Shown one piece after another: positions 1 through 64,000 of a stretch of 64,000 nucleotides of DNA. The first letter of the stretch is position 1; each line of letters opens with the position of its first letter. The position numbers and the translations under genes were made by a program. The stretch covers positions 1,240,001 through 1,304,000 of the forward strand of contig JAENZD010000001.1 of NCBI GenBank assembly GCA_016841445.1. Reading direction: 5' to 3'. The notes below the pieces were generated by a model. That model had not been told where the DNA came from. It searched no databases and saw only the letters and a program-made list of their open reading frames with translations. The stretch is from Anaerolineaceae bacterium (GTDB taxonomy: Bacteria > Chloroflexota > Anaerolineae > Anaerolineales > Anaerolineaceae).

Positions 1-1
1 C

Positions 2-811
2 CCAGTTGCTTCCATGATCAGCCTCCAAGAACAACACCAAAATGAAAGTCCTCCCATAGCTCAGCATGATACAACTTTCATTAATTTTCAAAATATCAAT
101 ATCAGCATACAGGATAGCCAAATCTTAAAAAACATCAATCTCAATGTTTGCAATGGTGAATTTATTGCATTAATGGGCCCGAACGGCAGCGGAAAGTCCA
201 CACTATTACGGACCATCATGGGATTTCACAAACCCTCATCGGGAGAAGGCACAGTGTTCTCTCAGGATATTTTTCTGACTAAGACATCTTCGTTGGTTGA
301 GAATGTTGGGTTTATTTTCCAGAACCCGGATCATCAACTTTTTACACAGTCGGTTTGGGAAGAACTGATCTTTACATCAATAAACCTCGGAATTATCAAT
401 CATGAAATAGAAGCGGACGCCCAGCAATTGCTTTCAATGATGGATTTGACCTATCGGAAAGATGACAACCCCCAACGACTGAGCTACGGGGAAAAAAGAC
501 GGTTGAATCTAGCAGCATCCATGCTTCATAAACCAAAATTGCTCCTGGTTGATGAACTCCTGATTGGGCAAGACAATGGTAATGCTCAAATCTGGATGAC
601 ATTATTGCATGACTACACGAAAATCGGAAATTCTGTTATCCTGGTCAATCACCATGCAAACCTCACCAGGAAGTATTGCGACCGCATCGTCTTCATGGAT
701 CAAGGCACGATCCTAATTGATCATTCCATTACTAAAGCATTTGAAGAAATGGGCCGGCTTGGTTATGGCGCATTCATGCCTTCAGAAGAACAGGTACTTG
801 CTTATGCATAA
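2..811 (+). CDS. ECF/cobalt-type ABC transporter ATP-binding protein, 3' part
   Basis: Cytoplasmic ATPase that would power an energy-coupling factor (ECF) vitamin or metal importer with the EcfT gene that follows. Counting from the ATG at 14, Walker A GPNGSGKST is at residues 55-63, the Q-loop glutamine at 103 (FQNPD), a variant signature LSYGE at 156-160 and Walker B LLLVDE at about 176-181. The frame is open to the window edge (P-V-A-S before the first ATG), the ATG has no ribosome-binding site, and residues 1-25 look like a linker. I therefore infer that this is the second half of a two-ATPase protein like the one at 9726-11321, truncated by the window. It overlaps the next gene by 8 bases, so they are translationally coupled. 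The family is certain from motifs; the transported substrate is not visible. Confidence 0.85.
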   Translation, partial: PVASMISLQEQHQNESPPIAQHDTTFINFQNINISIQDSQILKNINLNVCNGEFIALMGPNGSGKSTLLRTIMGFHKPSSGEGTVFSQDIFLTKTSSLVENVGFIFQNPDHQLFTQSVWEELIFTSINLGIINHEIEADAQQLLSMMDLTYRKDDNPQRLSYGEKRRLNLAASMLHKPKLLLVDELLIGQDNGNAQIWMTLLHDYTKIGNSVILVNHHANLTRKYCDRIVFMDQGTILIDHSITKAFEEMGRLGYGAFMPSEEQVLAYA

Positions 812-1583
812 GCTCGGATTTTTCTCCGGCAGCAGCCTGTTCCATAATCTCTACCCTATCACCAAATTCATTTGGTTATTGATAGGATCAGTGGTCCTGA
901 TCATTATCCAGTCTAGCCGGCTGATCGGGATAACAGCAATAATATTCTTCACAACATTGCTTATTCTTCATCCTGCAATATGGAAAATCCGGGGGTTCAG
1001 GCTCGCACTTGTAACCGGAGCGATCCTTTTAATTCTCTACTTTTTATGCGATAAACGTGGTGAGATATTAGCTTTTGATCAAGCCCCGACGCTTTTTTGG
1101 ATCACTTCTGGGGGTCTTCATAAAGGACTTCTGGTTAGCGGAAGATTCCTGGCAATCATCTGCTTGAGCTATTTGTTTATTTTAACAACCTCCCCAAACC
1201 ACCTTGCCTATGGATTGATGAAAATGGGTGTACCTTATCGATATGGTTTCATGCTTGTCACAGCATTACGTTTGGCACCGACCTTAGAAGAAGAGGGACA
1301 AACCATCTATCGTGCACAGTTGGTGCGAGGGATTAAATATGATAGCAAAAATCTCAAGCGATTTTTACTCCTCATCAGGCAGTTTTTATCTCCCCTGCTT
1401 TTCAGTGCATTACGAAAAGCAGATAAGCTTGTTTTCAGTATGGAAAGCCGCGGCTTCGGGAAGTTCCCTTTACGCACCTTTCGCGATCAGACCGCTCCTG
1501 GCTACAATGATCTTTATTTTTCAATCAGCTTGTTTATGTTTTTCTCATCTTTGCTGATCCTTGACATTGGAGGGATATTATGA
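804..1583 (+). CDS. ECF transporter transmembrane component EcfT (CbiQ-like)
   Basis: Membrane scaffold that couples the ATPases to a substrate-binding S component. About 259 residues with five or six hydrophobic segments. Both coupling-helix motifs of the family are visible in degenerate form: QLVRG near residue 170 and MESRGF near residue 212. An upstream TTG in the same frame (717) would add 29 residues inside the ATPase gene, so I prefer the ATG at 804 with the purine-rich stretch before it and an 8-base overlap. The stop overlaps the next ATG (ATGA at 1580-1583). No S component is seen in the visible part of this operon; it may lie upstream of the window. Confidence 0.85.
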   Translation: MHKLGFFSGSSLFHNLYPITKFIWLLIGSVVLIIIQSSRLIGITAIIFFTTLLILHPAIWKIRGFRLALVTGAILLILYFLCDKRGEILAFDQAPTLFWITSGGLHKGLLVSGRFLAIICLSYLFILTTSPNHLAYGLMKMGVPYRYGFMLVTALRLAPTLEEEGQTIYRAQLVRGIKYDSKNLKRFLLLIRQFLSPLLFSALRKADKLVFSMESRGFGKFPLRTFRDQTAPGYNDLYFSISLFMFFSSLLILDIGGIL

Positions 1584-2491
1584 AACAAAAACGCACAATC
1601 ATTATTCTTGCTGCTTCAGCGGTTATTTTGATAGGTATCATCGTTATTTTAATTATCACAACCAAGCCCATGCCGGTGAGGTTGCTCAGTGAATACAGCC
1701 TTGCTGCTTTGTGGCATGAAGGAGAGAAAATGAATGAGTGTGCTGAATGCCATGATGCGGTAGATTTCCATGCCTGCGAAACCTGCCATGATGAGCATGG
1801 ATCAGTGGAGCTGGAAAATTTTCCTTTTTTTGAAGTCGTCGAGTTAACCCGAGACGTGCCTGACCCAGGTTATTTGCAGGTCAATCAGATCCTGCCTGAC
1901 CAGGAAAACTTGGGAACCTACATTACTGTATTCGAATTTTTATCACAGAATGGTGTTGATGATTTCGAATCGATCACCTTCACGAGCAGTGATGGCAGGT
2001 TAACAACAATAGAATCTCGTTTTTTGGATGAAACAGCAATGCTGGTTCCTTATATTGACGGGGTACGATTTATCACCGAATCAGTTCACTCTTCAACATG
2101 GATCAAAGGGATCTATCGGATCGTCGTGGTCGGAGAAGAGAAGCCCCTCACCATCGACGGTATATCGACATCCATTGGAAGGCTCCTCCTTGGAGAAACT
2201 GTCCGAGTCACGACAGAAGGCTCCACAGTGATGCTGGCCAATAATACCGGCAAGACCAATGATGCCTATGTAGCTAATTGGGTTGAAGGCGCCCGTTTAC
2301 TACCCTTGTTGAACAATCCTTCACCCGTTGAAGTGATTGTGCGAGACAAATCCAGAGAAATTTATCAATTCAGCGGTGAGGAAATCGCTAATGCAGTTAT
2401 TGGGATTGACCGCGGCCTTCTTACCCTGGTCTTGCCTGATCGAGGTCGCAGCGTATGGCCGACAAACATCGAGAGCATAGAATCGAATTAA
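1580..2491 (+). CDS. Membrane-anchored protein with two CXXCH motifs and sulfite-oxidase-fold-like segment
   Basis: About 303 residues. An N-terminal hydrophobic helix (residues 6-27) would anchor it with the rest outside the cell. It is followed closely by CAECH (C54, C57, H58) and CETCH (C66, C69, H70), the pattern for covalent c-type haem or a comparable metal site. The remainder resembles the beta-rich fold of molybdopterin-binding oxidoreductase domains (segments with 'FTSSDGR', compare 'AADGY' in the next lipoproteins), without an obvious cofactor cysteine. It is joined by ATGA overlap to EcfT, so it belongs to this ECF operon. It could be a haem-containing redox partner or a substrate-capturing accessory protein; no named family is recognised with certainty. 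CcmF, needed for c-type haem attachment, is encoded elsewhere in this window. Confidence 0.6.
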   Translation: MKQKRTIIILAASAVILIGIIVILIITTKPMPVRLLSEYSLAALWHEGEKMNECAECHDAVDFHACETCHDEHGSVELENFPFFEVVELTRDVPDPGYLQVNQILPDQENLGTYITVFEFLSQNGVDDFESITFTSSDGRLTTIESRFLDETAMLVPYIDGVRFITESVHSSTWIKGIYRIVVVGEEKPLTIDGISTSIGRLLLGETVRVTTEGSTVMLANNTGKTNDAYVANWVEGARLLPLLNNPSPVEVIVRDKSREIYQFSGEEIANAVIGIDRGLLTLVLPDRGRSVWPTNIESIESN

Positions 2492-2493
2492 CC

Positions 2494-3630
2494 ATGATTA
2501 CTCGGGAATTTCGTATCTTTCTAGTTCTTTTTACATCAATAATCGCTCTCTCTGGCTGCCAAAACCAGTGGCAAATCGCGGTCCTCACCAATGGTAAAGG
2601 TGTTAATACCCTATCAAAAAAAGACGTTTCATTCTATATTGAAAAATCTGTTGAGGAAATTGAGGTCATTCCACTAGGTCAGATGCTATTCGCCTCAGGT
2701 TTCACATTAGTCGATGAGATTACCTTGCGATGCAAAGATGATGAGGTCCGAGCTTTTATTTGGGATGAGATCGCAGAGCAATCCACAATCTCTAAAAAAG
2801 GCGAGGTGATGATCAACGCTGAAAGTTGTTACCCAACTGAAATGAACATATCGCCCTCTGCCCTGGCTGGCGAGATTGAATATTCAATCATGGACATTTC
2901 GCCTACTGTGGCGGATGCTCTTGACTTGCCACAGCTCCCTGATGCCATCGGGAAATCATTGATAACCGATACTTATATTTGGGAGCACGCTGTTATGATC
3001 TTGATGGATGGCGTTCAATATGATCAATTGAGCGAAATGATCGATGATGAGCGCTTAACTTTTCTCGGATCACATGGTGAATTAACACAAGGTTTAACCG
3101 TTTATCCCCCAATCACAACATCCTCATCAGCCTCGCTTCTGACGGGTGCACCACCAATTGAAACAGGGATTTTTGGTCATGGTTACCGCTCTACGGCATT
3201 GACAATCTTATTTGATCTGGCCTTTGAAAATGGAAAAACAGTTACTGCGATCGAAGGCACAAGCTTACCATTCAACCTTCGAAATGCAGAAACAAGCCTG
3301 AGCGGAGACCAGGATGGGAATGGCTATTCAGATGACAATGTGTTTTTGAACAGCATGGATGTCATCCTGGATCAAATGCCAGATCTTCTCTACATCCACT
3401 TCCATGAAATTGACGACATGGGACATTCCTACGGTCCTGAGTCAGCAGAATATGCTTCAGCGCTGATACGCGTTGATGGCTACTTATCCCAAATGTTTGA
3501 AGCATTACCGGATAACACTTTCATCGCAATATTTTCTGATCATGGAATGCACACTACAACTGACGGTGGAAATCATGGTACGTTAATGGCTAATGATTTG
3601 ATCATCCCAATTCTATTATTAACAAAATAA
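2494..3630 (+). CDS. Lipoprotein, type I phosphodiesterase/alkaline phosphatase superfamily
   Basis: About 378 residues. The ATG at 2494 gives a lipoprotein signal ending in the lipobox LSGC; an earlier in-frame ATG at 2455 lies inside the previous gene and would spoil this signal. The C-terminal two thirds has the metal-dependent phosphodiesterase pattern: 'MDGV' (metal Asp), 'TTSSSASLLTG' (nucleophile Thr/Ser), 'HEIDDMGHSYGP' and 'SDHGMH...GNHG'. It would hydrolyse or transfer phosphate esters at the outer face of the membrane. The N-terminal 150 residues look like the same beta fold as the neighbouring lipoproteins. Substrate unknown; its place between EcfT and the lipoproteins suggests a role in processing the imported compound (inference). 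Confidence 0.75.
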   Translation: MITREFRIFLVLFTSIIALSGCQNQWQIAVLTNGKGVNTLSKKDVSFYIEKSVEEIEVIPLGQMLFASGFTLVDEITLRCKDDEVRAFIWDEIAEQSTISKKGEVMINAESCYPTEMNISPSALAGEIEYSIMDISPTVADALDLPQLPDAIGKSLITDTYIWEHAVMILMDGVQYDQLSEMIDDERLTFLGSHGELTQGLTVYPPITTSSSASLLTGAPPIETGIFGHGYRSTALTILFDLAFENGKTVTAIEGTSLPFNLRNAETSLSGDQDGNGYSDDNVFLNSMDVILDQMPDLLYIHFHEIDDMGHSYGPESAEYASALIRVDGYLSQMFEALPDNTFIAIFSDHGMHTTTDGGNHGTLMANDLIIPILLLTK

Positions 3631-3640
3631 AGGAGACAGA

Positions 3641-4129
3641 ATGTACAAAATTAAGGAACAGAGTTATAAAAAATGGTTATGGATTGGCATCCTTGTCATA
3701 CCCATACTGCTGAATGCCTGTGGGGCACCAAATGTCGATTGGGAACTCAGTATCTCAGGGGATATCAGCACGCCAACCACGTTCACCTACGATGATCTCG
3801 TTAATATGCCGCAGGTCGACATGGATGAAGTCTTAATGGAAAAATCGATGGGACCCGATGAGGTAAGATCCTTCAGTGGGGTAGATTTATTAACCCTGCT
3901 GGAAGAAGTAGGTGCACCAGAAGACTTCAGCACAATCACTGCCATCGCTGCTGACGGCTATGCCATTGAAATTTCAAGGGATGAAATGGTTGATGGAATC
4001 GTTGCCATAAAACAAGGTGGAGAATGGATTGTTGATGTCGACCCGGATGCAGGCCCAATTCGCCTGGTTTTCCCGAGCGCACCAGCAAACCGGTGGGTTT
4101 TCCAGGTTACCGAAATAATTGTTAATTAA
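3641..4129 (+). CDS. Lipoprotein with molybdopterin-oxidoreductase-like domain
   Basis: 162 residues. A signal with a lipobox-like LNAC precedes a single domain (about residues 32-162) resembling the sulfite-oxidase/molybdopterin-binding fold: 'SISGDISTPTTFTYDDL', 'SFSGVDLLTLLEEVG', 'AADGYAIEIS' and a C-terminal 'VFQVTEIIV'. No cysteine is present in the domain, so the canonical Mo ligand is missing and catalysis seems unlikely; a binding role is more plausible. A good ribosome-binding site (AAAGGAG) precedes the ATG. It sits 10 bases after the phosphodiesterase gene and 25 before a two-domain paralogue. Confidence 0.65.
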   Translation: MYKIKEQSYKKWLWIGILVIPILLNACGAPNVDWELSISGDISTPTTFTYDDLVNMPQVDMDEVLMEKSMGPDEVRSFSGVDLLTLLEEVGAPEDFSTITAIAADGYAIEISRDEMVDGIVAIKQGGEWIVDVDPDAGPIRLVFPSAPANRWVFQVTEIIVN

Positions 4130-4154
4130 TAAATGATAAGAAAGAAGGATTTGA

Positions 4155-4982
4155 ATGAAAAAAACGAGTTGGTTTATAAGTTTATTAATCGTAATACTGT
4201 TTCTCAGCGCATGTGCTGGTCCCAGTGAAGCCACTCAAGCTCCTGAGACCGTGGATACAGGTACCGATACAGGGGATATCGTACTCAATGTAAATGATCA
4301 AGATTATACAAAATCTGCATTAGAGGCATTAGGTACCCAATCTGTGGACTACACAAATAAAGATGGGGAGACGACGACTTATACAGGTGTTGCTTTAGTT
4401 GTCTTGCTTGCCGATGCGGACGTAACAGAGACTAACGCGACATTGGTGTTTATCGCAGCAGATGGTTATGAAGCCAGTATGACTTTAGAAGAACTATCAA
4501 CCTGTGCTGATTGCTCAGTGGCTTTTGATGATGATATTCTCCGTATGGTTCTGCCTGATTTTCCCAGCAATTTGCAGGTCAAAGATGTCGTAGAGATCAA
4601 TGTGAATGGAAGTGACACTGAAACATCCATAGCTGAAACGGTGTTAACCGTCGTTGGAAAAGCATACACTGAAGAAGATATTGTCGGTTTGGGTTCAATG
4701 ACATTTGACTATGTGGATTCAGAGGGACAAAGCGTCACATATAACAGCGTCGCTTTGACAATCTTGCTGGAAGATGCAGAAGTGACGGAAGAAGTTGGCA
4801 TGCTCACATTCGTAGCATCCGATGGATATGAAGTAGAAGTATCTGCCAGTGAAATAATTGCTTGTACTGATTGTATTTTGGCCTTCAATGAAGATGGATT
4901 ACGCACATTCATGCCGGGTTTACCTGGAAATTTACAGGTCAAAGGTATTGTGGAAATTAAGGTAAGTGAAGGTGTTGAGTAA
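4155..4982 (+). CDS. Lipoprotein with two tandem molybdopterin-oxidoreductase-like domains, each with a CxxC
   Basis: 275 residues. The signal peptide ends in LSAC. Two copies of one domain follow, at about residues 38-155 and 160-272. They match closely in 'TYTGVALVVLLADADVTE' against 'TYNSVALTILLEDAEVTE', in 'AADGYEASM' against 'ASDGYEVEV', and in 'NLQVKDVVEI' against 'NLQVKGIVEI'. Each copy has a CxxC pair (CADC near residue 117 and CTDC near 238) at the same place, absent from the single-domain paralogue upstream. The paired cysteines could bind a metal or form a disulfide. It is the last gene of the first ECF operon. Function not recognised; an extracellular ligand-binding role is inferred. 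Confidence 0.65.
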   Translation: MKKTSWFISLLIVILFLSACAGPSEATQAPETVDTGTDTGDIVLNVNDQDYTKSALEALGTQSVDYTNKDGETTTYTGVALVVLLADADVTETNATLVFIAADGYEASMTLEELSTCADCSVAFDDDILRMVLPDFPSNLQVKDVVEINVNGSDTETSIAETVLTVVGKAYTEEDIVGLGSMTFDYVDSEGQSVTYNSVALTILLEDAEVTEEVGMLTFVASDGYEVEVSASEIIACTDCILAFNEDGLRTFMPGLPGNLQVKGIVEIKVSEGVE

Positions 4983-5050
4983 ACCGGGTCTTAAAAAGGC
5001 AATCTTGTAGATACCAGAATAGAAATTTCAATTATAAAGCTGACTGCCTG

Positions 5051-5090
5051 ATTTGGATAAGGCTGTTGTTTCCAACAGCCTTATCCAAAT
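5051..5090 (+). terminator. Perfect 18-bp inverted repeat after the first ECF operon
   Basis: ATTTGGATAAGGCTGTTG (5051-5068) and its exact complement (5073-5090) flank a TTTC loop. It lies 68 bases after the last lipoprotein stop. There is no uninterrupted T-run after it, but a CCTTTTTCC stretch follows at about 5107. The likely role is transcription termination or mRNA 3'-end protection. Confidence 0.6.
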
Positions 5091-5117
5091 ATCCTCAAGC
5101 AGTCTCCTTTTTCCATA

Positions 5118-5146
5118 TTGACGTTTCACCTGAGATTAATTACAAT
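5118..5146 (+). promoter_or_regulatory. Sigma-70-type promoter of the B12 uptake operon
   Basis: TTGACG (5118-5123), a 17-base spacer and TACAAT (5141-5146). The predicted start at about 5153 falls just before the first riboswitch helix at 5166, so the whole aptamer would be transcribed. Confidence 0.65.
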
Positions 5147-5165
5147 AAATTTGTGAAAATAATTC

Positions 5166-5283
5166 CATAAAGGGTGCACCTCCTGCCCGGATGCAGGGTG
5201 CATAATGGGGGAAGCTGGTGAAAGTCCAGCACTGTCCCGCAACGGTAACACATTATGTGAAGTCCGATAACCCGCCCTTTATG
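5166..5283 (+). promoter_or_regulatory. Cobalamin riboswitch aptamer
   Basis: The closing helix P1 is a perfect 9-bp pairing of CATAAAGGG (5166-5174) with CCCTTTATG (5275-5283). The conserved core is present: GGGAAGCTGGTGAAAGTCCA (5208-5227), then CACTGTCCCGCAACGGTAA, and a B12 box AGTCCGATAACCCGCC (5261-5276). It sits between a good promoter and a terminator hairpin in the 448-base gap before the transcobalamin-like gene, so it would lower expression of 5431-11321 when cobalamin is plentiful. Confidence 0.93.
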
Positions 5284-5359
5284 ACCCAAATCACTTCGTG
5301 GAAAGGTACGTTGGGTGCCAGTTTTCAGATTTCCATTGATAAAACTGGTTTAACCAACG

Positions 5360-5384
5360 ACCGCCCCTGCATGGGCGGTTTTTC
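5360..5384 (+). terminator. Riboswitch expression-platform terminator
   Basis: ACCGCCC (5360-5366), loop CTGCAT, GGGCGGT (5373-5379), then a T-run. It lies 77 bases after the aptamer and 47 before the ATG. Upstream, CCAGTTTT (5318-5325) and AAAACTGG (5341-5348) can pair, and the aptamer's own CCCGCCC could compete for GGGCGG; these are candidate alternative structures. The arrangement is that of a transcription-terminating B12 switch. Confidence 0.75.
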
Positions 5385-5430
5385 AATTTTAACCTTTTCG
5401 CAGCTATGGTAAGCCGGTAAAGGGAAAGGA

Positions 5431-7914
5431 ATGTTGGTGAAATCAAAACCAGTTAAACTTCTTCTCATCCTGATCATTTTTACATTATTAAATATCAATT
5501 CGCTTGGGAGTGTATCTTCCACACCAACATCGTTATCAAAGACTCAAGAAGATCGTGATGATGCTGTTCAAGCTGGGTTTGATTACATCTCAACCCAAAT
5601 CAATGAGGATGGCGGCATACGATGGACTGATGAAAGCTCAAGTGTTGCAGCAAGCCTGCGTGTTGTCATCGCCCTGGCAGCAAATGCTCTCCCGCAAGAT
5701 CGGATCATATCAGCCTCAGGCAATCGCCCAATTGACTTTCTGATGAAAAACGGCATTGATTGGGTCTACCAGCAAGAATCTGAGAGTCCCTCGTTCAGCC
5801 CAGCGCGTGCCGGACAGCTGCTAACGGCTATTGCTGCAGCAAATGAAAACCCCCAGGAATTTGGAAATTCTTCCATCGATCTTATCTTTGAGCTCAAAGC
5901 TTCATATGATACAACGATCGGAATTTTCGGCAATGCCCCAACAAATAATGTGATAGACCAGGTTTGGGCCATGCTAGGTTTGGCGGCAAACCATTTTGGA
6001 ATTCCTGAAGAGGCATCGCTGTGGTTAGCTGGTGTCCAGTTAGATGATGGTTCCTGGGACGACGGCTATGGTAGTTTCCTGGATACAACACCCCTTGCCA
6101 TCCTGGCTCTGACCGCAGCAGGTTGGCCGATGGAATCAGCAGGAATTCAGTCTGCACTTCAATATATCAATGACAACCAACAGGGTGAAGGCGGATGGCA
6201 AACCCAGTGGGATTCAACAACCAATCCGGACACCACCGGGATCATCCTCCAATCCTTAACCGCTACAGGTTTGGAACATGATCCCCAATGGTCAATTGAG
6301 AACAAAACGCCACAATCAGCATTGCTGGAAATCCAACAAGAAGACGGCTCTTTCGGGGCTGACTTTTCCAATGCATTCTCCACAGCCGATGCACTCATAG
6401 GTCTTTCCGCGCAGCCTCTGTTCCAATTAGGTACCCTAAAACGTGTTTCCGATGGCTTTGATTACCTCGTTTCGGCACAAGATCAAAATGGTGGTTGGGG
6501 ATCCCCTGGGCAAACGATTGACTCGATGTTGGCATTCGCAGTATCAGGATGGGATCCCAACACAATTTTAGTAGATAGCGCCACGCCTGAAGAATTCCTC
6601 ATCCAAAATTTGCAGGAATTTCTTAGTTCTGGTCCAGATGCCGTTGGAAAAATGATTCTCGCTTCTGTTATCTCGGGAAAAGACCCAACTAATTTTGGCG
6701 GCGTCGATTTGATCCAAACCCTGCAAGATGCCTTTGACCCTGAACTTTACGCTTATGGAGACCCCCAAAACACCTGGCACCAATCTTTTGCTCTCCTGGG
6801 TCTTTCAGCTGCAAAACAAGAAATACCGGAAGGAAGTGTCGAAACCCTCATCAACCTCCAGCACAGCAATGGTGGATGGTCATATAACGCTGAGCTAGAT
6901 ACATCACCAGACACCACCGCCCTGGTGATCCAAAGTCTAATGGCAAGCGGAATGCCTAATGACCATGAAAGCATTCAAAACGCCGCTAACTTCTTGCGCA
7001 AGGAACAATATGGTGATGGCGGCTGGGGAGATTCCAGCACAACAGGATATGTCATCATGGCGATTAACGCTTTGGGTCAATCAATGGGTGATTGGGTTAA
7101 AGAAAACGGGAAAACGCCAATACATGACCTGTTTACTTATCAAAACTTGAATGGTGCGTTCTATTTTAATCCTGACTATCCTGACGACAGTTTGATGTCT
7201 ACTACAACCGCATTGATCGCCCTATCTGGTCAAAGCACTATTGTTGAACCAACCAAATATGTATCTGAAAACCGTGCAGGGGTATTGGTTTTGCCTGAAG
7301 GGGAAACCGCCCATGCGGTATGTGCCTCGTTTACCCAACCCAAAATCACCGGGCTTGAACTGCTGGATATCTCAGGTATTCCTTATGAAGCCCAGGATGG
7401 ATTTATGAGTAGTATTTTAGGGATTAGTAATCCTGAGGGCGGCACCTTATATTGGTCTTACTGGCATTGGAATGGAAGAGAATGGGTTTTCAATACATCC
7501 GGAGCAGGTGATTCAGAGGTCTTCCCGGGCAGCCTTGAAGCATGGTTTCTTACAAGCTGGGAGCTGTTCCCCTCCCCGCCGCCGCGAAGTATCCCTGATC
7601 TTGATAAGATGTGCGGTGCTGAAGTCCTTAAGAATTATTCCGTCCAACCTTATCTCAATTATTATGAGCTGGATATACGCCAGGAAATTGTCTCATCTGC
7701 AGGTGAGCGGACGGAAACTGAAATATTTGAGAATACGCAAGAGGCACAAGTTTCGCCAACAGACTTGGATGAAGCGCCTGCTTTGGCTGAACCAATTATT
7801 CCGGACAATGTTGATCAAGAACCCGTTCGTTCCCTAGTACCCATTTTTATCATCGCGGCTGTTGGGCTCTCCATGTTGTTCGTTATTATCCTCATACTGA
7901 AAAAACAGAAATGA
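5431..7914 (+). CDS. Transcobalamin/intrinsic-factor-like secreted protein, C-terminally membrane-anchored
   Basis: 827 residues. Signal peptide in residues 1-30; alpha/alpha-toroid repeats of the prenyltransferase/squalene-cyclase type across about 35-600, with recurring GGW/GSW/GSF turns near residues 205, 251, 304, 352, 479, 528 and 573, enough for two barrels. A beta domain at about 610-715 resembles DUF4430, with the 'YWSYWHWNGREW' and 'EVFPGSLEAWF' signatures. A low-complexity linker and a transmembrane anchor (about 803-823) ending in KKQK complete it. Human intrinsic factor and transcobalamin combine an alpha6/alpha6 barrel with a DUF4430-like beta domain to hold cobalamin. With the B12 riboswitch upstream and ECF genes directly downstream (ATGA overlap at 7911), I infer a cell-surface cobalamin or corrinoid receptor. 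Terpene-cyclase activity is unlikely because the protein is secreted and no DxDD motif was seen. Confidence 0.8.
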   Translation: MLVKSKPVKLLLILIIFTLLNINSLGSVSSTPTSLSKTQEDRDDAVQAGFDYISTQINEDGGIRWTDESSSVAASLRVVIALAANALPQDRIISASGNRPIDFLMKNGIDWVYQQESESPSFSPARAGQLLTAIAAANENPQEFGNSSIDLIFELKASYDTTIGIFGNAPTNNVIDQVWAMLGLAANHFGIPEEASLWLAGVQLDDGSWDDGYGSFLDTTPLAILALTAAGWPMESAGIQSALQYINDNQQGEGGWQTQWDSTTNPDTTGIILQSLTATGLEHDPQWSIENKTPQSALLEIQQEDGSFGADFSNAFSTADALIGLSAQPLFQLGTLKRVSDGFDYLVSAQDQNGGWGSPGQTIDSMLAFAVSGWDPNTILVDSATPEEFLIQNLQEFLSSGPDAVGKMILASVISGKDPTNFGGVDLIQTLQDAFDPELYAYGDPQNTWHQSFALLGLSAAKQEIPEGSVETLINLQHSNGGWSYNAELDTSPDTTALVIQSLMASGMPNDHESIQNAANFLRKEQYGDGGWGDSSTTGYVIMAINALGQSMGDWVKENGKTPIHDLFTYQNLNGAFYFNPDYPDDSLMSTTTALIALSGQSTIVEPTKYVSENRAGVLVLPEGETAHAVCASFTQPKITGLELLDISGIPYEAQDGFMSSILGISNPEGGTLYWSYWHWNGREWVFNTSGAGDSEVFPGSLEAWFLTSWELFPSPPPRSIPDLDKMCGAEVLKNYSVQPYLNYYELDIRQEIVSSAGERTETEIFENTQEAQVSPTDLDEAPALAEPIIPDNVDQEPVRSLVPIFIIAAVGLSMLFVIILILKKQK

Positions 7915-8717
7915 AAATCCGCTTATTGGGATTCCTTGTAAATATTTTTGTACTCTTCCTTGGGATGGCCAGCCTCCTGGCTCCTTTTATCTTCCCCTCG
8001 GCAAGAGGTGCAGTCGCTCAAACTTCAACCTTCCCCATTATGGTCGGTTTGATTGTCGTCCTTTGTGTGTTGATCATCTTATTCGAAGCGCAGTCAGCCA
8101 TCCTTGAGACAAAGATGATTGCACTCCTGGGGGTGTTGATCGCGATCAATGCTGGGATACGCTTTCTTGAAAATGCTATCCCAGGCCCAGCCGGTTTCAG
8201 CCCAACATTTTTCTTGATCATCCTGATCGGGTACTTCTTTGGCAGCAGAGTCGGCTTCTTATTTGGCGCACTAACGATGCTTGTATCTGGCTTGCTGACC
8301 GGTGGGGTTGGTCCCTGGCTGCCAGGGCAATTGATCACAGCAGGCTGGGTCGGTCAAAGCGCAGCTTTATTAGGATTGATCACCAGAAAGCTAAACTTGA
8401 AAAACAAGATCAGTGAAGTCGTCCTTCTGGCTGCGTTTGGTGCCTTGTGGGGATTTTTATACGGCTTGATCATGAACTTATGGTTTTGGCCTTTCCTGGC
8501 AGCGTCTTCTGATCAGATTTTTTCTCAATCCCTATCCGTCTTCGAAAATTTCCAGCGATACAGTGCTTATTATGTCGCGACCTCGCTGGTATGGGATCTG
8601 ACTCGCGCGATCGGCAACGTTTTAATGATCGTTTTTCTGGCAAATCCCGTAATAAAGGTTTTACATCGATTTCATCGACGTTTTTCCTTTACCAGGTTAA
8701 AGGCGGATGAAGCATGA
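7911..8717 (+). CDS. ECF transporter S component, probably for cobalamin
   Basis: 268 residues with six or more hydrophobic segments. The centre has the S-component style stretch 'FLIILIGYFFGSRVGF...GGVGPWLPGQL', with small glycine-rich turns between helices. S components bind the substrate in the membrane and dock onto EcfT. It overlaps the receptor-like gene and the EcfT gene by ATGA at both ends, and sits under the cobalamin riboswitch, so cobalamin or a corrinoid precursor is the likely substrate (context inference). An N-terminal hydrophobic pair precedes the typical S-component core. Confidence 0.8.
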   Translation: MKIRLLGFLVNIFVLFLGMASLLAPFIFPSARGAVAQTSTFPIMVGLIVVLCVLIILFEAQSAILETKMIALLGVLIAINAGIRFLENAIPGPAGFSPTFFLIILIGYFFGSRVGFLFGALTMLVSGLLTGGVGPWLPGQLITAGWVGQSAALLGLITRKLNLKNKISEVVLLAAFGALWGFLYGLIMNLWFWPFLAASSDQIFSQSLSVFENFQRYSAYYVATSLVWDLTRAIGNVLMIVFLANPVIKVLHRFHRRFSFTRLKADEA

Positions 8718-9739
8718 AGCATACCGCATCATGGATTTTATGGCTGGTACTTTCACTCACCCTGACCCTAACTACAAGGAATCCATTTTATTTAAGCTTC
8801 CAAATATTGAGTCTATTATTGCTGGGTGTTTATATAGCTAAACAGAAGCACCATGCTTTTTGGCTATCTCAAAACATCCGGTTCCTGCTCACAATGCTGG
8901 TGATATCGTCATTGGTCAATGCTTTATTTACACACACTGGATCAACCACCCTCATCAATCTTCCAGATCATTGGATACTTGTAGGTGGTAGCATCACGCT
9001 TGAAAGCCTGATTTACGGCCAGATCAATGGTTTGATCATTGGTGCCATTTTTGTGGCTTTCAATATCATCAATCTTGCGTTAAGTATCCGGCAGTTAACC
9101 CATCTCATTCCTGGAGCACTTCGTCCGATCGCAATGACGGTGACGATCACCCTGACTTTTTTGCCATCCATTCAGCAGCGTGCACAGGAGATCAAAGAAG
9201 CTCAGCTCATCCGCGGTAACCAGATGAAGAAGATCAGGGATTGGCTTCCCCTTCTGCTGCCGCTGCTCATCTCCAGCCTCGAAAATGCGATTAGTCTTTC
9301 CGAATCGATGACCAGCCGGGGTTTTGAAACACAATCGACGGGAAAAATCACAAGACTGACTCTGGTCAGCCTCATTCTTGCCACATTTATCATCTTTTCT
9401 GCCTGGGTTTTGAGTCTATTTGATTACCCCGGTTTCATAATCCTTCCTTTGTATGCAATTGGGGGTGGCCTGGTTGCAGTAACGTTTATTTCAGCGTCTC
9501 GGAAATTAAGAACGACACATTTCAAAAAAGAAACCTGGTCAAAGAAAGATGCCCTTTCATCCGGGATATTTATCACTACCATAATTGGCACGATCATCCT
9601 GCACCAATTGGGGATGCTCCCTACTTTTTATTATTCTCCTTATCCAGGCTTAAGCCTACCTGGATTATCTCTGTCAGGGTTCTTGGTCATCTCCGTTCTT
9701 CTATTTCCCATGCTGGTTGGAAAAAATGATTCAATTTAA
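8714..9739 (+). CDS. ECF transporter transmembrane component EcfT
   Basis: 341 residues, longer than the usual 250-270 because of extra hydrophobic segments at the C-terminus (about 235-335). The two coupling motifs are AQLIRG near residue 164 and MTSRGF near residue 200. These helices contact the ATPases at 9726. It overlaps its neighbours at both ends (ATGA with the S component, 14 bases with the ATPase gene), so all four products are made from one riboswitch-controlled message. Confidence 0.88.
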   Translation: MKHTASWILWLVLSLTLTLTTRNPFYLSFQILSLLLLGVYIAKQKHHAFWLSQNIRFLLTMLVISSLVNALFTHTGSTTLINLPDHWILVGGSITLESLIYGQINGLIIGAIFVAFNIINLALSIRQLTHLIPGALRPIAMTVTITLTFLPSIQQRAQEIKEAQLIRGNQMKKIRDWLPLLLPLLISSLENAISLSESMTSRGFETQSTGKITRLTLVSLILATFIIFSAWVLSLFDYPGFIILPLYAIGGGLVAVTFISASRKLRTTHFKKETWSKKDALSSGIFITTIIGTIILHQLGMLPTFYYSPYPGLSLPGLSLSGFLVISVLLFPMLVGKNDSI

Positions 9740-11321
9740 ACACTTTTCTTTTCGATACCCAAATCAAAACCAGGCGGTTTTGAACAACATTAATCTGGAA
9801 ATTACTCCCGCTTCATTGACCCTGGTCACCGGTTCATCGGGAAGCGGTAAATCTACTTTGCTTAAGTGTATAAACGGATTGGTACCTCATTTCTCTGGTG
9901 GTTCAATCTCTGGAGAAATCGAAGTATTTAATCATGATCCGATTGAAGAAGGTCCAAAAGGTCTGGTAAAAACGGTCTCTTATGTCTTTCAGGAACCGGA
10001 ATCTCAATTCGTCTATGATATTGTAGAAGATGAAATCGCATTCTCACTGGAAAATTTCGGTATTTCACGAGATGAGATGGTGAAAAGAATCGATCTCGTT
10101 TTGAATAAAATGGGTTTAAGCGATATAAAGGGGAAAAAGATCTCACACCTTTCAGGCGGTGAGAAGCAGAAAGTCGCCATTGCGAGTGCACTGGTCAATC
10201 AGCCTCGGGTACTGATCCTGGATGAACCCACATCCCAATTAGACCCATTTACTGCTGATGCATTGTTAAACTACATCATTTTCCTAAAATCAAAGATGGA
10301 CTTAACGGTATTGATTTCTGAGCATCGTCTAGAACGGCTCTTGCCTTATTCAGATGTGATTATCCATCTGACTCCTCAAGGTGAAATCATTTCTGGCCCA
10401 ACCCAATCTGTTTTACATGAAATGGAACAAGTTCCACCCATCATTAAGATTGCCCGTATGTTAAATGTTGATCCGTATCCCCTCACGCCTAAAGAATTTC
10501 CTAATTCTCATGAAATGGCTTATAACGAAAAATCAAAAGCGACATTTGACTTGATACCTTCCCTTCAAACGCCAGTCTTGGAATGTCGTAATGTTTCGAC
10601 GAGCATCAACGGGAAACCCATTCTAAAAAGAATAAACTTCAGACTTGCCAAAGGTGAGATACTAGTCGTTCATGGACCAAATGGATCCGGTAAGACAACG
10701 CTTTCCAGAACATTGGTAGGTCTTCAATCCTCAGAAGGGCAAATATTCCTGCATGGTCAGGATACAAAATTATTGGGAACAGAAGACATGGTCAAAGAAA
10801 TAGGTTATCTTCCCCAAAACCCTGGTGATCTGCTTTTCGCCGAAACAGTGTTGGATGAGATAAAAATAACCATGAATAACCATCAACTTAAATATCATGA
10901 AGCGGATTTGATCGAATTCCTGGCTCAGTTCGGCCTAAACGAAAAGCTAACAGAATACCCTCGTGATTTATCTGTTGGCGAACGACAAAGGACGGCGCTG
11001 GCAGCGATCACAGTCCACCGCCCTAACATTATCATCCTTGATGAACCAACCCGTGGGATGGACTATCAAAATAAATCCAGCTTATCCAAGATCTTAACGC
11101 TGTGGCGTGATGAAGGGCGATCAATTTGTTTGATCACACACGATGTTGAATTCGGAGCCATGCTTGCAGACAGGGTTTTATTGTTGGAAGAAGGTGAAAT
11201 TAGTTTCGATGGCCTCCCCAACATTGCCTATACGAAATTTCCTCGTTACAGGACGCAGACGTCTCTTATCTTTCCCAATCAGAATTGGATAACGCCTGGG
11301 GATATTTCACAAATCTCCTAA
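9726..11321 (+). CDS. ECF transporter double ATPase (EcfA1-EcfA2 fusion)
   Basis: About 531 residues with two complete ABC domains. Domain 1: Walker A GSSGSGKST near 36-44, signature LSGGE near 142, Walker B VLILDEPTSQLD. Domain 2: Walker A GPNGSGKTT near 317, signature LSVGE near 418, Walker B IIILDEPTRGMD. One chain thus supplies both ATPases of the ECF module. The ATG at 9726 is chosen over an in-frame TTG at 9717 because the domain begins directly after it. Last gene of the B12 operon; no terminator hairpin with a T-run is obvious after it. Confidence 0.9.
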   Translation: MIQFKHFSFRYPNQNQAVLNNINLEITPASLTLVTGSSGSGKSTLLKCINGLVPHFSGGSISGEIEVFNHDPIEEGPKGLVKTVSYVFQEPESQFVYDIVEDEIAFSLENFGISRDEMVKRIDLVLNKMGLSDIKGKKISHLSGGEKQKVAIASALVNQPRVLILDEPTSQLDPFTADALLNYIIFLKSKMDLTVLISEHRLERLLPYSDVIIHLTPQGEIISGPTQSVLHEMEQVPPIIKIARMLNVDPYPLTPKEFPNSHEMAYNEKSKATFDLIPSLQTPVLECRNVSTSINGKPILKRINFRLAKGEILVVHGPNGSGKTTLSRTLVGLQSSEGQIFLHGQDTKLLGTEDMVKEIGYLPQNPGDLLFAETVLDEIKITMNNHQLKYHEADLIEFLAQFGLNEKLTEYPRDLSVGERQRTALAAITVHRPNIIILDEPTRGMDYQNKSSLSKILTLWRDEGRSICLITHDVEFGAMLADRVLLLEEGEISFDGLPNIAYTKFPRYRTQTSLIFPNQNWITPGDISQIS

Positions 11322-11511
11322 CAGAAATCATCAAAGTTCATGATAAAATAATCCAGGTTTTCATAGAAAATCAGCAATTAATAAATATTGATATTACTCA
11401 TAACGATTTATTACATCTTTCACTATCTGTAGGAGAAGGGTGTGAGTATAAATAGGATGCGTCATAGGGACGAATAGTCCTATATTTATTAAAATTCTGA
11501 TTTAGAAAAGT

Positions 11512-11539
11512 TTGTTAACCATCGTCTTATCATTAAAAT
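11512..11539 (+). promoter_or_regulatory. Candidate promoter of the AOR-Hdr-Mvh operon
   Basis: TTGTTA (11512-11517), a 16-base spacer and TAAAAT (11534-11539), 44 bases before the ATG with a strong AAGGAGAG ribosome-binding site. The 262-base gap also holds a weak bulged hairpin (ATAGGGAC 11464-11471 with GTCCTAT 11477-11483) that could be an operator or a poor terminator of the preceding operon. Nothing else is evident in the gap. Confidence 0.4.
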
Positions 11540-11583
11540 ATTTCGATATTTTGCCCTAAGATCAAAATAAGGAGAGATGTCCA

Positions 11584-13470
11584 ATGTACGGATACAGCGG
11601 AAAAATACTTCACATCGACCTTAAAGACCGCAAACATTGGGTCGAGGAAAAACCCGAATCATGGTACAAGACCTATATTGGCGGTGTCTCAATGGCAACC
11701 CGTCTTTGCTGGGAAAACATCGAGGCTGGATGTGATCCTTACGACCTGGGAAACCCCGTGTGCTTTGCCAATGGGATTTTTGCGGGTACACCTGTACCCG
11801 TAGGTGGTAAGTATGGATTAGCTTCAAAATCACCTCTAACGGGTTTCATCGGGGACAGCCTTTCTGGAAGCTGGTTTTCCATTGCCATGAAACGAGCCCT
11901 ATGGGATGGGATTGTCATTCATAACAGCAGCGAAAACTGGATTTTCCTGTTCATTGACGACGATCGAGTCGAATTTCTGCCTGCTGAAAAGCTGCTCGGG
12001 CTTGGCACCTATGAAACAGAAGAAGCCATCCGAGATATGTTTGGTGATGACCAGGTCCGTTCTGCAACCATCGGCCCATCAGGTGAAAATATGGTTCGCT
12101 TTGCCAATGTCACCAATGATGGACGACAGGCCGGCCGTACAGGGCACGGTGCAGTTTGGGCAAGCAAAAAGCTCAAAGCTGTCTCAATTCGTGGAACCAA
12201 TGGTATAACCGTTGCTGATCCAGCAACCTTGCTGCAAATGTCCTTTGACATTACAGATGCTGCACAAGGCCCCCACACAGCAAAATATCGAATCTATGGC
12301 ACTTCAACAAATGTACTTAATGCAAATAAAGAAGGTTTCTTACCTACTCGAAATTTCCAGGAAGGCACATTTGAATTTGCAGAGTTAGTGAGCGGTGAAT
12401 ACCTTGACGAACATCACAAAGTCAAAGTTATTGCTTGCGCTCAATGCCCGATCGCTTGTGAACAAATGTCAATGGTCAAAAAAGGACCCTTTGCTGGTTC
12501 TATGACAGGTATTGAATACGAATGCTTACAAGCAGTCAGTTCAAACTGTGGTATTGGAGATATGACGGCAGCTATTAGAATGGTGGATATTTCAGATAGC
12601 AGCGGAATGGACACCATGAGCATGGGTGTCTCAATTTCCTATGCAATGGAATGTTTTGAACGTGGGGTCCTTACTAAGGAAGATTTTAAATGCAAAAAAT
12701 ACCCAGATGGTTTTGAACCATTTTTTGGCAACGGAGAAGCCGGCGTTACATTGGCTGAAATGATCCGCGATAAGGAGGGAATTGGTGAATTACTGGCTGA
12801 AGGTACAAGAATAGCAGCTAAAACAATTGATGAAGAACGGAATGCCGAATCCTGGAAATGGGCAATGAATATCAAAGGGCTGGAATGCCCCGGATATGAC
12901 GCCAGATCTTTGAAGACATTTGCTATGGGTCTCGCTGTTGGCACCCGAGGTGGTTGTCATAACCGATCATCTGCCTACGATGCGGACATCAAAGGTGAAA
13001 CAAACCGTTTCACTGTTGATGAGACACGTGGCGTCGTAGCGGCACGTTCAGAAGAATATGCTGCTGTTTATGATACGCTTCCAATGTGTAAATTTATCCG
13101 CCGCTGCTTCACCGGCAAAGCTGATCGAGCAGGTGCCTGGCCAACCATTTTCAAACTCATAAACGCAACAACCGGATGGAATTTTGATTATGACGATGTC
13201 GAGCTGATTGGTATCCGTGCTCACACGATTAAGAAAGCATTCAATATCAGAGAGGGATGGTCACAGGAAGACGACGACATTCCTTATCGCTGGAAACATG
13301 ATCCAATGACACGTGGGCCAGGGGCTGGTCATGTTGTGACTGATGAAGAGTTAGCTTACATGAAACAGCTTTATTACAAAGCTAAGGGCTGGACCGAAGA
13401 GGGTCTAATTCCTAAAAAAGTGCTTATTGACCTCGGTATGGATGATGTCGCCGAAGAAATTGGCGTATAA
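11584..13470 (+). CDS. Tungsten-type aldehyde:ferredoxin oxidoreductase family enzyme (AOR/BamB-like)
   Basis: 628 residues, normal for the family. The N-terminal domain begins 'YGYSGKILHIDL', followed by the bis-pterin-binding 'GIFAGTPVPVGGKYGLASKSPLTG'-type segment. [4Fe-4S] ligands are C285, C288 and C292 (CAQCPIAC), with the fourth probably C502 or C508. The family oxidises aldehydes to acids with ferredoxin as acceptor; the related BamB reduces the ring of benzoyl-CoA. I cannot decide between these from motifs alone, so the substrate is open. The gene after it is a four-cluster ferredoxin, then HdrA, HdrC and hydrogenase genes, so its electrons probably enter a larger complex rather than free ferredoxin. 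Confidence 0.9.
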   Translation: MYGYSGKILHIDLKDRKHWVEEKPESWYKTYIGGVSMATRLCWENIEAGCDPYDLGNPVCFANGIFAGTPVPVGGKYGLASKSPLTGFIGDSLSGSWFSIAMKRALWDGIVIHNSSENWIFLFIDDDRVEFLPAEKLLGLGTYETEEAIRDMFGDDQVRSATIGPSGENMVRFANVTNDGRQAGRTGHGAVWASKKLKAVSIRGTNGITVADPATLLQMSFDITDAAQGPHTAKYRIYGTSTNVLNANKEGFLPTRNFQEGTFEFAELVSGEYLDEHHKVKVIACAQCPIACEQMSMVKKGPFAGSMTGIEYECLQAVSSNCGIGDMTAAIRMVDISDSSGMDTMSMGVSISYAMECFERGVLTKEDFKCKKYPDGFEPFFGNGEAGVTLAEMIRDKEGIGELLAEGTRIAAKTIDEERNAESWKWAMNIKGLECPGYDARSLKTFAMGLAVGTRGGCHNRSSAYDADIKGETNRFTVDETRGVVAARSEEYAAVYDTLPMCKFIRRCFTGKADRAGAWPTIFKLINATTGWNFDYDDVELIGIRAHTIKKAFNIREGWSQEDDDIPYRWKHDPMTRGPGAGHVVTDEELAYMKQLYYKAKGWTEEGLIPKKVLIDLGMDDVAEEIGV

Positions 13471-13480
13471 GGAGATATAA

Positions 13481-13993
13481 ATGGTTGCTTCAACGTCAAA
13501 ATTTAAATATATCGTTTGCGATCCGGAATTGTGCATTGGCTGCCAGCTATGCGAATATATCTGTTCGTACACAAAAACAGGAGAATTTAACTCCTATCGC
13601 AGTCGAATTCGCACCGTACGTGTGGATGAGGTCCTGATCACGGCAGTAGCCTGCCGGACTTGTGAAAACGCCCCATGTGTCGCAGCCTGCACACGTGATG
13701 CGCTCACGCAGGATCCGGAATCAGGAATCATCCGCATTGACCCAAAGAAGTGTGATGGATGCGCCTGGTGCATTGAAGCCTGTGATTTTGGTGCAATTTC
13801 CATTAATCATGCGACAAAGTTAGCAGAATTTTGCAACCAATGTGAGGACGTCGAAGATGGACCTCAATGTGTTAAGATCTGCCCCAAGGATGCCCTGGAA
13901 TACACTACGCCAGACCAACGAGCTCAACGAACACGCCATAAACTTGTCAAAGACAGCCTTGAATTCCCTCAAAAAGCAAAGGAACCTAGATGA
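13481..13993 (+). CDS. Four-cluster [4Fe-4S] ferredoxin subunit (BamC/HycB type)
   Basis: 170 residues with about sixteen cluster cysteines: CIGCQLCEYIC near residue 18, CRTCENAPCVAAC near 64, CDGCAWCIEAC near 91 and CNQCEDVEDGPQCVKIC near 117. This is the electron-transfer subunit layout found with AOR-family and Mo-enzyme partners, and the same size and place as BamC next to BamB. It would pass electrons between the tungsten enzyme and HdrA. GGAGAT precedes the ATG by 6 bases; the stop overlaps the hdrA start (ATGA). Confidence 0.87.
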   Translation: MVASTSKFKYIVCDPELCIGCQLCEYICSYTKTGEFNSYRSRIRTVRVDEVLITAVACRTCENAPCVAACTRDALTQDPESGIIRIDPKKCDGCAWCIEACDFGAISINHATKLAEFCNQCEDVEDGPQCVKICPKDALEYTTPDQRAQRTRHKLVKDSLEFPQKAKEPR

Positions 13994-16515
13994 GCGATCT
14001 GATCAACGGACCCAACGATGAAGAACTTCGGGTTGGCGTTTATATCTGCCACTGCGGAAGCAATATTGGCGGCGTAATCGATCCCAAAGAAGTTGTTGAA
14101 TTTGCTGAAGGTTTACCGGATGTTGTTCGAGCCACCGATACATTATATGCTTGTGCAGATTCAGGCCAGCGATTAATCAAAGAAGACATTAAAAAATACA
14201 ACTTGAACCGTGTGGTGGTATCCGCCTGCTCAGTCCGTATGCACGAACCCACGTTCCGGGCGGCTGTTTCTGAAGCCGGATTAAATCCTTTCCTGATGGA
14301 AATGGCAAATATCCGTGAGCAGTGCACATGGGCACACGGCCACGACCGTGAAGGTGCACTGGAGAAAGCAAAAGATCTGACAGCTGCTGCTGTTGCTAAG
14401 ACCCGCTTTATGACCGAATTGGATATGATCGAAGTTCCGGTTACGCAAAAAGCGATGGTCATTGGCGGCGGTGTTGCAGGTATCAGCGCTTCGCTTGACC
14501 TGGCAGAACAGGGCATTGAAACCATTCTTGTAGAAAAGGAACCGACAATCGGTGGGGTGATGGCACAGCTCAACAAGACCTTCCCCACCATGGACTGTAG
14601 TATATGAATACTCGCACCAAAAATGGTTGACGCGGCGCGTCAGCCCCGAGTTGATGTAAGAGCTTTTACTGAAGTTGAAAAAGTTGAAGGTTTCGTCGGA
14701 AATTTCAAGGTTACACTGCGTGAGAAAGCAAAATATGTCATAGCGGATCGCTGCAATGGCTGTGGCGATTGTGCACGTGCCTGCCCGATTGAGGTTCCAA
14801 ATTATTTCGAGATGAACATAGCCCCCCGAAAAGCGGCTTATGTTCCAATGAGCCAGTCGGTTCCACTGATCTACTCTATTGATCTGGAAAACTGCATCCA
14901 CTGCTATAAGTGCGTTGAAGCATGCGGTGCCCTTGAGGCGATTGACTTCAGCCAGGAAGATAAGATTGTCGAGGAAGATATTGGGGCAATCATTGTTGCA
15001 ACAGGCTTTGGTCATTTTGATCCCAGCGTCATGGTTGAATACGGTTATGGACGTTTCCCAAATGTGATCACCTCGATGGAAATGGAACGTCTGAACAACT
15101 CCGCTGGACCGACCGCTGGAAACCTGATCCGCCCCAGTGATAACCAAAACCCCCAGAAATTAGCGTTCATCAACTGTGTCGGGTCACGGGACAAACGCTA
15201 CAACCCATCCTGTTCAAATTTCTGCTGCATGTACTCAATAAAAAATGCAGTTTTACTGAAACAAATGAACCCGGATGTTGATATCACGATTTATTACATG
15301 GATATCCGTACGCCTTCAAAAGGCTACGAAGAATTTTATGATCGCGCCCGAGAAATGGGTATTCATTTCAGCCAGGGGCGTCCCAGCTTGATCACAGAAG
15401 ACCCACAGTCACATAATTTATTTGTCCATGCTGAAGATGTTGGCTTGGGCCAGAACACCATCAAAGAATATGATATGGTCATGCTCAACCAGGCTGCCAT
15501 ACCGCAGCCGGACCAGGACCATATGAGTTCCGTTCTGAACGTAGCCCAAAGTCCAGGCGGCTGGTTTATGGAATATCATCCCAAGCTGCGTCCGATGGAC
15601 AGCCCTACGGATGGCATTTTCTTCGCCGGCGCTTGCCAGGGGCCAAAAGATATTCCCAGCAGTGTCGCACAGGGTTCAGCAGCCGCTGCTCGGGCCAGCC
15701 GGATTCTACATTCCGAGCAATGGGAAATCGAACCGACCGTCGCGGTGGTTTGGCCAGAACGTTGTTCAGCAACGACCAGAGGTCAAGCCTGTGGTATTTG
15801 TGCTAAAGCCTGCCCGTATGGTGCAATCTCGATAACAAGCCCAGAATTCCCGGCTGAGGTCATCACGGCTAAATGTCATGGGTGTGGTGCCTGTGTTGCG
15901 GAATGTCCTGAAGACGCCATCACCCAACTCCATTACACCGATGCCCAGGTTCTGGCACAGATGCGAGCCCTGCTTGCTGATAAACCTGAAGAAAAAATCC
16001 TCGCCTTCCGCTGCCATTGGTGTTCTTACGGCGGTGCAGACCTGGCAGGAACCAGCCATTTTGAATACACTGCGAACGAGCGTGGCCTGCGTGTGATGTG
16101 CTCCGCTCGTATGGATACAGACTTTATCTATGAGGCGTACCGCCTTGGCGCAGGTGCTGTCCTTTACTCAGGCTGCCATCCGCAAGACTGCCACTATATC
16201 ACCGGTCAATTGATCGGCGCAAAACGCGCTGAACGTCTTCAAAAGATGTTTCACCGCATGGAAATGACCGATGGTCGTTTCAGGGTTGAATGGATCAGTG
16301 CAGCCGAAGGTGACAAGTATGCAAGAGTCTTGAATGAGATGCAAATTGTGCTTGATAATATGCCTCAGGATGCGCTTAAAGCTGAAATCGAAAAACTCAA
16401 ACCCGAAATGAGCAAACGGCTTAAGAAATTCCCAAATGTCCCCGGTGTTCAAGAAGCCATGGATTACTCAGACACGCTCGCACAAGCGATCACTGACCAA
16501 AAGGAGACCGCATGA
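13990..16515 (+). CDS. hdrA: HdrA-MvhD fusion, probable selenoprotein (UGA at 14605-14607 read as Sec206)
   Basis: Flavoprotein core of heterodisulfide-reductase-type complexes, where FAD splits electron pairs. An in-frame TGA interrupts the reading frame at codon 206, inside the motif C-S-I-(TGA)-I-L-A-P-K-M. Ordinary HdrA has cysteine there (CxxC-I-L-x-P-x-M), and homology runs straight on in the same frame. A SECIS-like hairpin lies 17 bases after the TGA. Read through, it has 841 residues: HdrA N-domain 1-150, FAD-binding GGGVAG near 158, inserted ferredoxins CNGCGDCARAC (255) and CIHCYKC (302), C-terminal ferredoxins CGICAKAC (601) and CHGCGAC (629), and an MvhD domain from about 665 (CHWCSYGGADLAG). 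Sec-HdrA is known in Methanococcales and some anaerobic bacteria. A sequencing error or real truncation is the alternative. ATGA overlaps at both ends. Confidence 0.88.
14605..14645 (+). promoter_or_regulatory. Candidate bacterial SECIS element following the UGA codon
   Basis: After TGA (14605-14607), GGTTGACGC (14625-14633) pairs fully with GCGTCAGCC (14637-14645), with one G-U pair, leaving a GGC loop at 14634-14636. The loop starts 26 bases after the UGA and begins with G. This fits the bacterial SECIS rule of a stem with a G at the loop start about 16-37 bases downstream. The stem lies in coding sequence and would recruit SelB. No sel genes are in the window. Confidence 0.7.
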
Positions 16516-17471
16516 GCCATCCTTCGATGATTAAAACCTTCGCTGATGAAGTCAAAACCATTCCTGGTGGTGAACATCTGGAAAAATGCTACGCTTGCGG
16601 TACATGTGTCAGCAAATGCATGATCCAGCAGAAAGTTGACCCTGATTATAACCCACGCCGCCTACTGCGGTTGGTGATGGAGGGCATGAATGAGGAGGCT
16701 TTTTCAAGCCCCACAACCTGGATGTGTTCAGAATGCGATCTGTGCTATGAAGCATGCCCGCAAGAAATTCACATCTCCCAGGTAATCGCCGCCGTCAAAC
16801 AACTTGCTGTGGATGCTGGCTATACCTCTCCTCTGACTCCCGTTTCAGTTGATGAAGATCTCTGTTCCGGCTGCGGGATTTGTGCGATGGTCTGTCCCTA
16901 TGAAGCACCATCGCTCTACGAGAAAGAAGTTGATGGTAAACTTGACCGCTTCTCTACAGTAGATGCAAACCGGTGTATGGGCTGCGGCACCTGTGTGGCA
17001 GCCTGCCCATTAGGCGCAATCGGACGGGAAGGCGTCAGCAACGCGGAAATTACAGTTCAGCTGCAATATCCAAAAACCGAACCACCTGATTTGGTCACAT
17101 TTATCTGTGATTGGTCATTGAGGGTTGATGAAGACCTTGATATCTTAGAAAGTTATCCGGATGATCAGGTTAAAGTTGTCCACATTCCCTGCACCGGAAG
17201 AATTGACCCCCAGCATGCGCTGATGGCGCTTAAATCCGGTGTCAAAGGCGTCCTTGTTTGCGGATGTAAACCAGGAGAGTGTCATTTCAAACGGGGAACG
17301 TATGTTGCAAACTGCAAGATGAGCTTGTTAGGAACCATGTTCGGACAGGTGGATCTTCCGCAGAAACAAATCCGGTTCATCCAAATTGGAACCCAGGACA
17401 GAGGGCGAATCCGTAATGAAATTGATGCGATGTTGGACACAATTAGCGTCGTAGAGGAGGCGATATCTTGA
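16512..17471 (+). CDS. HdrC-ferredoxin-MvhD fusion protein
   Basis: 319 residues. An HdrC-like N-terminal part carries two [4Fe-4S] motifs, CYACGTCVSKC near residue 26 and CSECDLCYEAC near 72. A ferredoxin insert adds CSGCGICAMVC near 118 and CMGCGTCVAAC near 156. The C-terminal third (about 195-300) resembles MvhD, with 'IPCTGRIDP', 'VCGCKPGECHF' and a preceding 'ICDWS'. It would link the hydrogenase to HdrA. This is the second MvhD-type domain in the operon; HdrB, the usual partner of HdrC, is not encoded. Start and stop overlap neighbours (ATGA, then TTGA). Confidence 0.85.
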   Translation: MSHPSMIKTFADEVKTIPGGEHLEKCYACGTCVSKCMIQQKVDPDYNPRRLLRLVMEGMNEEAFSSPTTWMCSECDLCYEACPQEIHISQVIAAVKQLAVDAGYTSPLTPVSVDEDLCSGCGICAMVCPYEAPSLYEKEVDGKLDRFSTVDANRCMGCGTCVAACPLGAIGREGVSNAEITVQLQYPKTEPPDLVTFICDWSLRVDEDLDILESYPDDQVKVVHIPCTGRIDPQHALMALKSGVKGVLVCGCKPGECHFKRGTYVANCKMSLLGTMFGQVDLPQKQIRFIQIGTQDRGRIRNEIDAMLDTISVVEEAIS

Positions 17472-18436
17472 CAGCAAAACCTAAACTCGCCTTTTATTGG
17501 GCTGCAAGCTGCGGCGGTTGCGAAATCTCAGTCACAGAATTGGGCATGGACCTTGTCGCTGTATCTGAAAAGGCTGATATTGTTTTCTGGCCTGCTGCTA
17601 TGGACTTTAAGTATGATGATGTTCGCGCAATGCAGGATCAAGAAATTGATATCTGCTTCTTCAATGGGGCTATCAGAAATTCGGAAAATGAAGAGATCGC
17701 TCATCTTTTGCGTAAGAAATCAAAGGTCATGGTCGCGTTCGGGTCTTGCGCCCATCTTGGTGGTATTCCGGGTCTGGCAAATATGTACGATATCGAATCC
17801 CTTTGCCAGCGTGTCTTTGACACTTCACCATCCCTGGATGACAGCCGTGGTACAAGACCTCAAACCATCACTCAAATGCCTGAGGGAGAAATCAGGATTC
17901 CTGAACTCTACGACCATGTCAAACACCTTTCAGACATTGCCGATGTAGATTATTTCATGCCGGGATGTCCGCCCGTTGTAGACCAGATTGCAAAGGTCTT
18001 TGAAGCTGCGTTGAGTGGCAATTTGCCAGCAAAAGGTTCAGTGATTGGAGCAGATGTCAAATCTGTTTGCGATGTTTGCCCCAGGGAAAAAGGTGAACCA
18101 GGGTTCCGAATCACAGAATTCAAGCGACCTCATGAGGTTCAGCTTGATCCCAATAAGTGCTTCCTGACCCAGGGTGTGATATGTGCAGGCCCTGTGACAC
18201 GTGCCGGCTGTGGTATACCCTGCTTGAACGGCAATATGCCCTGTCGGGGCTGCTACGGACCGGCTGAAGGCGTCGTTGACCAGGGCGCAAAACTGGCTAG
18301 CTACATCGGGGCTCTCATCGATACGGACGATCCTGAAAAGATCAATGAGATCTTAGATTCAATTGTTGATCCAGCAGGGACTTTCTACCGCTTTGGCCTG
18401 GCACATTCGATCATGACAAAGCTGAAATATAACTAA
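17468..18436 (+). CDS. mvhG: F420-non-reducing type [NiFe] hydrogenase small subunit
   Basis: 322 residues. The proximal-cluster ligands appear in CGGCEISVTE near residue 15, 'GSCAHLGG' near 93 and 'PGCPP' near 162. The C-terminal half carries more cysteine motifs ('CDVCPREK', 'CNKCFL'-type and 'CRGCYGP') for two further [4Fe-4S] clusters. It passes electrons from the NiFe site to the MvhD domains. The start is a TTG at 17468 with GAGGAGG eight bases upstream, overlapping the previous stop as TTGA; no ATG fits. Partner of the large subunit that follows. Confidence 0.9.
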   Translation: MTAKPKLAFYWAASCGGCEISVTELGMDLVAVSEKADIVFWPAAMDFKYDDVRAMQDQEIDICFFNGAIRNSENEEIAHLLRKKSKVMVAFGSCAHLGGIPGLANMYDIESLCQRVFDTSPSLDDSRGTRPQTITQMPEGEIRIPELYDHVKHLSDIADVDYFMPGCPPVVDQIAKVFEAALSGNLPAKGSVIGADVKSVCDVCPREKGEPGFRITEFKRPHEVQLDPNKCFLTQGVICAGPVTRAGCGIPCLNGNMPCRGCYGPAEGVVDQGAKLASYIGALIDTDDPEKINEILDSIVDPAGTFYRFGLAHSIMTKLKYN

Positions 18437-18446
18437 GGAAACCCAT

Positions 18447-19913
18447 ATGAAACAGAAGATTTCCATCGATCCCATTACCCGCCTTGAGGGACATGCCCGG
18501 GTCGATTTATTCCTCAATGAAGATGGCGCACTGGCAAATGCTTATTTAGTCATTCCTGAATTACGCGGTTTTGAGAAATTCTGCGAAGGCCGACCGGTAG
18601 AGGAGATGCCCCGCATTACGCAGCGCATTTGCGGTGTCTGCCCCATTGCACATCATATGGCAGCAGCCAAAGCTGGTGATGCGGTTTATCATGTTGAAAT
18701 TCCAACAGCGGCGAAGAAATTACGAGACCTCATGTACTCCGCTTTCTTTGTTGCCGACCATGCAACCCATTTCTACATCCTGGGCGGACCCGATTTCATC
18801 GTCGGACCGGGTGCGCCTAAAGCTGAAAGAAATATCCTTGGCGTGGTGAAGAAAGTGGGGAAAGAGATTGGCGCTAAGGTGATGCGCTTACTCAAAGACA
18901 ACCACGAGATCACGGCAATGATCGGCGGGCGCTATATTCATTCCGTTAGTGCGATTGTAGGCGGGGTTAGCAAGCCTATAACCGAAACAGATCGGGTAGC
19001 TATCCTGGAGAGAGCAAAGCGGTCAGTTGAATTTGCCAAAGAATCGCTGAAAATATTTGAAGATATCGTCCTAGGCAATTCGGAATATGTCGACATGATC
19101 ATGAGCGATGCTTTTGCCCATCAGACCTATTATATGGGCCTGGTAGACGAGAACAACCATGTCAATTTCTATGATGGAAAAGTGCGGGTTGTTTCCCCCA
19201 GCGGGAAAGAACTTGTTAAATATGGACCGGATGAATACCTGGATGTGGTCGCAGAACATATCGAACCCTGGACTTATCTAAAATTCCCTTATCTCAAAGA
19301 AATCGGTTGGAAGGGATTTGTTGACGGTGAAGACAGCGGTGTCTATCGTGCCTCACCTCTATCACGTCTGAACGCAGCTGACGGAATGGCAACACCCGAA
19401 GCGCAAGGCATGTATGAGAAATTCTTTGACACCTTTGGTGGTAAACCAGTCCATTCGACCCTGGCAACACATTGGGCGAGGTTGATCGAAATCCTCTATG
19501 CAGCTGAGCACAGCGTTGAATTGGCAGAAGATGAGACCATCACGGATCCGAACGTCCATACCATCCCAACCGAAACACCAACAGAGGGTATAGGTATTGT
19601 TGAAGCGCCACGCGGCACCCTGACACATCATTATAAAACCGATGAACGTGGCCTGGTTCAGGCAGTCAACCTGATTGTGGGAACAACCAACAACTATGCT
19701 GCAATCGATATGTCAATCGTCAAAGCTGCTAAAAACCTGATCAAAGCTGGGGAGCCTGTTTCTGATGCTGCCCTCAATAAGATCGAAATGGCTTTCAGAG
19801 CATATGACCCATGTATTGGCTGCGCGACACATGCCCAGCCCGGTGAGACGCCGCTTAAGATCAAGCTGTTTGATCATGACCATACCCTCATCGAAGAAAT
19901 TAAAAGGGACTAG
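18447..19913 (+). CDS. mvhA: F420-non-reducing type [NiFe] hydrogenase large subunit
   Basis: 488 residues. The active-site cysteines lie in [11 protein letters not shown] near residue 59 and DPCIGCATH near 459. The group 3 N-terminus '[13 protein letters not shown]' is intact. About 26 residues follow the last metal-ligand histidine, the extension normally removed by a maturation protease after nickel insertion; a candidate protease is at 58954. It oxidises H2 or makes it at the NiFe site. The gene lies 10 bases after mvhG with AAGGAAA as ribosome-binding site. In methanogens this subunit works with MvhG, MvhD and HdrABC; here the Hdr partners are the two fusion proteins upstream. Confidence 0.92.
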
Positions 19914-19922
19914 GAGCCAAGC

Positions 19923-20900
19923 ATGAGCAATCGCGGAAAAACATTTATGAGCAGAACAGACCACCAGATGACCCTGGATCGCCCGATGGTTACCCGTCAT
20001 TACTTGATGACCTGGGACCTAGATCGATGCGTAGGCTGCCAGATGGGTCCAACAGTGTGCCCAAAGGAAGCACTTACACATGTGGATGGCGAAATTGTCA
20101 ACGGTCGTATGGTTACCCCACCTTCAGTGGATGTTGACCCTGATAAATGTATATTCTGTGGTATTTGCGTCGAAACTTGCCCGGTGCATGCTATCGATAT
20201 GCAAGTAAATGGCAAACATGAAATCCCCGTCATTAAATATGAAGCCTATCCTCAAATACGGGGAAACATCACCTTTACCAAGTCTGAATTTGATTTCTCG
20301 CTAAAGGATTTTGTCATCGATAACTGCCCTACCAGTGTTATCAGCTACGACGAGGAAAATGACACAATGGCAATCAAGTACGAAGATTGCATTCGCTGCA
20401 GGCAGTGTGAAGTTGCCAGCGATGGTGCCTTTAAGGTCACCCAACGCTGGGAAGGCAGTGTTGAACTGCATCGAGACCGCTGCGTTGAAGATTGCCTGGC
20501 CTGTGCAGATGTTTGCCCAACACGCGCGCTTTATATTAATGATGAAGGTGAGCTGGTCCTTGCGGATTACTACTGCATTAAGTGTGGTGCCTGTATGCAT
20601 GCCTGCCCGATCAAACCCGAATTCGAAGAAGAAACATTCACCTTTGAATCGCAGGGGTTGACCTTAACCCGCTCCCGTGAAAAACTGGTTAATGAGAATG
20701 CATTAGCAATCAAAGTAGAGCGGTGGCGGGTGAACCATAAACCGGTGAAAAGTGCAGCCTGGATTGAAGCTGTTCGAAAATTAGCAGATGACAAAGCCAG
20801 TGGAGTCGAAATTGACCGGAAACGCGCACTGAAACGGCGTGACCTGATCCTCGCGTTACGCGGTCACATCCTGCCGGACATCACCAGAGATAAAAAATAA
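19923..20900 (+). CDS. Polyferredoxin, last gene of the AOR-Hdr-Mvh operon
   Basis: 325 residues with five cysteine-rich motifs: CVGCQMGPTVCP near 38 (unusual longer spacing), CIFCGICVETCP near 77, CIRCRQC near 158 (incomplete, no CP), CVEDCLACADVCP near 190 and CIKCGACMHACP near 218. A basic C-terminal region without cysteines (about 235-325) follows. Methanogen Mvh operons also end in a polyferredoxin (MvhB), but this protein is built differently. It probably provides the ferredoxin-side electron path. AGGAG precedes the ATG; a terminator follows 21 bases after the stop. Confidence 0.82.
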   Translation: MSNRGKTFMSRTDHQMTLDRPMVTRHYLMTWDLDRCVGCQMGPTVCPKEALTHVDGEIVNGRMVTPPSVDVDPDKCIFCGICVETCPVHAIDMQVNGKHEIPVIKYEAYPQIRGNITFTKSEFDFSLKDFVIDNCPTSVISYDEENDTMAIKYEDCIRCRQCEVASDGAFKVTQRWEGSVELHRDRCVEDCLACADVCPTRALYINDEGELVLADYYCIKCGACMHACPIKPEFEEETFTFESQGLTLTRSREKLVNENALAIKVERWRVNHKPVKSAAWIEAVRKLADDKASGVEIDRKRALKRRDLILALRGHILPDITRDKK

Positions 20901-20921
20901 AAAATTATTTTTGATAACCTG

Positions 20922-20963
20922 TAACCGGACAGTTTATAATAAAATTGTCCGGTTATTATTTTT
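20922..20963 (+). terminator. Rho-independent terminator of the AOR-Hdr-Mvh operon
   Basis: TAACCGGACA (20922-20931) and its exact complement (20946-20955) form a 10-bp stem with a 14-base AT-rich loop, followed by TTATTTTT. It separates the operon from the PIG-L gene. Confidence 0.85.
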
Positions 20964-20986
20964 AAAGCCAGGATCAGAGGTGAGCT

Positions 20987-21859
20987 ATGATCTCTCTATT
21001 ACATCGTGGATCAGAAATTTATTTTCCAAATGGTCATTTTGAAAACAAGCAACTATCAAGGACCACCCATCTGGGGATCGGCGCACACCCGGATGACCTT
21101 GAAATTCTTGCCATTCACGGCATTCTGGATGCCTTCGATGATCCATCCCATTTCTTCAGCGGTATCACTGTCTCAAATGGGAAGGGTGCTCCTCGCTCCG
21201 GTGGTTATGCAGAGATGTCAGACGACAAGTACTGCAAGCTCAGATACCAGGAGCAGAAAAAAGCAGCTGATATTGGAAAATATAACGCTCAGGTTTTCCT
21301 AAATTATGAAAGTCGAGAAATAAAATCTACAATGTCATTTGATCTTATTCGGGACTTGAATGCAGTCATTACAACAACCGCCCCATCAATAATCTATACG
21401 CACAATCCGGCAGACAGGCACGACACACATGTGGCTGTATGTCTACATGTGATCCAGGCGATAAGAGAGCTAGAGTCACTGCCAGAGGACATCAAATTAT
21501 ATGGCTGTGAGGTTTGGCGGGGTCTGGATTGGCTGCCTGAAGATCACAAGATCACTTTTGATGTATCAGATCATCCTGACTTACAAAGGGAACTGCTATC
21601 AGTTAATAAGTCCCAAATGGTGGAAAATAAGGATTATGCTAGGGCAGTGGAAGGACGAAGGATCGCCAACGCGACATTCAACGATCCTTATTCTGCAAAA
21701 CATGCCCAACGGATCCAATTTGCCATGGATCTGACACCATTAATCTACCACCCAGAAATGATGATAGATATATTTGTGGGTAACAGCATCAAAACCTTCG
21801 AGAAAGACGTTAGAGACCGTTTAAACCACCTTAGAAGGACTCCTGGAACTTTCCCTTAA
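20987..21859 (+). CDS. PIG-L family zinc deacetylase (LmbE-like)
   Basis: 290 residues. The zinc motif AHPDD is near residue 36 and the second metal motif 'HNPADRHDTH' near residue 142. The family removes acetyl groups from GlcNAc-type sugars, for example in thiol or glycolipid biosynthesis; the substrate here is unknown. A GAGGTGAG ribosome-binding site lies before the ATG. It stands alone after the terminator and converges with the ccmF-type gene on the other strand (25 bases apart). Confidence 0.85.
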   Translation: MISLLHRGSEIYFPNGHFENKQLSRTTHLGIGAHPDDLEILAIHGILDAFDDPSHFFSGITVSNGKGAPRSGGYAEMSDDKYCKLRYQEQKKAADIGKYNAQVFLNYESREIKSTMSFDLIRDLNAVITTTAPSIIYTHNPADRHDTHVAVCLHVIQAIRELESLPEDIKLYGCEVWRGLDWLPEDHKITFDVSDHPDLQRELLSVNKSQMVENKDYARAVEGRRIANATFNDPYSAKHAQRIQFAMDLTPLIYHPEMMIDIFVGNSIKTFEKDVRDRLNHLRRTPGTFP

Positions 21860-21884
21860 TAATCTTCGAGGAATTATTGGCATT

Positions 21885-24368
21885 TTATTGATGGTCACTA
21901 TATGTTTTGAGGTTTTCTAAGGCACTCATCAGGTCTTGCTCACGCATAACGCCAATATGGAAATTTTGGATCCGGCCATCCGGGCTGATGAAAAATGTTT
22001 CTGGTACAGCCGTCACACCATAGGATCGACTGATATCCCCATTTTCATCCGGGATGAGTATGAAAGAAAGTTCTAAATCCCTAGCTATTTGTTCGACAGT
22101 CCTTTGTGTGTCATTTAATGCCACTCCGACAAATAGGATATACTTGTACTCCTCACCCTGCCAGAATTTTTCCAGCAAAATCAATTCCTCTTCACACTGT
22201 GAGCACCAGGATGCCCAAAAATGCACGAGCACTGGTTTCCCTTTATAATCAGCAAGACTGAATCCATTACCTATATAATCCTGGCCTTCAATCTTGGGGG
22301 CTGAATCCCCTGGCAGCGGACGTCCTATGCTTCCAGTAGAGTCGAAAGGATTGCCCCACAAAGTCACTGTAAATAACCGGATCAGGCTTATCCCGATAAA
22401 AATGCCTAAATTCCTTAACCATTTCCGTTTAAGAAAGACCTGACTGCGTTCGCTTCTTTCCTCTGGCCACCATGCGATCATACCGCCAACGACCAAAACT
22501 AAGCTCCCCATCCACAAGAATGAACTCAGCGGGTTAACCTTCACACTTAAACTAATTTCACCGGAATCATCCCATTGAAAGAGCACCAGGTAAAGGTCTT
22601 CCCCAATGCCAGATCGGATCGCAGGCTCTGCCATCGCCTGGTTATAATATGGATAGAAAGTTATTTGAGGGTTCAGGGTCGTTAGAAATGAATCCTCCCG
22701 GTATACAGAAATTGCTACCCATGTTTCAATCCGGTCCGCCTGTGTTTGTTGAAACATATCTTCATAAACGAGTGTGTAATCTCCCACATCAGAAACGCTT
22801 CCAGGAGAAATTGAGATATTATCATCAAAAGCATACACTTGTGTACCAATAATACCCACAGCCATTAGGACAATACCAAAATGCACAAGGTAACCACCGT
22901 ATGGTTTATATCTCGATCTCCCACTACTTTGCATTTGGTTTTCCGTTTGCTGTCTTGATTTGCGCCGCTCCAAATTATAAACAATTTCACCAAGGGCGGT
23001 TCCCCCGGCAAAACCGGAGACAGCAAATCCAATCAATGAAAATGTCTGTTCCAATCCATTGATAAAAGCGAGCATCGGCACCAGGATCAAACCTGCAATC
23101 GGGAACAGCAATCGCCATTTTTTAGTTTTTATGGACCTGCCAAAACGCCCAAGAAGCGGGCAAATACCCATTAATAACACCAACGCACCAAATTGCGGGC
23201 CGACCACCCTGTTGAACCAACTTGCAGGGGCTGAGAATCGTCCATCCGTTAAGGTTGGGAGCAGTGTTCCTGCTAAAATGCTTAATGTGATCAAAACCAG
23301 TAAGAGCAGCGTAAAAAAACCTGCCCCTTCCCTTGAAATGACTTTCTCAGGATAGACCGGTTCTCCCAGCGATTTCTGGAAGATGATCATCAAAATCAAT
23401 GTTCCGAGAAAGATTGCGCCAAGCATCACCAAAAAATAAGGGCCTAACTGAGATTGAGCAAAGGCATGGACGGATTGAATTAACCCACTCCGGGTGGTGA
23501 AGGTTCCAAAAATTACCAGCCAGAAAGAAAATGCAGATAGGATGATGTTCCAGATCTTAAAACCTTTGCCGCGTTTTTGCTCAGATATTCCATGCAGTAA
23601 AGCCGTTGCCGTTAACCAGGGCATCAAACCTGCATTTTCAACTGCATCCCAACCCCAGTAACCACCCCACCCTAAAACATCATATGCCCACCGTGAGCCT
23701 AAAATAATTCCGACACCCAAAGCCAGCCAGGACAGCAATAACCAACCACTGATCTTTCGATACCAGATCTCGACCTGTTGAGTGATCAGTGCGCTGAGCG
23801 CATAAGCAAACGGAACCGCCAGGCCAACATAACCAATATACAGGATCGGTGGATGAAAAATCATACCAGGATGGCGAAGCAAGGGGTTCATACCCTGGCC
23901 ATCCAAAGGTGGCGATGAAGATGCTAAAAACGGGTTGGAGAATAGCAATGTCATGGAAATAAAAAATGCTGAAATTACTGCCAGGATCACAGTAGACCAT
24001 CTTGCCAGGTCTGTTCCATCATTATTAATCTTCGTGCTGACAATTGCCGCAAAGAGAACTTGCAGGAACGACCATAACAATAATGACCCTTCCTGACCAG
24101 CCCAGATCGCAGCAATTTTCAGGTAAAAAGGTAGATCTCGGCTGGAGTGCTGAGCGACATAAATAATTTTAAAGTGATCAGCTAAGAAAGCGGCACATAA
24201 GACGATCAATCCAACGAGTAATAATCCCGCTGCTATGAATAATCCATACTGGACGGTTCTTTGCCATCGACTATCATTTCTTTTTCTACCCAACAAAAGG
24301 TTCACAATGGATAATATATTCAAAAACAATGCAGCAATCAAAAGAATATGACCGGAAATTGATACCAT
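21885..24368 (-). CDS. Cytochrome c haem lyase CcmF fused to a TlpA/ResA-like thioredoxin
   Basis: 827 residues. Residues 1 to about 640 are CcmF: many transmembrane helices, an early 'WAGQEGSLLLW', the tryptophan-rich haem-handling segment 'WGGYWGWDAVENAGLMPWL' near 230 and 'FTTRSGLIQSVHAF'. From about 685 a separate thioredoxin fold begins ('GDSAPKIEGQDY', 'LVHFWASWCSQCEEEL', then a cis-proline region 'AVPETFF'). CxxC thioredoxins of this type reduce apocytochrome cysteines before haem attachment. Both steps are therefore in one chain. AGGAGAG precedes the ATG. No other ccm gene is adjacent. A client in the window is the di-CXXCH protein at 1580. Confidence 0.88.
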   Translation of the reverse strand: MVSISGHILLIAALFLNILSIVNLLLGRKRNDSRWQRTVQYGLFIAAGLLLVGLIVLCAAFLADHFKIIYVAQHSSRDLPFYLKIAAIWAGQEGSLLLWSFLQVLFAAIVSTKINNDGTDLARWSTVILAVISAFFISMTLLFSNPFLASSSPPLDGQGMNPLLRHPGMIFHPPILYIGYVGLAVPFAYALSALITQQVEIWYRKISGWLLLSWLALGVGIILGSRWAYDVLGWGGYWGWDAVENAGLMPWLTATALLHGISEQKRGKGFKIWNIILSAFSFWLVIFGTFTTRSGLIQSVHAFAQSQLGPYFLVMLGAIFLGTLILMIIFQKSLGEPVYPEKVISREGAGFFTLLLLVLITLSILAGTLLPTLTDGRFSAPASWFNRVVGPQFGALVLLMGICPLLGRFGRSIKTKKWRLLFPIAGLILVPMLAFINGLEQTFSLIGFAVSGFAGGTALGEIVYNLERRKSRQQTENQMQSSGRSRYKPYGGYLVHFGIVLMAVGIIGTQVYAFDDNISISPGSVSDVGDYTLVYEDMFQQTQADRIETWVAISVYREDSFLTTLNPQITFYPYYNQAMAEPAIRSGIGEDLYLVLFQWDDSGEISLSVKVNPLSSFLWMGSLVLVVGGMIAWWPEERSERSQVFLKRKWLRNLGIFIGISLIRLFTVTLWGNPFDSTGSIGRPLPGDSAPKIEGQDYIGNGFSLADYKGKPVLVHFWASWCSQCEEELILLEKFWQGEEYKYILFVGVALNDTQRTVEQIARDLELSFILIPDENGDISRSYGVTAVPETFFISPDGRIQNFHIGVMREQDLMSALENLKTYSDHQ

Positions 24369-24513
24369 TCATCTCTCCTGGATTTGATGTTATTTGTCAA
24401 TAATTACAACCAACCAGTATTTTCACATGACCTAAGTATATTCATAAGTGCAACTAATTCGCAAGGAACATAATGATAAAGAGTGTTAATTTAATATCCT
24501 CTGTGGTTTAACT

Positions 24514-24543
24514 AACAGAGCTGGAGTGGCCTCCAGCTCTGTT
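24514..24543 (-). terminator. Perfect 13-bp hairpin between lgt and the ccmF fusion gene
   Basis: AACAGAGCTGGAG (24514-24526), loop TGGC, and the exact complement (24531-24543). It follows the lgt stop on the minus strand by 18 bases. The T-run is short in either direction (TTTGGTTTT on +), so termination is probable but not certain. Confidence 0.55.
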
Positions 24544-24561
24544 TGGTTTTGACTATCTGTT

Positions 24562-25530
24562 TTATTCATCACCGGGCTTTTTATCTTCGTCCCGTACTGC
24601 TTTTTTCACTTTCAATTTATGTGATCCAACTTGTTTTACACCCTTCTTTTCTTTCAATCGCTCTTCTAAAGGCATTGCAATCGAGTAAGTCTCTTTCCCA
24701 GCAGGTAAGAATTTTAATACCTTGTACTTAACAAGGATAATAATTACCCCGGCGATCACCATCAAGATCGCAACAAGGCGTGAATAGCTGAAACTCGTGC
24801 CAGGAAATCCAGGTTGGTCAGGCCGGAAGAATTCAATAATATTTCTTCCCACACCTGCCAGGATCAACCATGCACCAAAAATAACGCCTGGCTTCATCTT
24901 GTCTTTGTACTTCCGGGCTAAAATAAACAGAATACCTGCCGCAAAGAAGTTCCAAATCATTTCGTAAGCAAATGACGGGTGGAACCGCGTCGTCTCCTCT
25001 GGGTAGAGAAGCATGTTATCCCAGGGTGCTATCCGGTTCTCCGCTTGGATCTTTATTCCCCATGGTAAATTCGTTGGCTGACCGTAAAGCTCCTGGTTAA
25101 TGAAATTAGCTGGCCTGGCAACCGCCTGTGCTAAAAGCAGTCCAGGCGCGACGGAGTCCAATGCCAACCACATATCCAACCCCATTTTTTTAGCATAAAA
25201 ATAAAAAGCAACAGCGCCCAATAAGATCGCACCGAAGAAGTGCAGCCCGCCTTGCCGAAGGTTGAATATCGTAAGGGGTTCCTGGATATATCTTAAGTCG
25301 CCACCCAGCGTTGTGTTGAGCACATACCAAAGCCGTGCACCAATGATACCGGCAGGCAGCACCCATAATAGACTATCCCAAATATAATCCGGGTCTTCTT
25401 CACGCCGCTTGACCTCAACAGCACCAATCCAGGCAGCTAAAGCCACCCCGAGCATCACCAACACCCCATACCAGTATAATGAGAAAGTCCAACTTCCAAT
25501 ATTGATCGTGAAAATGACAGGGTCAATCAT
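24562..25530 (-). CDS. lgt: Prolipoprotein diacylglyceryl transferase
   Basis: Integral membrane enzyme that moves diacylglycerol to the lipobox cysteine of prolipoproteins. 322 residues; the family signature is present as 'ARPANFINQELYG' near residue 138, with 'RQGGLHFFGA' near residue 92 and 'GAWLILAGVGRNIIEFFR' near 225. A basic C-terminal tail (about 275-322) is an addition to the usual ~270 residues. It clusters at the end of the sulfatase/sulfotransferase/phosphoesterase operon. Several lipoproteins in this window would be its substrates, with LspA (31237) acting next. Confidence 0.93.
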   Translation of the reverse strand: MIDPVIFTINIGSWTFSLYWYGVLVMLGVALAAWIGAVEVKRREEDPDYIWDSLLWVLPAGIIGARLWYVLNTTLGGDLRYIQEPLTIFNLRQGGLHFFGAILLGAVAFYFYAKKMGLDMWLALDSVAPGLLLAQAVARPANFINQELYGQPTNLPWGIKIQAENRIAPWDNMLLYPEETTRFHPSFAYEMIWNFFAAGILFILARKYKDKMKPGVIFGAWLILAGVGRNIIEFFRPDQPGFPGTSFSYSRLVAILMVIAGVIIILVKYKVLKFLPAGKETYSIAMPLEERLKEKKGVKQVGSHKLKVKKAVRDEDKKPGDE

Positions 25531-25563
25531 AAAAAATCTCCTTGAAGCAATTCTTTTTTCTTT

Positions 25564-27129
25564 TTATTCCAGGTAACCTAAATCCCGCATTCGCTGTTGA
25601 ATGAGTTCATCCTTAAGTGAAACTTTATTCCTTGATGAACCTGATCCTCTTGAAGCAGAAATCTCTAAATACGCATCCAATACCTGCGATAAGGCAGCAA
25701 TTCTATTTTCATCCTGGTAAAACTGGCTTTCACCCGGATCACCGGCAAGATTGTACAGGATTTTGGAATAACCCTCAATCGCTACCATTTTTTCATCTTC
25801 CTGGTAGACAGCACGATGGGTAACATCCGCTTTGTATTGATCGATCAGATCCGGATGATGCCTTTGCATGATCCTGATCGCGTTCTCAGGGCTGAATGCT
25901 TCCGAAATGACGTTTTTCGGCAAGCTGTTAGCCCGTGATTTAACTCGAAGCAGGCTTTGGCAGCCCACATCAACTTCACTGGCGTACGGCATTTTAATAG
26001 AGTCAAAACCAAAATAATCCAATACGGTATGAAACACCTGCGTAATTGAGACACGCTGGTCAACTTGGTTTTTCTGAGTCAATCCGGGAACTCGCATAAA
26101 AAGCGGCACCCTCACCAGTTCTTCATGAACCCCAAAACCATGTCCCATATAACCATGTTCACCCAACATTTCGCCATGGTCTGCCAGGAATATGACCATT
26201 GTGTTCTCACGATGATACTTAGTATCCAATGCCGATAAAAGCTGCGCAAGGAGATGGTCCTGGTACGCCACTTCTGCATCATACATATCCGAGAGGGTTG
26301 CTGCCTCAATCTCATTGAAAGGTTCCACCAGTGGAATCAACCACTGCATCGCTTTCTTGTTGAAATTGTGCATAAAACGCTGTGCTTCCGGAGTCTCATA
26401 AAAATAAGGAACGAATTGCCTCACGAAATTATCTGGAGGCGCGTAAGGCAGATGCGTTTCCATTAAGTTCAGGAAAACGAAATGCTGATCATCGCGGTCA
26501 TTCTCAATTTTGCTCACAAAAGCTGATGTATCCCTTATCGAGCGCGCATTCATGCCCTTGAAGTTGCCTGCTTTGGTCCATAACGGGACAAACAGCGGCC
26601 TTAGGGCAGCCAGGAAGAACTCATTGGGAGAAGCAAATGTATTTTGTATTGGGTATGAGAGGCGGCGCAGCAATTGTGTATACTTTGACCAAAGCTTTCG
26701 CAGCGGCTGCAAAAGGTCATCCTTCTGTTTCTGGGGTGTGGATGGAACAGCACCACAGTAATTATAAAAATGATCAAAACCGCGCTTAAACCCGTTCTGG
26801 ATCACACCCACCAGCGGGTTGTTGCAGAAACCAGTTGTGTTAACACCCGCAGCGGATAGCCGGCTGGCCAATGTCTGAAATTCTTTAGGCAGCACATCGT
26901 CAGCCTGGACAGTCTGATGTACAGCTGGGGCTTCGCCGCTGAATAGCGAGGCATGCGATGGGATTGTCCACTGGCCAGGTGCAATAGCTTTCTTAAAAAA
27001 CAGGCTTTCAGACGCAAAACTATCAAGGTTAGGTGTGGTTGGACGGTGATACCCATATGAACCTAAGCGGTCATAGCGATGGGTATCTAACACAACCATT
27101 ACTGTATTCTTAAATTCTTGATTTTTCAT
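25564..27129 (-). CDS. Sulfatase-superfamily protein, no formylglycine cysteine
   Basis: 521 residues. Metal-binding start 'MVVLDTHRYDRLGSYGY'; the nucleophile region reads W-T-I-P-S-H-A-S-L-F-S-G near residue 55, so threonine stands where arylsulfatases have the modifiable cysteine. The second metal site is 'FLADHGEMLGEHGYMGHGFG' near 315. A Thr nucleophile is typical of phosphoglycerol and phosphoethanolamine transferases/hydrolases of this superfamily rather than true sulfatases. No signal peptide or membrane helix is seen, so it may be cytoplasmic. It lies 24 bases after the sulfotransferase gene and 33 before lgt. Confidence 0.78.
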   Translation of the reverse strand: MKNQEFKNTVMVVLDTHRYDRLGSYGYHRPTTPNLDSFASESLFFKKAIAPGQWTIPSHASLFSGEAPAVHQTVQADDVLPKEFQTLASRLSAAGVNTTGFCNNPLVGVIQNGFKRGFDHFYNYCGAVPSTPQKQKDDLLQPLRKLWSKYTQLLRRLSYPIQNTFASPNEFFLAALRPLFVPLWTKAGNFKGMNARSIRDTSAFVSKIENDRDDQHFVFLNLMETHLPYAPPDNFVRQFVPYFYETPEAQRFMHNFNKKAMQWLIPLVEPFNEIEAATLSDMYDAEVAYQDHLLAQLLSALDTKYHRENTMVIFLADHGEMLGEHGYMGHGFGVHEELVRVPLFMRVPGLTQKNQVDQRVSITQVFHTVLDYFGFDSIKMPYASEVDVGCQSLLRVKSRANSLPKNVISEAFSPENAIRIMQRHHPDLIDQYKADVTHRAVYQEDEKMVAIEGYSKILYNLAGDPGESQFYQDENRIAALSQVLDAYLEISASRGSGSSRNKVSLKDELIQQRMRDLGYLE

Positions 27130-27153
27130 TTTTTCACTATTTCAAATCTACTA

Positions 27154-27768
27154 TTATTTTTGCTCCCGGTAAAGATCAGGATCAACGACCTTAACCATCT
27201 CAAAAGGATCCACCTTTTGATCAAGAAAATGTGCGACCTGAGTAAATGCTTCTACCGGTTGACGCAAGACATCATTATAACTGATATACAGGGTCTGAAT
27301 CCAGTCCTGATCAGCTAACCATGATTTGACTTCAAGGAGGTGATCTTCATAAGATTGTCGAAGCATTTCATCTGACATAGGATGATCACTTTGATTACCG
27401 GTCCTCTCCAGCATCCTCTGTTGAGATGCTAAGATTTCATCTAAATTCCGCTCCATGAATATCACTTTATACTGATAGTCCTCAGGCAGGTATGAAAGCA
27501 ATGCGGAAATTATCTTTACTGCTTTCCCCTGGGCGGATTTCAGCCAATCCAGATCCCCTTTAGGAAGTCTCTTCACACGTTCGAATTCGTAATAACCTTT
27601 CGGATTATTGGCATCTGCAGAGCGGATCTGATCGGCTATCAGGCCCATACCACCCGTAGTTAGCGCAGACATCATCATAGATGTTCCGGATCGGGGTAAA
27701 CCGGAAACAACAGTGACAAACTGATCCGGCTCAAAAATTTTTTTGATAAAAGAACGGATTGATGTCAT
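27154..27768 (-). CDS. Sulfotransferase family protein
   Basis: 204 residues. The 5'-phosphosulfate-binding loop 'SGLPRSGTSMMMSAL' is near residue 22, and 'VIFMERNLDEILASQ' near 104 resembles the family's 3'-phosphate region. Transfers sulfate from PAPS to a hydroxyl or amine; the acceptor is unknown. Small for the family, but complete from start to a charged C-terminus. Lies between the phosphoesterase (12 bases upstream) and the sulfatase-like gene, pointing to one pathway of sulfated or phosphorylated surface or storage compounds (inference). Confidence 0.75.
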   Translation of the reverse strand: MTSIRSFIKKIFEPDQFVTVVSGLPRSGTSMMMSALTTGGMGLIADQIRSADANNPKGYYEFERVKRLPKGDLDWLKSAQGKAVKIISALLSYLPEDYQYKVIFMERNLDEILASQQRMLERTGNQSDHPMSDEMLRQSYEDHLLEVKSWLADQDWIQTLYISYNDVLRQPVEAFTQVAHFLDQKVDPFEMVKVVDPDLYREQK

Positions 27769-27780
27769 TATTTCTGTTTC

Positions 27781-29142
27781 CTATAAATGCCGGTGATCGC
27801 CAAAACTAACACCGCTCATATAATGAAAAGACCAATCGTGACCATCTGCCAAAGCATTTTTTTCTTGGGGATAGAACACAAAGGTCTTTGCCAGGGCTTT
27901 TAATTGGCCAAATTCCATGAAATTGAGGTTCGCTGGGATCACATTGCGCCAAGTCCCGGTATTAATATAATACTGCTCCTCTTTTCCTTCGGCAGAAATC
28001 AATGATACTTCAGGGAAATGTGTATGTCCACTGACCACACAATTCACACCTGAGGTTTTATCCTGGATCAAAGCCTCATTTTTCACCCATTTAACCTGGG
28101 ATTTGACTTTGATTGATTTTGATACCAATTTCATAAGCCGTTTAATTAACCAATATGGGATCCCCCGCCTGAATATGCCAGATTTTAATAACCCCATCAA
28201 AAGAACCCTGACAATCGGATTGACTGATTTCGTTTGTTTTAATGTCTTTGCAAAAAGCTGATTTCTGCTGAGGGTATTAATCACATTTGTGAAGGAAGGT
28301 TTGATCAGCCGCCAGGTTTCCTTCCTGCTGACTCCCGGGGTTGACAATAAGTAAGAGAGCCAGGCAGTCGTTGGCCGGACATCATCAAACGCCATCAGCC
28401 GCTCATAAATCGCCAGCATATTATGATCATTGAGTATCGTTTTTTCTCCGTGTTCTTTCACAAAATACCACGATAAAGCCGCCCCAAATTCAATGGTCGT
28501 GATATCGCCAAAGCAAGCGTTGCCATAATCATCGGCAGGAATATCTGCAGGAATTGATTTTACATGGCGAAGGTTGATCGAAAAGTTGGCCGGATCATAT
28601 TCATGTCCATGCCTGATCAGGCAAAATGGATTCTGTTGATTGTCATGGAAAATCAAGTAATTTTCAAATGGATTTTCGGACCCATAAATTCCAAACAATT
28701 CACGTATAGTACTCCGAATTTTTGGGGTCGCATTTCCCAGGCGGTCATGATTTCCCATAATGAGATGCAGTACCACTTCAACATCAAAATAATCATCTAT
28801 GGATTGAAATAACCTCAGCGTCTCATCGACTTTTTCTTCACTTTTTATTGCATCAATAATTGACAGTATGGTCTTTTCTTCGTCAGAACCTGGGTTAACA
28901 TCGCGATTATCGACATAAGGACGGTTTTTATCATTCAGCCAAATAGCAGATCGTGAAATCTCCAGAATGTCGCCCGCAAGGACCAGGTCAATTTTTTCGA
29001 TCTGATAAAATATTGCGAATTGATTGATTTTAGCAAAGTACGCTCTGAATATTTCTGAGGATAAATTTCGATTAAACTTTCTTTCGCCAATTTGTGTGGA
29101 TTGCGCTTCTGAAAAATGTAAATCTGATAAAACAACAATCAT
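27781..29142 (-). CDS. Calcineurin-type metallophosphoesterase
   Basis: 453 residues. Dinuclear metal motifs in order: 'VVLSDLHFSE' at the N-terminus, 'LVLAGDILEI' near residue 55, 'LIMGNHDRLG' near 132 and 'VVSGHTHFPE' near 365, followed by 'YYINTGTWRN'. A 170-residue insert between the third and fourth motifs is rich in basic residues and may be a substrate or membrane-surface contact. Hydrolyses a phosphate ester of unknown identity. First gene of the minus-strand run that continues into sulfotransferase, sulfatase-like and lgt. Confidence 0.82.
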   Translation of the reverse strand: MIVVLSDLHFSEAQSTQIGERKFNRNLSSEIFRAYFAKINQFAIFYQIEKIDLVLAGDILEISRSAIWLNDKNRPYVDNRDVNPGSDEEKTILSIIDAIKSEEKVDETLRLFQSIDDYFDVEVVLHLIMGNHDRLGNATPKIRSTIRELFGIYGSENPFENYLIFHDNQQNPFCLIRHGHEYDPANFSINLRHVKSIPADIPADDYGNACFGDITTIEFGAALSWYFVKEHGEKTILNDHNMLAIYERLMAFDDVRPTTAWLSYLLSTPGVSRKETWRLIKPSFTNVINTLSRNQLFAKTLKQTKSVNPIVRVLLMGLLKSGIFRRGIPYWLIKRLMKLVSKSIKVKSQVKWVKNEALIQDKTSGVNCVVSGHTHFPEVSLISAEGKEEQYYINTGTWRNVIPANLNFMEFGQLKALAKTFVFYPQEKNALADGHDWSFHYMSGVSFGDHRHL

Positions 29143-29264
29143 GATTTCTCCAAATCTTTAAGTATCTAACCTTAATTATCTCATATCAGGGACAGCAAAG
29201 ATATTAAAGAAATATAAAATTATTGTAAATATTTTTATCACCTAGAAATTATCCTGTTCCAGGT

Positions 29265-30308
29265 TTAGGATTGAACCAATGCTGATTTAAAAGCAGCAAT
29301 AATCACAGGAATATCTTCATCTAGAACCCAATAATGGCAGACCATTCTGAAATGTCTTGGACCTGTAATCCCCGCTTTTACTCCCAGTTTCATTAATCGG
29401 GCGGCACACACTTCTGCACTGATGTCAAGAGAAGAGTCCACTTCGATGTAAACCATATTGGTGTTGGGCGAACCCTTGTCCAGACGAATGCCATCAATTT
29501 CGGATAATCCTTCGGCGAGTTGCCGTGCATGAGTGTGATCCTCAGCCAAACGGTCAACCATTTCCTCAAGCGCTACAATCCCAGCGGCTGCCAGGACACC
29601 AGCCTGGCGCATCCCGCCGCCTAACTGTTTCCGAATTCTGCGAGCGTTTTCAATGAAAACTTCTGAACCACATAAAACAGAGCCAACCGGCGCACATAGA
29701 CCTTTGCTAAGGCAGAATGTGACCGAATCAACCATTTCAACCAGTTCAGAAACCGGCACTCCCTGATCAACAGCAGCGTTGAATATCCTCGCCCCATCAA
29801 GATGCACTTTCAATCCAGCATCACGGGCTGGTCTGACCATTTTCATCATCTTGTCACGAGAGATGGATACACCGCCGCATTTATTATGTGTATTCTCGAG
29901 GATCAGTAATTTTGAAGGTGGAAAATGAAAATCAACGCCCCTGATGGCATTCTTGATATCATCAATCAACAGGGTGCCATCGGGTTGGTTAGGGATCGTA
30001 TGCGGGTGAACACCACCCAATGCGGAAATTCCGCCTGCTTCATACAGAAAAGTATGCCCATGATCCCCCATTATGACCTCATCCCCCCGCCCACAGTGCG
30101 TTAATACGGCTGTCAGGTTTCCCATCGTCCCGGATGGAATGAACAGCCCTGCTTCTTTCCCTAACTTCTCTGCGGCCATTTCCTGCAAACGGTTAATCGT
30201 AGGGTCTTCCCCATAAACATCATCGCCCAGATCAGCCTCTGCCATCGCTTTTCGCATTTTGGGGGTGGGTAATGTCAACGTATCAGACCGAAGATCAATC
30301 CATTTCAT
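29265..30308 (-). CDS. ltaE: Low-specificity L-threonine aldolase
   Basis: PLP enzyme splitting threonine or allo-threonine to glycine and acetaldehyde. 347 residues, normal length. 'DLRSDTLTLPTPKMRKAM' opens the protein, 'FIPSGTMGNLTA' binds the cofactor phosphate, 'HLDGARIFNAA' holds the pyridine-pairing Asp, and the Schiff-base lysine is in 'FCLSKGLCAPVGS' near 205. Start overlaps the rluD stop (TAATG). The acetaldehyde it makes would be a plausible substrate for the aldehyde oxidoreductase at 11584 (inference). Confidence 0.92.
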   Translation of the reverse strand: MKWIDLRSDTLTLPTPKMRKAMAEADLGDDVYGEDPTINRLQEMAAEKLGKEAGLFIPSGTMGNLTAVLTHCGRGDEVIMGDHGHTFLYEAGGISALGGVHPHTIPNQPDGTLLIDDIKNAIRGVDFHFPPSKLLILENTHNKCGGVSISRDKMMKMVRPARDAGLKVHLDGARIFNAAVDQGVPVSELVEMVDSVTFCLSKGLCAPVGSVLCGSEVFIENARRIRKQLGGGMRQAGVLAAAGIVALEEMVDRLAEDHTHARQLAEGLSEIDGIRLDKGSPNTNMVYIEVDSSLDISAEVCAARLMKLGVKAGITGPRHFRMVCHYWVLDEDIPVIIAAFKSALVQS

Positions 30309-31240
30309 TATGAGAGCCTCATTTCTTCAAGTGTTTCCAAAACATCCTTCAAATCTTTTGGAAGCGGCGCTTCAAACACTTTTAACGCTCGATCTCCAGG
30401 GAGACGGACAGCAAGCGACTTCGCATGCAAGAAAAATCGATTGAGTTCGAGGCTGGCGTGACGATGTCCGTATAAGGTATCGCCAACCACAGGTACACCG
30501 ATATAGCTTAAGTGAACACGAATTTGATGGGTTCGTCCAGTGATGGGATGAACTTCCAGCAGTGAGTGTTTCACATATCGCTTGGATTCGAAATACTCGC
30601 TCACAGCAGGTTTTCCCTGGCTGCGCAGCCCAACAGCCATCCTGGTTCGAACGTTTGCATCCCTTTCAATCGGAGCTTCGATCCGTCCGGTGGGTGTCGG
30701 CGGGTGCCCATCCACCAGTGCTATATAAGTTTTACGTATATCACGGGATTTGAATTGCTTTACCAGCCAGCGGTAAGATTCATTTGTTTTTGCAAAGATC
30801 AAAACCCCGGATGTATCCTTATCCAAACGGTGGACCACACCCGGCCGATCCAGCTCTCCCACCTGGCGGATCGCTGGATAGTAAGCCAGTAGGGCATTGA
30901 CAATGGTTCCTGAATAATTTCCTGCCCCCGGATGAACGACAATCCCAGCAGGTTTATTGATAACAATGACATTGTCATCTTCAAATATGATATTTAGCTC
31001 GATATCTTCGGGAATCAGGCTATCCGTATCATCATCGGGGAGAAATATCTCAACAATACTTTCGGGTTTTGCTTTTGCCCCTGCTTTATTAACAACAACA
31101 CCATCCAATGTAACAGAACCCTGTTCGATAATATTCTTTATCTGAGAGCGGGAAATTTCAGGCAATTGTTCCGATAGGAATTTATCCACCCGGACATCCG
31201 CATCTTTATGAACCGTAAACGTGCGCTTCTGGGCTTTCAT
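30308..31240 (-). CDS. rluD: RluD-family 23S rRNA pseudouridine synthase
   Basis: 310 residues: an N-terminal S4 RNA-binding domain ('VRVDKFLSEQLPEISRSQIK') and a catalytic domain with the active-site Asp in HRLDKDTSG near residue 142, then 'LVDGHPP' and 'ITGRTHQIRVHL'. Modifies uridines of large-subunit rRNA; exact sites not determinable here. Coupled to lspA by ATGA overlap, a common lspA-rluD pair in bacteria. Confidence 0.93.
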   Translation of the reverse strand: MKAQKRTFTVHKDADVRVDKFLSEQLPEISRSQIKNIIEQGSVTLDGVVVNKAGAKAKPESIVEIFLPDDDTDSLIPEDIELNIIFEDDNVIVINKPAGIVVHPGAGNYSGTIVNALLAYYPAIRQVGELDRPGVVHRLDKDTSGVLIFAKTNESYRWLVKQFKSRDIRKTYIALVDGHPPTPTGRIEAPIERDANVRTRMAVGLRSQGKPAVSEYFESKRYVKHSLLEVHPITGRTHQIRVHLSYIGVPVVGDTLYGHRHASLELNRFFLHAKSLAVRLPGDRALKVFEAPLPKDLKDVLETLEEMRLS

Positions 31241-31806
31241 GTCTCACTGTCAACAATTTTTGTGCCGTCTGAATTTTCCCCTTCAGTCGTCTCGTTTTTT
31301 GTTTTTTCTTTACGATCAGCAACCCACATGGAAAGGATCAGCAAGCCAACACCAATTGTGATGGACGAGTCAGCAATATTAAAGACAGCGAAATCACCGA
31401 CAGATATAAAATCCAGAACAGCGCCAGATAAAAATCCGGTATCACCCCTCAATCGATCGATCAGGTTGCCAAGCGCACCACCCATTTGCATGGCCATCGC
31501 GACGCGCATTAGTTTTTGATCCTTAGGAATTTGTGGATAGTAATAGATAATGAACCCGGTAACGAAAAATGCCAGGATGCCAAAAATTAACCCACCTCCC
31601 TGGAAAAAGCCAAATGCCGCACCGGTATTCCGCCAATGGACAAATCGAAAATAAGGCGCAAGCCAATCCAAAGGCATCCAACTGGTGCCAAAGGGAATAT
31701 TGTTCCGTATGATTGCTTTCGTGAACTGGTCCGCAGCAATGATAATGGCTGTGACAGTAAACAACAACCAATAATTCTTAATAATTTTCTTCAAGTTTTT
31801 CTCCAA
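31237..31806 (-). CDS. lspA: Lipoprotein signal peptidase II
   Basis: Membrane aspartyl protease that removes signal peptides from diacylglyceryl-modified prolipoproteins. 189 residues, four hydrophobic segments, conserved 'AADQFTKAII' near 25, 'NTGAAFGFF' near 62, and catalytic Asp residues in 'GALGNLIDRL' near 117 and 'FAVFNIADSSITIG' near 142. The C-terminal 25 residues are charged and dispensable-looking. It lies four bases after ileS, part of the ileS-lspA-rluD-ltaE operon. Confidence 0.95.
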   Translation of the reverse strand: MEKNLKKIIKNYWLLFTVTAIIIAADQFTKAIIRNNIPFGTSWMPLDWLAPYFRFVHWRNTGAAFGFFQGGGLIFGILAFFVTGFIIYYYPQIPKDQKLMRVAMAMQMGGALGNLIDRLRGDTGFLSGAVLDFISVGDFAVFNIADSSITIGVGLLILSMWVADRKEKTKNETTEGENSDGTKIVDSET

Positions 31807-31810
31807 TTAA

Positions 31811-34800
31811 TCAGACCTTTTCGATACAGATCCGAGCGGTTTCACCATCGAATTGATCTTGCATCATGGGTAACCCTTCAGGGGTTTTGCCGGATGTGAT
31901 CTCTTTTGCCAATGTTTCTTCTTTGATATAACCCTCAAACGCTTTAATCGCTTTGGTCAATCCTTCCGAAGCTGAATAATAAAGATGAATCCTGTCAGCG
32001 ATGTCAAAGTCTGCATCTTTACGAAGGGATTGTACCCGCCTGACAAATTCTCGCACAAGACCTTCATTAACCAACTCAGGAGAAAGTTCAGTGACCAGTG
32101 CAGCTAGGTATGCCCCCTCAGAAGCTACCGCATAACCTTCTTTAGACTCCGCCCGAACTTCGACTTCATCCGATGTGATCTCATAACTTTGGCCATCAAC
32201 AATGATCGTCAGTGTTTCGGCATTAAGCAGTGACCGTGCAGATTGGTCTGGCGGCAAGGCCATCAGTGCTTTTCTTACCTTTGGAAAATCGGCTTTAAAA
32301 CGTTGTCCCAACTGTTTTGGCAGCGGATTCAAACTGAAGCTCACCGCTTCGCTGGCACTCCCAAGTAAACTGACTTCTTTGACGTTCAGTTCGTCTTTGA
32401 GAAGGTCGTCATAATCCCCCACGACACTTTGTTCATCGAGATTGCCCACCACAAAAGCTGCTTCTGCCAGGGGTTGGCGGACCTTTAGGCTCTCCGAATT
32501 GCGTGCAGCATGGCCTAAAGAAGCGAGTTTCATTACAACAGCCATATCTCTATTTAATCGCTCATCAATCAACGCTGGGTTGAATTTTGGCCACTCTGCC
32601 AGGTGAATGGATTCGGGTGCGTCAGAGTCCATACCCCGCACAAGATTTTGATAAAGTTCTTCGGCGATAAACGGCATGCTGGGTGCCAGCAGATAAGCCA
32701 GGGTTTTCAATGCTTCGTAGAGTGTGGCATATGCAGCGTATTTATCCGAGTCTGATTCGGTTTTCCAGTAGCGCCGCCGCGAACGTCTCAGATACCAGTT
32801 TGAGAGCTGGTCTACAAATTTTTCAACGGGTCGAGTTGCACCAGGCACATCGTAATTTTCAAATGCCTCTGTTACATCCCGCACCAATGTGTGAAGTGAG
32901 GAAAGAAGCCATCGATCAAGGTCGCTGTATTCTGGCTTAACATCCGGTGACGGCTCCCAATTATCCAGGTTGGCATAGGTCACAAAGAAGGAGTAGGTGT
33001 TCCACAGGGTGAGGGTGAAGTTCCGTACTACATCACCCACAAGGTCTTCTGAGAAACGCCTCTCTTGCCCGGGAGGGCCCGCAGTATAGAGATACCAGCG
33101 CAGGGCATCAGCACCATGGTGATTGATCACATCCCAGGGTTCAACGATATTACCCCTGGATTTGGACATTTTATAGCCGTCTTTATCCAGGATTAGCCCC
33201 AGGCAGATCACATTATTAAAACAATGGCTGTCAAATACCAGCGTGCTGATAGCATGCAGGGTATAGAACCAACCTCGGGTTTGGTCAACCGCCTCGCAGA
33301 TGAAATCCGCCGGGAACTGCTCCTTGAAGGTTTCTATATTTTCAAAGGGGTAATGCCACTGGCCGACAGGCATAGAACCTGAGTCAAACCACACATCGAT
33401 CAGCTCTACCACACGGGTCATTCGTCCGTTACACTCAGGACAGTTAAAGTGGACATTATCCACGTAAGGCCTGTGGAGGTCGAGATCACTTAAATCCCGC
33501 CCTGTGTGTTCACTCAATTCTTTAACAGAACCAATACACACCTGGTGGTGGCAGGTTTCACACTCCCATACAGGCAATGGCGTGCCCCAATATCTCTCAC
33601 GCCCTAATGCCCAATCGATGTTATTTTCCAGCCAGTTTCCGAACCTGCCGTTCTTTATGTATTCCGGATACCAGTTAATATTTTCGTTCAGGTCAACCAG
33701 CCGGTCTTTCAACTCGCTCGTTCGGATATACCAGGTCGGACGGGCGTAATACAGTAGTGGCGTATCACATCGCCAGCAGAAAGGATAGGTGTGTTCGTAG
33801 CTTTCAACTTTGAACAACAAACCGCGGTCGTCTAAAGCTTTCACGATCAGCGGGTCAGCATCCTTAACCCACATCCCTGCCCAGGGGCTGACATCATTGG
33901 TGAAGCGGCCTGCGTCATTCACCGTCATCAGGATCGGCAGGTCATACTCGATCGAAACCTGCATATCGTCCGCGCCAAAGGCTGGCGCAAGGTGTACCAG
34001 ACCGCTGCCGTCTTCTGTAGTGACAAAATCAGCTAAAACAACGTAATGGGCATCTTTTTCGACCGGCATAAATGTAAATAAGGGGTTGTAATGCTTCCCC
34101 TTGAGTGCTTTGCCTTTGAACGTTTTTTCAATGGTATAGGTCTGATCACCCAGTACTTTTTCAACCAGGGATTTTGCTAATATCAGGTATTCCTGGTCGG
34201 CACCTTCCCCCAACGCGACTTTGACATATTCAATATTGGGATGTGCTGCAACAGCCACATTCCCAGGCAGCGTCCAGGGGGTTGTCGTCCAGACCAATAA
34301 AGAGGTGTTTTCTTCATCGACCAGGGGCATCCGTACAAAGACTGATGGATCAGAGACCTGGGCATAACCCTGAGCAACCTCGTGATCTGAAAGAGGAGTT
34401 CCACAGCGTGGGCAGTAGGGAACAACTTTAAAACCCTGGTAGAGGAATCCTTTGTCCCAGATGGATTTCAGCAGCCACCAAACTGATTCGATGTAAGAAT
34501 TCTTATATGTCACATAAGCATCATTCAGATCAACCCAAAAAGCGATCCGGTCAGTCAGTCTCTCCCAATCCTGGATATAGGTAAACACAGAATCACGGCA
34601 AAGTTCATTGAATTTTGCAATGCCGTAATCCTCAATTTCCTGTTTATTCGTAAAACCGAGGCGCTTCTCTACCTCGATCTCAACCGGCAGGCCATGCGTA
34701 TCCCAACCACCGCGCCGCAAGACGTGATAACCATTCATACATTTGTAGCGCGGGAACATATCCTTAAATACCCGGGCTAAGACGTGATGCACGCCAGGTT

Positions 34801-34957
34801 TTCCATTGGCCGTCGGCGGTCCTTCAAAGAAGACATACTCCGGTCCACCCAGCCGGCTGGACATTGACTTGTGGAAAATGTCATTCTTTTTCCAAAAACG
34901 TAAATTTTCCGATTCCAACAATGTAATGTTCAATCGTGATGATACAGGTTCGAACAT
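31811..34957 (-). CDS. ileS: Isoleucyl-tRNA synthetase, type 2
   Basis: 1048 residues from the ATG at 34957, which has GGAGGATC just upstream. An in-frame start at 35062 would run through the T-box terminator and is rejected. The HIGH-type motif reads 'PTANGKPGVHHVL' near residue 40 and KMSKS is in 'GYKMSKSRGN' near 600. The editing domain lies between and the anticodon-binding domain after them. The 'GVHH' form and length match the IleRS2 class found in Chloroflexota and eukaryote-like lineages. Attaches isoleucine to tRNA-Ile; controlled by a T-box. Confidence 0.94.
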   Translation of the reverse strand: MFEPVSSRLNITLLESENLRFWKKNDIFHKSMSSRLGGPEYVFFEGPPTANGKPGVHHVLARVFKDMFPRYKCMNGYHVLRRGGWDTHGLPVEIEVEKRLGFTNKQEIEDYGIAKFNELCRDSVFTYIQDWERLTDRIAFWVDLNDAYVTYKNSYIESVWWLLKSIWDKGFLYQGFKVVPYCPRCGTPLSDHEVAQGYAQVSDPSVFVRMPLVDEENTSLLVWTTTPWTLPGNVAVAAHPNIEYVKVALGEGADQEYLILAKSLVEKVLGDQTYTIEKTFKGKALKGKHYNPLFTFMPVEKDAHYVVLADFVTTEDGSGLVHLAPAFGADDMQVSIEYDLPILMTVNDAGRFTNDVSPWAGMWVKDADPLIVKALDDRGLLFKVESYEHTYPFCWRCDTPLLYYARPTWYIRTSELKDRLVDLNENINWYPEYIKNGRFGNWLENNIDWALGRERYWGTPLPVWECETCHHQVCIGSVKELSEHTGRDLSDLDLHRPYVDNVHFNCPECNGRMTRVVELIDVWFDSGSMPVGQWHYPFENIETFKEQFPADFICEAVDQTRGWFYTLHAISTLVFDSHCFNNVICLGLILDKDGYKMSKSRGNIVEPWDVINHHGADALRWYLYTAGPPGQERRFSEDLVGDVVRNFTLTLWNTYSFFVTYANLDNWEPSPDVKPEYSDLDRWLLSSLHTLVRDVTEAFENYDVPGATRPVEKFVDQLSNWYLRRSRRRYWKTESDSDKYAAYATLYEALKTLAYLLAPSMPFIAEELYQNLVRGMDSDAPESIHLAEWPKFNPALIDERLNRDMAVVMKLASLGHAARNSESLKVRQPLAEAAFVVGNLDEQSVVGDYDDLLKDELNVKEVSLLGSASEAVSFSLNPLPKQLGQRFKADFPKVRKALMALPPDQSARSLLNAETLTIIVDGQSYEITSDEVEVRAESKEGYAVASEGAYLAALVTELSPELVNEGLVREFVRRVQSLRKDADFDIADRIHLYYSASEGLTKAIKAFEGYIKEETLAKEITSGKTPEGLPMMQDQFDGETARICIEKV

Positions 34958-34981
34958 TGATCCTCCAGATACTTGATCCTT

Positions 34982-35267
34982 AAAAACAAATCGTCCCTTC
35001 ACAGGGACGAGCAATTGGCCCGCGGTACCACCCTGGTTTTCACTTTCATGTGAACACCTCAACCGGCTGCATCCTCAAACGAAACAACCGCACTTTGATA
35101 ACAGAGTGTGACTCCGGCTTCCCTACTGATCTTTCCAGATGTTCAGGTTGCAGCTCCGGAAGGATTTTCCATGTTCATCACTTCCCGGCTCTCACCAATC
35201 CCGGGATCGCTTCTGTGAGCGGAACATGTACTCGTTTCCATCAACACAAAAAATCCGCAATTTACAC
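34982..35267 (-). promoter_or_regulatory. T-box riboswitch leader (tRNA-Ile) with terminator
   Basis: The T-box AGGGTGGTACCGCGGG is at 35034-35019 (minus). The terminator is TCGTCCC/GGGACGA (34991-35010) followed by TTTGTTTTT. Stem I elements GAGTA near 35234, GGTGAGAG near 35190 and an ATC triplet in GGAAAATCC near 35160 fit an isoleucine specifier. Uncharged tRNA-Ile would bind and stabilise the antiterminator, raising ileS-lspA-rluD-ltaE expression. Confidence 0.93.
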
Positions 35268-35273
35268 GCCTAC

Positions 35274-35302
35274 ATTATCCCACAATAAGGGTATCGGGTC
35301 AA
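35274..35302 (-). promoter_or_regulatory. Sigma-70 promoter of the ileS operon
   Basis: TTGACC (35302-35297), a 17-base spacer and GATAAT (35279-35274) on the minus strand. It lies directly before the T-box leader and 28 bases from the end of the copper ATPase gene. Confidence 0.75.
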
Positions 35303-35329
35303 TAAGTCGATTGAAAAGGATCATTGATC

Positions 35330-37530
35330 TTAAATTTTATTCTTGACACGCCGCAGCAACTGCGCATTGACTGCTACGATGACCGTACTTAAGGACATCA
35401 CCAGGGCACCCACAGCCGGTGGCAACAGGAACCCGATCGGTGCCAGAACGCCGGCCGCCAGTGGCAAGGCAATTACGTGATAACCCGTTGCCCAAACCAG
35501 GTTCTGGATCATTTTCCGATAGGTGGCTTTGCTTAATGTGATGATCCGGAGAATATCACGCGGGTCATTTTCGACCAGGATAATGCCAGCCGATTCTATC
35601 GCTACAACGGTCCCGCTGCCGATGGCTATCCCGGCATCTGCCCGGGTTAGTGCTGGGGCATCATTCACCCCATCCCCCACCATGGCTACCTTTTTACCTT
35701 CGTCTTGCAGGCTCTGGATCTTCTCATCCTTGTTTTCAGGCAGGACTTCAGCAAAATAGACATCAATACCCAGTTCATCTGCCACACTTTTAGCGACAGC
35801 CTCACTATCTCCGGTCAGCATTGCAACCTTGTATCCCTGCTGATGCAGCCTGTCAATGGTCTCGTAACTCTCTTCTCGGATCTGGTCGGCTAAGGCAAAT
35901 GCGCTGATGATCTGTTCTTCCCTGACCAGAAACACAATGGTTTGCCCTTTACTGTTGGCGCTCTTATAAAAAGATTGCATCTCACCTTCCAACAACAGGC
36001 CTCGCTCCCTTAATAATCCTGGATTGCCCACATAGTACAATTCACCACCTACGCTGGCTTTCACCCCTTTACCTTTAATTGCTTCAAAATTTTGAGCGGC
36101 AGGTATATCCAAACCCCGTTCTTCAGCTGACAGATAGATGGCTTTGGCAATTGGGTGCTCAGAATCACTTTCCAGTGCCGCAGCCAGGCTCAGGGACTGT
36201 TCATCTCCAATGTCAGGAGGAGAAATCATATTGCTAAGTCCAAATGATCCCTTTGTTAATGTGCCGGTTTTATCGAACACAAACATATCCAGAGTACGGG
36301 AGGATTCCAAAGCAACCCAATCTCTAATAAGAATGCCGTTGGTGGCACCAATGGAATTTGAGATTGCCACCACCAAAGGTATGGCTAACCCCAATGCATG
36401 CGGACATGCGATGACAAGAACCGATGTCACCCGGTTGAGGACTGCCACATCCCATCCGACTGCAATCACCCATGCAACCGCAGTGATAAAAGCCAACCCC
36501 AGCGCTTATAGAACAGCCAGCCCGCGGCTTTATCTGCAAGGATCTGGGTTTTAGATTTAGACTGTTGTGCCTGTTCCACCAGGCGCATGATCCCGGCCAG
36601 TGTTGTTTTATCTCTAACCGCTGTGACTTTTACCCGAAGGCTGCCGTCACCGTTGATCGTACCGCTGACGACTTTATCCCCTTCTGATTTGTCGACGGGT
36701 TTCGATTCACCGGTGATCATCGATTCATCCATGGAGGATTGCCCCTCAATCACCTCACCGTCGGCTGGCGAGCTGGCACCCGGGCGGATCAACACAATAT
36801 CCCCATCTTCCAATTCGCTCACGCTGACAGTGACCACTGCGCCATCTTCTTTGACGACTTCTGCTTCATCCGGCAGTAGTTTTGAAAGTTCCTTTAAGGC
36901 GCCTGACGCCTGCTGAACACTTCGCATCTCGATCCAGTGACCTAACAGCATAATGTCGATCAGCGTCACTAATTCCCAGTAAAAGGTGCTTTCAAGATTA
37001 AAGGCCGTCGAGCCCAGGCTGTAAAGGAAAGCCACCGCCAGCGCCATTGAGATCAGGGTCATCATGCCGGGCTGCTTCTTCTTCAATTCACCCCATGACA
37101 TTTTAAAGAACGGGATACCCCCAACATAGAAAACAATCAATGAGAATACGGGCACAATCCAATTTGATAATGGAAATGACGGTATGCTGTATCCCAACCA
37201 ACCCTGCACGGTTTCGCTGAATACCAATACAGGGATGCTTAATGTTAGCGATATCCAGAATTTCCTCCGGAACAATGCAACATGCCCCTCATGTCCGGAT
37301 CCTCTGTGACCTTCATGATCACCATGCCCCGTAGATCCTGAATCCATTTTATGGTCGTGCTCCATATGCTCATGGTTTTTATCATTAACCTGATGGTCGT
37401 GTCCTTTGTGCTTATGATCTTCGTTCATTTGAAGTCCGTGTTCCATGTGCTCATGATTTTCATTCATTTGATGATCGTGTTCTATTTTTTTATTATTTTC
37501 ATTATGTGAATTATGTTTTATGCTATCCAT
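35330..37530 (-). pseudogene. copB: CopB-type copper P-type ATPase, interrupted by a frameshift near 36507
   Basis: Two adjoining frames make one P1B ATPase. The 5' part (start ATG 37530) has a histidine-rich N-terminus of about 90 residues with HDHQMNE-like repeats, four helices and '[18 protein letters not shown]'. The 3' part has CPHALG, DKTGTLTKG and 'GDGVNDAPALTRADAG'. The junction reads W-L-F-Y then K-R-W-G-W; restoring one base after TAT at about 36507 gives [14 protein letters not shown], the expected family sequence. So one base is missing: a recent mutation or an assembly error. CPH-type pumps export Cu or Ag. All other motifs are intact, favouring a very recent event or an error. 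Confidence 0.85.
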
Positions 37531-37772
37531 TGTAAACTTTTTTCCTTTCAAACTTCACCTCTTTGAGCGAAGGGACGAAATACCTGAAACGCAGCAAAAA
37601 GGGATGTGGTTTCACCTCGAGAAGTGAAGCGACCAAGTCCTTGACGGGTAAGGGGAATGGTTCAGCTTATAGCTTTTAACATTTAGCATTCAGCTTTCAC
37701 CTCCCACTAATAAGCTCCATTTTTTGCTTCTTTTTTAATTATGTCGTATATATATTAATAAACCAAATAATA

Positions 37773-38912
37773 ATGAAATGGGAACGTATGGAAAAAACAT
37801 TCACGCTGGGTTTAGGGATCATTCATCAAGAAAAAGGGGAACTGCGTGCGTTTCTGCCGACATTTGTCGAGAAAATGAGCCAGTCTTTCCAGGAGATCAT
37901 CCTTGAGGAAGGCTATGGCGAGGCGATGGGGTTCACACCTGAAGCTTATGCAAAATCAAAAAATGTCAGGTTTAGCCGACCTGAAGATGTTTACCGGCAG
38001 GATTATGTCCTAGTCTTGCGCTATCCCGCTAATCGGTATCTGGAAATGATGAAACCGGGAAGCTGCCTGATTTCGATGTGTCACTTTCACACACGACCAA
38101 AGCGGCGCGATTTCCTGCGAAAGCATCAAATTGAAGCCATTTCACTGGATTCAATAACGGATGATAATGGACAGCGGTTGGTTGAAAACCTGCGATCTGT
38201 CTCCTGGAACGGTTGTGAGATCGCTTTCCAGGTCTTAAAGAAAATCTGGCCCAAACCAGGCTTTGATTCATCTTTTCGCGAATCGATTAAAATAACGCTG
38301 TTGGGGTCAGGCGGTGTGGGGATTCATGCGGTGCAGGCTGCTGTCCGCTACGGCGACCCAAACTTATGGAAGGAATATGCAAATAACGGGATTCCCGGGA
38401 ATATCGTGCGGGTTGTTGATTATGACCTCACCCGACATGAAACCGAAATAATGAAGCTGTTGAAGAGTACCCACCTTCTAATCGATGCAACCCAAAGAAA
38501 AAATCCTACTGAAATAGTAATTCCCAATCGTCTGATAAAATTCATGCCCCAGCATGCTGTAATCCTCGACTTGTCTGTCGACCCCTACGATTTCAGACAT
38601 AAACCCTATGAAGTCAAAGGAGTGGAAGGCATTCCCCAGGGCAATCTTGACCAATATATTTTTCCACCGGATGATCCTGCCTGGGAAAAAATCTCCGATA
38701 AAGTAGAAACACTTAATCGCAGGTGGGTTGTCTCATGCTTTTCCTGGCCGGGTTTACATCCACGCTCCTGCATGCTCCGCTATGGCAATCAGCTTGCGCC
38801 TTTGCTGCGGCGCCTGGCTGCAGTAGGCGGAAAAGAGAAGATCAACCCGGGCGGCCAATATCGGGAACGGGCATTGGCTCGAGGCATGCTGAAATATTGG
38901 GGAACAAATTAA
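37773..38912 (+). CDS. Alanine dehydrogenase/transhydrogenase-like protein of unknown substrate
   Basis: About 379 residues. The N-terminal half has AlaDH/PNT-like features ('PEDVYRQDYVLVLRYP', 'GSCLISMCHFHTRP'), and the Rossmann motif 'LGSGGVGIHAVQAA' near residue 180 starts an NAD(P)-binding half with 'ILDLSVDPYDF' near 268. The usual alanine dehydrogenase catalytic His and Lys surroundings are not clear, so the substrate is open; saccharopine- or ornithine-type dehydrogenases are alternatives. No ribosome-binding site precedes 37773; the in-frame ATG at 37788 has GGGA five bases upstream and may be the true start. The 242-base gap before it shows nothing recognisable. Confidence 0.65.
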   Translation: MKWERMEKTFTLGLGIIHQEKGELRAFLPTFVEKMSQSFQEIILEEGYGEAMGFTPEAYAKSKNVRFSRPEDVYRQDYVLVLRYPANRYLEMMKPGSCLISMCHFHTRPKRRDFLRKHQIEAISLDSITDDNGQRLVENLRSVSWNGCEIAFQVLKKIWPKPGFDSSFRESIKITLLGSGGVGIHAVQAAVRYGDPNLWKEYANNGIPGNIVRVVDYDLTRHETEIMKLLKSTHLLIDATQRKNPTEIVIPNRLIKFMPQHAVILDLSVDPYDFRHKPYEVKGVEGIPQGNLDQYIFPPDDPAWEKISDKVETLNRRWVVSCFSWPGLHPRSCMLRYGNQLAPLLRRLAAVGGKEKINPGGQYRERALARGMLKYWGTN

Positions 38913-38948
38913 TCGAAACAACCTCAAATTTACCAATAGATTATTTCC

Positions 38949-38977
38949 TTGACATCCTTGGCAATCAATAATAGGAT
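38949..38977 (+). promoter_or_regulatory. Candidate sigma-70 promoter upstream of the VTT-domain gene
   Basis: TTGACA (38949-38954), a 17-base spacer and TAGGAT (38972-38977), 114 bases before the ATG at 39092. Perfect -35, fair -10. Confidence 0.55.
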
Positions 38978-39091
38978 TATCCAGGTCTTACTGTTACTGA
39001 TAATAGTATTATAAATAGAATCTCACCCCCAAAATCTGACAGTAGAACAATCAAACCGCATTTACGCGAGAAGGATAAAAGAGCGCGCATC

Positions 39092-39661
39092 ATGATCAGA
39101 AAACTCAAACAAAAGAAATGGTTCAACTGGAAAAATCTGGTTCGATTTTCCATGATTCTTGTCATTCTGATCATCGCTGTCATCTTCTCCATCAGGTTTG
39201 ATCTCCAGACTATCAAGCATTTCATTCAAACTCATTCTTCTCAGGCTATCCTGATCAGCCTTGGCGCATATATCCTGTTTGGCCTGACATTTATCCCAAC
39301 TTTTCCCCTGACGATCATGATCGCGGTGATGATTGGGCCGCTTCAGGCAGCAATAATTGCAGCATTCGGCAATACAATTGCGGCTTTTTGGGGCTACCAG
39401 GTCGGCAAATCAGTGGGAGATATCGTGTCATTTGAGGAGAAAAAATCCAAACTTCCTTTTGGTCTGGGAAAACTGCCTATCAAATCACCATTGTTTATGC
39501 TCGTGGCCAGGAGCTTACCAGCAGGGTCACGTGCATACAGCATGGTCTGCGGTGCGTATGAAGTGCCGATACCCACATATCTCTGGACAACATCTTTAAT
39601 GTTCTTTTTGAACTCTGCGCTTCTTTCTTTCGGGGGATTGAAAGTTCTTAATATCATTTAA
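39092..39661 (+). CDS. TVP38/TMEM64-family (VTT domain) membrane protein
   Basis: 189 residues. A basic N-terminus, one helix (18-38), then the VTT core: 'LTFIPTFPLTIMIAVMIGPLQAA', 'FGNTIAAFWGYQVGKSVG' and the conserved arginine region 'LVARSLPAGSRAYSMVCGAYEVP'. DedA/VTT proteins act in membrane lipid movement or integrity; the exact role here is unknown. It has its own candidate promoter and is not coupled to neighbours. Confidence 0.82.
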   Translation: MIRKLKQKKWFNWKNLVRFSMILVILIIAVIFSIRFDLQTIKHFIQTHSSQAILISLGAYILFGLTFIPTFPLTIMIAVMIGPLQAAIIAAFGNTIAAFWGYQVGKSVGDIVSFEEKKSKLPFGLGKLPIKSPLFMLVARSLPAGSRAYSMVCGAYEVPIPTYLWTTSLMFFLNSALLSFGGLKVLNII

Positions 39662-39844
39662 CGTTCTACTTATTTTTCTCAACATTCCAATTTCACAAGC
39701 TCACTTAAGAGGAAACAATTGATCTGCTTCCAGCAACGATCAATAAAATTATCTCTGCAGGTCGCTACAAAATACCGAATTTACGGATGGTTTATGGTAT
39801 TCTATTATTAGCTAATCACCATTGTGTATTTAAGGTTCAAAAAA

Positions 39845-40345
39845 ATGGCCTCGCTTAATCCAACAAAACTTCATGTTGACAAGAGCTCTGCCCTTAAGTT
39901 GCAGTCCACCAGATTTCCGCGCACCTATACGCTCACACACTCCGATGTTACCGGCGACTTATTCCTGACCATTTCCCCAAAATACAACCAAAAAGTTCTC
40001 AAAACCTTATATGCAAAATTGATGCGCGATGAGGTATTGGGATGCTGGGAAGAAAACAATCCACCAGATTTGCACGTCCATTGTCATGTCAGCGGCGGCT
40101 TGGTGGTTGGTTCAGCAAAATGGCGTGACTCAATATTCAGGCAGCACCTACCTATGGTTTTGGAAGCCATCTGTTTTGGAGATCGTCAGTTCCTGGACGA
40201 AAACCCGGAATACTTATTGTCTCTCATCCTCGTCCATTTTCACGCAAAGCAAAACAGCCTGGACCGCACCGAAAAGTGGGGTATTGTTCAGGATTTTCTA
40301 AAATCAACCAAACTATCAAATATTGATAAAAAGAGGGAGCTATGA
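39845..40345 (+). CDS. Staygreen (SGR) domain protein
   Basis: 166 residues from the ATG at 39845, preceded by AAGG nine bases upstream; a GTG at 39824 in frame has no such site. The family core 'RTYTLTHSDVTGDLFLTI' near residue 27 and 'HVHCHVSGG' near 80 match the Staygreen domain of plant and bacterial proteins. Plant SGR is a magnesium dechelatase acting on chlorophyll a, and homologues from non-photosynthetic Anaerolineae are known to share the activity. No chlorophyll genes are in the window, so the natural substrate is unclear; another tetrapyrrole or scavenged pigment is possible. ATGA overlap with the DUF1295 gene. Confidence 0.82.
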   Translation: MASLNPTKLHVDKSSALKLQSTRFPRTYTLTHSDVTGDLFLTISPKYNQKVLKTLYAKLMRDEVLGCWEENNPPDLHVHCHVSGGLVVGSAKWRDSIFRQHLPMVLEAICFGDRQFLDENPEYLLSLILVHFHAKQNSLDRTEKWGIVQDFLKSTKLSNIDKKREL

Positions 40346-41220
40346 AAAAATCATCCATCCAAAATATCATCGGCGTTTTGATTGCAGCACTTGTCGGCGC
40401 AGGCGTGGGCATCGCAGGAAGCCAGCAAAGCATTGAGGTATTAGGCGTTCCGCTATTTTTATTTGCCATTGCCGCGGCATATATCATCCAATGGATCGCC
40501 TTTATTATTGCTTTTATCCAAAAGAGTGAGAAGTTTTATGACCTGATCGGCAGCCTGACATATATCTCGATCACCATTGCCCTGGTGCTGATCAATCCAA
40601 ATATCAATGACCGTTCTGTATTATTAGCCTTCTTGGTCATCATTTGGGCGACTCGTTTGGGGACCTTCCTTTTCACCCGCATTCAGAAGCAGGGCAAAGA
40701 TGACCGCTTTGATGACATTAAAACATCCTTCACTCAGTTCTTGCTGACCTGGACGCTCCAGGGTTTATGGGTCACCTTCACAGCCGCTGCCGCCTGGACT
40801 GCAATGTCTTCCACAGAAACGCAACCATTGAGCTGGTTGGCGTTAGCTGGTTTTCTTGTTTGGATATTCGGTTATTTCTTTGAATTACTCTCAGATGCAC
40901 AAAAGAGCGCCTTCAAAGCAGATCCTGAAAATGAAGGAAAATTCATCAATAGCGGTTTGTGGGCATGGTCACGCCACCCCAATTATTTCGGCGAGATCGT
41001 GATCTGGATCGGGGTAGCGATCATCGCCTTCCCTGCCCTTAAGGGTTGGGCGTTGGTGGCCTTGATTTCCCCCATTTGGGTGATCGTTCAATTGACGGTG
41101 ATCAGCGGCATCCCCATGCTGGAGAAAAAAGCAGATAACCGCTGGGGCGGACAGGATGACTATGAGAAATACAAGAAAAATACACCGGTTCTGATCCCGC
41201 GACCCCCATCAAGAAAATAA
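40342..41220 (+). CDS. DUF1295 / steroid-5-alpha-reductase-like membrane protein
   Basis: 292 residues, seven or so hydrophobic helices. The C-terminal signature 'LWAWSRHPNYFGEI' near residue 215, shared with isoprenylcysteine methyltransferase and steroid reductase families, suggests binding of SAM or NADPH at the membrane surface. Followed by 'GIPMLEKKADNRWG'. Function unknown. It is translationally coupled to the Staygreen gene, so the two may act on one lipid-soluble substrate (inference). Confidence 0.82.
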   Translation: MKKSSIQNIIGVLIAALVGAGVGIAGSQQSIEVLGVPLFLFAIAAAYIIQWIAFIIAFIQKSEKFYDLIGSLTYISITIALVLINPNINDRSVLLAFLVIIWATRLGTFLFTRIQKQGKDDRFDDIKTSFTQFLLTWTLQGLWVTFTAAAAWTAMSSTETQPLSWLALAGFLVWIFGYFFELLSDAQKSAFKADPENEGKFINSGLWAWSRHPNYFGEIVIWIGVAIIAFPALKGWALVALISPIWVIVQLTVISGIPMLEKKADNRWGGQDDYEKYKKNTPVLIPRPPSRK

Positions 41221-41400
41221 AACAGCTCAATTTTCTTTCGATGTAAATCAACAGAAAGCTATAACAATACGCGCTTTCTTCAATAGCTATATCTAATAGT
41301 TCTTGCCCAATTTCCAACTTTCTTCCATTTGCTGGATTTTGCCCGTAAGGGTTCCATTCAGTATAGTAAATGGTATCAAGCAAATTAAATTGGAGGAAAA

Positions 41401-41946
41401 ATGGAGAACAAAAACCAAACAAAAAGTGGAAAATATGGACTTTTCTTTGGGATGATCGGAACATCGATGGTACTGATGTATTTTTTGACCTACCTGAATT
41501 CGTTCCAAATCTTTGGGCATACCTGGTTCAGCGAAACACGATTATTTATGACCCTTCTGATGGGTTCTGTGATGGCGATCATTATGTTGGGGTTCATGCA
41601 CAAAATGTATCAAAATAAAGCCATTAATATCGCTATTGTTGCCGGTGCAATCATCTTGTTCACGACCGCTTTATTCCTGGTCCGAAGCCAGCGAACGGTA
41701 ACTGGCTTAGATTACATGGAAGCGATGATCCCGCACCACTCCATTGCGATCCTGACAAGCGATCGAGCGCAGATCAAAGACCCCCGGGTGCGTGAACTGG
41801 CAAATGAGATCATTATTGCCCAGCGCCGTGAGATCAAAGAAATGGAATGGTTGATTGAGGATATCAGTGAGAACGGTTATGCAATCACGGAATCAGAGGC
41901 TGAACAGCGTCCGGTCCCTGATTTTGAGGGATCATTGGACCAATGA
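41401..41946 (+). CDS. DUF305-type membrane protein
   Basis: 181 residues. Three hydrophobic helices fill residues 12-95; a cytosolic or outer helical part follows with 'GLDYMEAMIPHHSIAIL' near 103 and 'ANEIIIAQRREIKEMEWLI' near 135, the two helices of the DUF305 ferritin-like fold. The HH and nearby Glu/Met residues often go with copper or other metal stress genes; a copper ATPase lies 4 kb away. TTGGAGGA precedes the ATG. The preceding 180-base gap shows nothing clear. Confidence 0.75.
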   Translation: MENKNQTKSGKYGLFFGMIGTSMVLMYFLTYLNSFQIFGHTWFSETRLFMTLLMGSVMAIIMLGFMHKMYQNKAINIAIVAGAIILFTTALFLVRSQRTVTGLDYMEAMIPHHSIAILTSDRAQIKDPRVRELANEIIIAQRREIKEMEWLIEDISENGYAITESEAEQRPVPDFEGSLDQ

Positions 41947-41990
41947 TCCGCAATAAGGCTATCCAAATTTAATATTTCACACAGGATAAG

Positions 41991-42010
41991 AGGCTCACGA
42001 AGGTGAGCCT
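41991..42010. terminator. Hairpin between convergent genes
   Basis: AGGCTCAC (41991-41998), loop GAAG, GTGAGCCT (42003-42010): a perfect 8-bp stem between the DUF305 gene (+) and an ABC permease (-). T-runs are short on both sides, so it may serve either direction weakly. Confidence 0.5.
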
Positions 42011-42041
42011 TAACTATAAGTTCGATAAAGCTTGGGATGGA

Positions 42042-42836
42042 TTAAATCATCAAATCGCGCCGGTTATAAACCCAATAAGCAGCGGATATACAAACCAGGA
42101 TGACTCCTGCGGAGATTGCCAGGTATAAACCATCGATTTGGTTATTCATAAGCAAACTGGCTGCATCAAAATACTTGAAAGGTGTGAAATACTTGATGAA
42201 ATCCAGCTCTTGCCGGAAATCCGTGATGATCGAAAGGAAGTAAGCAGCCAGGATCACAGCAACAGCTGTCGATCCGGCACGCTTATAGCGTTTCATTGCA
42301 CAGCCCAACAGCAAGCCGACCGCCAGGAAGATCATTTCGATCAACAACATGGCAGCCATTTCAATACGCAGGAATGAAAAGAAAGATGCATCAGGTTGGT
42401 ATGGTTGAACAGCCACCAGGGAAGCCACCCAGGTTATACCGACAAACGCCAGGCAGTAAACCAGGGCTGCCAGGGCTTTAGCTGTAACTACCCGCCCTCT
42501 CGAAACCGGCAGCACCAATGAAAATTCTACGGTTTTGTCCCGCTCTTCTTTTGAGATGATCGTGCTGCCCCACATAGCTGCCGCTACCGCACCCATCAAG
42601 GAAAAATAAAGGAACATCACGCCAAAGAAACCACTTAATGTGGTCAGGTTCAGCGCGTTCATGTTCAAAGCCTCCATCAAAGCCGGAGGGATTGAATCCA
42701 GCATCGTCAACATTTCAGGATTACCTGCAAAAGCAGAAAACTTAGCCACGCCAACCATGATCAGGAGGATAAGGATCACGCTCCATATCACCAGGGATTT
42801 CAGATTTGCCTTCAACTCACGGAAAAAGATATTCAT
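42042..42836 (-). CDS. ABC-2 type transporter permease
   Basis: About 264 residues from ATG 42836; a longer in-frame form to 42944 overlaps the previous permease and adds unlikely sequence. Six hydrophobic segments, with the ABC-2 style segment 'WGSTIISKEERDKTVEFSLVLPVSRGRVVTAKALAAL' near residue 90. Pairs with the permease at 42848 and the ATPase at 43668 as an exporter of the Bcr/Nat type. Substrate unknown. Confidence 0.82.
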   Translation of the reverse strand: MNIFFRELKANLKSLVIWSVILILLIMVGVAKFSAFAGNPEMLTMLDSIPPALMEALNMNALNLTTLSGFFGVMFLYFSLMGAVAAAMWGSTIISKEERDKTVEFSLVLPVSRGRVVTAKALAALVYCLAFVGITWVASLVAVQPYQPDASFFSFLRIEMAAMLLIEMIFLAVGLLLGCAMKRYKRAGSTAVAVILAAYFLSIITDFRQELDFIKYFTPFKYFDAASLLMNNQIDGLYLAISAGVILVCISAAYWVYNRRDLMI

Positions 42837-42847
42837 AAAATCAACCC

Positions 42848-43654
42848 TCAAGAAACAGCCTGGATATCGCGGCGTAAATAAAGATAAATGCTCAAAATAA
42901 GCGCAAGCAAAGCAACCGAAAAGTTGATGATGACCAAAGCCCAATTCATAGCGTCATTCTGGATAATATAACCCGCATCAAAATGCTTGAAGGGTGTGAT
43001 CAATTCTAATTTAACATCCCCCAGGACACCGCCAAATGCATTCAAAACATACATCCCAAACCCCAAGCCAAGGGAATAAGGCGTAACACTTCGGACACGT
43101 TTGACAATCAGTGAAATGAACAAACCGATGCTTAAAAAGAAAAATTGAAACAGGAGGATGCTCGAAAGCAGTACGGCCAGCGTACCCGGTTGGAATTCAT
43201 TCCCCGCGCGAAACAAGCCAATCGCCCCGAAGCTGCTGACCCATACAACCAGGCTCGTCAGGATGAAGATTGCACTAACCGCAAGCAGTTTACTGAAAAG
43301 GATCTTGATGCGGCTAACCGGTCTGGTGAGTAAGAAATCAGCGGTTAATTCACTCTCTTCGATCGACACTAAACCAAAACCGGCGTTTCCAGCCTGGATA
43401 GCAAGGCACAGTTGAACGAACAGGAAAATAAAACTGTAAAATCCCATCACCGTATTGAGAGGGACACCTCCCATCCCAAAGGCAACCCGCAGCTCTTCTG
43501 GAAAGTTTGCCAGCAACTGGTCCATGATAGCTGCCTGGTCTGCAAAAACGGGGTAAAAGGAAAAGAAAACTACGATCAACGCAGTAATGGAAAGAGACCA
43601 TACAGCCAGAGATTTAAGCCGTGATTGAAATTCGAATTTAAAAATATTTGTCAT
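42848..43654 (-). CDS. ABC-2 type transporter permease
   Basis: 268 residues, six hydrophobic segments. It shares the layout of the next permease: N-terminal 'FKFEFQSRLKSLAVWS' then an 'ESELTADFLLTRPVSRIKIL' cytoplasmic loop. The two permeases look like diverged duplicates. It lies 13 bases after the ATPase gene, in the order ATPase-permease-permease. Confidence 0.82.
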   Translation of the reverse strand: MTNIFKFEFQSRLKSLAVWSLSITALIVVFFSFYPVFADQAAIMDQLLANFPEELRVAFGMGGVPLNTVMGFYSFIFLFVQLCLAIQAGNAGFGLVSIEESELTADFLLTRPVSRIKILFSKLLAVSAIFILTSLVVWVSSFGAIGLFRAGNEFQPGTLAVLLSSILLFQFFFLSIGLFISLIVKRVRSVTPYSLGLGFGMYVLNAFGGVLGDVKLELITPFKHFDAGYIIQNDAMNWALVIINFSVALLALILSIYLYLRRDIQAVS

Positions 43655-43667
43655 CGTGACCTATGCG

Positions 43668-44540
43668 TTATTCATAGTAATGCATGAAAATTTCTTCGAG
43701 AGTTGGTTCCTCGATGTTGATATCCATCAATGGAACTTGGTTGAGCTTATGCAGAATAAGGTTGATATCACCGTTATAAAAGAAATTCAATGACCCGTTT
43801 TCCCGCTGCAAGTTGGTGATGCCTGGAAGGTCAAAAAGCCCAGGTGTAAGGTTTTCTCCGGTCATGCTGATCTTCTTATAATTATTCTGCTGCAAGGTCC
43901 GGATATTGGATACCTCGACAATCTGACCCTCCTTGATGATCGCCACCCGATTACACAGCCGCTGTACTTCGCTCAGAATATGCGAGGAGAAGAACACCGT
44001 CACACCGTTGGCATTTTCCTCACGGATCAGGTCAAAAAACTTGCGCTGCATCAATGGATCGAGCCCGGAAGTGGGTTCATCCAGGAGCAGCAGTTCTGGA
44101 CGGTGCAGAAGACCCTGCACGATCCCAACCTTCTTCTTATTTCCATAGGAAAGGTCGCTGATCCTGCGGTTGAGGTCCAATTCCATAATATCTGAAAGCC
44201 GTTTCATCCGGTCCTTAAAATCTCCCTCATAGAAGCTTGCAGAATATTTCAGCAAATCGATAACTTTCATACCCTCGTAATAATACACTTCAGAAGGCAG
44301 GTAGCCGATGGACTGCCGAATTTCCGGACCGTGCTTGCGGACATCTTTACCAAACACCCTGGCATCGCCGCTGGTCGGATGGATCAGCGACAGCAGCAGG
44401 CGGATGGTAGTGGATTTACCGGCACCGTTAGGACCGATAAAGCCAAAGATCTCCCCTTCTTCTTCGGAAAAGGAGACATCAACGATTCCCCTTGCTTTGC
44501 CATAATATTTCGTAAGGTGATTAACTTCAATAATATTCAT
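43668..44540 (-). CDS. ABC transporter ATP-binding protein (ABC-2 exporter)
   Basis: 290 residues. Walker A GPNGAGKST near residue 38, Q-loop 'IGYLPSE', signature 'DLSYGNKKK' near 138 (variant of LSGGQ) and Walker B LLLLDEPTSGLD near 157. The C-terminal 70 residues form a regulatory tail ending 'EPTLEEIFMHYYE', typical of drug or bacteriocin export ATPases. Drives the two permeases that follow. Confidence 0.9.
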   Translation of the reverse strand: MNIIEVNHLTKYYGKARGIVDVSFSEEEGEIFGFIGPNGAGKSTTIRLLLSLIHPTSGDARVFGKDVRKHGPEIRQSIGYLPSEVYYYEGMKVIDLLKYSASFYEGDFKDRMKRLSDIMELDLNRRISDLSYGNKKKVGIVQGLLHRPELLLLDEPTSGLDPLMQRKFFDLIREENANGVTVFFSSHILSEVQRLCNRVAIIKEGQIVEVSNIRTLQQNNYKKISMTGENLTPGLFDLPGITNLQRENGSLNFFYNGDINLILHKLNQVPLMDINIEEPTLEEIFMHYYE

Positions 44541-44627
44541 GGAAAAATTCCTCTATCCTATTGTTTTCATTCTTCATAAACCAGATACTTAGACATGTAT
44601 CCTAAATATTAGATTCGTTTAAGCAAA

Positions 44628-45257
44628 TTAGCAAATTAAATTCTCTTCATGAAGTGCATTAATTACTACCTTGGTTAAATCTTCTATGGATTTATTCCAA
44701 TCTAAGATTAAATCACTCTTTGGTTTAACAAGTTCAAGCTGTAATAAATAAGCTTTCCGCATCCATAACATATAATTTTCCGCAAGTTGACCTACAGCTA
44801 TTAATTGTTTTCGTAATTCTTCTTCATTCATTATATCTAAATCGAGAGAGCCAAAATTACGGGAAATTCTCCGAGCAAGACCTACTTCAAGTGGAGTGTC
44901 GATGAACACGAGATAGTCAATATATTGACCTGTTTCTTGTTGAGCGCGACCAAGTGGACTTTCAAAAATGATGTGTTTTGCAGGAAAAATTTCCTCTCCC
45001 GTTTTCGGCGAAGTTACCTTTTTACCTTTTTTTAAGGAATTTAGGTGTTCAGCCAACAGCGGGGATTTTATCTCATTGAAATCAAAAGTGCTCTGTATCA
45101 AAACGGCAAGGCTTTTTGGATAGGTTTCAGGTGTTTCGTAATCATCAAATTGAATTGCTATTGAATCGTCTAGCATTTCAACTAACTTATGAACAACAGC
45201 TGATTTACCTCCACCAGAAATTGAACTGACTGCAATTACCAAGTGATCTTTATTCAA
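44628..45257 (-). CDS. P-loop kinase, uridine-kinase-like
   Basis: 209 residues. P-loop 'SSISGGGKSAVV' near residue 11, 'QFDDYETPE' near 37 and a helical lid 'LEVGLARRISRN' near 128 are the layout of phosphoribulokinase/uridine-kinase and related small-molecule kinases. The phosphate acceptor is not identifiable. No close operon partner; it ends 87 bases before the ABC exporter gene on the same strand. Confidence 0.65.
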   Translation of the reverse strand: MNKDHLVIAVSSISGGGKSAVVHKLVEMLDDSIAIQFDDYETPETYPKSLAVLIQSTFDFNEIKSPLLAEHLNSLKKGKKVTSPKTGEEIFPAKHIIFESPLGRAQQETGQYIDYLVFIDTPLEVGLARRISRNFGSLDLDIMNEEELRKQLIAVGQLAENYMLWMRKAYLLQLELVKPKSDLILDWNKSIEDLTKVVINALHEENLIC

Positions 45258-45269
45258 CTAATATCTCCT

Positions 45270-45296
45270 AAAATATAAAAAGCCCTCACGGGCTTT
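45270..45296 (-). terminator. Rho-independent terminator after tRNA-His
   Basis: On the minus strand, AAAGCCC (45296-45290), loop GTGA, GGGCTTT (45285-45279), then TTATATTTT. It ends the hisS-tRNA-His transcription unit seven bases after the tRNA. Confidence 0.85.
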
Positions 45297-45302
45297 ATCA
45301 GG

Positions 45303-45375
45303 GGTGCCTGATGGGGGTCGAACCCACGGCCTCCTCATCCACAGTGAGGCGCTCCACCATTGAGCTACAGGCACC
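45303..45375 (-). tRNA. tRNA-His (GTG)
   Basis: Full cloverleaf on the minus strand. The acceptor is GTGCCTG with CAGGCAC, plus the extra encoded G at position -1 (45375) opposite C73, the hallmark of histidine tRNA. The anticodon arm is CCTCA-CTGTGGA-TGAGG with anticodon GTG, and the T-arm is GTGGG-TTCGACC-CCCAT. CCA is not encoded. It lies 25 bases after the hisS stop on the same strand and directly before a terminator. Confidence 0.97.
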
Positions 45376-45400
45376 ATAATTCGACCCTGATTTTATCACA

Positions 45401-46678
45401 TCAAGGGGTGCTTGGCAAGAATTTTTGAATCTGATCAACCATCGCAGGCTGATTCACCGTCACCTGCTCCCGGGTTTTGAGGTTCTTGACAGCTACCTTT
45501 CCATTCGCCATCTCATCAGGACCGAGGATGACCGCCAAAGGGATATCCAAACGATCAGCATATTTGAACTGCTTGCCCATCTTGTCCGCTTCAGGATAAA
45601 TGACTGTCCGATAGCCTGCTTCCCGTAATATATGAGCTATTTGTAATGATCCAGTCAGCGTGTTTTCATTAAAAACAGTGACCATCACCTGCGGTTTACT
45701 CTCCAACCGGTCAGGGATCATACCGGCATCCTGCAGGACCAGTTCGATCACCACATCGCCCATCGCAAAACCAACCCCTGGCAAGCGCATGCCGCCCACA
45801 TCCGAAACCAGGTTGTCATAGCGCCCACCGCCCAAAATCGCCCGAGACTGACCGCCTAATTCAAACGCCTCAAAGACCGTTCCGGTGTAGTAATCCAAAC
45901 CGCGGATCACCTTTGGGTTATATGCGATGTAGTCTTCAACGCCGAAGGTTTTGATCAACTCAAAGAACTGGACCAATTCCTCCGAATCTCGCCAAAGCTC
46001 ACCATTATTGAGCAATTCCAATAAACCATCGACCTGGATTTCATCTAACCCGCTCTCCATGGCAAATGTGCGCCACTCCTTTTCGGAAAGTTTGTCCAGT
46101 TTATCCACGACCTTAAAAATTTGAGGTCGGATTTCTTTCGCAATCTTAAGGGTAGAAAAGGCTTGATCCATTAACCGACGGTTATTGACATAGATCTGAA
46201 CCTGATCAGGTGATAATCCTGTTTCTTTGAGGAATGTGGCAGCAACCGCAACCAGCTCTGCGTCCGCGGCAGCCGTTTCTGTCCCCACCAGGTCAATATT
46301 CCACTGGTAGAATTCACGTGTTCTGCCCCTTTGCGGGTTCTCGTACCGCCAGAATGGCCCAATCGACCACCAGCGCAGCGGCAACGGGATCTCGTACTGC
46401 TTTTGCGCAACCATACGCGCCAATGTGGGTGTCAGTTCAGGCCGGAGGGTGAGCATATCATCCCCGGGTGAAGAAAAGACGAAGGATTGTTCTTTGACCA
46501 ATTCTTCGCCCGATTTGGCAGCATACAAATCCAAAAACTCCAGGCAAGGTCCTTCATACTCCTGGTAGCCAAACCGCGTTGAAACATCCCGGATGATATC
46601 AAACATCCAACGTCTGACTGCCATACCATCAGGATAAAAATCTCGGGTACCTTTAACACTGCGAACGATATCTGCCAT
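45401..46678 (-). CDS. hisS: Histidyl-tRNA synthetase
   Basis: 425 residues, normal length for the bacterial class II enzyme. Motif 2 region 'WRYENPQRGRTREFYQWNIDLVG' near residue 110, histidine-binding 'RGLDYYTGTVFEAF' near 262 and motif 3 'GGGRYDNL' near 285 to 'PGVGFAMGDVVIELV'. The anticodon-binding domain follows from about 328. Its own tRNA gene lies 25 bases downstream in the same direction, so they are probably co-transcribed. No T-box is seen upstream. Confidence 0.96.
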   Translation of the reverse strand: MADIVRSVKGTRDFYPDGMAVRRWMFDIIRDVSTRFGYQEYEGPCLEFLDLYAAKSGEELVKEQSFVFSSPGDDMLTLRPELTPTLARMVAQKQYEIPLPLRWWSIGPFWRYENPQRGRTREFYQWNIDLVGTETAAADAELVAVAATFLKETGLSPDQVQIYVNNRRLMDQAFSTLKIAKEIRPQIFKVVDKLDKLSEKEWRTFAMESGLDEIQVDGLLELLNNGELWRDSEELVQFFELIKTFGVEDYIAYNPKVIRGLDYYTGTVFEAFELGGQSRAILGGGRYDNLVSDVGGMRLPGVGFAMGDVVIELVLQDAGMIPDRLESKPQVMVTVFNENTLTGSLQIAHILREAGYRTVIYPEADKMGKQFKYADRLDIPLAVILGPDEMANGKVAVKNLKTREQVTVNQPAMVDQIQKFLPSTP

Positions 46679-46809
46679 AAAATCCTCAAATTATAATAAA
46701 TGTCATCTTAATCCCCTCCATTTTACCTCTTCTTCAATGATTTCTTATTGATTCATCTATTTTAAGATAAAATTAGACCCTGGAAAGAATTTTACAAGTA
46801 AAGGAAAAC

Positions 46810-47181
46810 ATGAAATTTCAAAAACTTGTTAGCTTACTCGAAGGAAACCTGCTAACCGACCATAATGTTGACGACCGGGAAATCGCTGGTGCAATGGGCG
46901 CAGACCTGATGAGCGACGTTTTAGCTTCAATAGAACCCGAAGCCGTGCTCCTCACCGGTCTGTGCAATCCCCAAGTTGTAAGGACCGCCCAAATAGCGGA
47001 TATTCAAACGATTGTTTTTGTTCGAGGGAAGAATCCGGATAAAGAGACCATCAAGATCGCCAACCAGGAAAACATCCCCCTGGTATCAACGGACAAAGGT
47101 TTGTTTGAAGCTTGCGGTATTCTTTTCAATGCGGGACTACCCAGCTTTGAAACCACGACCACTGATGATTGTTCGGATTGA
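46810..47181 (+). CDS. DRTGG-domain regulatory protein
   Basis: 123 residues, a single DRTGG-like domain ('VDDREIAGAMGADLMSDVLA', 'VLLTGLCNPQVVRTAQIADIQTIVFVRGKNP'). Such domains occur in phosphotransacetylase and in the gene sets upstream of diaphorase-linked hydrogenases; they probably sense a small ligand. First gene of the + strand hydrogenase operon, with AAAGGAAA as ribosome-binding site. No clean promoter is seen: an AT-rich TAAAAT lies near 46768. A second, diverged copy is at 48191. Confidence 0.75.
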   Translation: MKFQKLVSLLEGNLLTDHNVDDREIAGAMGADLMSDVLASIEPEAVLLTGLCNPQVVRTAQIADIQTIVFVRGKNPDKETIKIANQENIPLVSTDKGLFEACGILFNAGLPSFETTTTDDCSD

Positions 47182-47194
47182 AAGATAGAAATCA

Positions 47195-48151
47195 ATGACA
47201 GCTGATCCTCGACAAATCTCTGATCAAGTTGCTGAAAGCATCACCCGAAGCGAAGAGCTCGCTTATGAGCTTCGCATCCATGAGGTGATGACTAAAAATG
47301 TTCACTGCTTATCGCCAGATATAACACTGGAATCTGCCCTTGAAATCTTTCAGCGCGAGAGGTTTTCAGGCGCACCAGTGACGCGCGGTGATAAACTCAT
47401 CGGGATTGTGAGCATTGAAGACCTGATACGTGCGCTGCGAGAAGGAAATTTAGACGACCCCATCAAGTCATATATGACAAAGGATGTCATTTCTGTAAGG
47501 GTTTATGACCCAGTGGTTGAAGCCCTCAAAACATTTGCTCGTACGAATTTTGGTCGACTGCCAGTTCTCGACGAGAATGACAAGCCAGTTGGGATCATCA
47601 CCAAAGGGGATATTTCCAACGGTCTGCTTAAAGCGCTGCAGCGGGATTACCAAAATGAAGAACTGATTCGGTACCGCGCCAGCCATCTTTTCGAAGATAT
47701 CGAATCCCACCGGACAAGCTTGATCCTCCGTTACGATATCCGGAAGGGCGATTTTATCCGCGGCGGAAATGCTTCCAGCAATATCAAACGTGCGTTACTC
47801 AGGCTGGGTGCCTCACCCCAGGTTGCACGGCGCTGCGGTATTGCCGTCTATGAAGCGGAAATGAACTTGATCATCCATACGGATCGTGGCGGTACTCTTC
47901 GCATTGAGGTTGAACCTCACAAGATCACGATGGAGGCTTATGATGATGGTCCGGGTATCGAGGATGTCAAACTAGCTATGAAACCTGGTTATTCCACTGC
48001 TACGAATGAAGTCCGTGAAATGGGTTTCGGTGCAGGGATGGGTTTGGTAAATATCAAACGCTGCGTGGATGATATGCGATTAATCTCCACTTTAGATCGC
48101 GGCACAAATCTGTACATGACAATTTATTTGAATGATCTTGAAAACAGCTAA
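47195..48151 (+). CDS. CBS-domain pair with anti-sigma-factor-type histidine-kinase ATPase domain
   Basis: 318 residues. Two CBS repeats at about 28-145 ('VMTKNVHCLSPDITLESALEIF' and 'YMTKDVISVRVYDPVVEAL') bind adenine nucleotides in related proteins. A HATPase domain follows at about 175-315, with N-box 'YEAEMNLIIH', 'DDGPGIEDV' and 'GFGAGMGLVNIKRC', closest in style to RsbW/SpoIIAB serine kinases. It has no dimerisation histidine, so it is not a classical sensor kinase. It may report energy charge to a partner in this operon. 13 bases after the first DRTGG gene. Confidence 0.82.
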   Translation: MTADPRQISDQVAESITRSEELAYELRIHEVMTKNVHCLSPDITLESALEIFQRERFSGAPVTRGDKLIGIVSIEDLIRALREGNLDDPIKSYMTKDVISVRVYDPVVEALKTFARTNFGRLPVLDENDKPVGIITKGDISNGLLKALQRDYQNEELIRYRASHLFEDIESHRTSLILRYDIRKGDFIRGGNASSNIKRALLRLGASPQVARRCGIAVYEAEMNLIIHTDRGGTLRIEVEPHKITMEAYDDGPGIEDVKLAMKPGYSTATNEVREMGFGAGMGLVNIKRCVDDMRLISTLDRGTNLYMTIYLNDLENS

Positions 48152-48190
48152 AAGAATCTTAATTACTTCAATTTGGAATAGAGAAATACA

Positions 48191-48535
48191 ATGAAACTTG
48201 ATGAAATCATAAATCACCTTAACCTACAAGTTCTGACAGAATCAAAACCTTTTTCAGAGATCGCAGTGACCAGCGGTTACTGCTCAGATCTTCTGAGCTG
48301 TGTGATGACTGGCGCAGAACCCAGCGGTGTTTGGATCACGCTGATGTCCCACAGTAATATCGTGGCAGTTGCTGCTTTACTGGATCTGTCTGCGATCATT
48401 ATCACAGAAGGTGCTCAACCAGACCCGGAAACTATCCAAAAAGCCAATGAAAAAGACGTCATCATGCTTTCAAGCCCTCAACCAAATTTTCAAATTGTTG
48501 GTCAATTGTGGGAACTGGGTTTAAAGGCAAGTTAA
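48191..48535 (+). CDS. Second DRTGG-like protein
   Basis: 114 residues, similar in fold to the first DRTGG protein: 'SGYCSDLLSCVMTGAEPSGVWIT', then 'ALLDLSAIIITEGAQPDPETIQKANEKDV'. The second stretch parallels 'TIVFVRGKNPDKETIKIANQENI' of the first copy. Lies between the CBS-ATPase and PHP genes, as in the regulatory sets that precede bifurcating hydrogenases in Thermotogae and Clostridia. Confidence 0.7.
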   Translation: MKLDEIINHLNLQVLTESKPFSEIAVTSGYCSDLLSCVMTGAEPSGVWITLMSHSNIVAVAALLDLSAIIITEGAQPDPETIQKANEKDVIMLSSPQPNFQIVGQLWELGLKAS

Positions 48536-48570
48536 GACGAATAAGTAGAATTCCGGAAGAAAGCTGAATT

Positions 48571-49317
48571 TTGAAAACATACAGGGCAGAACTGCATGTC
48601 CACACCATTCTTTCACCCTGTGCTGGTGTGGAGATGATCCCGCCGCTGATCGTGCAATCGGCTGTTGAAAGCGGCATTCAGCTCATTGCCATTACGGATC
48701 ACAATGCCAGTGAAAATGTTGAGGCTGTTATCAATGCCGCAAAAGGGTCTGACCTTGTTGTCCTCCCCGGCATGGAACTTCAAACAGAAGAAGAGGTCCA
48801 CTCCTTGTGTCTTTTTGATACATTGGACCAGCTCAACCAGCTTCAGAAATTGGTTGATGAAAAATTACCAGATGTTAAAAATAATGCTGAATTCTTTGGA
48901 GAGCAGTTCATCGTTGATGAAACCGGCGATTTTATCCGTCGTAAAGAGCAATTGCTGATCAACTCAACCAGCTTGAGTTTGAATGAAGCTTATGATTTTG
49001 TGACTCATTTAGGCGGACTCTTTATTCCTGCGCACATCAATCGCCAGGCATTTGGGCTGATTTATCACCTTGGCTTTATTCCCACAGATATTCAATGGGA
49101 TGCGCTTGAAATTTCACGCCACATCTCCTACCAGGATGCCATTTTAGAATATCCCCAGCTGGAAAACATCCCTCTCATCCAAAGCGGTGATGTGCACTAC
49201 CTTTCAGATTTCCTGGGTGCAAACCTATTTTCTATTGAAAAGCCAAGTATTTCAGAGATTAAATTAGCGCTAAAGAATGAGAAGCATCGCAGTTTGACAC
49301 TGATGAAGGGCTCTTGA
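48571..49317 (+). CDS. PHP-domain metal-dependent phosphoesterase
   Basis: 248 residues from a TTG start. Metal ligands of the PHP fold: 'ELHVHTILSPCAG' near residue 7, 'ITDHNASEN' near 40, 'GMELQTEEEVH' near 65, 'PAHINRQAFG' near 150 and 'SGDVHYL' near 207. It would hydrolyse a phosphate ester, perhaps a nucleotide or nucleic-acid end. Short ribosome-binding signal (CGGAAG) 14 bases upstream. Member of the regulatory set of the hydrogenase operon. Confidence 0.8.
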   Translation: MKTYRAELHVHTILSPCAGVEMIPPLIVQSAVESGIQLIAITDHNASENVEAVINAAKGSDLVVLPGMELQTEEEVHSLCLFDTLDQLNQLQKLVDEKLPDVKNNAEFFGEQFIVDETGDFIRRKEQLLINSTSLSLNEAYDFVTHLGGLFIPAHINRQAFGLIYHLGFIPTDIQWDALEISRHISYQDAILEYPQLENIPLIQSGDVHYLSDFLGANLFSIEKPSISEIKLALKNEKHRSLTLMKGS

Positions 49318-49454
49318 CAATTCTCTGCTGAAGATATGACATTTGTTTATTGACCAAAAATCACAGGACGATTAGACTTATACTTTGTGGTTAATTTCAC
49401 AATCGCGGTTATTTCGCGTTTTTTACCCACAATTTATCTGGAGAATGAATATTG

Positions 49455-49970
49455 ATGCAAAAAATATTGGAAAAAATACCATCTGGCGATCCGCTTAATG
49501 ATATTGAAATGAAAAAGACCATCGATCGTATCCTCGATGAGAATAAAGATATTGATGGCGCTACCATGGTAGTCCTGAACGGCCTCCAAGAAGCGATCGG
49601 TTTCATCTCCCCTGCAATGCAAGTTTATGTCGCCGAGAAATTGGGTGAGCCAATCAGCCGTATTCACGGGGTGGTCTCATTTTATTCGTTTTTCACAACG
49701 ACCCCTCGCGGGAAACACACCATTAAGTTTTGCATCGGCACCGCGTGCTATGTTGGCGGGATCAACCAGATCATTGAGAAGGCAAAACAGATTCTGGGCA
49801 TTGAACCGGGTGAAACCACAGAAGACGGCTTGATCACCCTTGAACTTTGCCGTTGTGTTGGCGCTTGCAGCCAGGCTCCTGTTATTGTGGTCGATGAAGA
49901 GGTACAGGGTCGTGTTAAACCCAACCGCTTCCCGAAAACCATTCAAGACATCAAATCACAGGAAGCATAG
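49455..49970 (+). CDS. NuoE-like [2Fe-2S] diaphorase subunit (copy 1)
   Basis: 171 residues from the ATG at 49455 (an adjoining TTG at 49452 is also in frame). Thioredoxin-like fold with all four [2Fe-2S] ligands: CIGTAC near 97 and CRCVGAC near 137. It hands electrons from the NuoF flavin to the rest of the complex. A 134-base gap precedes it, with a weak promoter-like TTGACC/TAGACT near 49352. Partner of NuoF copy 1 at 50981. Confidence 0.88.
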   Translation: MQKILEKIPSGDPLNDIEMKKTIDRILDENKDIDGATMVVLNGLQEAIGFISPAMQVYVAEKLGEPISRIHGVVSFYSFFTTTPRGKHTIKFCIGTACYVGGINQIIEKAKQILGIEPGETTEDGLITLELCRCVGACSQAPVIVVDEEVQGRVKPNRFPKTIQDIKSQEA

Positions 49971-49971
49971 C

Positions 49972-50538
49972 TTGCGAGAATTAGCGCTCCACATCCTTGA
50001 TATCGCTGAGAACAGCATTTCTGCTGGTGCCAGCCAAATCAGGATCGAAATCGATGAGCAATTGAAAGAAGATATATTAAAGATCAGCATCGAAGACAAT
50101 GGCAAAGGGATGAATGAGGAGATGTTGGCTAAAATTACCGACCCTTTCATCACCTCCCGGACAACTCGCAAGGTTGGATTGGGAATTCCCTTCTTCAAAG
50201 CTGCTGCAGAGGCTTGTGAAGGTAGCTTTTCAATTGAATCCCAGCCTGGTATCGGCACCAGGGTCGAGGCAGTATTCCGTCACAGTCATATCGACCGCAT
50301 GCCAGTTGGCGATATTATTGGTACTTTTTTAACTTTATTAATCGGAACGCCGGAAGTCCATTGGCTTTTTGAATATAAAATGGATGACCGTCATTTTGTT
50401 TTTGATGATGAACCCATCAAAGAGACACTGGATGGGATCCCTCTGACAGAGCCTGCTGTGATGAAATTCATCCGGGAGACCCTGGAAGAAGGTGTCCAGA
50501 TTGTAAAACACCCAGAATCACTCAACGTGATGGGATAA
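49972..50538 (+). CDS. Histidine-kinase-type ATPase domain protein
   Basis: About 188 residues from TTG 49972, preceded by AGGAAG; the longer open frame inside the NuoE gene is not used. The domain begins at once: 'HILDIAENSISAGA' (N-box), 'IEDNGKGMNEEML' (G1) and 'KVGLGIPFFKAAAEACEG' (G2). No receiver, sensor or phosphoacceptor domain. Single HATPase proteins of this kind regularly lie between nuoE and nuoF in HydABC-type operons; their role is unknown. Two bases after the NuoE stop. Confidence 0.8.
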   Translation: MRELALHILDIAENSISAGASQIRIEIDEQLKEDILKISIEDNGKGMNEEMLAKITDPFITSRTTRKVGLGIPFFKAAAEACEGSFSIESQPGIGTRVEAVFRHSHIDRMPVGDIIGTFLTLLIGTPEVHWLFEYKMDDRHFVFDDEPIKETLDGIPLTEPAVMKFIRETLEEGVQIVKHPESLNVMG

Positions 50539-50577
50539 CAACTCGTTTTGAAGAATTTCTATTACAGGAGCTAAAAT

Positions 50578-50946
50578 ATGCCTAGTATAAAATCATTAGA
50601 TGATCTCAAAAAAATTCGAGAAGAAGCACTAAAAAAACAGCAATTGAAGGAAACCTCTGGCAAGACAGAAGTGGTTGTCGGTATGGGAACCGTGGGAATT
50701 GCTGCTGGAGCGCGCGAAACCCTCAAAGCGATCCTGGATATGATTGAGAGCGAGGACCTTAGTGATATCATTGTCCGCCAAACCGGCAATATCGGTCTCG
50801 ATTCTTTTGAACCTATCGTTCAGGTCAATCTCACCGGTGAATCAAAAGTTACTTATGGGAAGGTATCCCCGGAGATAGCCCGTCGAATTATGAAAGAGCA
50901 TGTCATGGGCGGTGAAATCGTCACCGAGTACCAGATCGAGGGTTGA
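50578..50946 (+). CDS. [2Fe-2S] ferredoxin-like (HndB-type) protein lacking all cysteines
   Basis: 122 residues. A helical N-terminus precedes a thioredoxin-like ferredoxin domain: 'VVVGMGTVGIAAGARETLKA' aligns with the family form GMGTCGIAAGA, and 'RQTGNIGLDSFEPIVQV' with QTGCIGLCxxEP. The expected cysteines are replaced by Val, Asn and Asp, and the entire protein has no cysteine, so it cannot bind the usual cluster. Position (between HATPase and NuoF) is that of hndB. A structural role is inferred. Good ribosome-binding site CAGGAG. Confidence 0.8.
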   Translation: MPSIKSLDDLKKIREEALKKQQLKETSGKTEVVVGMGTVGIAAGARETLKAILDMIESEDLSDIIVRQTGNIGLDSFEPIVQVNLTGESKVTYGKVSPEIARRIMKEHVMGGEIVTEYQIEG

Positions 50947-50980
50947 TCCTTAAAACCTGAGAAATTATAGAAGGTAATCT

Positions 50981-52765
50981 ATGGCTTATTTTCGTTCACA
51001 TGTCCTTGTATCCATCGACCCGGAATGCGTAAAAAAAGGCGCATACGACTTGATGGACGCGCTTCAGGATGAACTGGTTAAGCAAGGTCTGGTCGATGAG
51101 GTTCAGGTCCTTGAAACCTCCCGAATTGGGGATCCTGAAACTGAAGGCCCTGACTTAATGGTCTATCCTGAATCAGTACATTACTCAAACATATCAATTG
51201 AAGACGTCCCGTTTTTAGTTGAAGAACACTTCCTGAAAGGGCGTGTTGCAGGTCAATATATCCACGAAGCTAAGGAAAGCCTTGATGAAGAGCTTTCTGC
51301 CCCTAAAGCGAAGGAAGTTCGCATTGTTCTGAAAAATATCGGTGAGATCGACCCCCTCAATATTGAAGAATATATTGCACGGGATGGTTATTTAGCCCTC
51401 GGCAAGGTCCTGACGGAGATGTCACCCGAAGAAACGATCCAGGAAGTTCTGGATTCTGGATTGCGCGGTCGTGGCGGCGCCGGCTTCCCCACAGGACTGA
51501 AGTGGCGCTTTATCCGCAATGCAGAAGGTGATCAAAAATTCATGATCTGCAATGCTGACGAGGGAGATCCGGGTGCCTTTGCAAACCGTCGTGTCCTCGA
51601 AGGTGATCCGCACGCTGTTGTTGAGGGGATGATCATTGGCGCTTTCGCATCTGGTTCGCACCAGGGCTACATTTACTGTAGGGCGGAATACCCTATAGCC
51701 GTCCGCACCATGAAAACGGCTATTGAACAGGCTCGCAGTTTTGGCTTATTAGGCGAAGACATCATGGGGACAGGTTTCTCATTTGATCTTGAAGTTCGGA
51801 TGGGCGCAGGAGCCTTTGTGTGCGGTGAAGAAACCGCCCTGATGGCATCCATCGAAGGGAAACGGGGAGAACCCCGTCCGCGACCGCCCTTCCCTGCTCA
51901 AAAAGGGCTGTGGGCATCGCCCTCCAATATCAATAATGTCGAAACCTATGCGAATATCCCCCAAATTATCCTCAAAGGCGCTGAATGGTTTGCTTCTTTT
52001 GGTTATAAAAAGAGCACCGGGACTAAGACGTTCTCAATGGCCGGTGATGTTAAGAATACCGGTCTGATCGAAGTGCCCTTTGGGATCACCTTGCGCGAGA
52101 TCATCTATGATGTCGGCGGCGGCATCAAGGAAGACAAGAAATTCAAAGCGGTCCAAACTGGCGGCCCAATGGGTGGATGTCTGCCTGAAAGCTTCCTGGA
52201 CCTGCCGATGGATTATGAGGCTCTGGGTCAAGCCGGTTCTATCCTTGGCTCAGGCGGCTTGGTGGTTATGGACGAAGACACCTGTATGGTAGATATCGCC
52301 CGGTTCTTCATGGAATTCACCCAGGATGAATCCTGCGGTAAATGCACCCCCTGCCGCGTTGGAACCCGTCGAATACTTGAAATCCTGACAAGTATTTGTG
52401 AGGGCAACGGAAAACCTGAAGATATCGATACCTTGCGGCATTTGTGTGATCAAATCAATGAGAACAGCCTTTGCGGTTTAGGGAAAGGTGCACCAAATCC
52501 CGTCAAGAGCACCCTTGAGCATTTTCTTGATGAATATGAGGCACATATTTATGAAAAACGCTGCCCAGCTAAGGTTTGCAAATCGCTGATCCGTTTTGAG
52601 ATCATTGATGGCGAATGTACAGGCTGTACCCTCTGCGCCAGGAACTGCCCGGTAGAGGCAATTTCAGGTGAGCGCCGGAAAACCCATGTAATAGATCCGG
52701 ATATCTGTATAAAATGCGGCATCTGTGAACAACTCTGTCCATACGATGCGATTGAGATCAAATAA
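50981..52765 (+). CDS. NuoF-like NAD(H)/FMN diaphorase with C-terminal ferredoxin domain (copy 1)
   Basis: 594 residues. An N-terminal thioredoxin-like domain (1-105) has lost its [2Fe-2S] ligands ('VLETSRIGDPETEGPD' in place of a TGC..C pattern). The catalytic core has 'GLRGRGGAGFPTGLKW' (FMN/NADH), 'NADEGDPGAF', 'GAGAFVCGEETALM' and the N3 cluster 'ESCGKCTPCRVG' with a further Cys in 'NSLCGLG'. The C-terminus adds two [4Fe-4S] sites, CTGCTLCARNCP and CIKCGICEQLCP. This longer form matches the HydB type, where such a domain is needed for ferredoxin-linked bifurcation. Pairs with NuoE copy 1. Confidence 0.9.
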   Translation: MAYFRSHVLVSIDPECVKKGAYDLMDALQDELVKQGLVDEVQVLETSRIGDPETEGPDLMVYPESVHYSNISIEDVPFLVEEHFLKGRVAGQYIHEAKESLDEELSAPKAKEVRIVLKNIGEIDPLNIEEYIARDGYLALGKVLTEMSPEETIQEVLDSGLRGRGGAGFPTGLKWRFIRNAEGDQKFMICNADEGDPGAFANRRVLEGDPHAVVEGMIIGAFASGSHQGYIYCRAEYPIAVRTMKTAIEQARSFGLLGEDIMGTGFSFDLEVRMGAGAFVCGEETALMASIEGKRGEPRPRPPFPAQKGLWASPSNINNVETYANIPQIILKGAEWFASFGYKKSTGTKTFSMAGDVKNTGLIEVPFGITLREIIYDVGGGIKEDKKFKAVQTGGPMGGCLPESFLDLPMDYEALGQAGSILGSGGLVVMDEDTCMVDIARFFMEFTQDESCGKCTPCRVGTRRILEILTSICEGNGKPEDIDTLRHLCDQINENSLCGLGKGAPNPVKSTLEHFLDEYEAHIYEKRCPAKVCKSLIRFEIIDGECTGCTLCARNCPVEAISGERRKTHVIDPDICIKCGICEQLCPYDAIEIK

Positions 52766-52803
52766 TCAGGCAACATTATTGACCACAATACAGGAGAGAA
52801 TAT

Positions 52804-53283
52804 ATGACAGTAGAAGTGAAAGAAGGACAGGACATTCAGAAAGTTGTCCAGTTGCTTATTGAGCATCATGGGCACGAGAAATCTGAGCTGATCCCGATCC
52901 TCCAAGAAATTAACAGCAAATTTGGATATATTTCAGATGATGCCATTACTGAGATCAGTGAACGGATGAACATCCCTTCCAGCCATATTTATTCCGTAGC
53001 GACTTTTTATCGCATGCTTTCCACTGAGCGTCACGGCCAGCATGTCATTCAATTTTGCGAAAGTGCACCCTGCCATGTCGCTGGGGGTCGAATGGTCTGG
53101 GAACGGCTGCAGAAAGAATTGGGATTGAAAAAAGGCGAAACCAGCGAGGACGAGAAGTGGACCTTACTGACCACAAGCTGCTTGGGGGTGTGTGGTGTGG
53201 GTCCCGTCATGGTCATCGACAACGACATTTATGGTAACGTGACACCTGAACAGGTGCCCGATATCTTAAGTCATTATAGTTAG
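52804..53283 (+). CDS. NuoE-like [2Fe-2S] diaphorase subunit (copy 2)
   Basis: 159 residues with intact ligands: CESAPC near 86 and SCLGVCGVGP near 123. The N-terminal helical bundle holds 'LIPILQEINSKFGYISDDAI', normal for NuoE/HoxE. Eleven bases before NuoF copy 2, CAGGAGAG before its ATG. Clearly diverged from copy 1, so the two have probably had separate partners for long. Confidence 0.9.
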   Translation: MTVEVKEGQDIQKVVQLLIEHHGHEKSELIPILQEINSKFGYISDDAITEISERMNIPSSHIYSVATFYRMLSTERHGQHVIQFCESAPCHVAGGRMVWERLQKELGLKKGETSEDEKWTLLTTSCLGVCGVGPVMVIDNDIYGNVTPEQVPDILSHYS

Positions 53284-53293
53284 GAGGCACCGA

Positions 53294-54931
53294 ATGAAAG
53301 CAACACGTTCAATGATACTGGTGTCCAGTGATCAAGAGAGCATGGATCGGGGTGCTCTTGAAGTATTTGAAACTCTACAGAAACAGCTTGTGACCTTCGG
53401 GCTTGAAGAGGAGATCTCCATCTCAATGGTGGACGACATCAGTAAACGAGGTGCAAGCCCCCTCATCCTGGTTTATCCGGATGCAGTCATCTATGGTCCG
53501 GTCACCCCGGCTGATGTACCTTTTATTGTTGAAGAGCATCTCTACAAGGGTCGCGTCGTTGAAAGCAAGCAGATTTCTCCCTACGACCTCTCAGGCCGGG
53601 TTGCCTGGCTTTCTTCGCGCAAAGGCACGCTGCCAGCAGAGCACCGGATCGTATTAAAAAACGTTGGTCTCATTGATCCCGAAAAAATCGATGAATATAT
53701 CATCAATGAAGGTTATGAAGCGCTCGGAAAAATTCTGAGGGAAATGTCTCCACAGGAAACGATTACGACCCTCAAAAACTCTGGTCTGCGTGGACGAGGC
53801 GGTGCTGGCTTCCCAACGGGATTAAAATGGCAGTTCGTTGCCGGTGCCAAGGGCGATAAGAAATATGTCATTTGTAATGCAGATGAGAGCGAACCTGGCA
53901 CTTTCAAAGACCGTCTTGTTCTTGAGGGTGATCCACATGCCATCATCGAAGCGATGATGATTGCTGCTTATGCAGTTGGCGCGGATGAAGGTTATGTCTA
54001 CATCCGAGGCGAGTACGGCCTGGCGATCAGCCGCATGGGTAAAGCGATAGAACAAGCCCGGGAATACGGTTTGCTCGGCGAGAATATCTTCGGTACAGAT
54101 TTCTCATTTGACCTGCATATCCATGCCGGAGCAGGTGCATATATCTGTGGTGAAGAAACAGCTCTGATCGAATCCATCGAAGGCAATCGTGGTGAGCCAC
54201 GACCTCGCCCACCCTACCCGACCACAGCCGGCTTATGGCAGAAACCGACACTGGTCAATAACGTAGAAACCCTGGCAAACATCCCCGCAATCGTCAGAAA
54301 TGGTCCAGAATGGTACAAATCGATTGGGACTCACTCAAGCCCAGGCACAAAAGTATATACAATTCTCGGCAATGTAAATGTAACTGGCTTGATTGAGGTT
54401 CCCATGGGTATCACCCTTCGGGAAGTGATCTCCATCTATGCCAAAGGTATGAAGGATGGCGGCAGCTTCAAACTCGCCCAAACCGGCGGTTCGAGCGGAT
54501 CGATCATCCCTGCAAGCCTCCAGGATACGCCAATGGACTTTGATTCTTTCAGCAAAGCAGGCGTTTCTCTCGGATCCGGTGCGCTGCTGATTGCAAATGA
54601 AGAAACTTGCGTTGTTGATTTAGCAAAAGTTCTGTTGAACTTCTTCCGTAATGAAAGCTGCGGAAAATGCAACCCATGCCGTATCGGCAATCAACGATCT
54701 TTTGAAATCTTAACCAATATTTCAGAGGGTGTTGGCACCTTACAGGATCTCAAAGATTTACAGATGCTGAGTGACCAGTTGTATGAGCTTTCAAACTGCG
54801 GTTTGGGTCAGACAGCGGGTTCTCCCCTCAAAGATATCCTGGCTCACTTCAAAGCAGAAGTTGAAGCCCATATAAAATTAAAAGTCTGTCCCGCGGGTGT
54901 TTGCCCAATGAGCGGTCACCGGACTTATTAG
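53294..54931 (+). CDS. NuoF-like NAD(H)/FMN diaphorase (copy 2)
   Basis: 545 residues. As in copy 1, the N-terminal thioredoxin-like domain lacks all cluster cysteines ('MVDDISKRGASPLILVYPDAVIYG'). Core motifs are intact: 'GLRGRGGAGFPTGLKW', 'NADESEPGTFKDR', 'GAGAYICGEETALI', 'GKCNPCRIG' plus 'SNCGLG'. It ends 'CPAGVCPMSGHRTY' and has no C-terminal ferredoxin domain, unlike copy 1. It is therefore the simpler, HoxF/NuoF-like oxidoreductase. AGGAGG lies before the ATG. Followed by the NuoG/HoxU-like gene. Confidence 0.9.
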   Translation: MKATRSMILVSSDQESMDRGALEVFETLQKQLVTFGLEEEISISMVDDISKRGASPLILVYPDAVIYGPVTPADVPFIVEEHLYKGRVVESKQISPYDLSGRVAWLSSRKGTLPAEHRIVLKNVGLIDPEKIDEYIINEGYEALGKILREMSPQETITTLKNSGLRGRGGAGFPTGLKWQFVAGAKGDKKYVICNADESEPGTFKDRLVLEGDPHAIIEAMMIAAYAVGADEGYVYIRGEYGLAISRMGKAIEQAREYGLLGENIFGTDFSFDLHIHAGAGAYICGEETALIESIEGNRGEPRPRPPYPTTAGLWQKPTLVNNVETLANIPAIVRNGPEWYKSIGTHSSPGTKVYTILGNVNVTGLIEVPMGITLREVISIYAKGMKDGGSFKLAQTGGSSGSIIPASLQDTPMDFDSFSKAGVSLGSGALLIANEETCVVDLAKVLLNFFRNESCGKCNPCRIGNQRSFEILTNISEGVGTLQDLKDLQMLSDQLYELSNCGLGQTAGSPLKDILAHFKAEVEAHIKLKVCPAGVCPMSGHRTY

Positions 54932-54966
54932 AACGATGAAAAACACAGTAATGGAGTGTCAATAAC

Positions 54967-56862
54967 ATGATTAATCTCACAATTGACGGAAAAACGATTG
55001 AGGTACAGGAAGGGACGACCGTTTTAGAAGCCGCAGAGGCTGCCGGTGTATATGTTCCAACATTGTGCCACCACCCCCAATTAACCCCTTATGGCGGCTG
55101 CCGCCTGTGCATGGTCGAAGTTGAAGGTGCAAGAACGCTGCAGCCCTCATGCACCATGCCAGCCTCAGATGGCATGGTGATCCATACCGGTTCCAAAAAG
55201 GTGCTGGATGCCCGGAAGTTCGTTCTGACATTGATCTTCAGTGAAAGAAACCACTTCTGCATGTATTGCCAGGTCAGCAATGGTGATTGCGAACTTCAGA
55301 ACAGGGCATATGATGAAGGTATGACCCATTGGGATCTGCAGCCCAACTGGCAGCCCTTTGAAGTCGACGCGAGCCACCCATTCATTATCCTGGATAATAA
55401 CCGCTGCATTCTCTGCCGCCGCTGCGTCAGGGCATGCGGTGAACTGGTCGGAAACTACACCCTCGGATTTGAGGAACGCGGTGCAGACAGCTTGCTGGTT
55501 GCAGACTATAACGTTCCATTAGGCGAAAGCACCTGTATTTCTTGCGGTACTTGTGTTCAAATTTGCCCAACAGGGGCATTGATTGACCGCCAGAGCGCTT
55601 ACCAGGGTAGGGAAACAGAAGTCGATCATCATGTTGGCGTTTGCACTGAATGCTCAGTGGGCTGCCAGCGCGATGTTCTGACCCGCGACAACCGCCTGAT
55701 CCGTATCGAAGGTGAGTGGGATTCAGATCTCACCCACGGCTTGTTGTGCGATCAAGGCCGTTTCATCCCCCTTGAAGAAGATCGTTCACGACTGCTCACC
55801 CCACTTGTTCGAAAGGATGGCAATCTTAAGGCTGCAACCTGGGATGAAGCATTGAAAGCGGTCGCTGATGGCCTTGGTAAAGGCAAAGGCCTGGCTGCTT
55901 TAGCATCAACCCGACTCCCGGCGGAAGACCTTGCGCTTTTCAAGTCCATTTTTTCTGACCGGTTGGACGCAGAAATCGTCACAACCCTCGAAGAAGGTTC
56001 AGCGACTGCCTCATTATCTTCATTTGCAGAAAAACAGGGAAAATCATTCGAGTCTTCCCTGGATGCTCTTAAGGAAACAGAGGCGGTATTGGCGCTGGAA
56101 CTTGACCTTGTCGATGAACACCAGGTAGCTGGTTTCTTCATCAAGCGCCAACTCTTGACTGGTACAAAACTCATTGTTGCTGACAGCAACCCAAACAAAT
56201 TTAGCGAGAAAGCAGCCGTCAGGTTATCGTTGGATCAGGGTTCAGAAACTGAATTCCTAGCTCAATTACTTGAAGCAGTCAAAAACGGGTCCGATGATCC
56301 AGATCAGAATGCTGCAGTCAAAGCCTTAACAGAAGCTGAAAAACCATGTGTGGTTTATGGTGAGAAATTTGCCCAAAATGCTGATGAAAAAGCCCTCGAA
56401 ACCCTGGTCAAACTGGCAAACGCACTCAACGCCTCATTGATTGGTGTCAAGGGTAATGCCAACAGCATGGCAGCTGCCCAACTGGGTCTTGAATCACCTT
56501 TAAAAGCAAACGGTTACAAATCCGCTTTTGTGATGCTTGGTGATGAAAAACCCTCCCAGAAACTCGTGAAGGCCCTGGAAGAGGTACCTTTTGTTGTCGC
56601 TCAAGCAGCCTATGGGTCACAATTGACTGGCAATGCTGATGTTATCCTGCCGGTTACCACTTGGGCTGAACAATCCGGGACGTATCTGAGCCTGGACGGT
56701 CGCTTGCAGAAAGCTATCAAAGCGCTGGATGCGCCTGAAGGCATCCTGACATCTCAGGAAGCTTTACGTAAAGTCGCTGAAGTCCTATCGGTTGAACCGG
56801 ATATGGACTGGAAAGCAGCTTTGTTTGCCCGTGTTCCCACGGTCGAAATCAAAGAAGCATGA
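54967..56862 (+). CDS. NuoG-like iron-sulfur subunit with shortened molybdopterin domain
   Basis: 631 residues. The N-terminal ferredoxin has 'CHHPQLTPYGGCRLC' and Cys63 in 'PSCTMP'; then the His-Cys site 'HFCMYCQVSNGDC' near 98, two [4Fe-4S] sites CILCRRCVRAC and CISCGTCVQICP (near 142 and 186), and the N7-type 'CTECSVGCQRDVL' near 223. The rest is a degenerate molybdopterin-oxidoreductase fold with no cofactor ligand seen. It joins the diaphorases to the hydrogenase. Longer than HoxU (about 240); comparable in design to HydA of NiFe HydABCSL-type complexes. Confidence 0.88.
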   Translation: MINLTIDGKTIEVQEGTTVLEAAEAAGVYVPTLCHHPQLTPYGGCRLCMVEVEGARTLQPSCTMPASDGMVIHTGSKKVLDARKFVLTLIFSERNHFCMYCQVSNGDCELQNRAYDEGMTHWDLQPNWQPFEVDASHPFIILDNNRCILCRRCVRACGELVGNYTLGFEERGADSLLVADYNVPLGESTCISCGTCVQICPTGALIDRQSAYQGRETEVDHHVGVCTECSVGCQRDVLTRDNRLIRIEGEWDSDLTHGLLCDQGRFIPLEEDRSRLLTPLVRKDGNLKAATWDEALKAVADGLGKGKGLAALASTRLPAEDLALFKSIFSDRLDAEIVTTLEEGSATASLSSFAEKQGKSFESSLDALKETEAVLALELDLVDEHQVAGFFIKRQLLTGTKLIVADSNPNKFSEKAAVRLSLDQGSETEFLAQLLEAVKNGSDDPDQNAAVKALTEAEKPCVVYGEKFAQNADEKALETLVKLANALNASLIGVKGNANSMAAAQLGLESPLKANGYKSAFVMLGDEKPSQKLVKALEEVPFVVAQAAYGSQLTGNADVILPVTTWAEQSGTYLSLDGRLQKAIKALDAPEGILTSQEALRKVAEVLSVEPDMDWKAALFARVPTVEIKEA

Positions 56863-56905
56863 TCCATATGACTCAATATTGGTATTCGGATTGAAAGGAA
56901 AAATT

Positions 56906-57448
56906 ATGGGAAAACCAAAAGTTGCATCGGACTGGCTGTGTGGCTGCGCAGGCTGCCACATGTCCCTTCTCGATATTGATGAACGCATTTTACAGGTCGT
57001 TGAACTGGTAGATTTACGGGCAACCCCCATTACCGACCTGAAAGAACCGGATGTAGATGGCGTCACCGTTGGCATTCTTGAAGGCGGCATTAACAACACC
57101 TACAACGAAGAGGTTGCTATACGAATGCGAGAACGCTGCAAGATCCTGGTCGCTCTCGGTGATTGCGCAGTATTCGGTGGTGTGCCCGCCATGCGAAATT
57201 TCTGCGGTGCTGAAGCCGCCCTGCAAAGAGCCTACGTTGACGCTGAGAGTAACGACTCCGAAGGGAAAATCCCTTCATCGCCAGAATTAGCAAAAATGAC
57301 AAGGGTTCGCGCTGTGAGCGAAGTCGTACCAGTTGATTTATTCATACCGGGCTGTCCACCTGATGCGGATACCATCTTTTATGCGCTCGTAGAATTAGCG
57401 CAGGGCAGAATCCCCGAAATTAAAGATGACAAGCTGCACTGGCACTAG
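56906..57448 (+). CDS. hoxY: Group 3 [NiFe] hydrogenase small subunit (HoxY-like)
   Basis: 180 residues from ATG 56906, with AAAGGAA upstream; the open frame further up overlaps the NuoG gene. Only one [4Fe-4S] cluster is expected: 'CGCAGCHMSLLD' near 11, 'GDCAVFGG' near 88 and 'PGCPPD' near 149. Shorter than the MvhG type and lacking its C-terminal ferredoxin part, as in bidirectional HoxY. Passes electrons from the NiFe site to the NuoG-like protein. Confidence 0.9.
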   Translation: MGKPKVASDWLCGCAGCHMSLLDIDERILQVVELVDLRATPITDLKEPDVDGVTVGILEGGINNTYNEEVAIRMRERCKILVALGDCAVFGGVPAMRNFCGAEAALQRAYVDAESNDSEGKIPSSPELAKMTRVRAVSEVVPVDLFIPGCPPDADTIFYALVELAQGRIPEIKDDKLHWH

Positions 57449-57456
57449 GAGAGAAT

Positions 57457-58884
57457 ATGTCACCACAAAAAATTACAATTGAACCAGTAACCCGCATTGA
57501 AGGTCACGCCAAGGTGACCATCCATATGAACGACAACGGTACAGTTGACCATGCGTACTTCCATGTCAACGAGTTCCGAGGGTTTGAGAAATTCTGTGAA
57601 GGGCGTATGGTCTTCGAAATGCCCCAAATCACGCCTCGAATTTGCGGTATTTGCCCGGTCAGCCACCATTTGGCTTCCGCCAAAGCAGGCGATAAGGTCA
57701 TGGGTGTTGAACCACCAAAAACAGCAACCTTACTTCGGGAACTCATGCATATGGGGCAAATCATCCAGAGCCACGGCATGCACTTCTTTGAACTTGCAGG
57801 ACCAGATCTGATTTTAGGTTTTGATGCAGATCCGGCAGTCCGCAACGTGGTTGGCTTGATTGGCGCAGACCCTGGTCTGACAGTCCGAGCCGTTGAATTG
57901 CGGAAATACGGCCAGGATATCATTTTCCAGGTTGGCGGACGAAGAATTCATCCTAATTTTGCCGTTCCTGGCGGTGTGAACCATGCGCTGACAGCCGACA
58001 AACGCGAGCATATGCTCGCTGGTTTGGATCATGCTCAGGAAACCACACAGATTGGCATCCAAATAATGAAGAATTGGGCTGACGCCAACATCAATGATAT
58101 TGAGAAATTCGCGGTATTTGATACCGGATACTTCGGCCTGGTAACCCCTGAGAACGGGCTTGAACTTTACGAAGGCAATATTCGCCTCGTCGATAAGAAT
58201 GGTGCAGAACTCGAATTATTCGATGCCCAGGACTATCTTGATGTTGTTTCAGAACATGTCGAGGATTGGTCATACCTGAAATTCCCCTATTATAAGAAGA
58301 TGGGTTGGCCGGATGGTGTTTATCGTGTAGGTCCGCTCGGCAGGTTGAATGCTGTAGATAAAATCGATACGCCTCTTGCTCAAAAAGAGTTCGAGATTTA
58401 TCGCCAGATCAACGGCGGCAAACCTGTCAACCAAACACTCTATTATCATTATGCCCGTCTAATTGAAACCCTTTTCGCTGTCGAGCGCACTCGGGAATTA
58501 TTGAACGACCCGGATCTTATGGGAAATGATATCCTGAACAAGAAATTCAACTTCCAGGGTGAAGGTGTTGGTGTAATCGAAGCCCCGCGAGGCACTTTGT
58601 TCCATCATTACAAAGCCAAACCCAGCGGTCAATTAGAGCGCGTCAACCTGATCGTTTCTACCGGACATAACAACTGGGCAATGAGTAAAGCAGTGGATTC
58701 AGTCGCAAAAACCTATGTCAAAGGTCCAGAGGTCCAGGAGGGTATGCTGAACCGGGTGGAAGCAGCCATCAGAGCTTATGACCCCTGCCTTTCCTGTTCG
58801 ACCCATGCCATTGGCCAGATGCCAATCAAAATCGACATTCTGAACGCCGAGGGTGTGGTCACCAAGACACTCAAACGGGACTGA
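57457..58884 (+). CDS. hoxH: Group 3 [NiFe] hydrogenase large subunit (HoxH-like)
   Basis: 475 residues. Nickel ligands in RICGICPVSHH near 62 and DPCLSCSTH near 443. Related to, but clearly distinct from, the MvhA at 18447. About 27 residues after the last ligand histidine would be cut off on maturation. Together with the diaphorase genes it would couple H2 to NAD(H), and possibly to ferredoxin. Last gene of the operon before a strong hairpin; the maturation protease gene follows. Confidence 0.92.
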   Translation: MSPQKITIEPVTRIEGHAKVTIHMNDNGTVDHAYFHVNEFRGFEKFCEGRMVFEMPQITPRICGICPVSHHLASAKAGDKVMGVEPPKTATLLRELMHMGQIIQSHGMHFFELAGPDLILGFDADPAVRNVVGLIGADPGLTVRAVELRKYGQDIIFQVGGRRIHPNFAVPGGVNHALTADKREHMLAGLDHAQETTQIGIQIMKNWADANINDIEKFAVFDTGYFGLVTPENGLELYEGNIRLVDKNGAELELFDAQDYLDVVSEHVEDWSYLKFPYYKKMGWPDGVYRVGPLGRLNAVDKIDTPLAQKEFEIYRQINGGKPVNQTLYYHYARLIETLFAVERTRELLNDPDLMGNDILNKKFNFQGEGVGVIEAPRGTLFHHYKAKPSGQLERVNLIVSTGHNNWAMSKAVDSVAKTYVKGPEVQEGMLNRVEAAIRAYDPCLSCSTHAIGQMPIKIDILNAEGVVTKTLKRD

Positions 58885-58893
58885 CATCAATTC

Positions 58894-58919
58894 CCCCCTC
58901 TTCAAAAAAGAAGAGGGGG
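58894..58919 (+). terminator. Hairpin after hoxH
   Basis: CCCCCTCTTC (58894-58903), loop AAAAAA, GAAGAGGGGG (58910-58919): a perfect 10-bp stem, 10 bases after the stop. It is followed by ATCATTTATAA, a weak T-run. It probably ends or attenuates the hydrogenase message before the maturation genes. Confidence 0.65.
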
Positions 58920-58953
58920 ATCATTTATAACCAAAAGATGATTAATTAATTTC

Positions 58954-59442
58954 ATGAAATCAGATACGCTGGTCATTGGATATGGGAATCCTGACCGTCA
59001 GGACGACGGCGTAGGTTGGCATGTCCTAAAATTTCTCGCGGAGCGCACCGGGCACACGATTCCGGATGATCCCGGAGCTTCGATTGAAATTGAAAATGAT
59101 ACTGTAGACCTTCTTTTCACGCTGCAAATCTATCCGGAATTGGCTGAGACAATTTCAGACTACCAGCGGGTTTGCTTTGTAGACGCCCATACCTCTGATA
59201 TACCTTCGGAAATCTCATGGGTTGAGCTGAACCCGGAATATGAAAAATCCCCGCTTACGCATCATATGTCACCTAAAACAGTTTTATCGATTGCTGCGAT
59301 GATATATGATCACAAACCAGAAGCAATCCTAGTTTCAGTACGTGGGTACGATTTCCAGTTTGAGCGATCCTTAAGCCCAAAGACAGATAAACTGACGAAA
59401 CAAGCAGCAAAACGTATTTGGGAATGGATAAATCGACTTTAG
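58954..59442 (+). CDS. [NiFe] hydrogenase maturation protease (HoxW/HycI type)
   Basis: 162 residues. Nickel-binding pattern of the endopeptidases: 'GYGNPDRQDDGVG' (Asp near 16), 'FVDAHTSD' near 75 and 'THHMSPKTVL' near 104. Cleaves the C-terminal extension of a large subunit after metal insertion. It is the only such protease in the window, while two large subunits (18447 and 57457) need processing; the adjacent HoxH-like subunit is its likelier substrate. No clear ribosome-binding site before the ATG. Confidence 0.88.
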   Translation: MKSDTLVIGYGNPDRQDDGVGWHVLKFLAERTGHTIPDDPGASIEIENDTVDLLFTLQIYPELAETISDYQRVCFVDAHTSDIPSEISWVELNPEYEKSPLTHHMSPKTVLSIAAMIYDHKPEAILVSVRGYDFQFERSLSPKTDKLTKQAAKRIWEWINRL

Positions 59443-59555
59443 TATTTCATGATTGTTATCATGCAGGCTAAATGACATAAGACAATGCCGATTGTTAACG
59501 CATGATAGTAAATTTTAAAATGTATTTATAAATGATCGTTTTGTTAGGAAATTAA

Positions 59556-60035
59556 ATGCTGACTCAGACGGATATCACATCAACAATTAAATCCATCCCC
59601 TGGTTCCTGGGTCTTTCTACTGAAAGCCTCCAAAGGCTTTCGGATATTGCAGACATCCGGTCATTTGGAACAGATCAGATCATATTTAACGAGGGAGAAC
59701 AGCACCCCTATCTCTATGTTATTCTTGATGGTCGGGTGTTGATGGAAAGTATTATTCCCGGATTAGGGACCATGCCTGTGTTTACAGCCGAATCCCTGGA
59801 TGTAATTGGCTGGTCAAGCCTTACGCCGGTTGTGCGGCAGAAAACGAGTACAGCTCGCATCATAGAACCCACCAAATGTCTCACGTTTCATGCAGAAACA
59901 TTGATGCAGTTGTGTGAGGCGGATTGTGATTTGGGTTTCATTATCATGCGCCGTCTGGCCAATATTGTCGCAACCCGGTATCTCTCCCACCGTCTGCAGC
60001 TCCTTGAAAAATTAGCTTCACAACAACAAGCCTAA
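59556..60035 (+). CDS. Cyclic-nucleotide-binding domain protein without DNA-binding domain
   Basis: 159 residues: a single CNBD ('IRSFGTDQIIFNEGEQHPYLYVILDGRVLM' region, residues 33-65), ending in a helical stretch rich in Gln and Leu. There is no helix-turn-helix, so it is not a Crp-type regulator by itself. It may switch a partner protein in hydrogenase assembly or activity (inference from place between the maturation protease and hypA). TTAGGAA precedes the ATG. Confidence 0.8.
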   Translation: MLTQTDITSTIKSIPWFLGLSTESLQRLSDIADIRSFGTDQIIFNEGEQHPYLYVILDGRVLMESIIPGLGTMPVFTAESLDVIGWSSLTPVVRQKTSTARIIEPTKCLTFHAETLMQLCEADCDLGFIIMRRLANIVATRYLSHRLQLLEKLASQQQA

Positions 60036-60062
60036 AAACTACAATTTTTATCTTAAAAGTAC

Positions 60063-60068
60063 TATAAT
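60063..60068 (+). promoter_or_regulatory. Candidate -10 element at the hypA start
   Basis: TATAAT (60063-60068) ends six bases before the hypA ATG, and no ribosome-binding site is visible. If used, the transcript would begin at or next to the ATG, i.e. leaderless. No good -35 at the right spacing (TACAAT-like at 60040). Confidence 0.35.
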
Positions 60069-60074
60069 TATTAA

Positions 60075-60431
60075 ATGCATGAATTATCCGTAACTGAAAG
60101 TGTGCTGGATATTGCCTGTAAGCACGCTAAAAAAGCCCAGGCATCTAAGGTCACCGATATCCACCTCGTGATTGGCCGCCTTTCAAGTATTGTCGATGAC
60201 TCAGTCGAATTTTATTGGAACGTCATCAGCAAAGGGACCCTATGCGAGGATGCAAAACTTCATTTCAAACGTATACCTGCCGAATTGGTATGCTTGGAAT
60301 GCGGCGAAAAATATACCCTGGATCAGGAATTAACACCATGCCCGTCTTGCGGCAGCGCCAGGATCCGGGTTTTATCCGGAGATGAGTTCAATCTCGAGAG
60401 TATTGAAATTACAAAGGAAAGCAATGACTGA
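60075..60431 (+). CDS. hypA: Hydrogenase nickel insertion protein HypA
   Basis: 118 residues. The N-terminal MHE nickel-binding start and the zinc site CLEC...CPSC (near 74 and 91) are intact. Delivers nickel with HypB to the hydrogenase large subunit. The first of a hypA-B-F-C-D run; no ribosome-binding site precedes the ATG, but TATAAT lies just upstream. Overlaps hypB by 8 bases. Confidence 0.95.
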   Translation: MHELSVTESVLDIACKHAKKAQASKVTDIHLVIGRLSSIVDDSVEFYWNVISKGTLCEDAKLHFKRIPAELVCLECGEKYTLDQELTPCPSCGSARIRVLSGDEFNLESIEITKESND

Positions 60432-61083
60432 ACATAGAATCAAAATCGTAGAGAAAATTCTCAATGCCAACGACCGCCTGGCAAATGCAAATCGCCAGCG
60501 CCTTGATCAATCCTCAACTTATTCTATCAACCTGATGGCGTCCCCTGGCGCAGGAAAAACCAGTTTCATCCTGGCAACCATCCATGCACTTCTGGACGAG
60601 AACATCCAAATCGGCGTTATCGAAGGGGATACAGCCCCTGTTACGATCGATTCAGACAAGATCAATGCAGCGGGTATGCCCGCTGTCCAGGTCAATACCG
60701 GCGGCGAATGTCATCTGGATGCCGTTATGGTCGAAAATGCCCTGGATCAGCTTGCCCTTGACGATCTGGATTTGCTGGTCGTGGAAAATGTTGGCAACCT
60801 GATCTGTCCCGCGGCATTCAAACTCGGTACCCACAGCAATATACTCATCGCCAGCGTTCCTGAGGGAGATGACAAGCCTTATAAATATCCCAACATCTAC
60901 CGGGGGTTGGATGTCTTGATCATCAATAAAGTTGACCTTTTGCCGTACATCGATTTTGATATGAACTACTTCCGCCAGGGTGTTGAAATACTTAATCCGG
61001 GACTCACGACATTTGCAGTTTCATGCAAAACAGGTGAGGGAATCGAAGGCTGGCTGGATTGGTTGAAGGCAAAGCTGACATAA
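60424..61083 (+). CDS. hypB: Hydrogenase nickel incorporation GTPase HypB
   Basis: 219 residues from ATG 60424. GTPase motifs: Walker A 'SPGAGKTS' near 40, 'VIEGD' near 66, 'NKVD' near 174; metal-site 'GGECHLDA' near 97. The histidine-rich nickel-storage stretch and N-terminal CXXCGC site found in some HypB are absent, so it is the minimal GTPase form. Uses GTP to load nickel together with HypA. Confidence 0.93.
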   Translation: MTEHRIKIVEKILNANDRLANANRQRLDQSSTYSINLMASPGAGKTSFILATIHALLDENIQIGVIEGDTAPVTIDSDKINAAGMPAVQVNTGGECHLDAVMVENALDQLALDDLDLLVVENVGNLICPAAFKLGTHSNILIASVPEGDDKPYKYPNIYRGLDVLIINKVDLLPYIDFDMNYFRQGVEILNPGLTTFAVSCKTGEGIEGWLDWLKAKLT

Positions 61084-61104
61084 ATTGGTTTTGATACTTT
61101 TTTC

Positions 61105-63399
61105 ATGACTCCCTCTGCATTCCACATTCATATCACTGGCATTGTCCAGGGCGTAGGATTTCGTCCGTTTGTTTATACCCTTGCGGATAAACATCAGTTA
61201 AATGGTTGGGTCAGGAATTCTGCTAACGGTGTGGATATCGAAATAGTGGGATCGAAAAAAGCTCTGCAGGCTTTCATTGAAGAACTCCCTATTTCAGCCC
61301 CTCCCTTGTCGCAAATTGATTCAATTGAAACCAGAGAGATCAAAGCTCAGGAATTTTCCGATTTCAGGATCGTCCAGAGTAAAAATAAAGCAACAGATTT
61401 TATCCCCATCTCTCCGGATATCGCTATCTGCGATCAATGCCATGAAGAGCTATTTGACCCGCAAGATCGACGCTACCGCTATCCATTCATCAACTGCACA
61501 AATTGTGGCCCGCGTTTTACCATCACCAAAGACATCCCCTATGACCGGCCGAAAACGACCATGGCAAGTTTTGAATTGTGCCCGGACTGCCGGGAGGAAT
61601 ATGAAAATCCCCTCGACCGGCGCTTTCATGCACAACCTGTCGCTTGCCCGGTTTGCGGTCCTCAGGTTTGGATAGAAGATAATATTGGAAATTCTGTCGG
61701 AAGAGAAGACGAAGCAATCCAGATGGCTCGTCACCTTCTTGCTGAAGGCAAAATACTTGCAATCAAGGGTTTGGGTGGTTTCCACCTCGCTTGTGACGCA
61801 GCTAACCGTGAGGCTGTCGCCCAATTAAGAGATCGTAAACACCGCCCCGCCAAACCCTTTGCTCTGATGGCAGTAGACCTTGAAACCATCCGGAAATTCG
61901 TGACTGTATCAGAAACTGCAGAATCCCTTCTTAAAAGTCCACAGACTCCGATTGTGCTGCTTCCAAAAAAAGCTGAAGTACACCTTACACAACAGGTTGC
62001 ACCGGGGCAGTCCACATTGGGCTTTATGCTTCCATATACGCCTCTGCACCAGCTTTTACTGCAGCATGAACAAGGTTATCCTGAGGTGCTGGTGATGACC
62101 AGCGGAAACCTTTCTGAAGAACCGATTCTGCATGAGAACCAGGCTGCTCTGGAGAAGTTGTCGCATATTGCTGATGCCTTCCTGCTGCACAACCGTCCAA
62201 TCCACCGACGGATTGATGATTCTGTATTCAATGTAGTTGATGGAAAACCCTACCCTAGCCGCAGAGCCCGCGGCTACGCACCAAATCCCATCCGGGTTTC
62301 ACAACCGCTGCCTCAAATCCTGGCTGTGGGTCCACAGATGAAAAACACCTTTTGCCTGACACGTGAGAAATATGCCTTCCTAAGCCATTACATCGGTGAG
62401 ATGGAAAACTGGGAAACATACCAGGATTTTCAAAAGGCTGTCCGCGATTATGAAAGACTTTTCAGGATAAAGCCATCTGCCATCGCATACGATCTTCATC
62501 CTGACTATACAACCACAAAATATGCTATGAATAGGGCTGAAGCTGAAGGGCTGCCAACCTACGCCATACAACACCATCATGCCCACCTGGCAGCTGTCAT
62601 GGCAGAAAATAAGGTTCCCCCAGATCAGGCAACAGCTGGATTGATCTTCGATGGCACCGGCTACGGCACTGACCGCACCATTTGGGGCGGTGAGGTTCTC
62701 ATCGGAAGCGCTGAGGGTTTTACAAGGGCATATCATCTCAAACCGGTTCCCTTACCGGGCGGAGATGCCTCAATTCTCAAACCCGCAAGGATGGCTTTGA
62801 GCACGCTTTGGGCATCCGGCATTCCCTGGAAAGAACATTTAGCACCGGTTCAAGCCTTATCAAATTCAGAATTGCGCGTATTGAATGAGCAGCTAGAAAA
62901 GAAGATCAATACCCCAATGACATCCAGTATGGGGCGCTTATTTGATTCTGCTGCAGCCCTGATTGGTATTCGTGAATCGATCACCTATGAAGCACAAGCT
63001 GCAATCGAATTAGAAGCGCTGGCTGACCGAAATGAGATGGGGTATTATCCATGGGAAATTGATGAGCAATTAATTGATGTGAAAGCCGTTTTATTGGGTA
63101 TCCTAGCAGACCTATCAAAGAACGTGGCAAGCCCGGTCATCTCTGCTCGTTTTCACAATACAATAGCTCAAATTTCTTTACAAATTGCACAGAAAATCCG
63201 GCGAGATCACGATCTCGACCAGATTGCCCTCTCTGGCGGTGTTTGGCAGAATAAAATGCTGCTTGAGAAAACGTTGGATTTGCTGCGAAGTGAAGGCTTC
63301 AAACCCTTGATCCACAAGCAACTACCGCCAAATGATGGCTGCGTGGCTTTTGGGCAGGCGATGATAGCCGCTTACAAGTATACAGTTAATAAGGAGTAA
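61105..63399 (+). CDS. hypF: Carbamoyltransferase HypF
   Basis: 764 residues. In order: acylphosphatase domain ('GIVQGVGFRPFVYTL'), two zinc-finger blocks (CDQCHEEL... with CTNCGPRF, and CPDCREEY with CPVCGP), a YrdC-like domain from about 200 ('GLGGFHLACDA') and a Kae1-like C-terminal domain ('HHHAHLAAVMAE' near 490, 'IFDGTGYGTD'). Makes thiocarbamate from carbamoyl phosphate for the cyanide ligands of the NiFe site. No obvious ribosome-binding site before its ATG, 21 bases after hypB. Confidence 0.95.
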   Translation: MTPSAFHIHITGIVQGVGFRPFVYTLADKHQLNGWVRNSANGVDIEIVGSKKALQAFIEELPISAPPLSQIDSIETREIKAQEFSDFRIVQSKNKATDFIPISPDIAICDQCHEELFDPQDRRYRYPFINCTNCGPRFTITKDIPYDRPKTTMASFELCPDCREEYENPLDRRFHAQPVACPVCGPQVWIEDNIGNSVGREDEAIQMARHLLAEGKILAIKGLGGFHLACDAANREAVAQLRDRKHRPAKPFALMAVDLETIRKFVTVSETAESLLKSPQTPIVLLPKKAEVHLTQQVAPGQSTLGFMLPYTPLHQLLLQHEQGYPEVLVMTSGNLSEEPILHENQAALEKLSHIADAFLLHNRPIHRRIDDSVFNVVDGKPYPSRRARGYAPNPIRVSQPLPQILAVGPQMKNTFCLTREKYAFLSHYIGEMENWETYQDFQKAVRDYERLFRIKPSAIAYDLHPDYTTTKYAMNRAEAEGLPTYAIQHHHAHLAAVMAENKVPPDQATAGLIFDGTGYGTDRTIWGGEVLIGSAEGFTRAYHLKPVPLPGGDASILKPARMALSTLWASGIPWKEHLAPVQALSNSELRVLNEQLEKKINTPMTSSMGRLFDSAAALIGIRESITYEAQAAIELEALADRNEMGYYPWEIDEQLIDVKAVLLGILADLSKNVASPVISARFHNTIAQISLQIAQKIRRDHDLDQIALSGGVWQNKMLLEKTLDLLRSEGFKPLIHKQLPPNDGCVAFGQAMIAAYKYTVNKE

Positions 63400-63402
63400 G
63401 AC

Positions 63403-63660
63403 ATGTGTTTGGGCATTCCTGGAAAAATTATTTCCATTAGCGAGGATCACGGCACAAAAATGGCACAAATTGATTTTGGTGGCGTGGTCAGGGAAGCGTG
63501 CATTGAGGTCATCCCTGAAGCAAAACCTGGGGATTGGACAATCGTTCATGCTGGCTTCGCTTTGAACCTCCTCAGCGAAGAAGAAGCGCAGGAAACCCTT
63601 GACATCCTCAGAGAAATGTCCAAGCTAGCGGAGCAAGAAGGTTTAAATTCAGATGATTGA
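63403..63660 (+). CDS. hypC: Hydrogenase assembly chaperone HypC
   Basis: 85 residues. Starts '[10 protein letters not shown]' with the functional N-terminal cysteine and '[13 protein letters not shown]' near 46. Carries iron with CN and CO ligands together with HypD and hands it to the large subunit. Only three bases after hypF, overlapping hypD by 8 bases. Confidence 0.95.
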
Positions 63661-64000
63661 AAAGAATATCTCTGAGATTCTCAAGGGATATCGTGATGCT
63701 GATATGGTGAAAAGGGTAATTCATGAAATTCACCAACGAGTAACCCAACCATGGGCCATCATGGAAATCTGCGGTGGGCAAACACACGCCATTATGCAAT
63801 ATGGACTCGACCAGCTTTTACCCGATGAAATCGAACTGATCCACGGCCCGGGCTGCCCGGTGTGTGTGACCGCTTTGGAATTGATCGACCAGGCATTGTG
63901 GATCGCCGATCAAAATGATGTGATTTTCACTTCTTTTGGCGATATGCTTCGTGTACCTGGGTCGAAAGGTGACCTATTCTCAGCAAGGGCTTCTGGTAGA
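63653..64000 (+). CDS. hypD: Hydrogenase assembly protein HypD, 5' part (cut by window end)
   Basis: The reading frame from ATG 63653 stays open for 116 codons to the end of the window. It shows '[12 protein letters not shown]' near residue 40, '[10 protein letters not shown]' near 64 and '[11 protein letters not shown]' near 94, all conserved HypD motifs including the redox cysteines. Scaffold for iron ligand assembly with HypC and HypE. hypE, if present, lies beyond the window. Confidence 0.93.

Follow-up and report, generated by a model that had tools for sequence, protein, structure and literature searches.

Whether an aldehyde oxidoreductase (AOR)-family enzyme and a [NiFe] hydrogenase that are encoded in one operon around HdrA work together is the question raised by a locus of an Anaerolineaceae bacterium (GCA_016841445.1, contig JAENZD010000001.1). 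The window, i.e., the whole stretch of DNA that was analysed, comprises 64,000 nt (positions 1,240,001 to 1,304,000 of the forward strand), and all coordinates below refer to it. The composition of the system is well supported. We consider it fairly probable that it forms one HdrA-centred aldehyde oxidoreductase that would divide electrons between ferredoxin and a second partner of an exchangeable kind, which in this genome would be H+/H2.

Organization of the operon

A seven-gene operon on the plus strand (11584-20900) was confirmed by ORF listing and a Pfam domain search, with gene starts as given by the ORF finder. It encodes an AOR/WorL-type large subunit (628 aa, 11584-13470; PF02730 and PF01314, nearest solved chain 1aor), a WorS-like ferredoxin subunit (170 aa, 13481-13993; Pfam Fer4), HdrA with a C-terminal MvhD domain (841 aa, 13990-16515), an HdrC-MvhD fusion protein (319 aa, 16512-17471; assigned from Pfam, relatives and solved-chain comparison), the [NiFe] hydrogenase small subunit MvhG (322 aa, 17468-18436; PF01058) and large subunit MvhA (488 aa, 18447-19913; PF00374), and an FwdF-like polyferredoxin (325 aa, 19923-20900; assigned from Pfam and relatives). 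According to the ORF coordinates, three adjacent gene pairs overlap by 4 nt and the remaining spacers measure 9-10 nt. The gene identities, the overlaps and the single operon given in the initial annotation agree with these ORF positions and Pfam matches, and so does the one terminator it placed after the operon: an intrinsic-terminator-like hairpin with a 15-pair stem and a T-rich tail lies at 20921-20956 on the plus strand, before the downstream gene that begins at 20987. Because terminator-like counts were near expectation (14 versus 11.4 ± 3.2 in shuffles), this call is based on position and stem length. The promoter scan gave no excess over shuffles (18 versus 17.4 ± 4.5); a promoter-like site with 9 of 12 matches is located directly upstream of the operon (11512-11539), and the top site overall (11 of 12, 20911-20940) is located downstream of it, ahead of the next gene.

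MvhG scored 212 bits against the VhuG model, under the cut-off of that model, and MvhA scored 399 bits against the solved chain 5odc_F. MvhA has no in-frame TGA and was seen by eye to carry the RICGVCP and DPCIGCATH motifs. HdrA, MvhD, MvhG and MvhA, by which the HdrABC-MvhAGD type is recognized, are all present in the operon; HdrB is missing, as no CCG domain was found there by Pfam.

The AOR subunit and its ferredoxin

The large subunit matched AFOR_N with 221 bits (cut-off 29.8) and AFOR_C with 343 bits (cut-off 27), and in a profile search of the genome it was the sole AFOR_C match. The active-site comparison with the AOR structure that had been suggested gave a positive result: counterparts of the residues that we take to be the [4Fe-4S] cysteine ligands and the active-site Glu313 and His448 of Pyrococcus AOR could be aligned, and C285, C288, C292, C502, E313 and H459 were invariant in 14 aligned sequences, including the AOR of the window. 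Its cofactor would be a bis-pterin W or Mo site.

In the initial annotation the large subunit had been called AOR/BamB-like and the ferredoxin BamC-like; the likeness to Bam was not supported for either. When a profile of the AOR clade was compared with the nine solved family members found, Pyrococcus AOR ranked at the top with 483 bits and BamB was the lowest, at 249 bits; a second comparison gave a top score of 332 bits, with BamB again the most distant of nine at 154 bits. The top solved relatives of the ferredoxin are AOR small subunits, 9mqx_E (WorS) followed by 8c0z_C, and none of its 20 matches to solved chains was named a benzoyl-CoA reductase subunit. Four Cys quartets were counted in it by eye, versus the three clusters of the BamC type. 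Judged from sequence, the large subunit is AOR-type and not BamB-like, and the ferredoxin is WorS-like.

A BamB-like reductase of aryl- or acyl-CoA would fit the description of Bam complexes as AOR-family enzymes with HdrA-like parts (PMC13328260, part available). The rank of BamB, the nearness of the ferredoxin to WorS, the absence of BamGHI NADH-module genes from the operon and of a second AFOR_C match from the genome all speak against such an enzyme, which we regard as very unlikely; the Bam-like identity was rejected on the relative scores of the AOR and the ferredoxin. Of the initial annotation, the HdrA-centred AOR/hydrogenase operon is retained and the Bam likeness is not.

An in-frame TGA in hdrA

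Under the standard code (table 11) hdrA consists of two ORFs (13990-14607 and 14623-16515), and only when the TGA at 14605-14607 (plus strand) is read through does a single 841-aa protein result; the HdrA-MvhD gene annotated initially is thus present, but not as one plain ORF. The protein scored 1012 bits against the HdrA2 model, under the curated cut-off of 1100, and 820 bits against the solved chain 5odc_A. The TGA corresponds to HdrA residue 206 (DCSI-U-ILAP) and sits at the second Cys. Among the matches listed, the motif could be seen in 67 relatives; 52 of these have the TGA, and the codons behind it are near-invariant. In the genome of the window SelA, SelB and SelD exceed their cut-offs and a tRNA-Sec match was obtained, a model whose cut-off was exceeded also in 5 of 14 control genomes. 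Among the relatives checked, SelB was found in all 24 TGA genomes and in none of 11 Cys-type genomes; as these 11 all carry the family code f53, the contrast counts as one event. The TGA is very probably a selenocysteine codon. The two ORFs under table 11 would also be expected if a sequencing error or nonsense mutation had broken hdrA, a reading to which we give practically no credence in view of the recurrence of the TGA with its near-invariant codons, the Sel proteins and tRNA-Sec match, and the distribution of SelB.

A putative bacterial SECIS hairpin (TGACGC-GGC-GCGTCA) is located at 14628-14642 on the plus strand. The five codons 3' of the TGA (+7 to +11) are frozen at synonymous sites among relatives, and the stem is nearly without variation. 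The folding energy does not discriminate (the window gave a z of -2.61 and a Cys relative -2.47, whereas three TGA relatives gave -0.36, -0.73 and -0.32), and the SECIS proposal is therefore based on the frozen codons. Archaea and some Deltaproteobacteria are reported to have selenocysteine in HdrA (PMC13188914, part available). Since standard gene calling cuts hdrA at the selenocysteine codon, the system is easily missed. The initial annotation had overlooked this residue, and also that the hydrogenase is one of several swappable modules.

A constant core and an exchanged block

Relatives were taken from the best matches in 396 genomes of the class (30 loci and 40 further regions, with some short or contig-end matches skipped) and from the best 80 of 570 confirmed matches. 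The 130 loci comprised 104 that were distinct by AOR DNA, and 80 of these had at least 50% AOR identity. Modules were labelled from same-strand tblastn matches (E 1e-6), with L093, L123 and L021 labelled by hand. The partner was visible in 54 of the 80; the other 26 mostly end at a contig edge, with HdrA in view in 16. The gene order is more than a chance arrangement, as it recurs in relatives down to ∼50% AOR identity. The HdrA-centred operon joining an AOR-family enzyme to an Mvh-type [NiFe] hydrogenase, whose conservation the initial annotation had proposed to check, was found repeatedly across Anaerolineae.

Among the matches listed, ferredoxin and HdrA were found in all 54 relatives with a visible partner and the polyferredoxin in 51, the other three contigs stopping before it. 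The block between HdrA and polyferredoxin, which begins with HdrC, contained among these listed matches a Flox-like NADH module in 24 relatives, MvhGA hydrogenase in 16, HdrB in 12, a formate dehydrogenase in one and Mvh together with Flox-like genes in one; HdrB never occurred alongside Mvh, Flox or Fdh in these 54, which points to a single port for all of them. The cultured relatives Pelolinea submarina and Ornatilinea apprima are both of the Flox type. The label Flox is one we presume to fit, as it was assigned from domains (MvhD, FrhB/FdhB-like, Fe-S, and NAD-binding with DHODB-type Fe-S) and not by comparison with a Flox reference sequence.

In 38 of the 40 Mvh/Flox rows (L093 and L021 left aside), the identities of ferredoxin, HdrA and polyferredoxin tracked that of AOR (r of 0.97, 0.96 and 0.97), with same-module effects of 0.001, 0.005 and 0.007, respectively. 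The polyferredoxin, outside the exchangeable block, is thus inherited with the core. Both parts of HdrC go with the module: r and same-module effect were 0.81 and 0.069 for the N-terminal part, and 0.55 and 0.214 for the MvhD part. These figures are uncontrolled for the species tree, and the correlation of AOR, HdrA and polyferredoxin may be mere common descent; the tiny effects for HdrA and polyferredoxin were reached by 4 and 11 of 500 label permutations, which counts against the proposed complex. On the AOR tree, a quick tree with 18 of 86 forks open, the 40 rows gave 12 module changes. Shuffling gave 12.8 ± 1.5, and 199 of 500 shuffles needed no more changes than were observed; without L021, which is of the Mvh type by its whole contig, 11 changes were counted over 39 rows. 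By this count Mvh/Flox identity is independent of AOR phylogeny. Two genera each include both types. G075 (Mvh) and G006 (Flox), genomes with the same genus code, are 92% identical in AOR, 94% in ferredoxin, 91% in HdrA and 95% in polyferredoxin, and only 65% in the N-terminal part of HdrC. Gene content, the read-through codon and its signs of recoding, the shared inheritance of the core and the exchange of the block are read directly from the sequences.

When the flanks of the 80 relatives, with 469 ORFs, were grouped into families by clustering, no recurrent metabolic neighbour hinting at a substrate was recognized among the families, which were not annotated singly, and those listed were mostly limited to one lineage. 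A MoaD-like gene lies directly upstream of AOR in many relatives and is absent from this position in the genus of the window.

Proposed mechanism and alternatives

From this arrangement we infer a physical complex, bifurcation, an electron path and its direction, a metal and a substrate class. The AOR would oxidize an aldehyde, or perform the reverse, at the bis-pterin site, and the WorS-like subunit would hand electrons to HdrA, probably via the MvhD domain of HdrA itself. The flavin, in the selenocysteine-bearing part of HdrA, may split electron pairs: low-potential electrons would pass to ferredoxin via the HdrA ferredoxin domains and the polyferredoxin, and higher-potential electrons would run via HdrC and the second MvhD domain into the terminal module, the part that is exchangeable. 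With MvhGA as this module, protons/H2 would stand in for the NAD+ of the Acetomicrobium WOR or the disulfide of methanogen Hdr. The aldehyde/acid couple is at ∼-500 mV and a co-acceptor at -280 mV makes the reaction favourable (PMC13328260, part available); H+/H2 is at -414 mV (PMC9304861, part available), from which we calculate ∼-296 mV at 10 Pa. The judgement is evenly poised on a wider proposal, namely that Anaerolineae possess a plug-in platform in which whole terminal cassettes (H2, NADH, formate, disulfide) were repeatedly swapped into a Sec-HdrA/AOR/polyferredoxin core through a single port, fixed in the genome as in the structure, the second electron partner of one aldehyde-driven, ferredoxin-reducing machine varying with niche even within a genus.

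The operon could instead hold two machines that are co-regulated without forming one complex. A conventional AOR/WorS pair would reduce free ferredoxin, and an HdrA-HdrC-Mvh hydrogenase, separate from it, would use the common ferredoxin pool. WorLS pairs lacking an Hdr module are known, and among Class II-III WORs they are the norm (PMC13328260, part available). Several relatives point the same way: in L093 the AOR-ferredoxin pair is 8,636 nt from HdrA, in L074-L077 (AORs at 45-48%) AOR and ferredoxin are in view with no HdrA, and in L095 and L113 no HdrA follows the ferredoxin within ∼3.4 and ∼1.5 kb. Against this, AOR, ferredoxin, HdrA and polyferredoxin remain together while the intervening block is swapped, and HdrB does not accompany HdrA here. 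At 13 MvhA loci outside such operons, selected manually after 87 of 400 genomes had given matches, HdrB was kept in 10, and AOR was present in none within the stretch fetched. As HdrB is absent, an Mvh version without the AOR would be short of its third redox partner, and we judge the division into two machines somewhat unlikely.

The reactions of AOR and hydrogenase are reversible, and the same complex might run backwards, with H2 (or formate or NADH) and reduced ferredoxin reducing a carboxylate to the aldehyde by confurcation, e.g., for alcohol formation. H2-driven acid reduction, reported for AORAa (PMC9295118, part available), also speaks for this direction. Two points speak against it: the alternative HdrB port normally terminates in an electron acceptor, and no alcohol dehydrogenase was recognized among the listed flank families, which were not annotated singly. 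On balance we consider this reverse direction unlikely and prefer aldehyde oxidation by the single HdrA-centred complex.

Relation to known systems

The solved chains that HdrA, the MvhD domain and MvhA resemble most are those of the methanogen HdrABC-MvhAGD complex (5odc type). Unlike it, the operon is bacterial and lacks HdrB and hence the heterodisulfide site, and AOR and ferredoxin would occupy the free port. WorL and WorS, two components of Class IV WORs, are both represented, by relatives of those in WorABCSL (Wor-Bfu) of Acetomicrobium mobile, for which a split of aldehyde electrons between ferredoxin and a second acceptor has been proposed (PMC13328260, part available). The bifurcating unit would here be HdrA instead of the NuoEFG-like WorABC, a module with no counterpart among the seven genes, and the second acceptor would be H+ in this genome, whereas relatives would use an NADH, formate or disulfide module. 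In the class II benzoyl-CoA reductase BamBCDEFGHI an AOR-family subunit is likewise joined to Hdr-like proteins (same source); our AOR and ferredoxin are nearer aldehyde oxidoreductases, and a hydrogenase is present in place of BamGHI-like genes. The domains of the alternative module fit the Flx/Flox-HdrABC NADH complex of sulfate reducers, but in the relatives this module stands where the Mvh block would be, in operons that carry an AOR and lack HdrB. A paper by Ramos et al. reportedly concerns that complex. In Bam, the tungsten has a Cys ligand.

As the initial annotation had presumed, no characterized complex with this gene set was found in the literature searched; the available parts of PMC13328260, PMC5736913, PMC7325909, PMC11291895, PMC7382037, PMC9304861, PMC13188914 and PMC11650866 do not describe it. 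In the 2026 classification of tungsten oxidoreductases, Class IV comprises the WorABC type and Bam (PMC13328260, part available). The proposed complex, if real, would add an HdrA-based branch to these enzymes and give Anaerolineae a direct link from aldehyde conversion to H2, formate or NADH, accompanied by reduction of ferredoxin. The operons would also represent a natural experiment in partner change of HdrA complexes: as close relatives differ mainly in the block from HdrC to the module, docking surfaces and electron paths should be readable by comparison.

Subunit composition of the operon

Seven genes were found by ORF and Pfam search at 11584-20900 on the forward strand, in the order aldehyde-oxidoreductase-family large subunit (AOR), ferredoxin, HdrA-MvhD, HdrC-MvhD, MvhG, MvhA and polyferredoxin. 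The junctions between them were 4-nt overlaps or gaps of 9-10 nt, and a terminator-like hairpin followed at 20921-20956, in agreement with the compact operon of the initial annotation. No HdrB was found in the operon by Pfam search. The genome containing the window comprises 3.35 Mb in 8 contigs, and the operon AOR was its only AFOR_C match.

The large subunit and the ferredoxin had been likened to BamB and BamC of class II benzoyl-CoA reductase (Bam), which was not borne out. Among the nine solved members found, the AOR clade profile placed Pyrococcus AOR at the top (483 bits) and BamB at the bottom (249 bits), and the window AOR as a single sequence scored 332 bits with its best match versus 154 with BamB. 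Judged from these sequence scores, the large subunit is of the AOR type. The nearest solved relatives of the ferredoxin were the AOR small subunits 9mqx_E and 8c0z_C. HdrA (820 bits) and MvhA (399 bits) were nearest to HdrABC-MvhAGD (5odc), and the polyferredoxin to FwdF.

Partner modules in related AOR operons

Relatives were drawn from 396 genomes of the class and a scan of named genomes (the best matches of a longer list). The matches listed, to which all counts in this and the next section refer, contained 80 distinct AORs of at least 50% identity, with Brevefilum and other Anaerolineaceae nearest to the window in the AOR tree. A partner module was visible in 54 of the 80: a Flox-like NADH module in 24, MvhGA hydrogenase (Mvh) in 16, HdrB in 12, formate dehydrogenase in 1 and Mvh with FloxC/B-like genes in 1. 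The labels Flox and MoaD are tentative and follow mainly from domain content. The polyferredoxin was present in 51 of the 54, the remaining three contigs stopping short of its place. Conservation of the gene order had been proposed for checking; ferredoxin and HdrA accompanied the AOR in 54/54, and Mvh was the partner in 16/54.

The formate dehydrogenase module (L123:5735-8594) had an FdhA match of 873 bits (cut-off 666). At L129:14974-20300, where the contig ends, FloxC- and FloxB-like genes come after MvhG and MvhA. Together they may form a double H2/NADH module, although the former of the Flox-like genes gave no Pfam match at 1e-5.

The 26 AORs without an assigned partner were mostly cut by contig ends, and HdrA was in view in 16. 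Loci L095 and L113 may be exceptions to the AOR-ferredoxin-HdrA linkage, as no HdrA followed the ferredoxin within about 3.4 kb and 1.5 kb, respectively. The L095 AOR groups among Anaerolineae rows though its record is labelled Pseudomonadota, probably reflecting a mis-binned contig or transfer. At L093, 8,636 nt separate the AOR-ferredoxin pair from the rest. In L074 and L075 the pair was followed by ~595-aa proteins, flavoprotein-like by eye, in place of HdrA; L075 has four similar ones in a row downstream of AOR. Among 24 more distant AORs (<50%), HdrA lay in the stretch examined only at L153, from an Oscillospiraceae MAG (MoaD-like, AOR (40%), ferredoxin, HdrC-NAD(P)/FAD oxidoreductase fusion, polyferredoxin, HdrA). 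The fusion seems to be the partner there, in an AOR-HdrA assembly outside Chloroflexota.

Exchange of the partner module

Mvh/Flox changes on the AOR tree numbered 12 over 40 rows versus 12.8 ± 1.5 with shuffled labels (199/500 shuffles at or below 12), and 11 over 39 rows versus 12.3 ± 1.4 without L021 (131/500); the module is therefore about as scattered as chance. The HdrB type was confined to one part of the tree. Over 38 rows, identity correlated with that of AOR at r 0.97 for ferredoxin, 0.96 for HdrA and 0.97 for polyferredoxin (703, 703 and 666 pairs), less for HdrC (0.81) and least for its MvhD part (0.55). The same-module effect on ferredoxin was 0.001, reached by 373/500 label permutations. 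Few permutations reached the effects on HdrA (0.005; 4/500) and polyferredoxin (0.007; 11/500), which are therefore tiny but not nil, and 0/500 each reached those on HdrC (0.069) and its MvhD part (0.214).

Within the window's genus, Mvh types (window, L080, L083, L117, L120) and Flox types (L125, L078, L082) shared 82-91% identity in AOR, 82-90% in HdrA and 71-81% in polyferredoxin, but 54-63% in the HdrC N-part and 29-35% in the MvhD part. In a second genus, genomes G075 (Mvh) and G006 (Flox) shared 92% (AOR), 94% (ferredoxin), 91% (HdrA) and 95% (polyferredoxin), but 65% in the HdrC N-part. Since the core is alike and HdrC differs between types, the exchanged piece runs from HdrC through the module; on these identities it is flanked on both sides by core genes. 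A divergent HdrC-MvhD-FloxC set on the other strand, about 3.7 kb upstream of an Mvh-type AOR operon (L048:16838-18493, genome G002), is possibly a spare cassette; no HdrA belonging to it was in view up to the contig end.

Relation to known systems and proposed electron routes

Earlier work has already described bifurcating WOR, Bam, the modularity of HdrA and the occurrence of selenocysteine (Sec) in it. In the openly searchable literature no account of AOR joined to HdrA and Mvh, or of module exchange, was found, nor any characterised complex with this gene set, as initially stated. The operon was classed as a variant among the HdrA-based and WOR systems, and as a member of neither Bam nor WorABC.

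Thirteen MvhA loci were also selected by hand from outside the AOR operons: 10 have HdrB, and none shows an AOR in the stretch retrieved. HdrB was not found alongside Mvh, Flox or Fdh in the 54 AOR operons among the matches listed. The simplest reading is that HdrA would have three outlets: ferredoxin, AOR, and a third that accepts HdrB, a hydrogenase or a module for NADH or formate via HdrC and MvhD. Electrons from aldehyde would arrive at the HdrA flavin, one route leading to ferredoxin and the other to the partner module. The aldehyde/acid couple lies at about -500 mV, and at low aldehyde favourable ferredoxin reduction has been argued to need a co-acceptor such as NAD+ (-280 mV) (PMC13328260). 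By our own arithmetic from -414 mV, H+/H2 at 10 Pa lies at about -296 mV; under syntrophic conditions the hydrogenase module would then be equivalent to the NADH module. The reverse direction, acid reduction driven by H2 or formate, is also conceivable.

An in-frame TGA in hdrA

Under the standard code hdrA is in two pieces, and a TGA (14605-14607) replaces the codon expected for the second cysteine in the motif FPTxDCSxC. Read through, very probably as Sec, it yields one protein of 841 aa, an HdrA that ends in an MvhD domain; the single HdrA-MvhD gene of the initial annotation stands only via this read-through, which had been missed. SelB, SelA and SelD were each above cut-off in the genome, the SelD gene itself carrying one TGA. 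A tRNA-Sec match of 69.5 bits carries less weight because the model also passes its cut-off in 5/14 control genomes.

The motif was in view in 67 of the 80 distinct relatives among the matches listed (TGA 52, Cys 15). Across 35 genomes examined, SelB was above cut-off in 24/24 TGA-type versus 0/11 Cys-type genomes, which counts as one evolutionary contrast because all 11 Cys-type genomes share one family code. In the 52 TGA genes listed, codons were frozen in 5 of 359 conserved, degenerate HdrA columns; the five adjoin one another, 7-11 codons past the TGA, and outside HdrA positions 207-219 none of 348 was frozen. The frozen codons form a stem (TGACGC-GGC-GCGTCA). Folding energy by itself did not separate TGA from Cys versions. 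The fdhA of L123 likewise reads through a TGA, after NNIDHCARL.

Other loci in the window and genome

A second [NiFe] hydrogenase cluster (49452-63399) has its NiFe large subunit at 57457-58884 and HypF at 61105-63399, and also encodes a NuoE-like, two NuoF-like and a NuoG-like protein. This content suggests an NAD-linked, possibly bifurcating hydrogenase. A separate Hdr-Flox-like locus of the same genome (L168, contig C3:566000-582000) encodes a DsrE-family small protein, an HdrC/HdrB-like fusion (CCG domains), a 1182-aa HdrA and MvhD- and Flox-like genes, after which come a GcvH-like gene and one for a lipoate ligase. It is reminiscent of lipoate-linked sHdr systems, but has an NADH module.

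A cobalamin riboswitch (5155-5293) precedes a protein with squalene-hopene-cyclase-like repeats (5431-7914). Further genes within 5155-11321 appeared ECF-transporter-like by eye, and other members of the window's genus carry the genes of this stretch ahead of the operon as well. A T-box leader on the minus strand (35000-35253) overlaps the mechanical start of a 1083-aa ORF (31811-35062).
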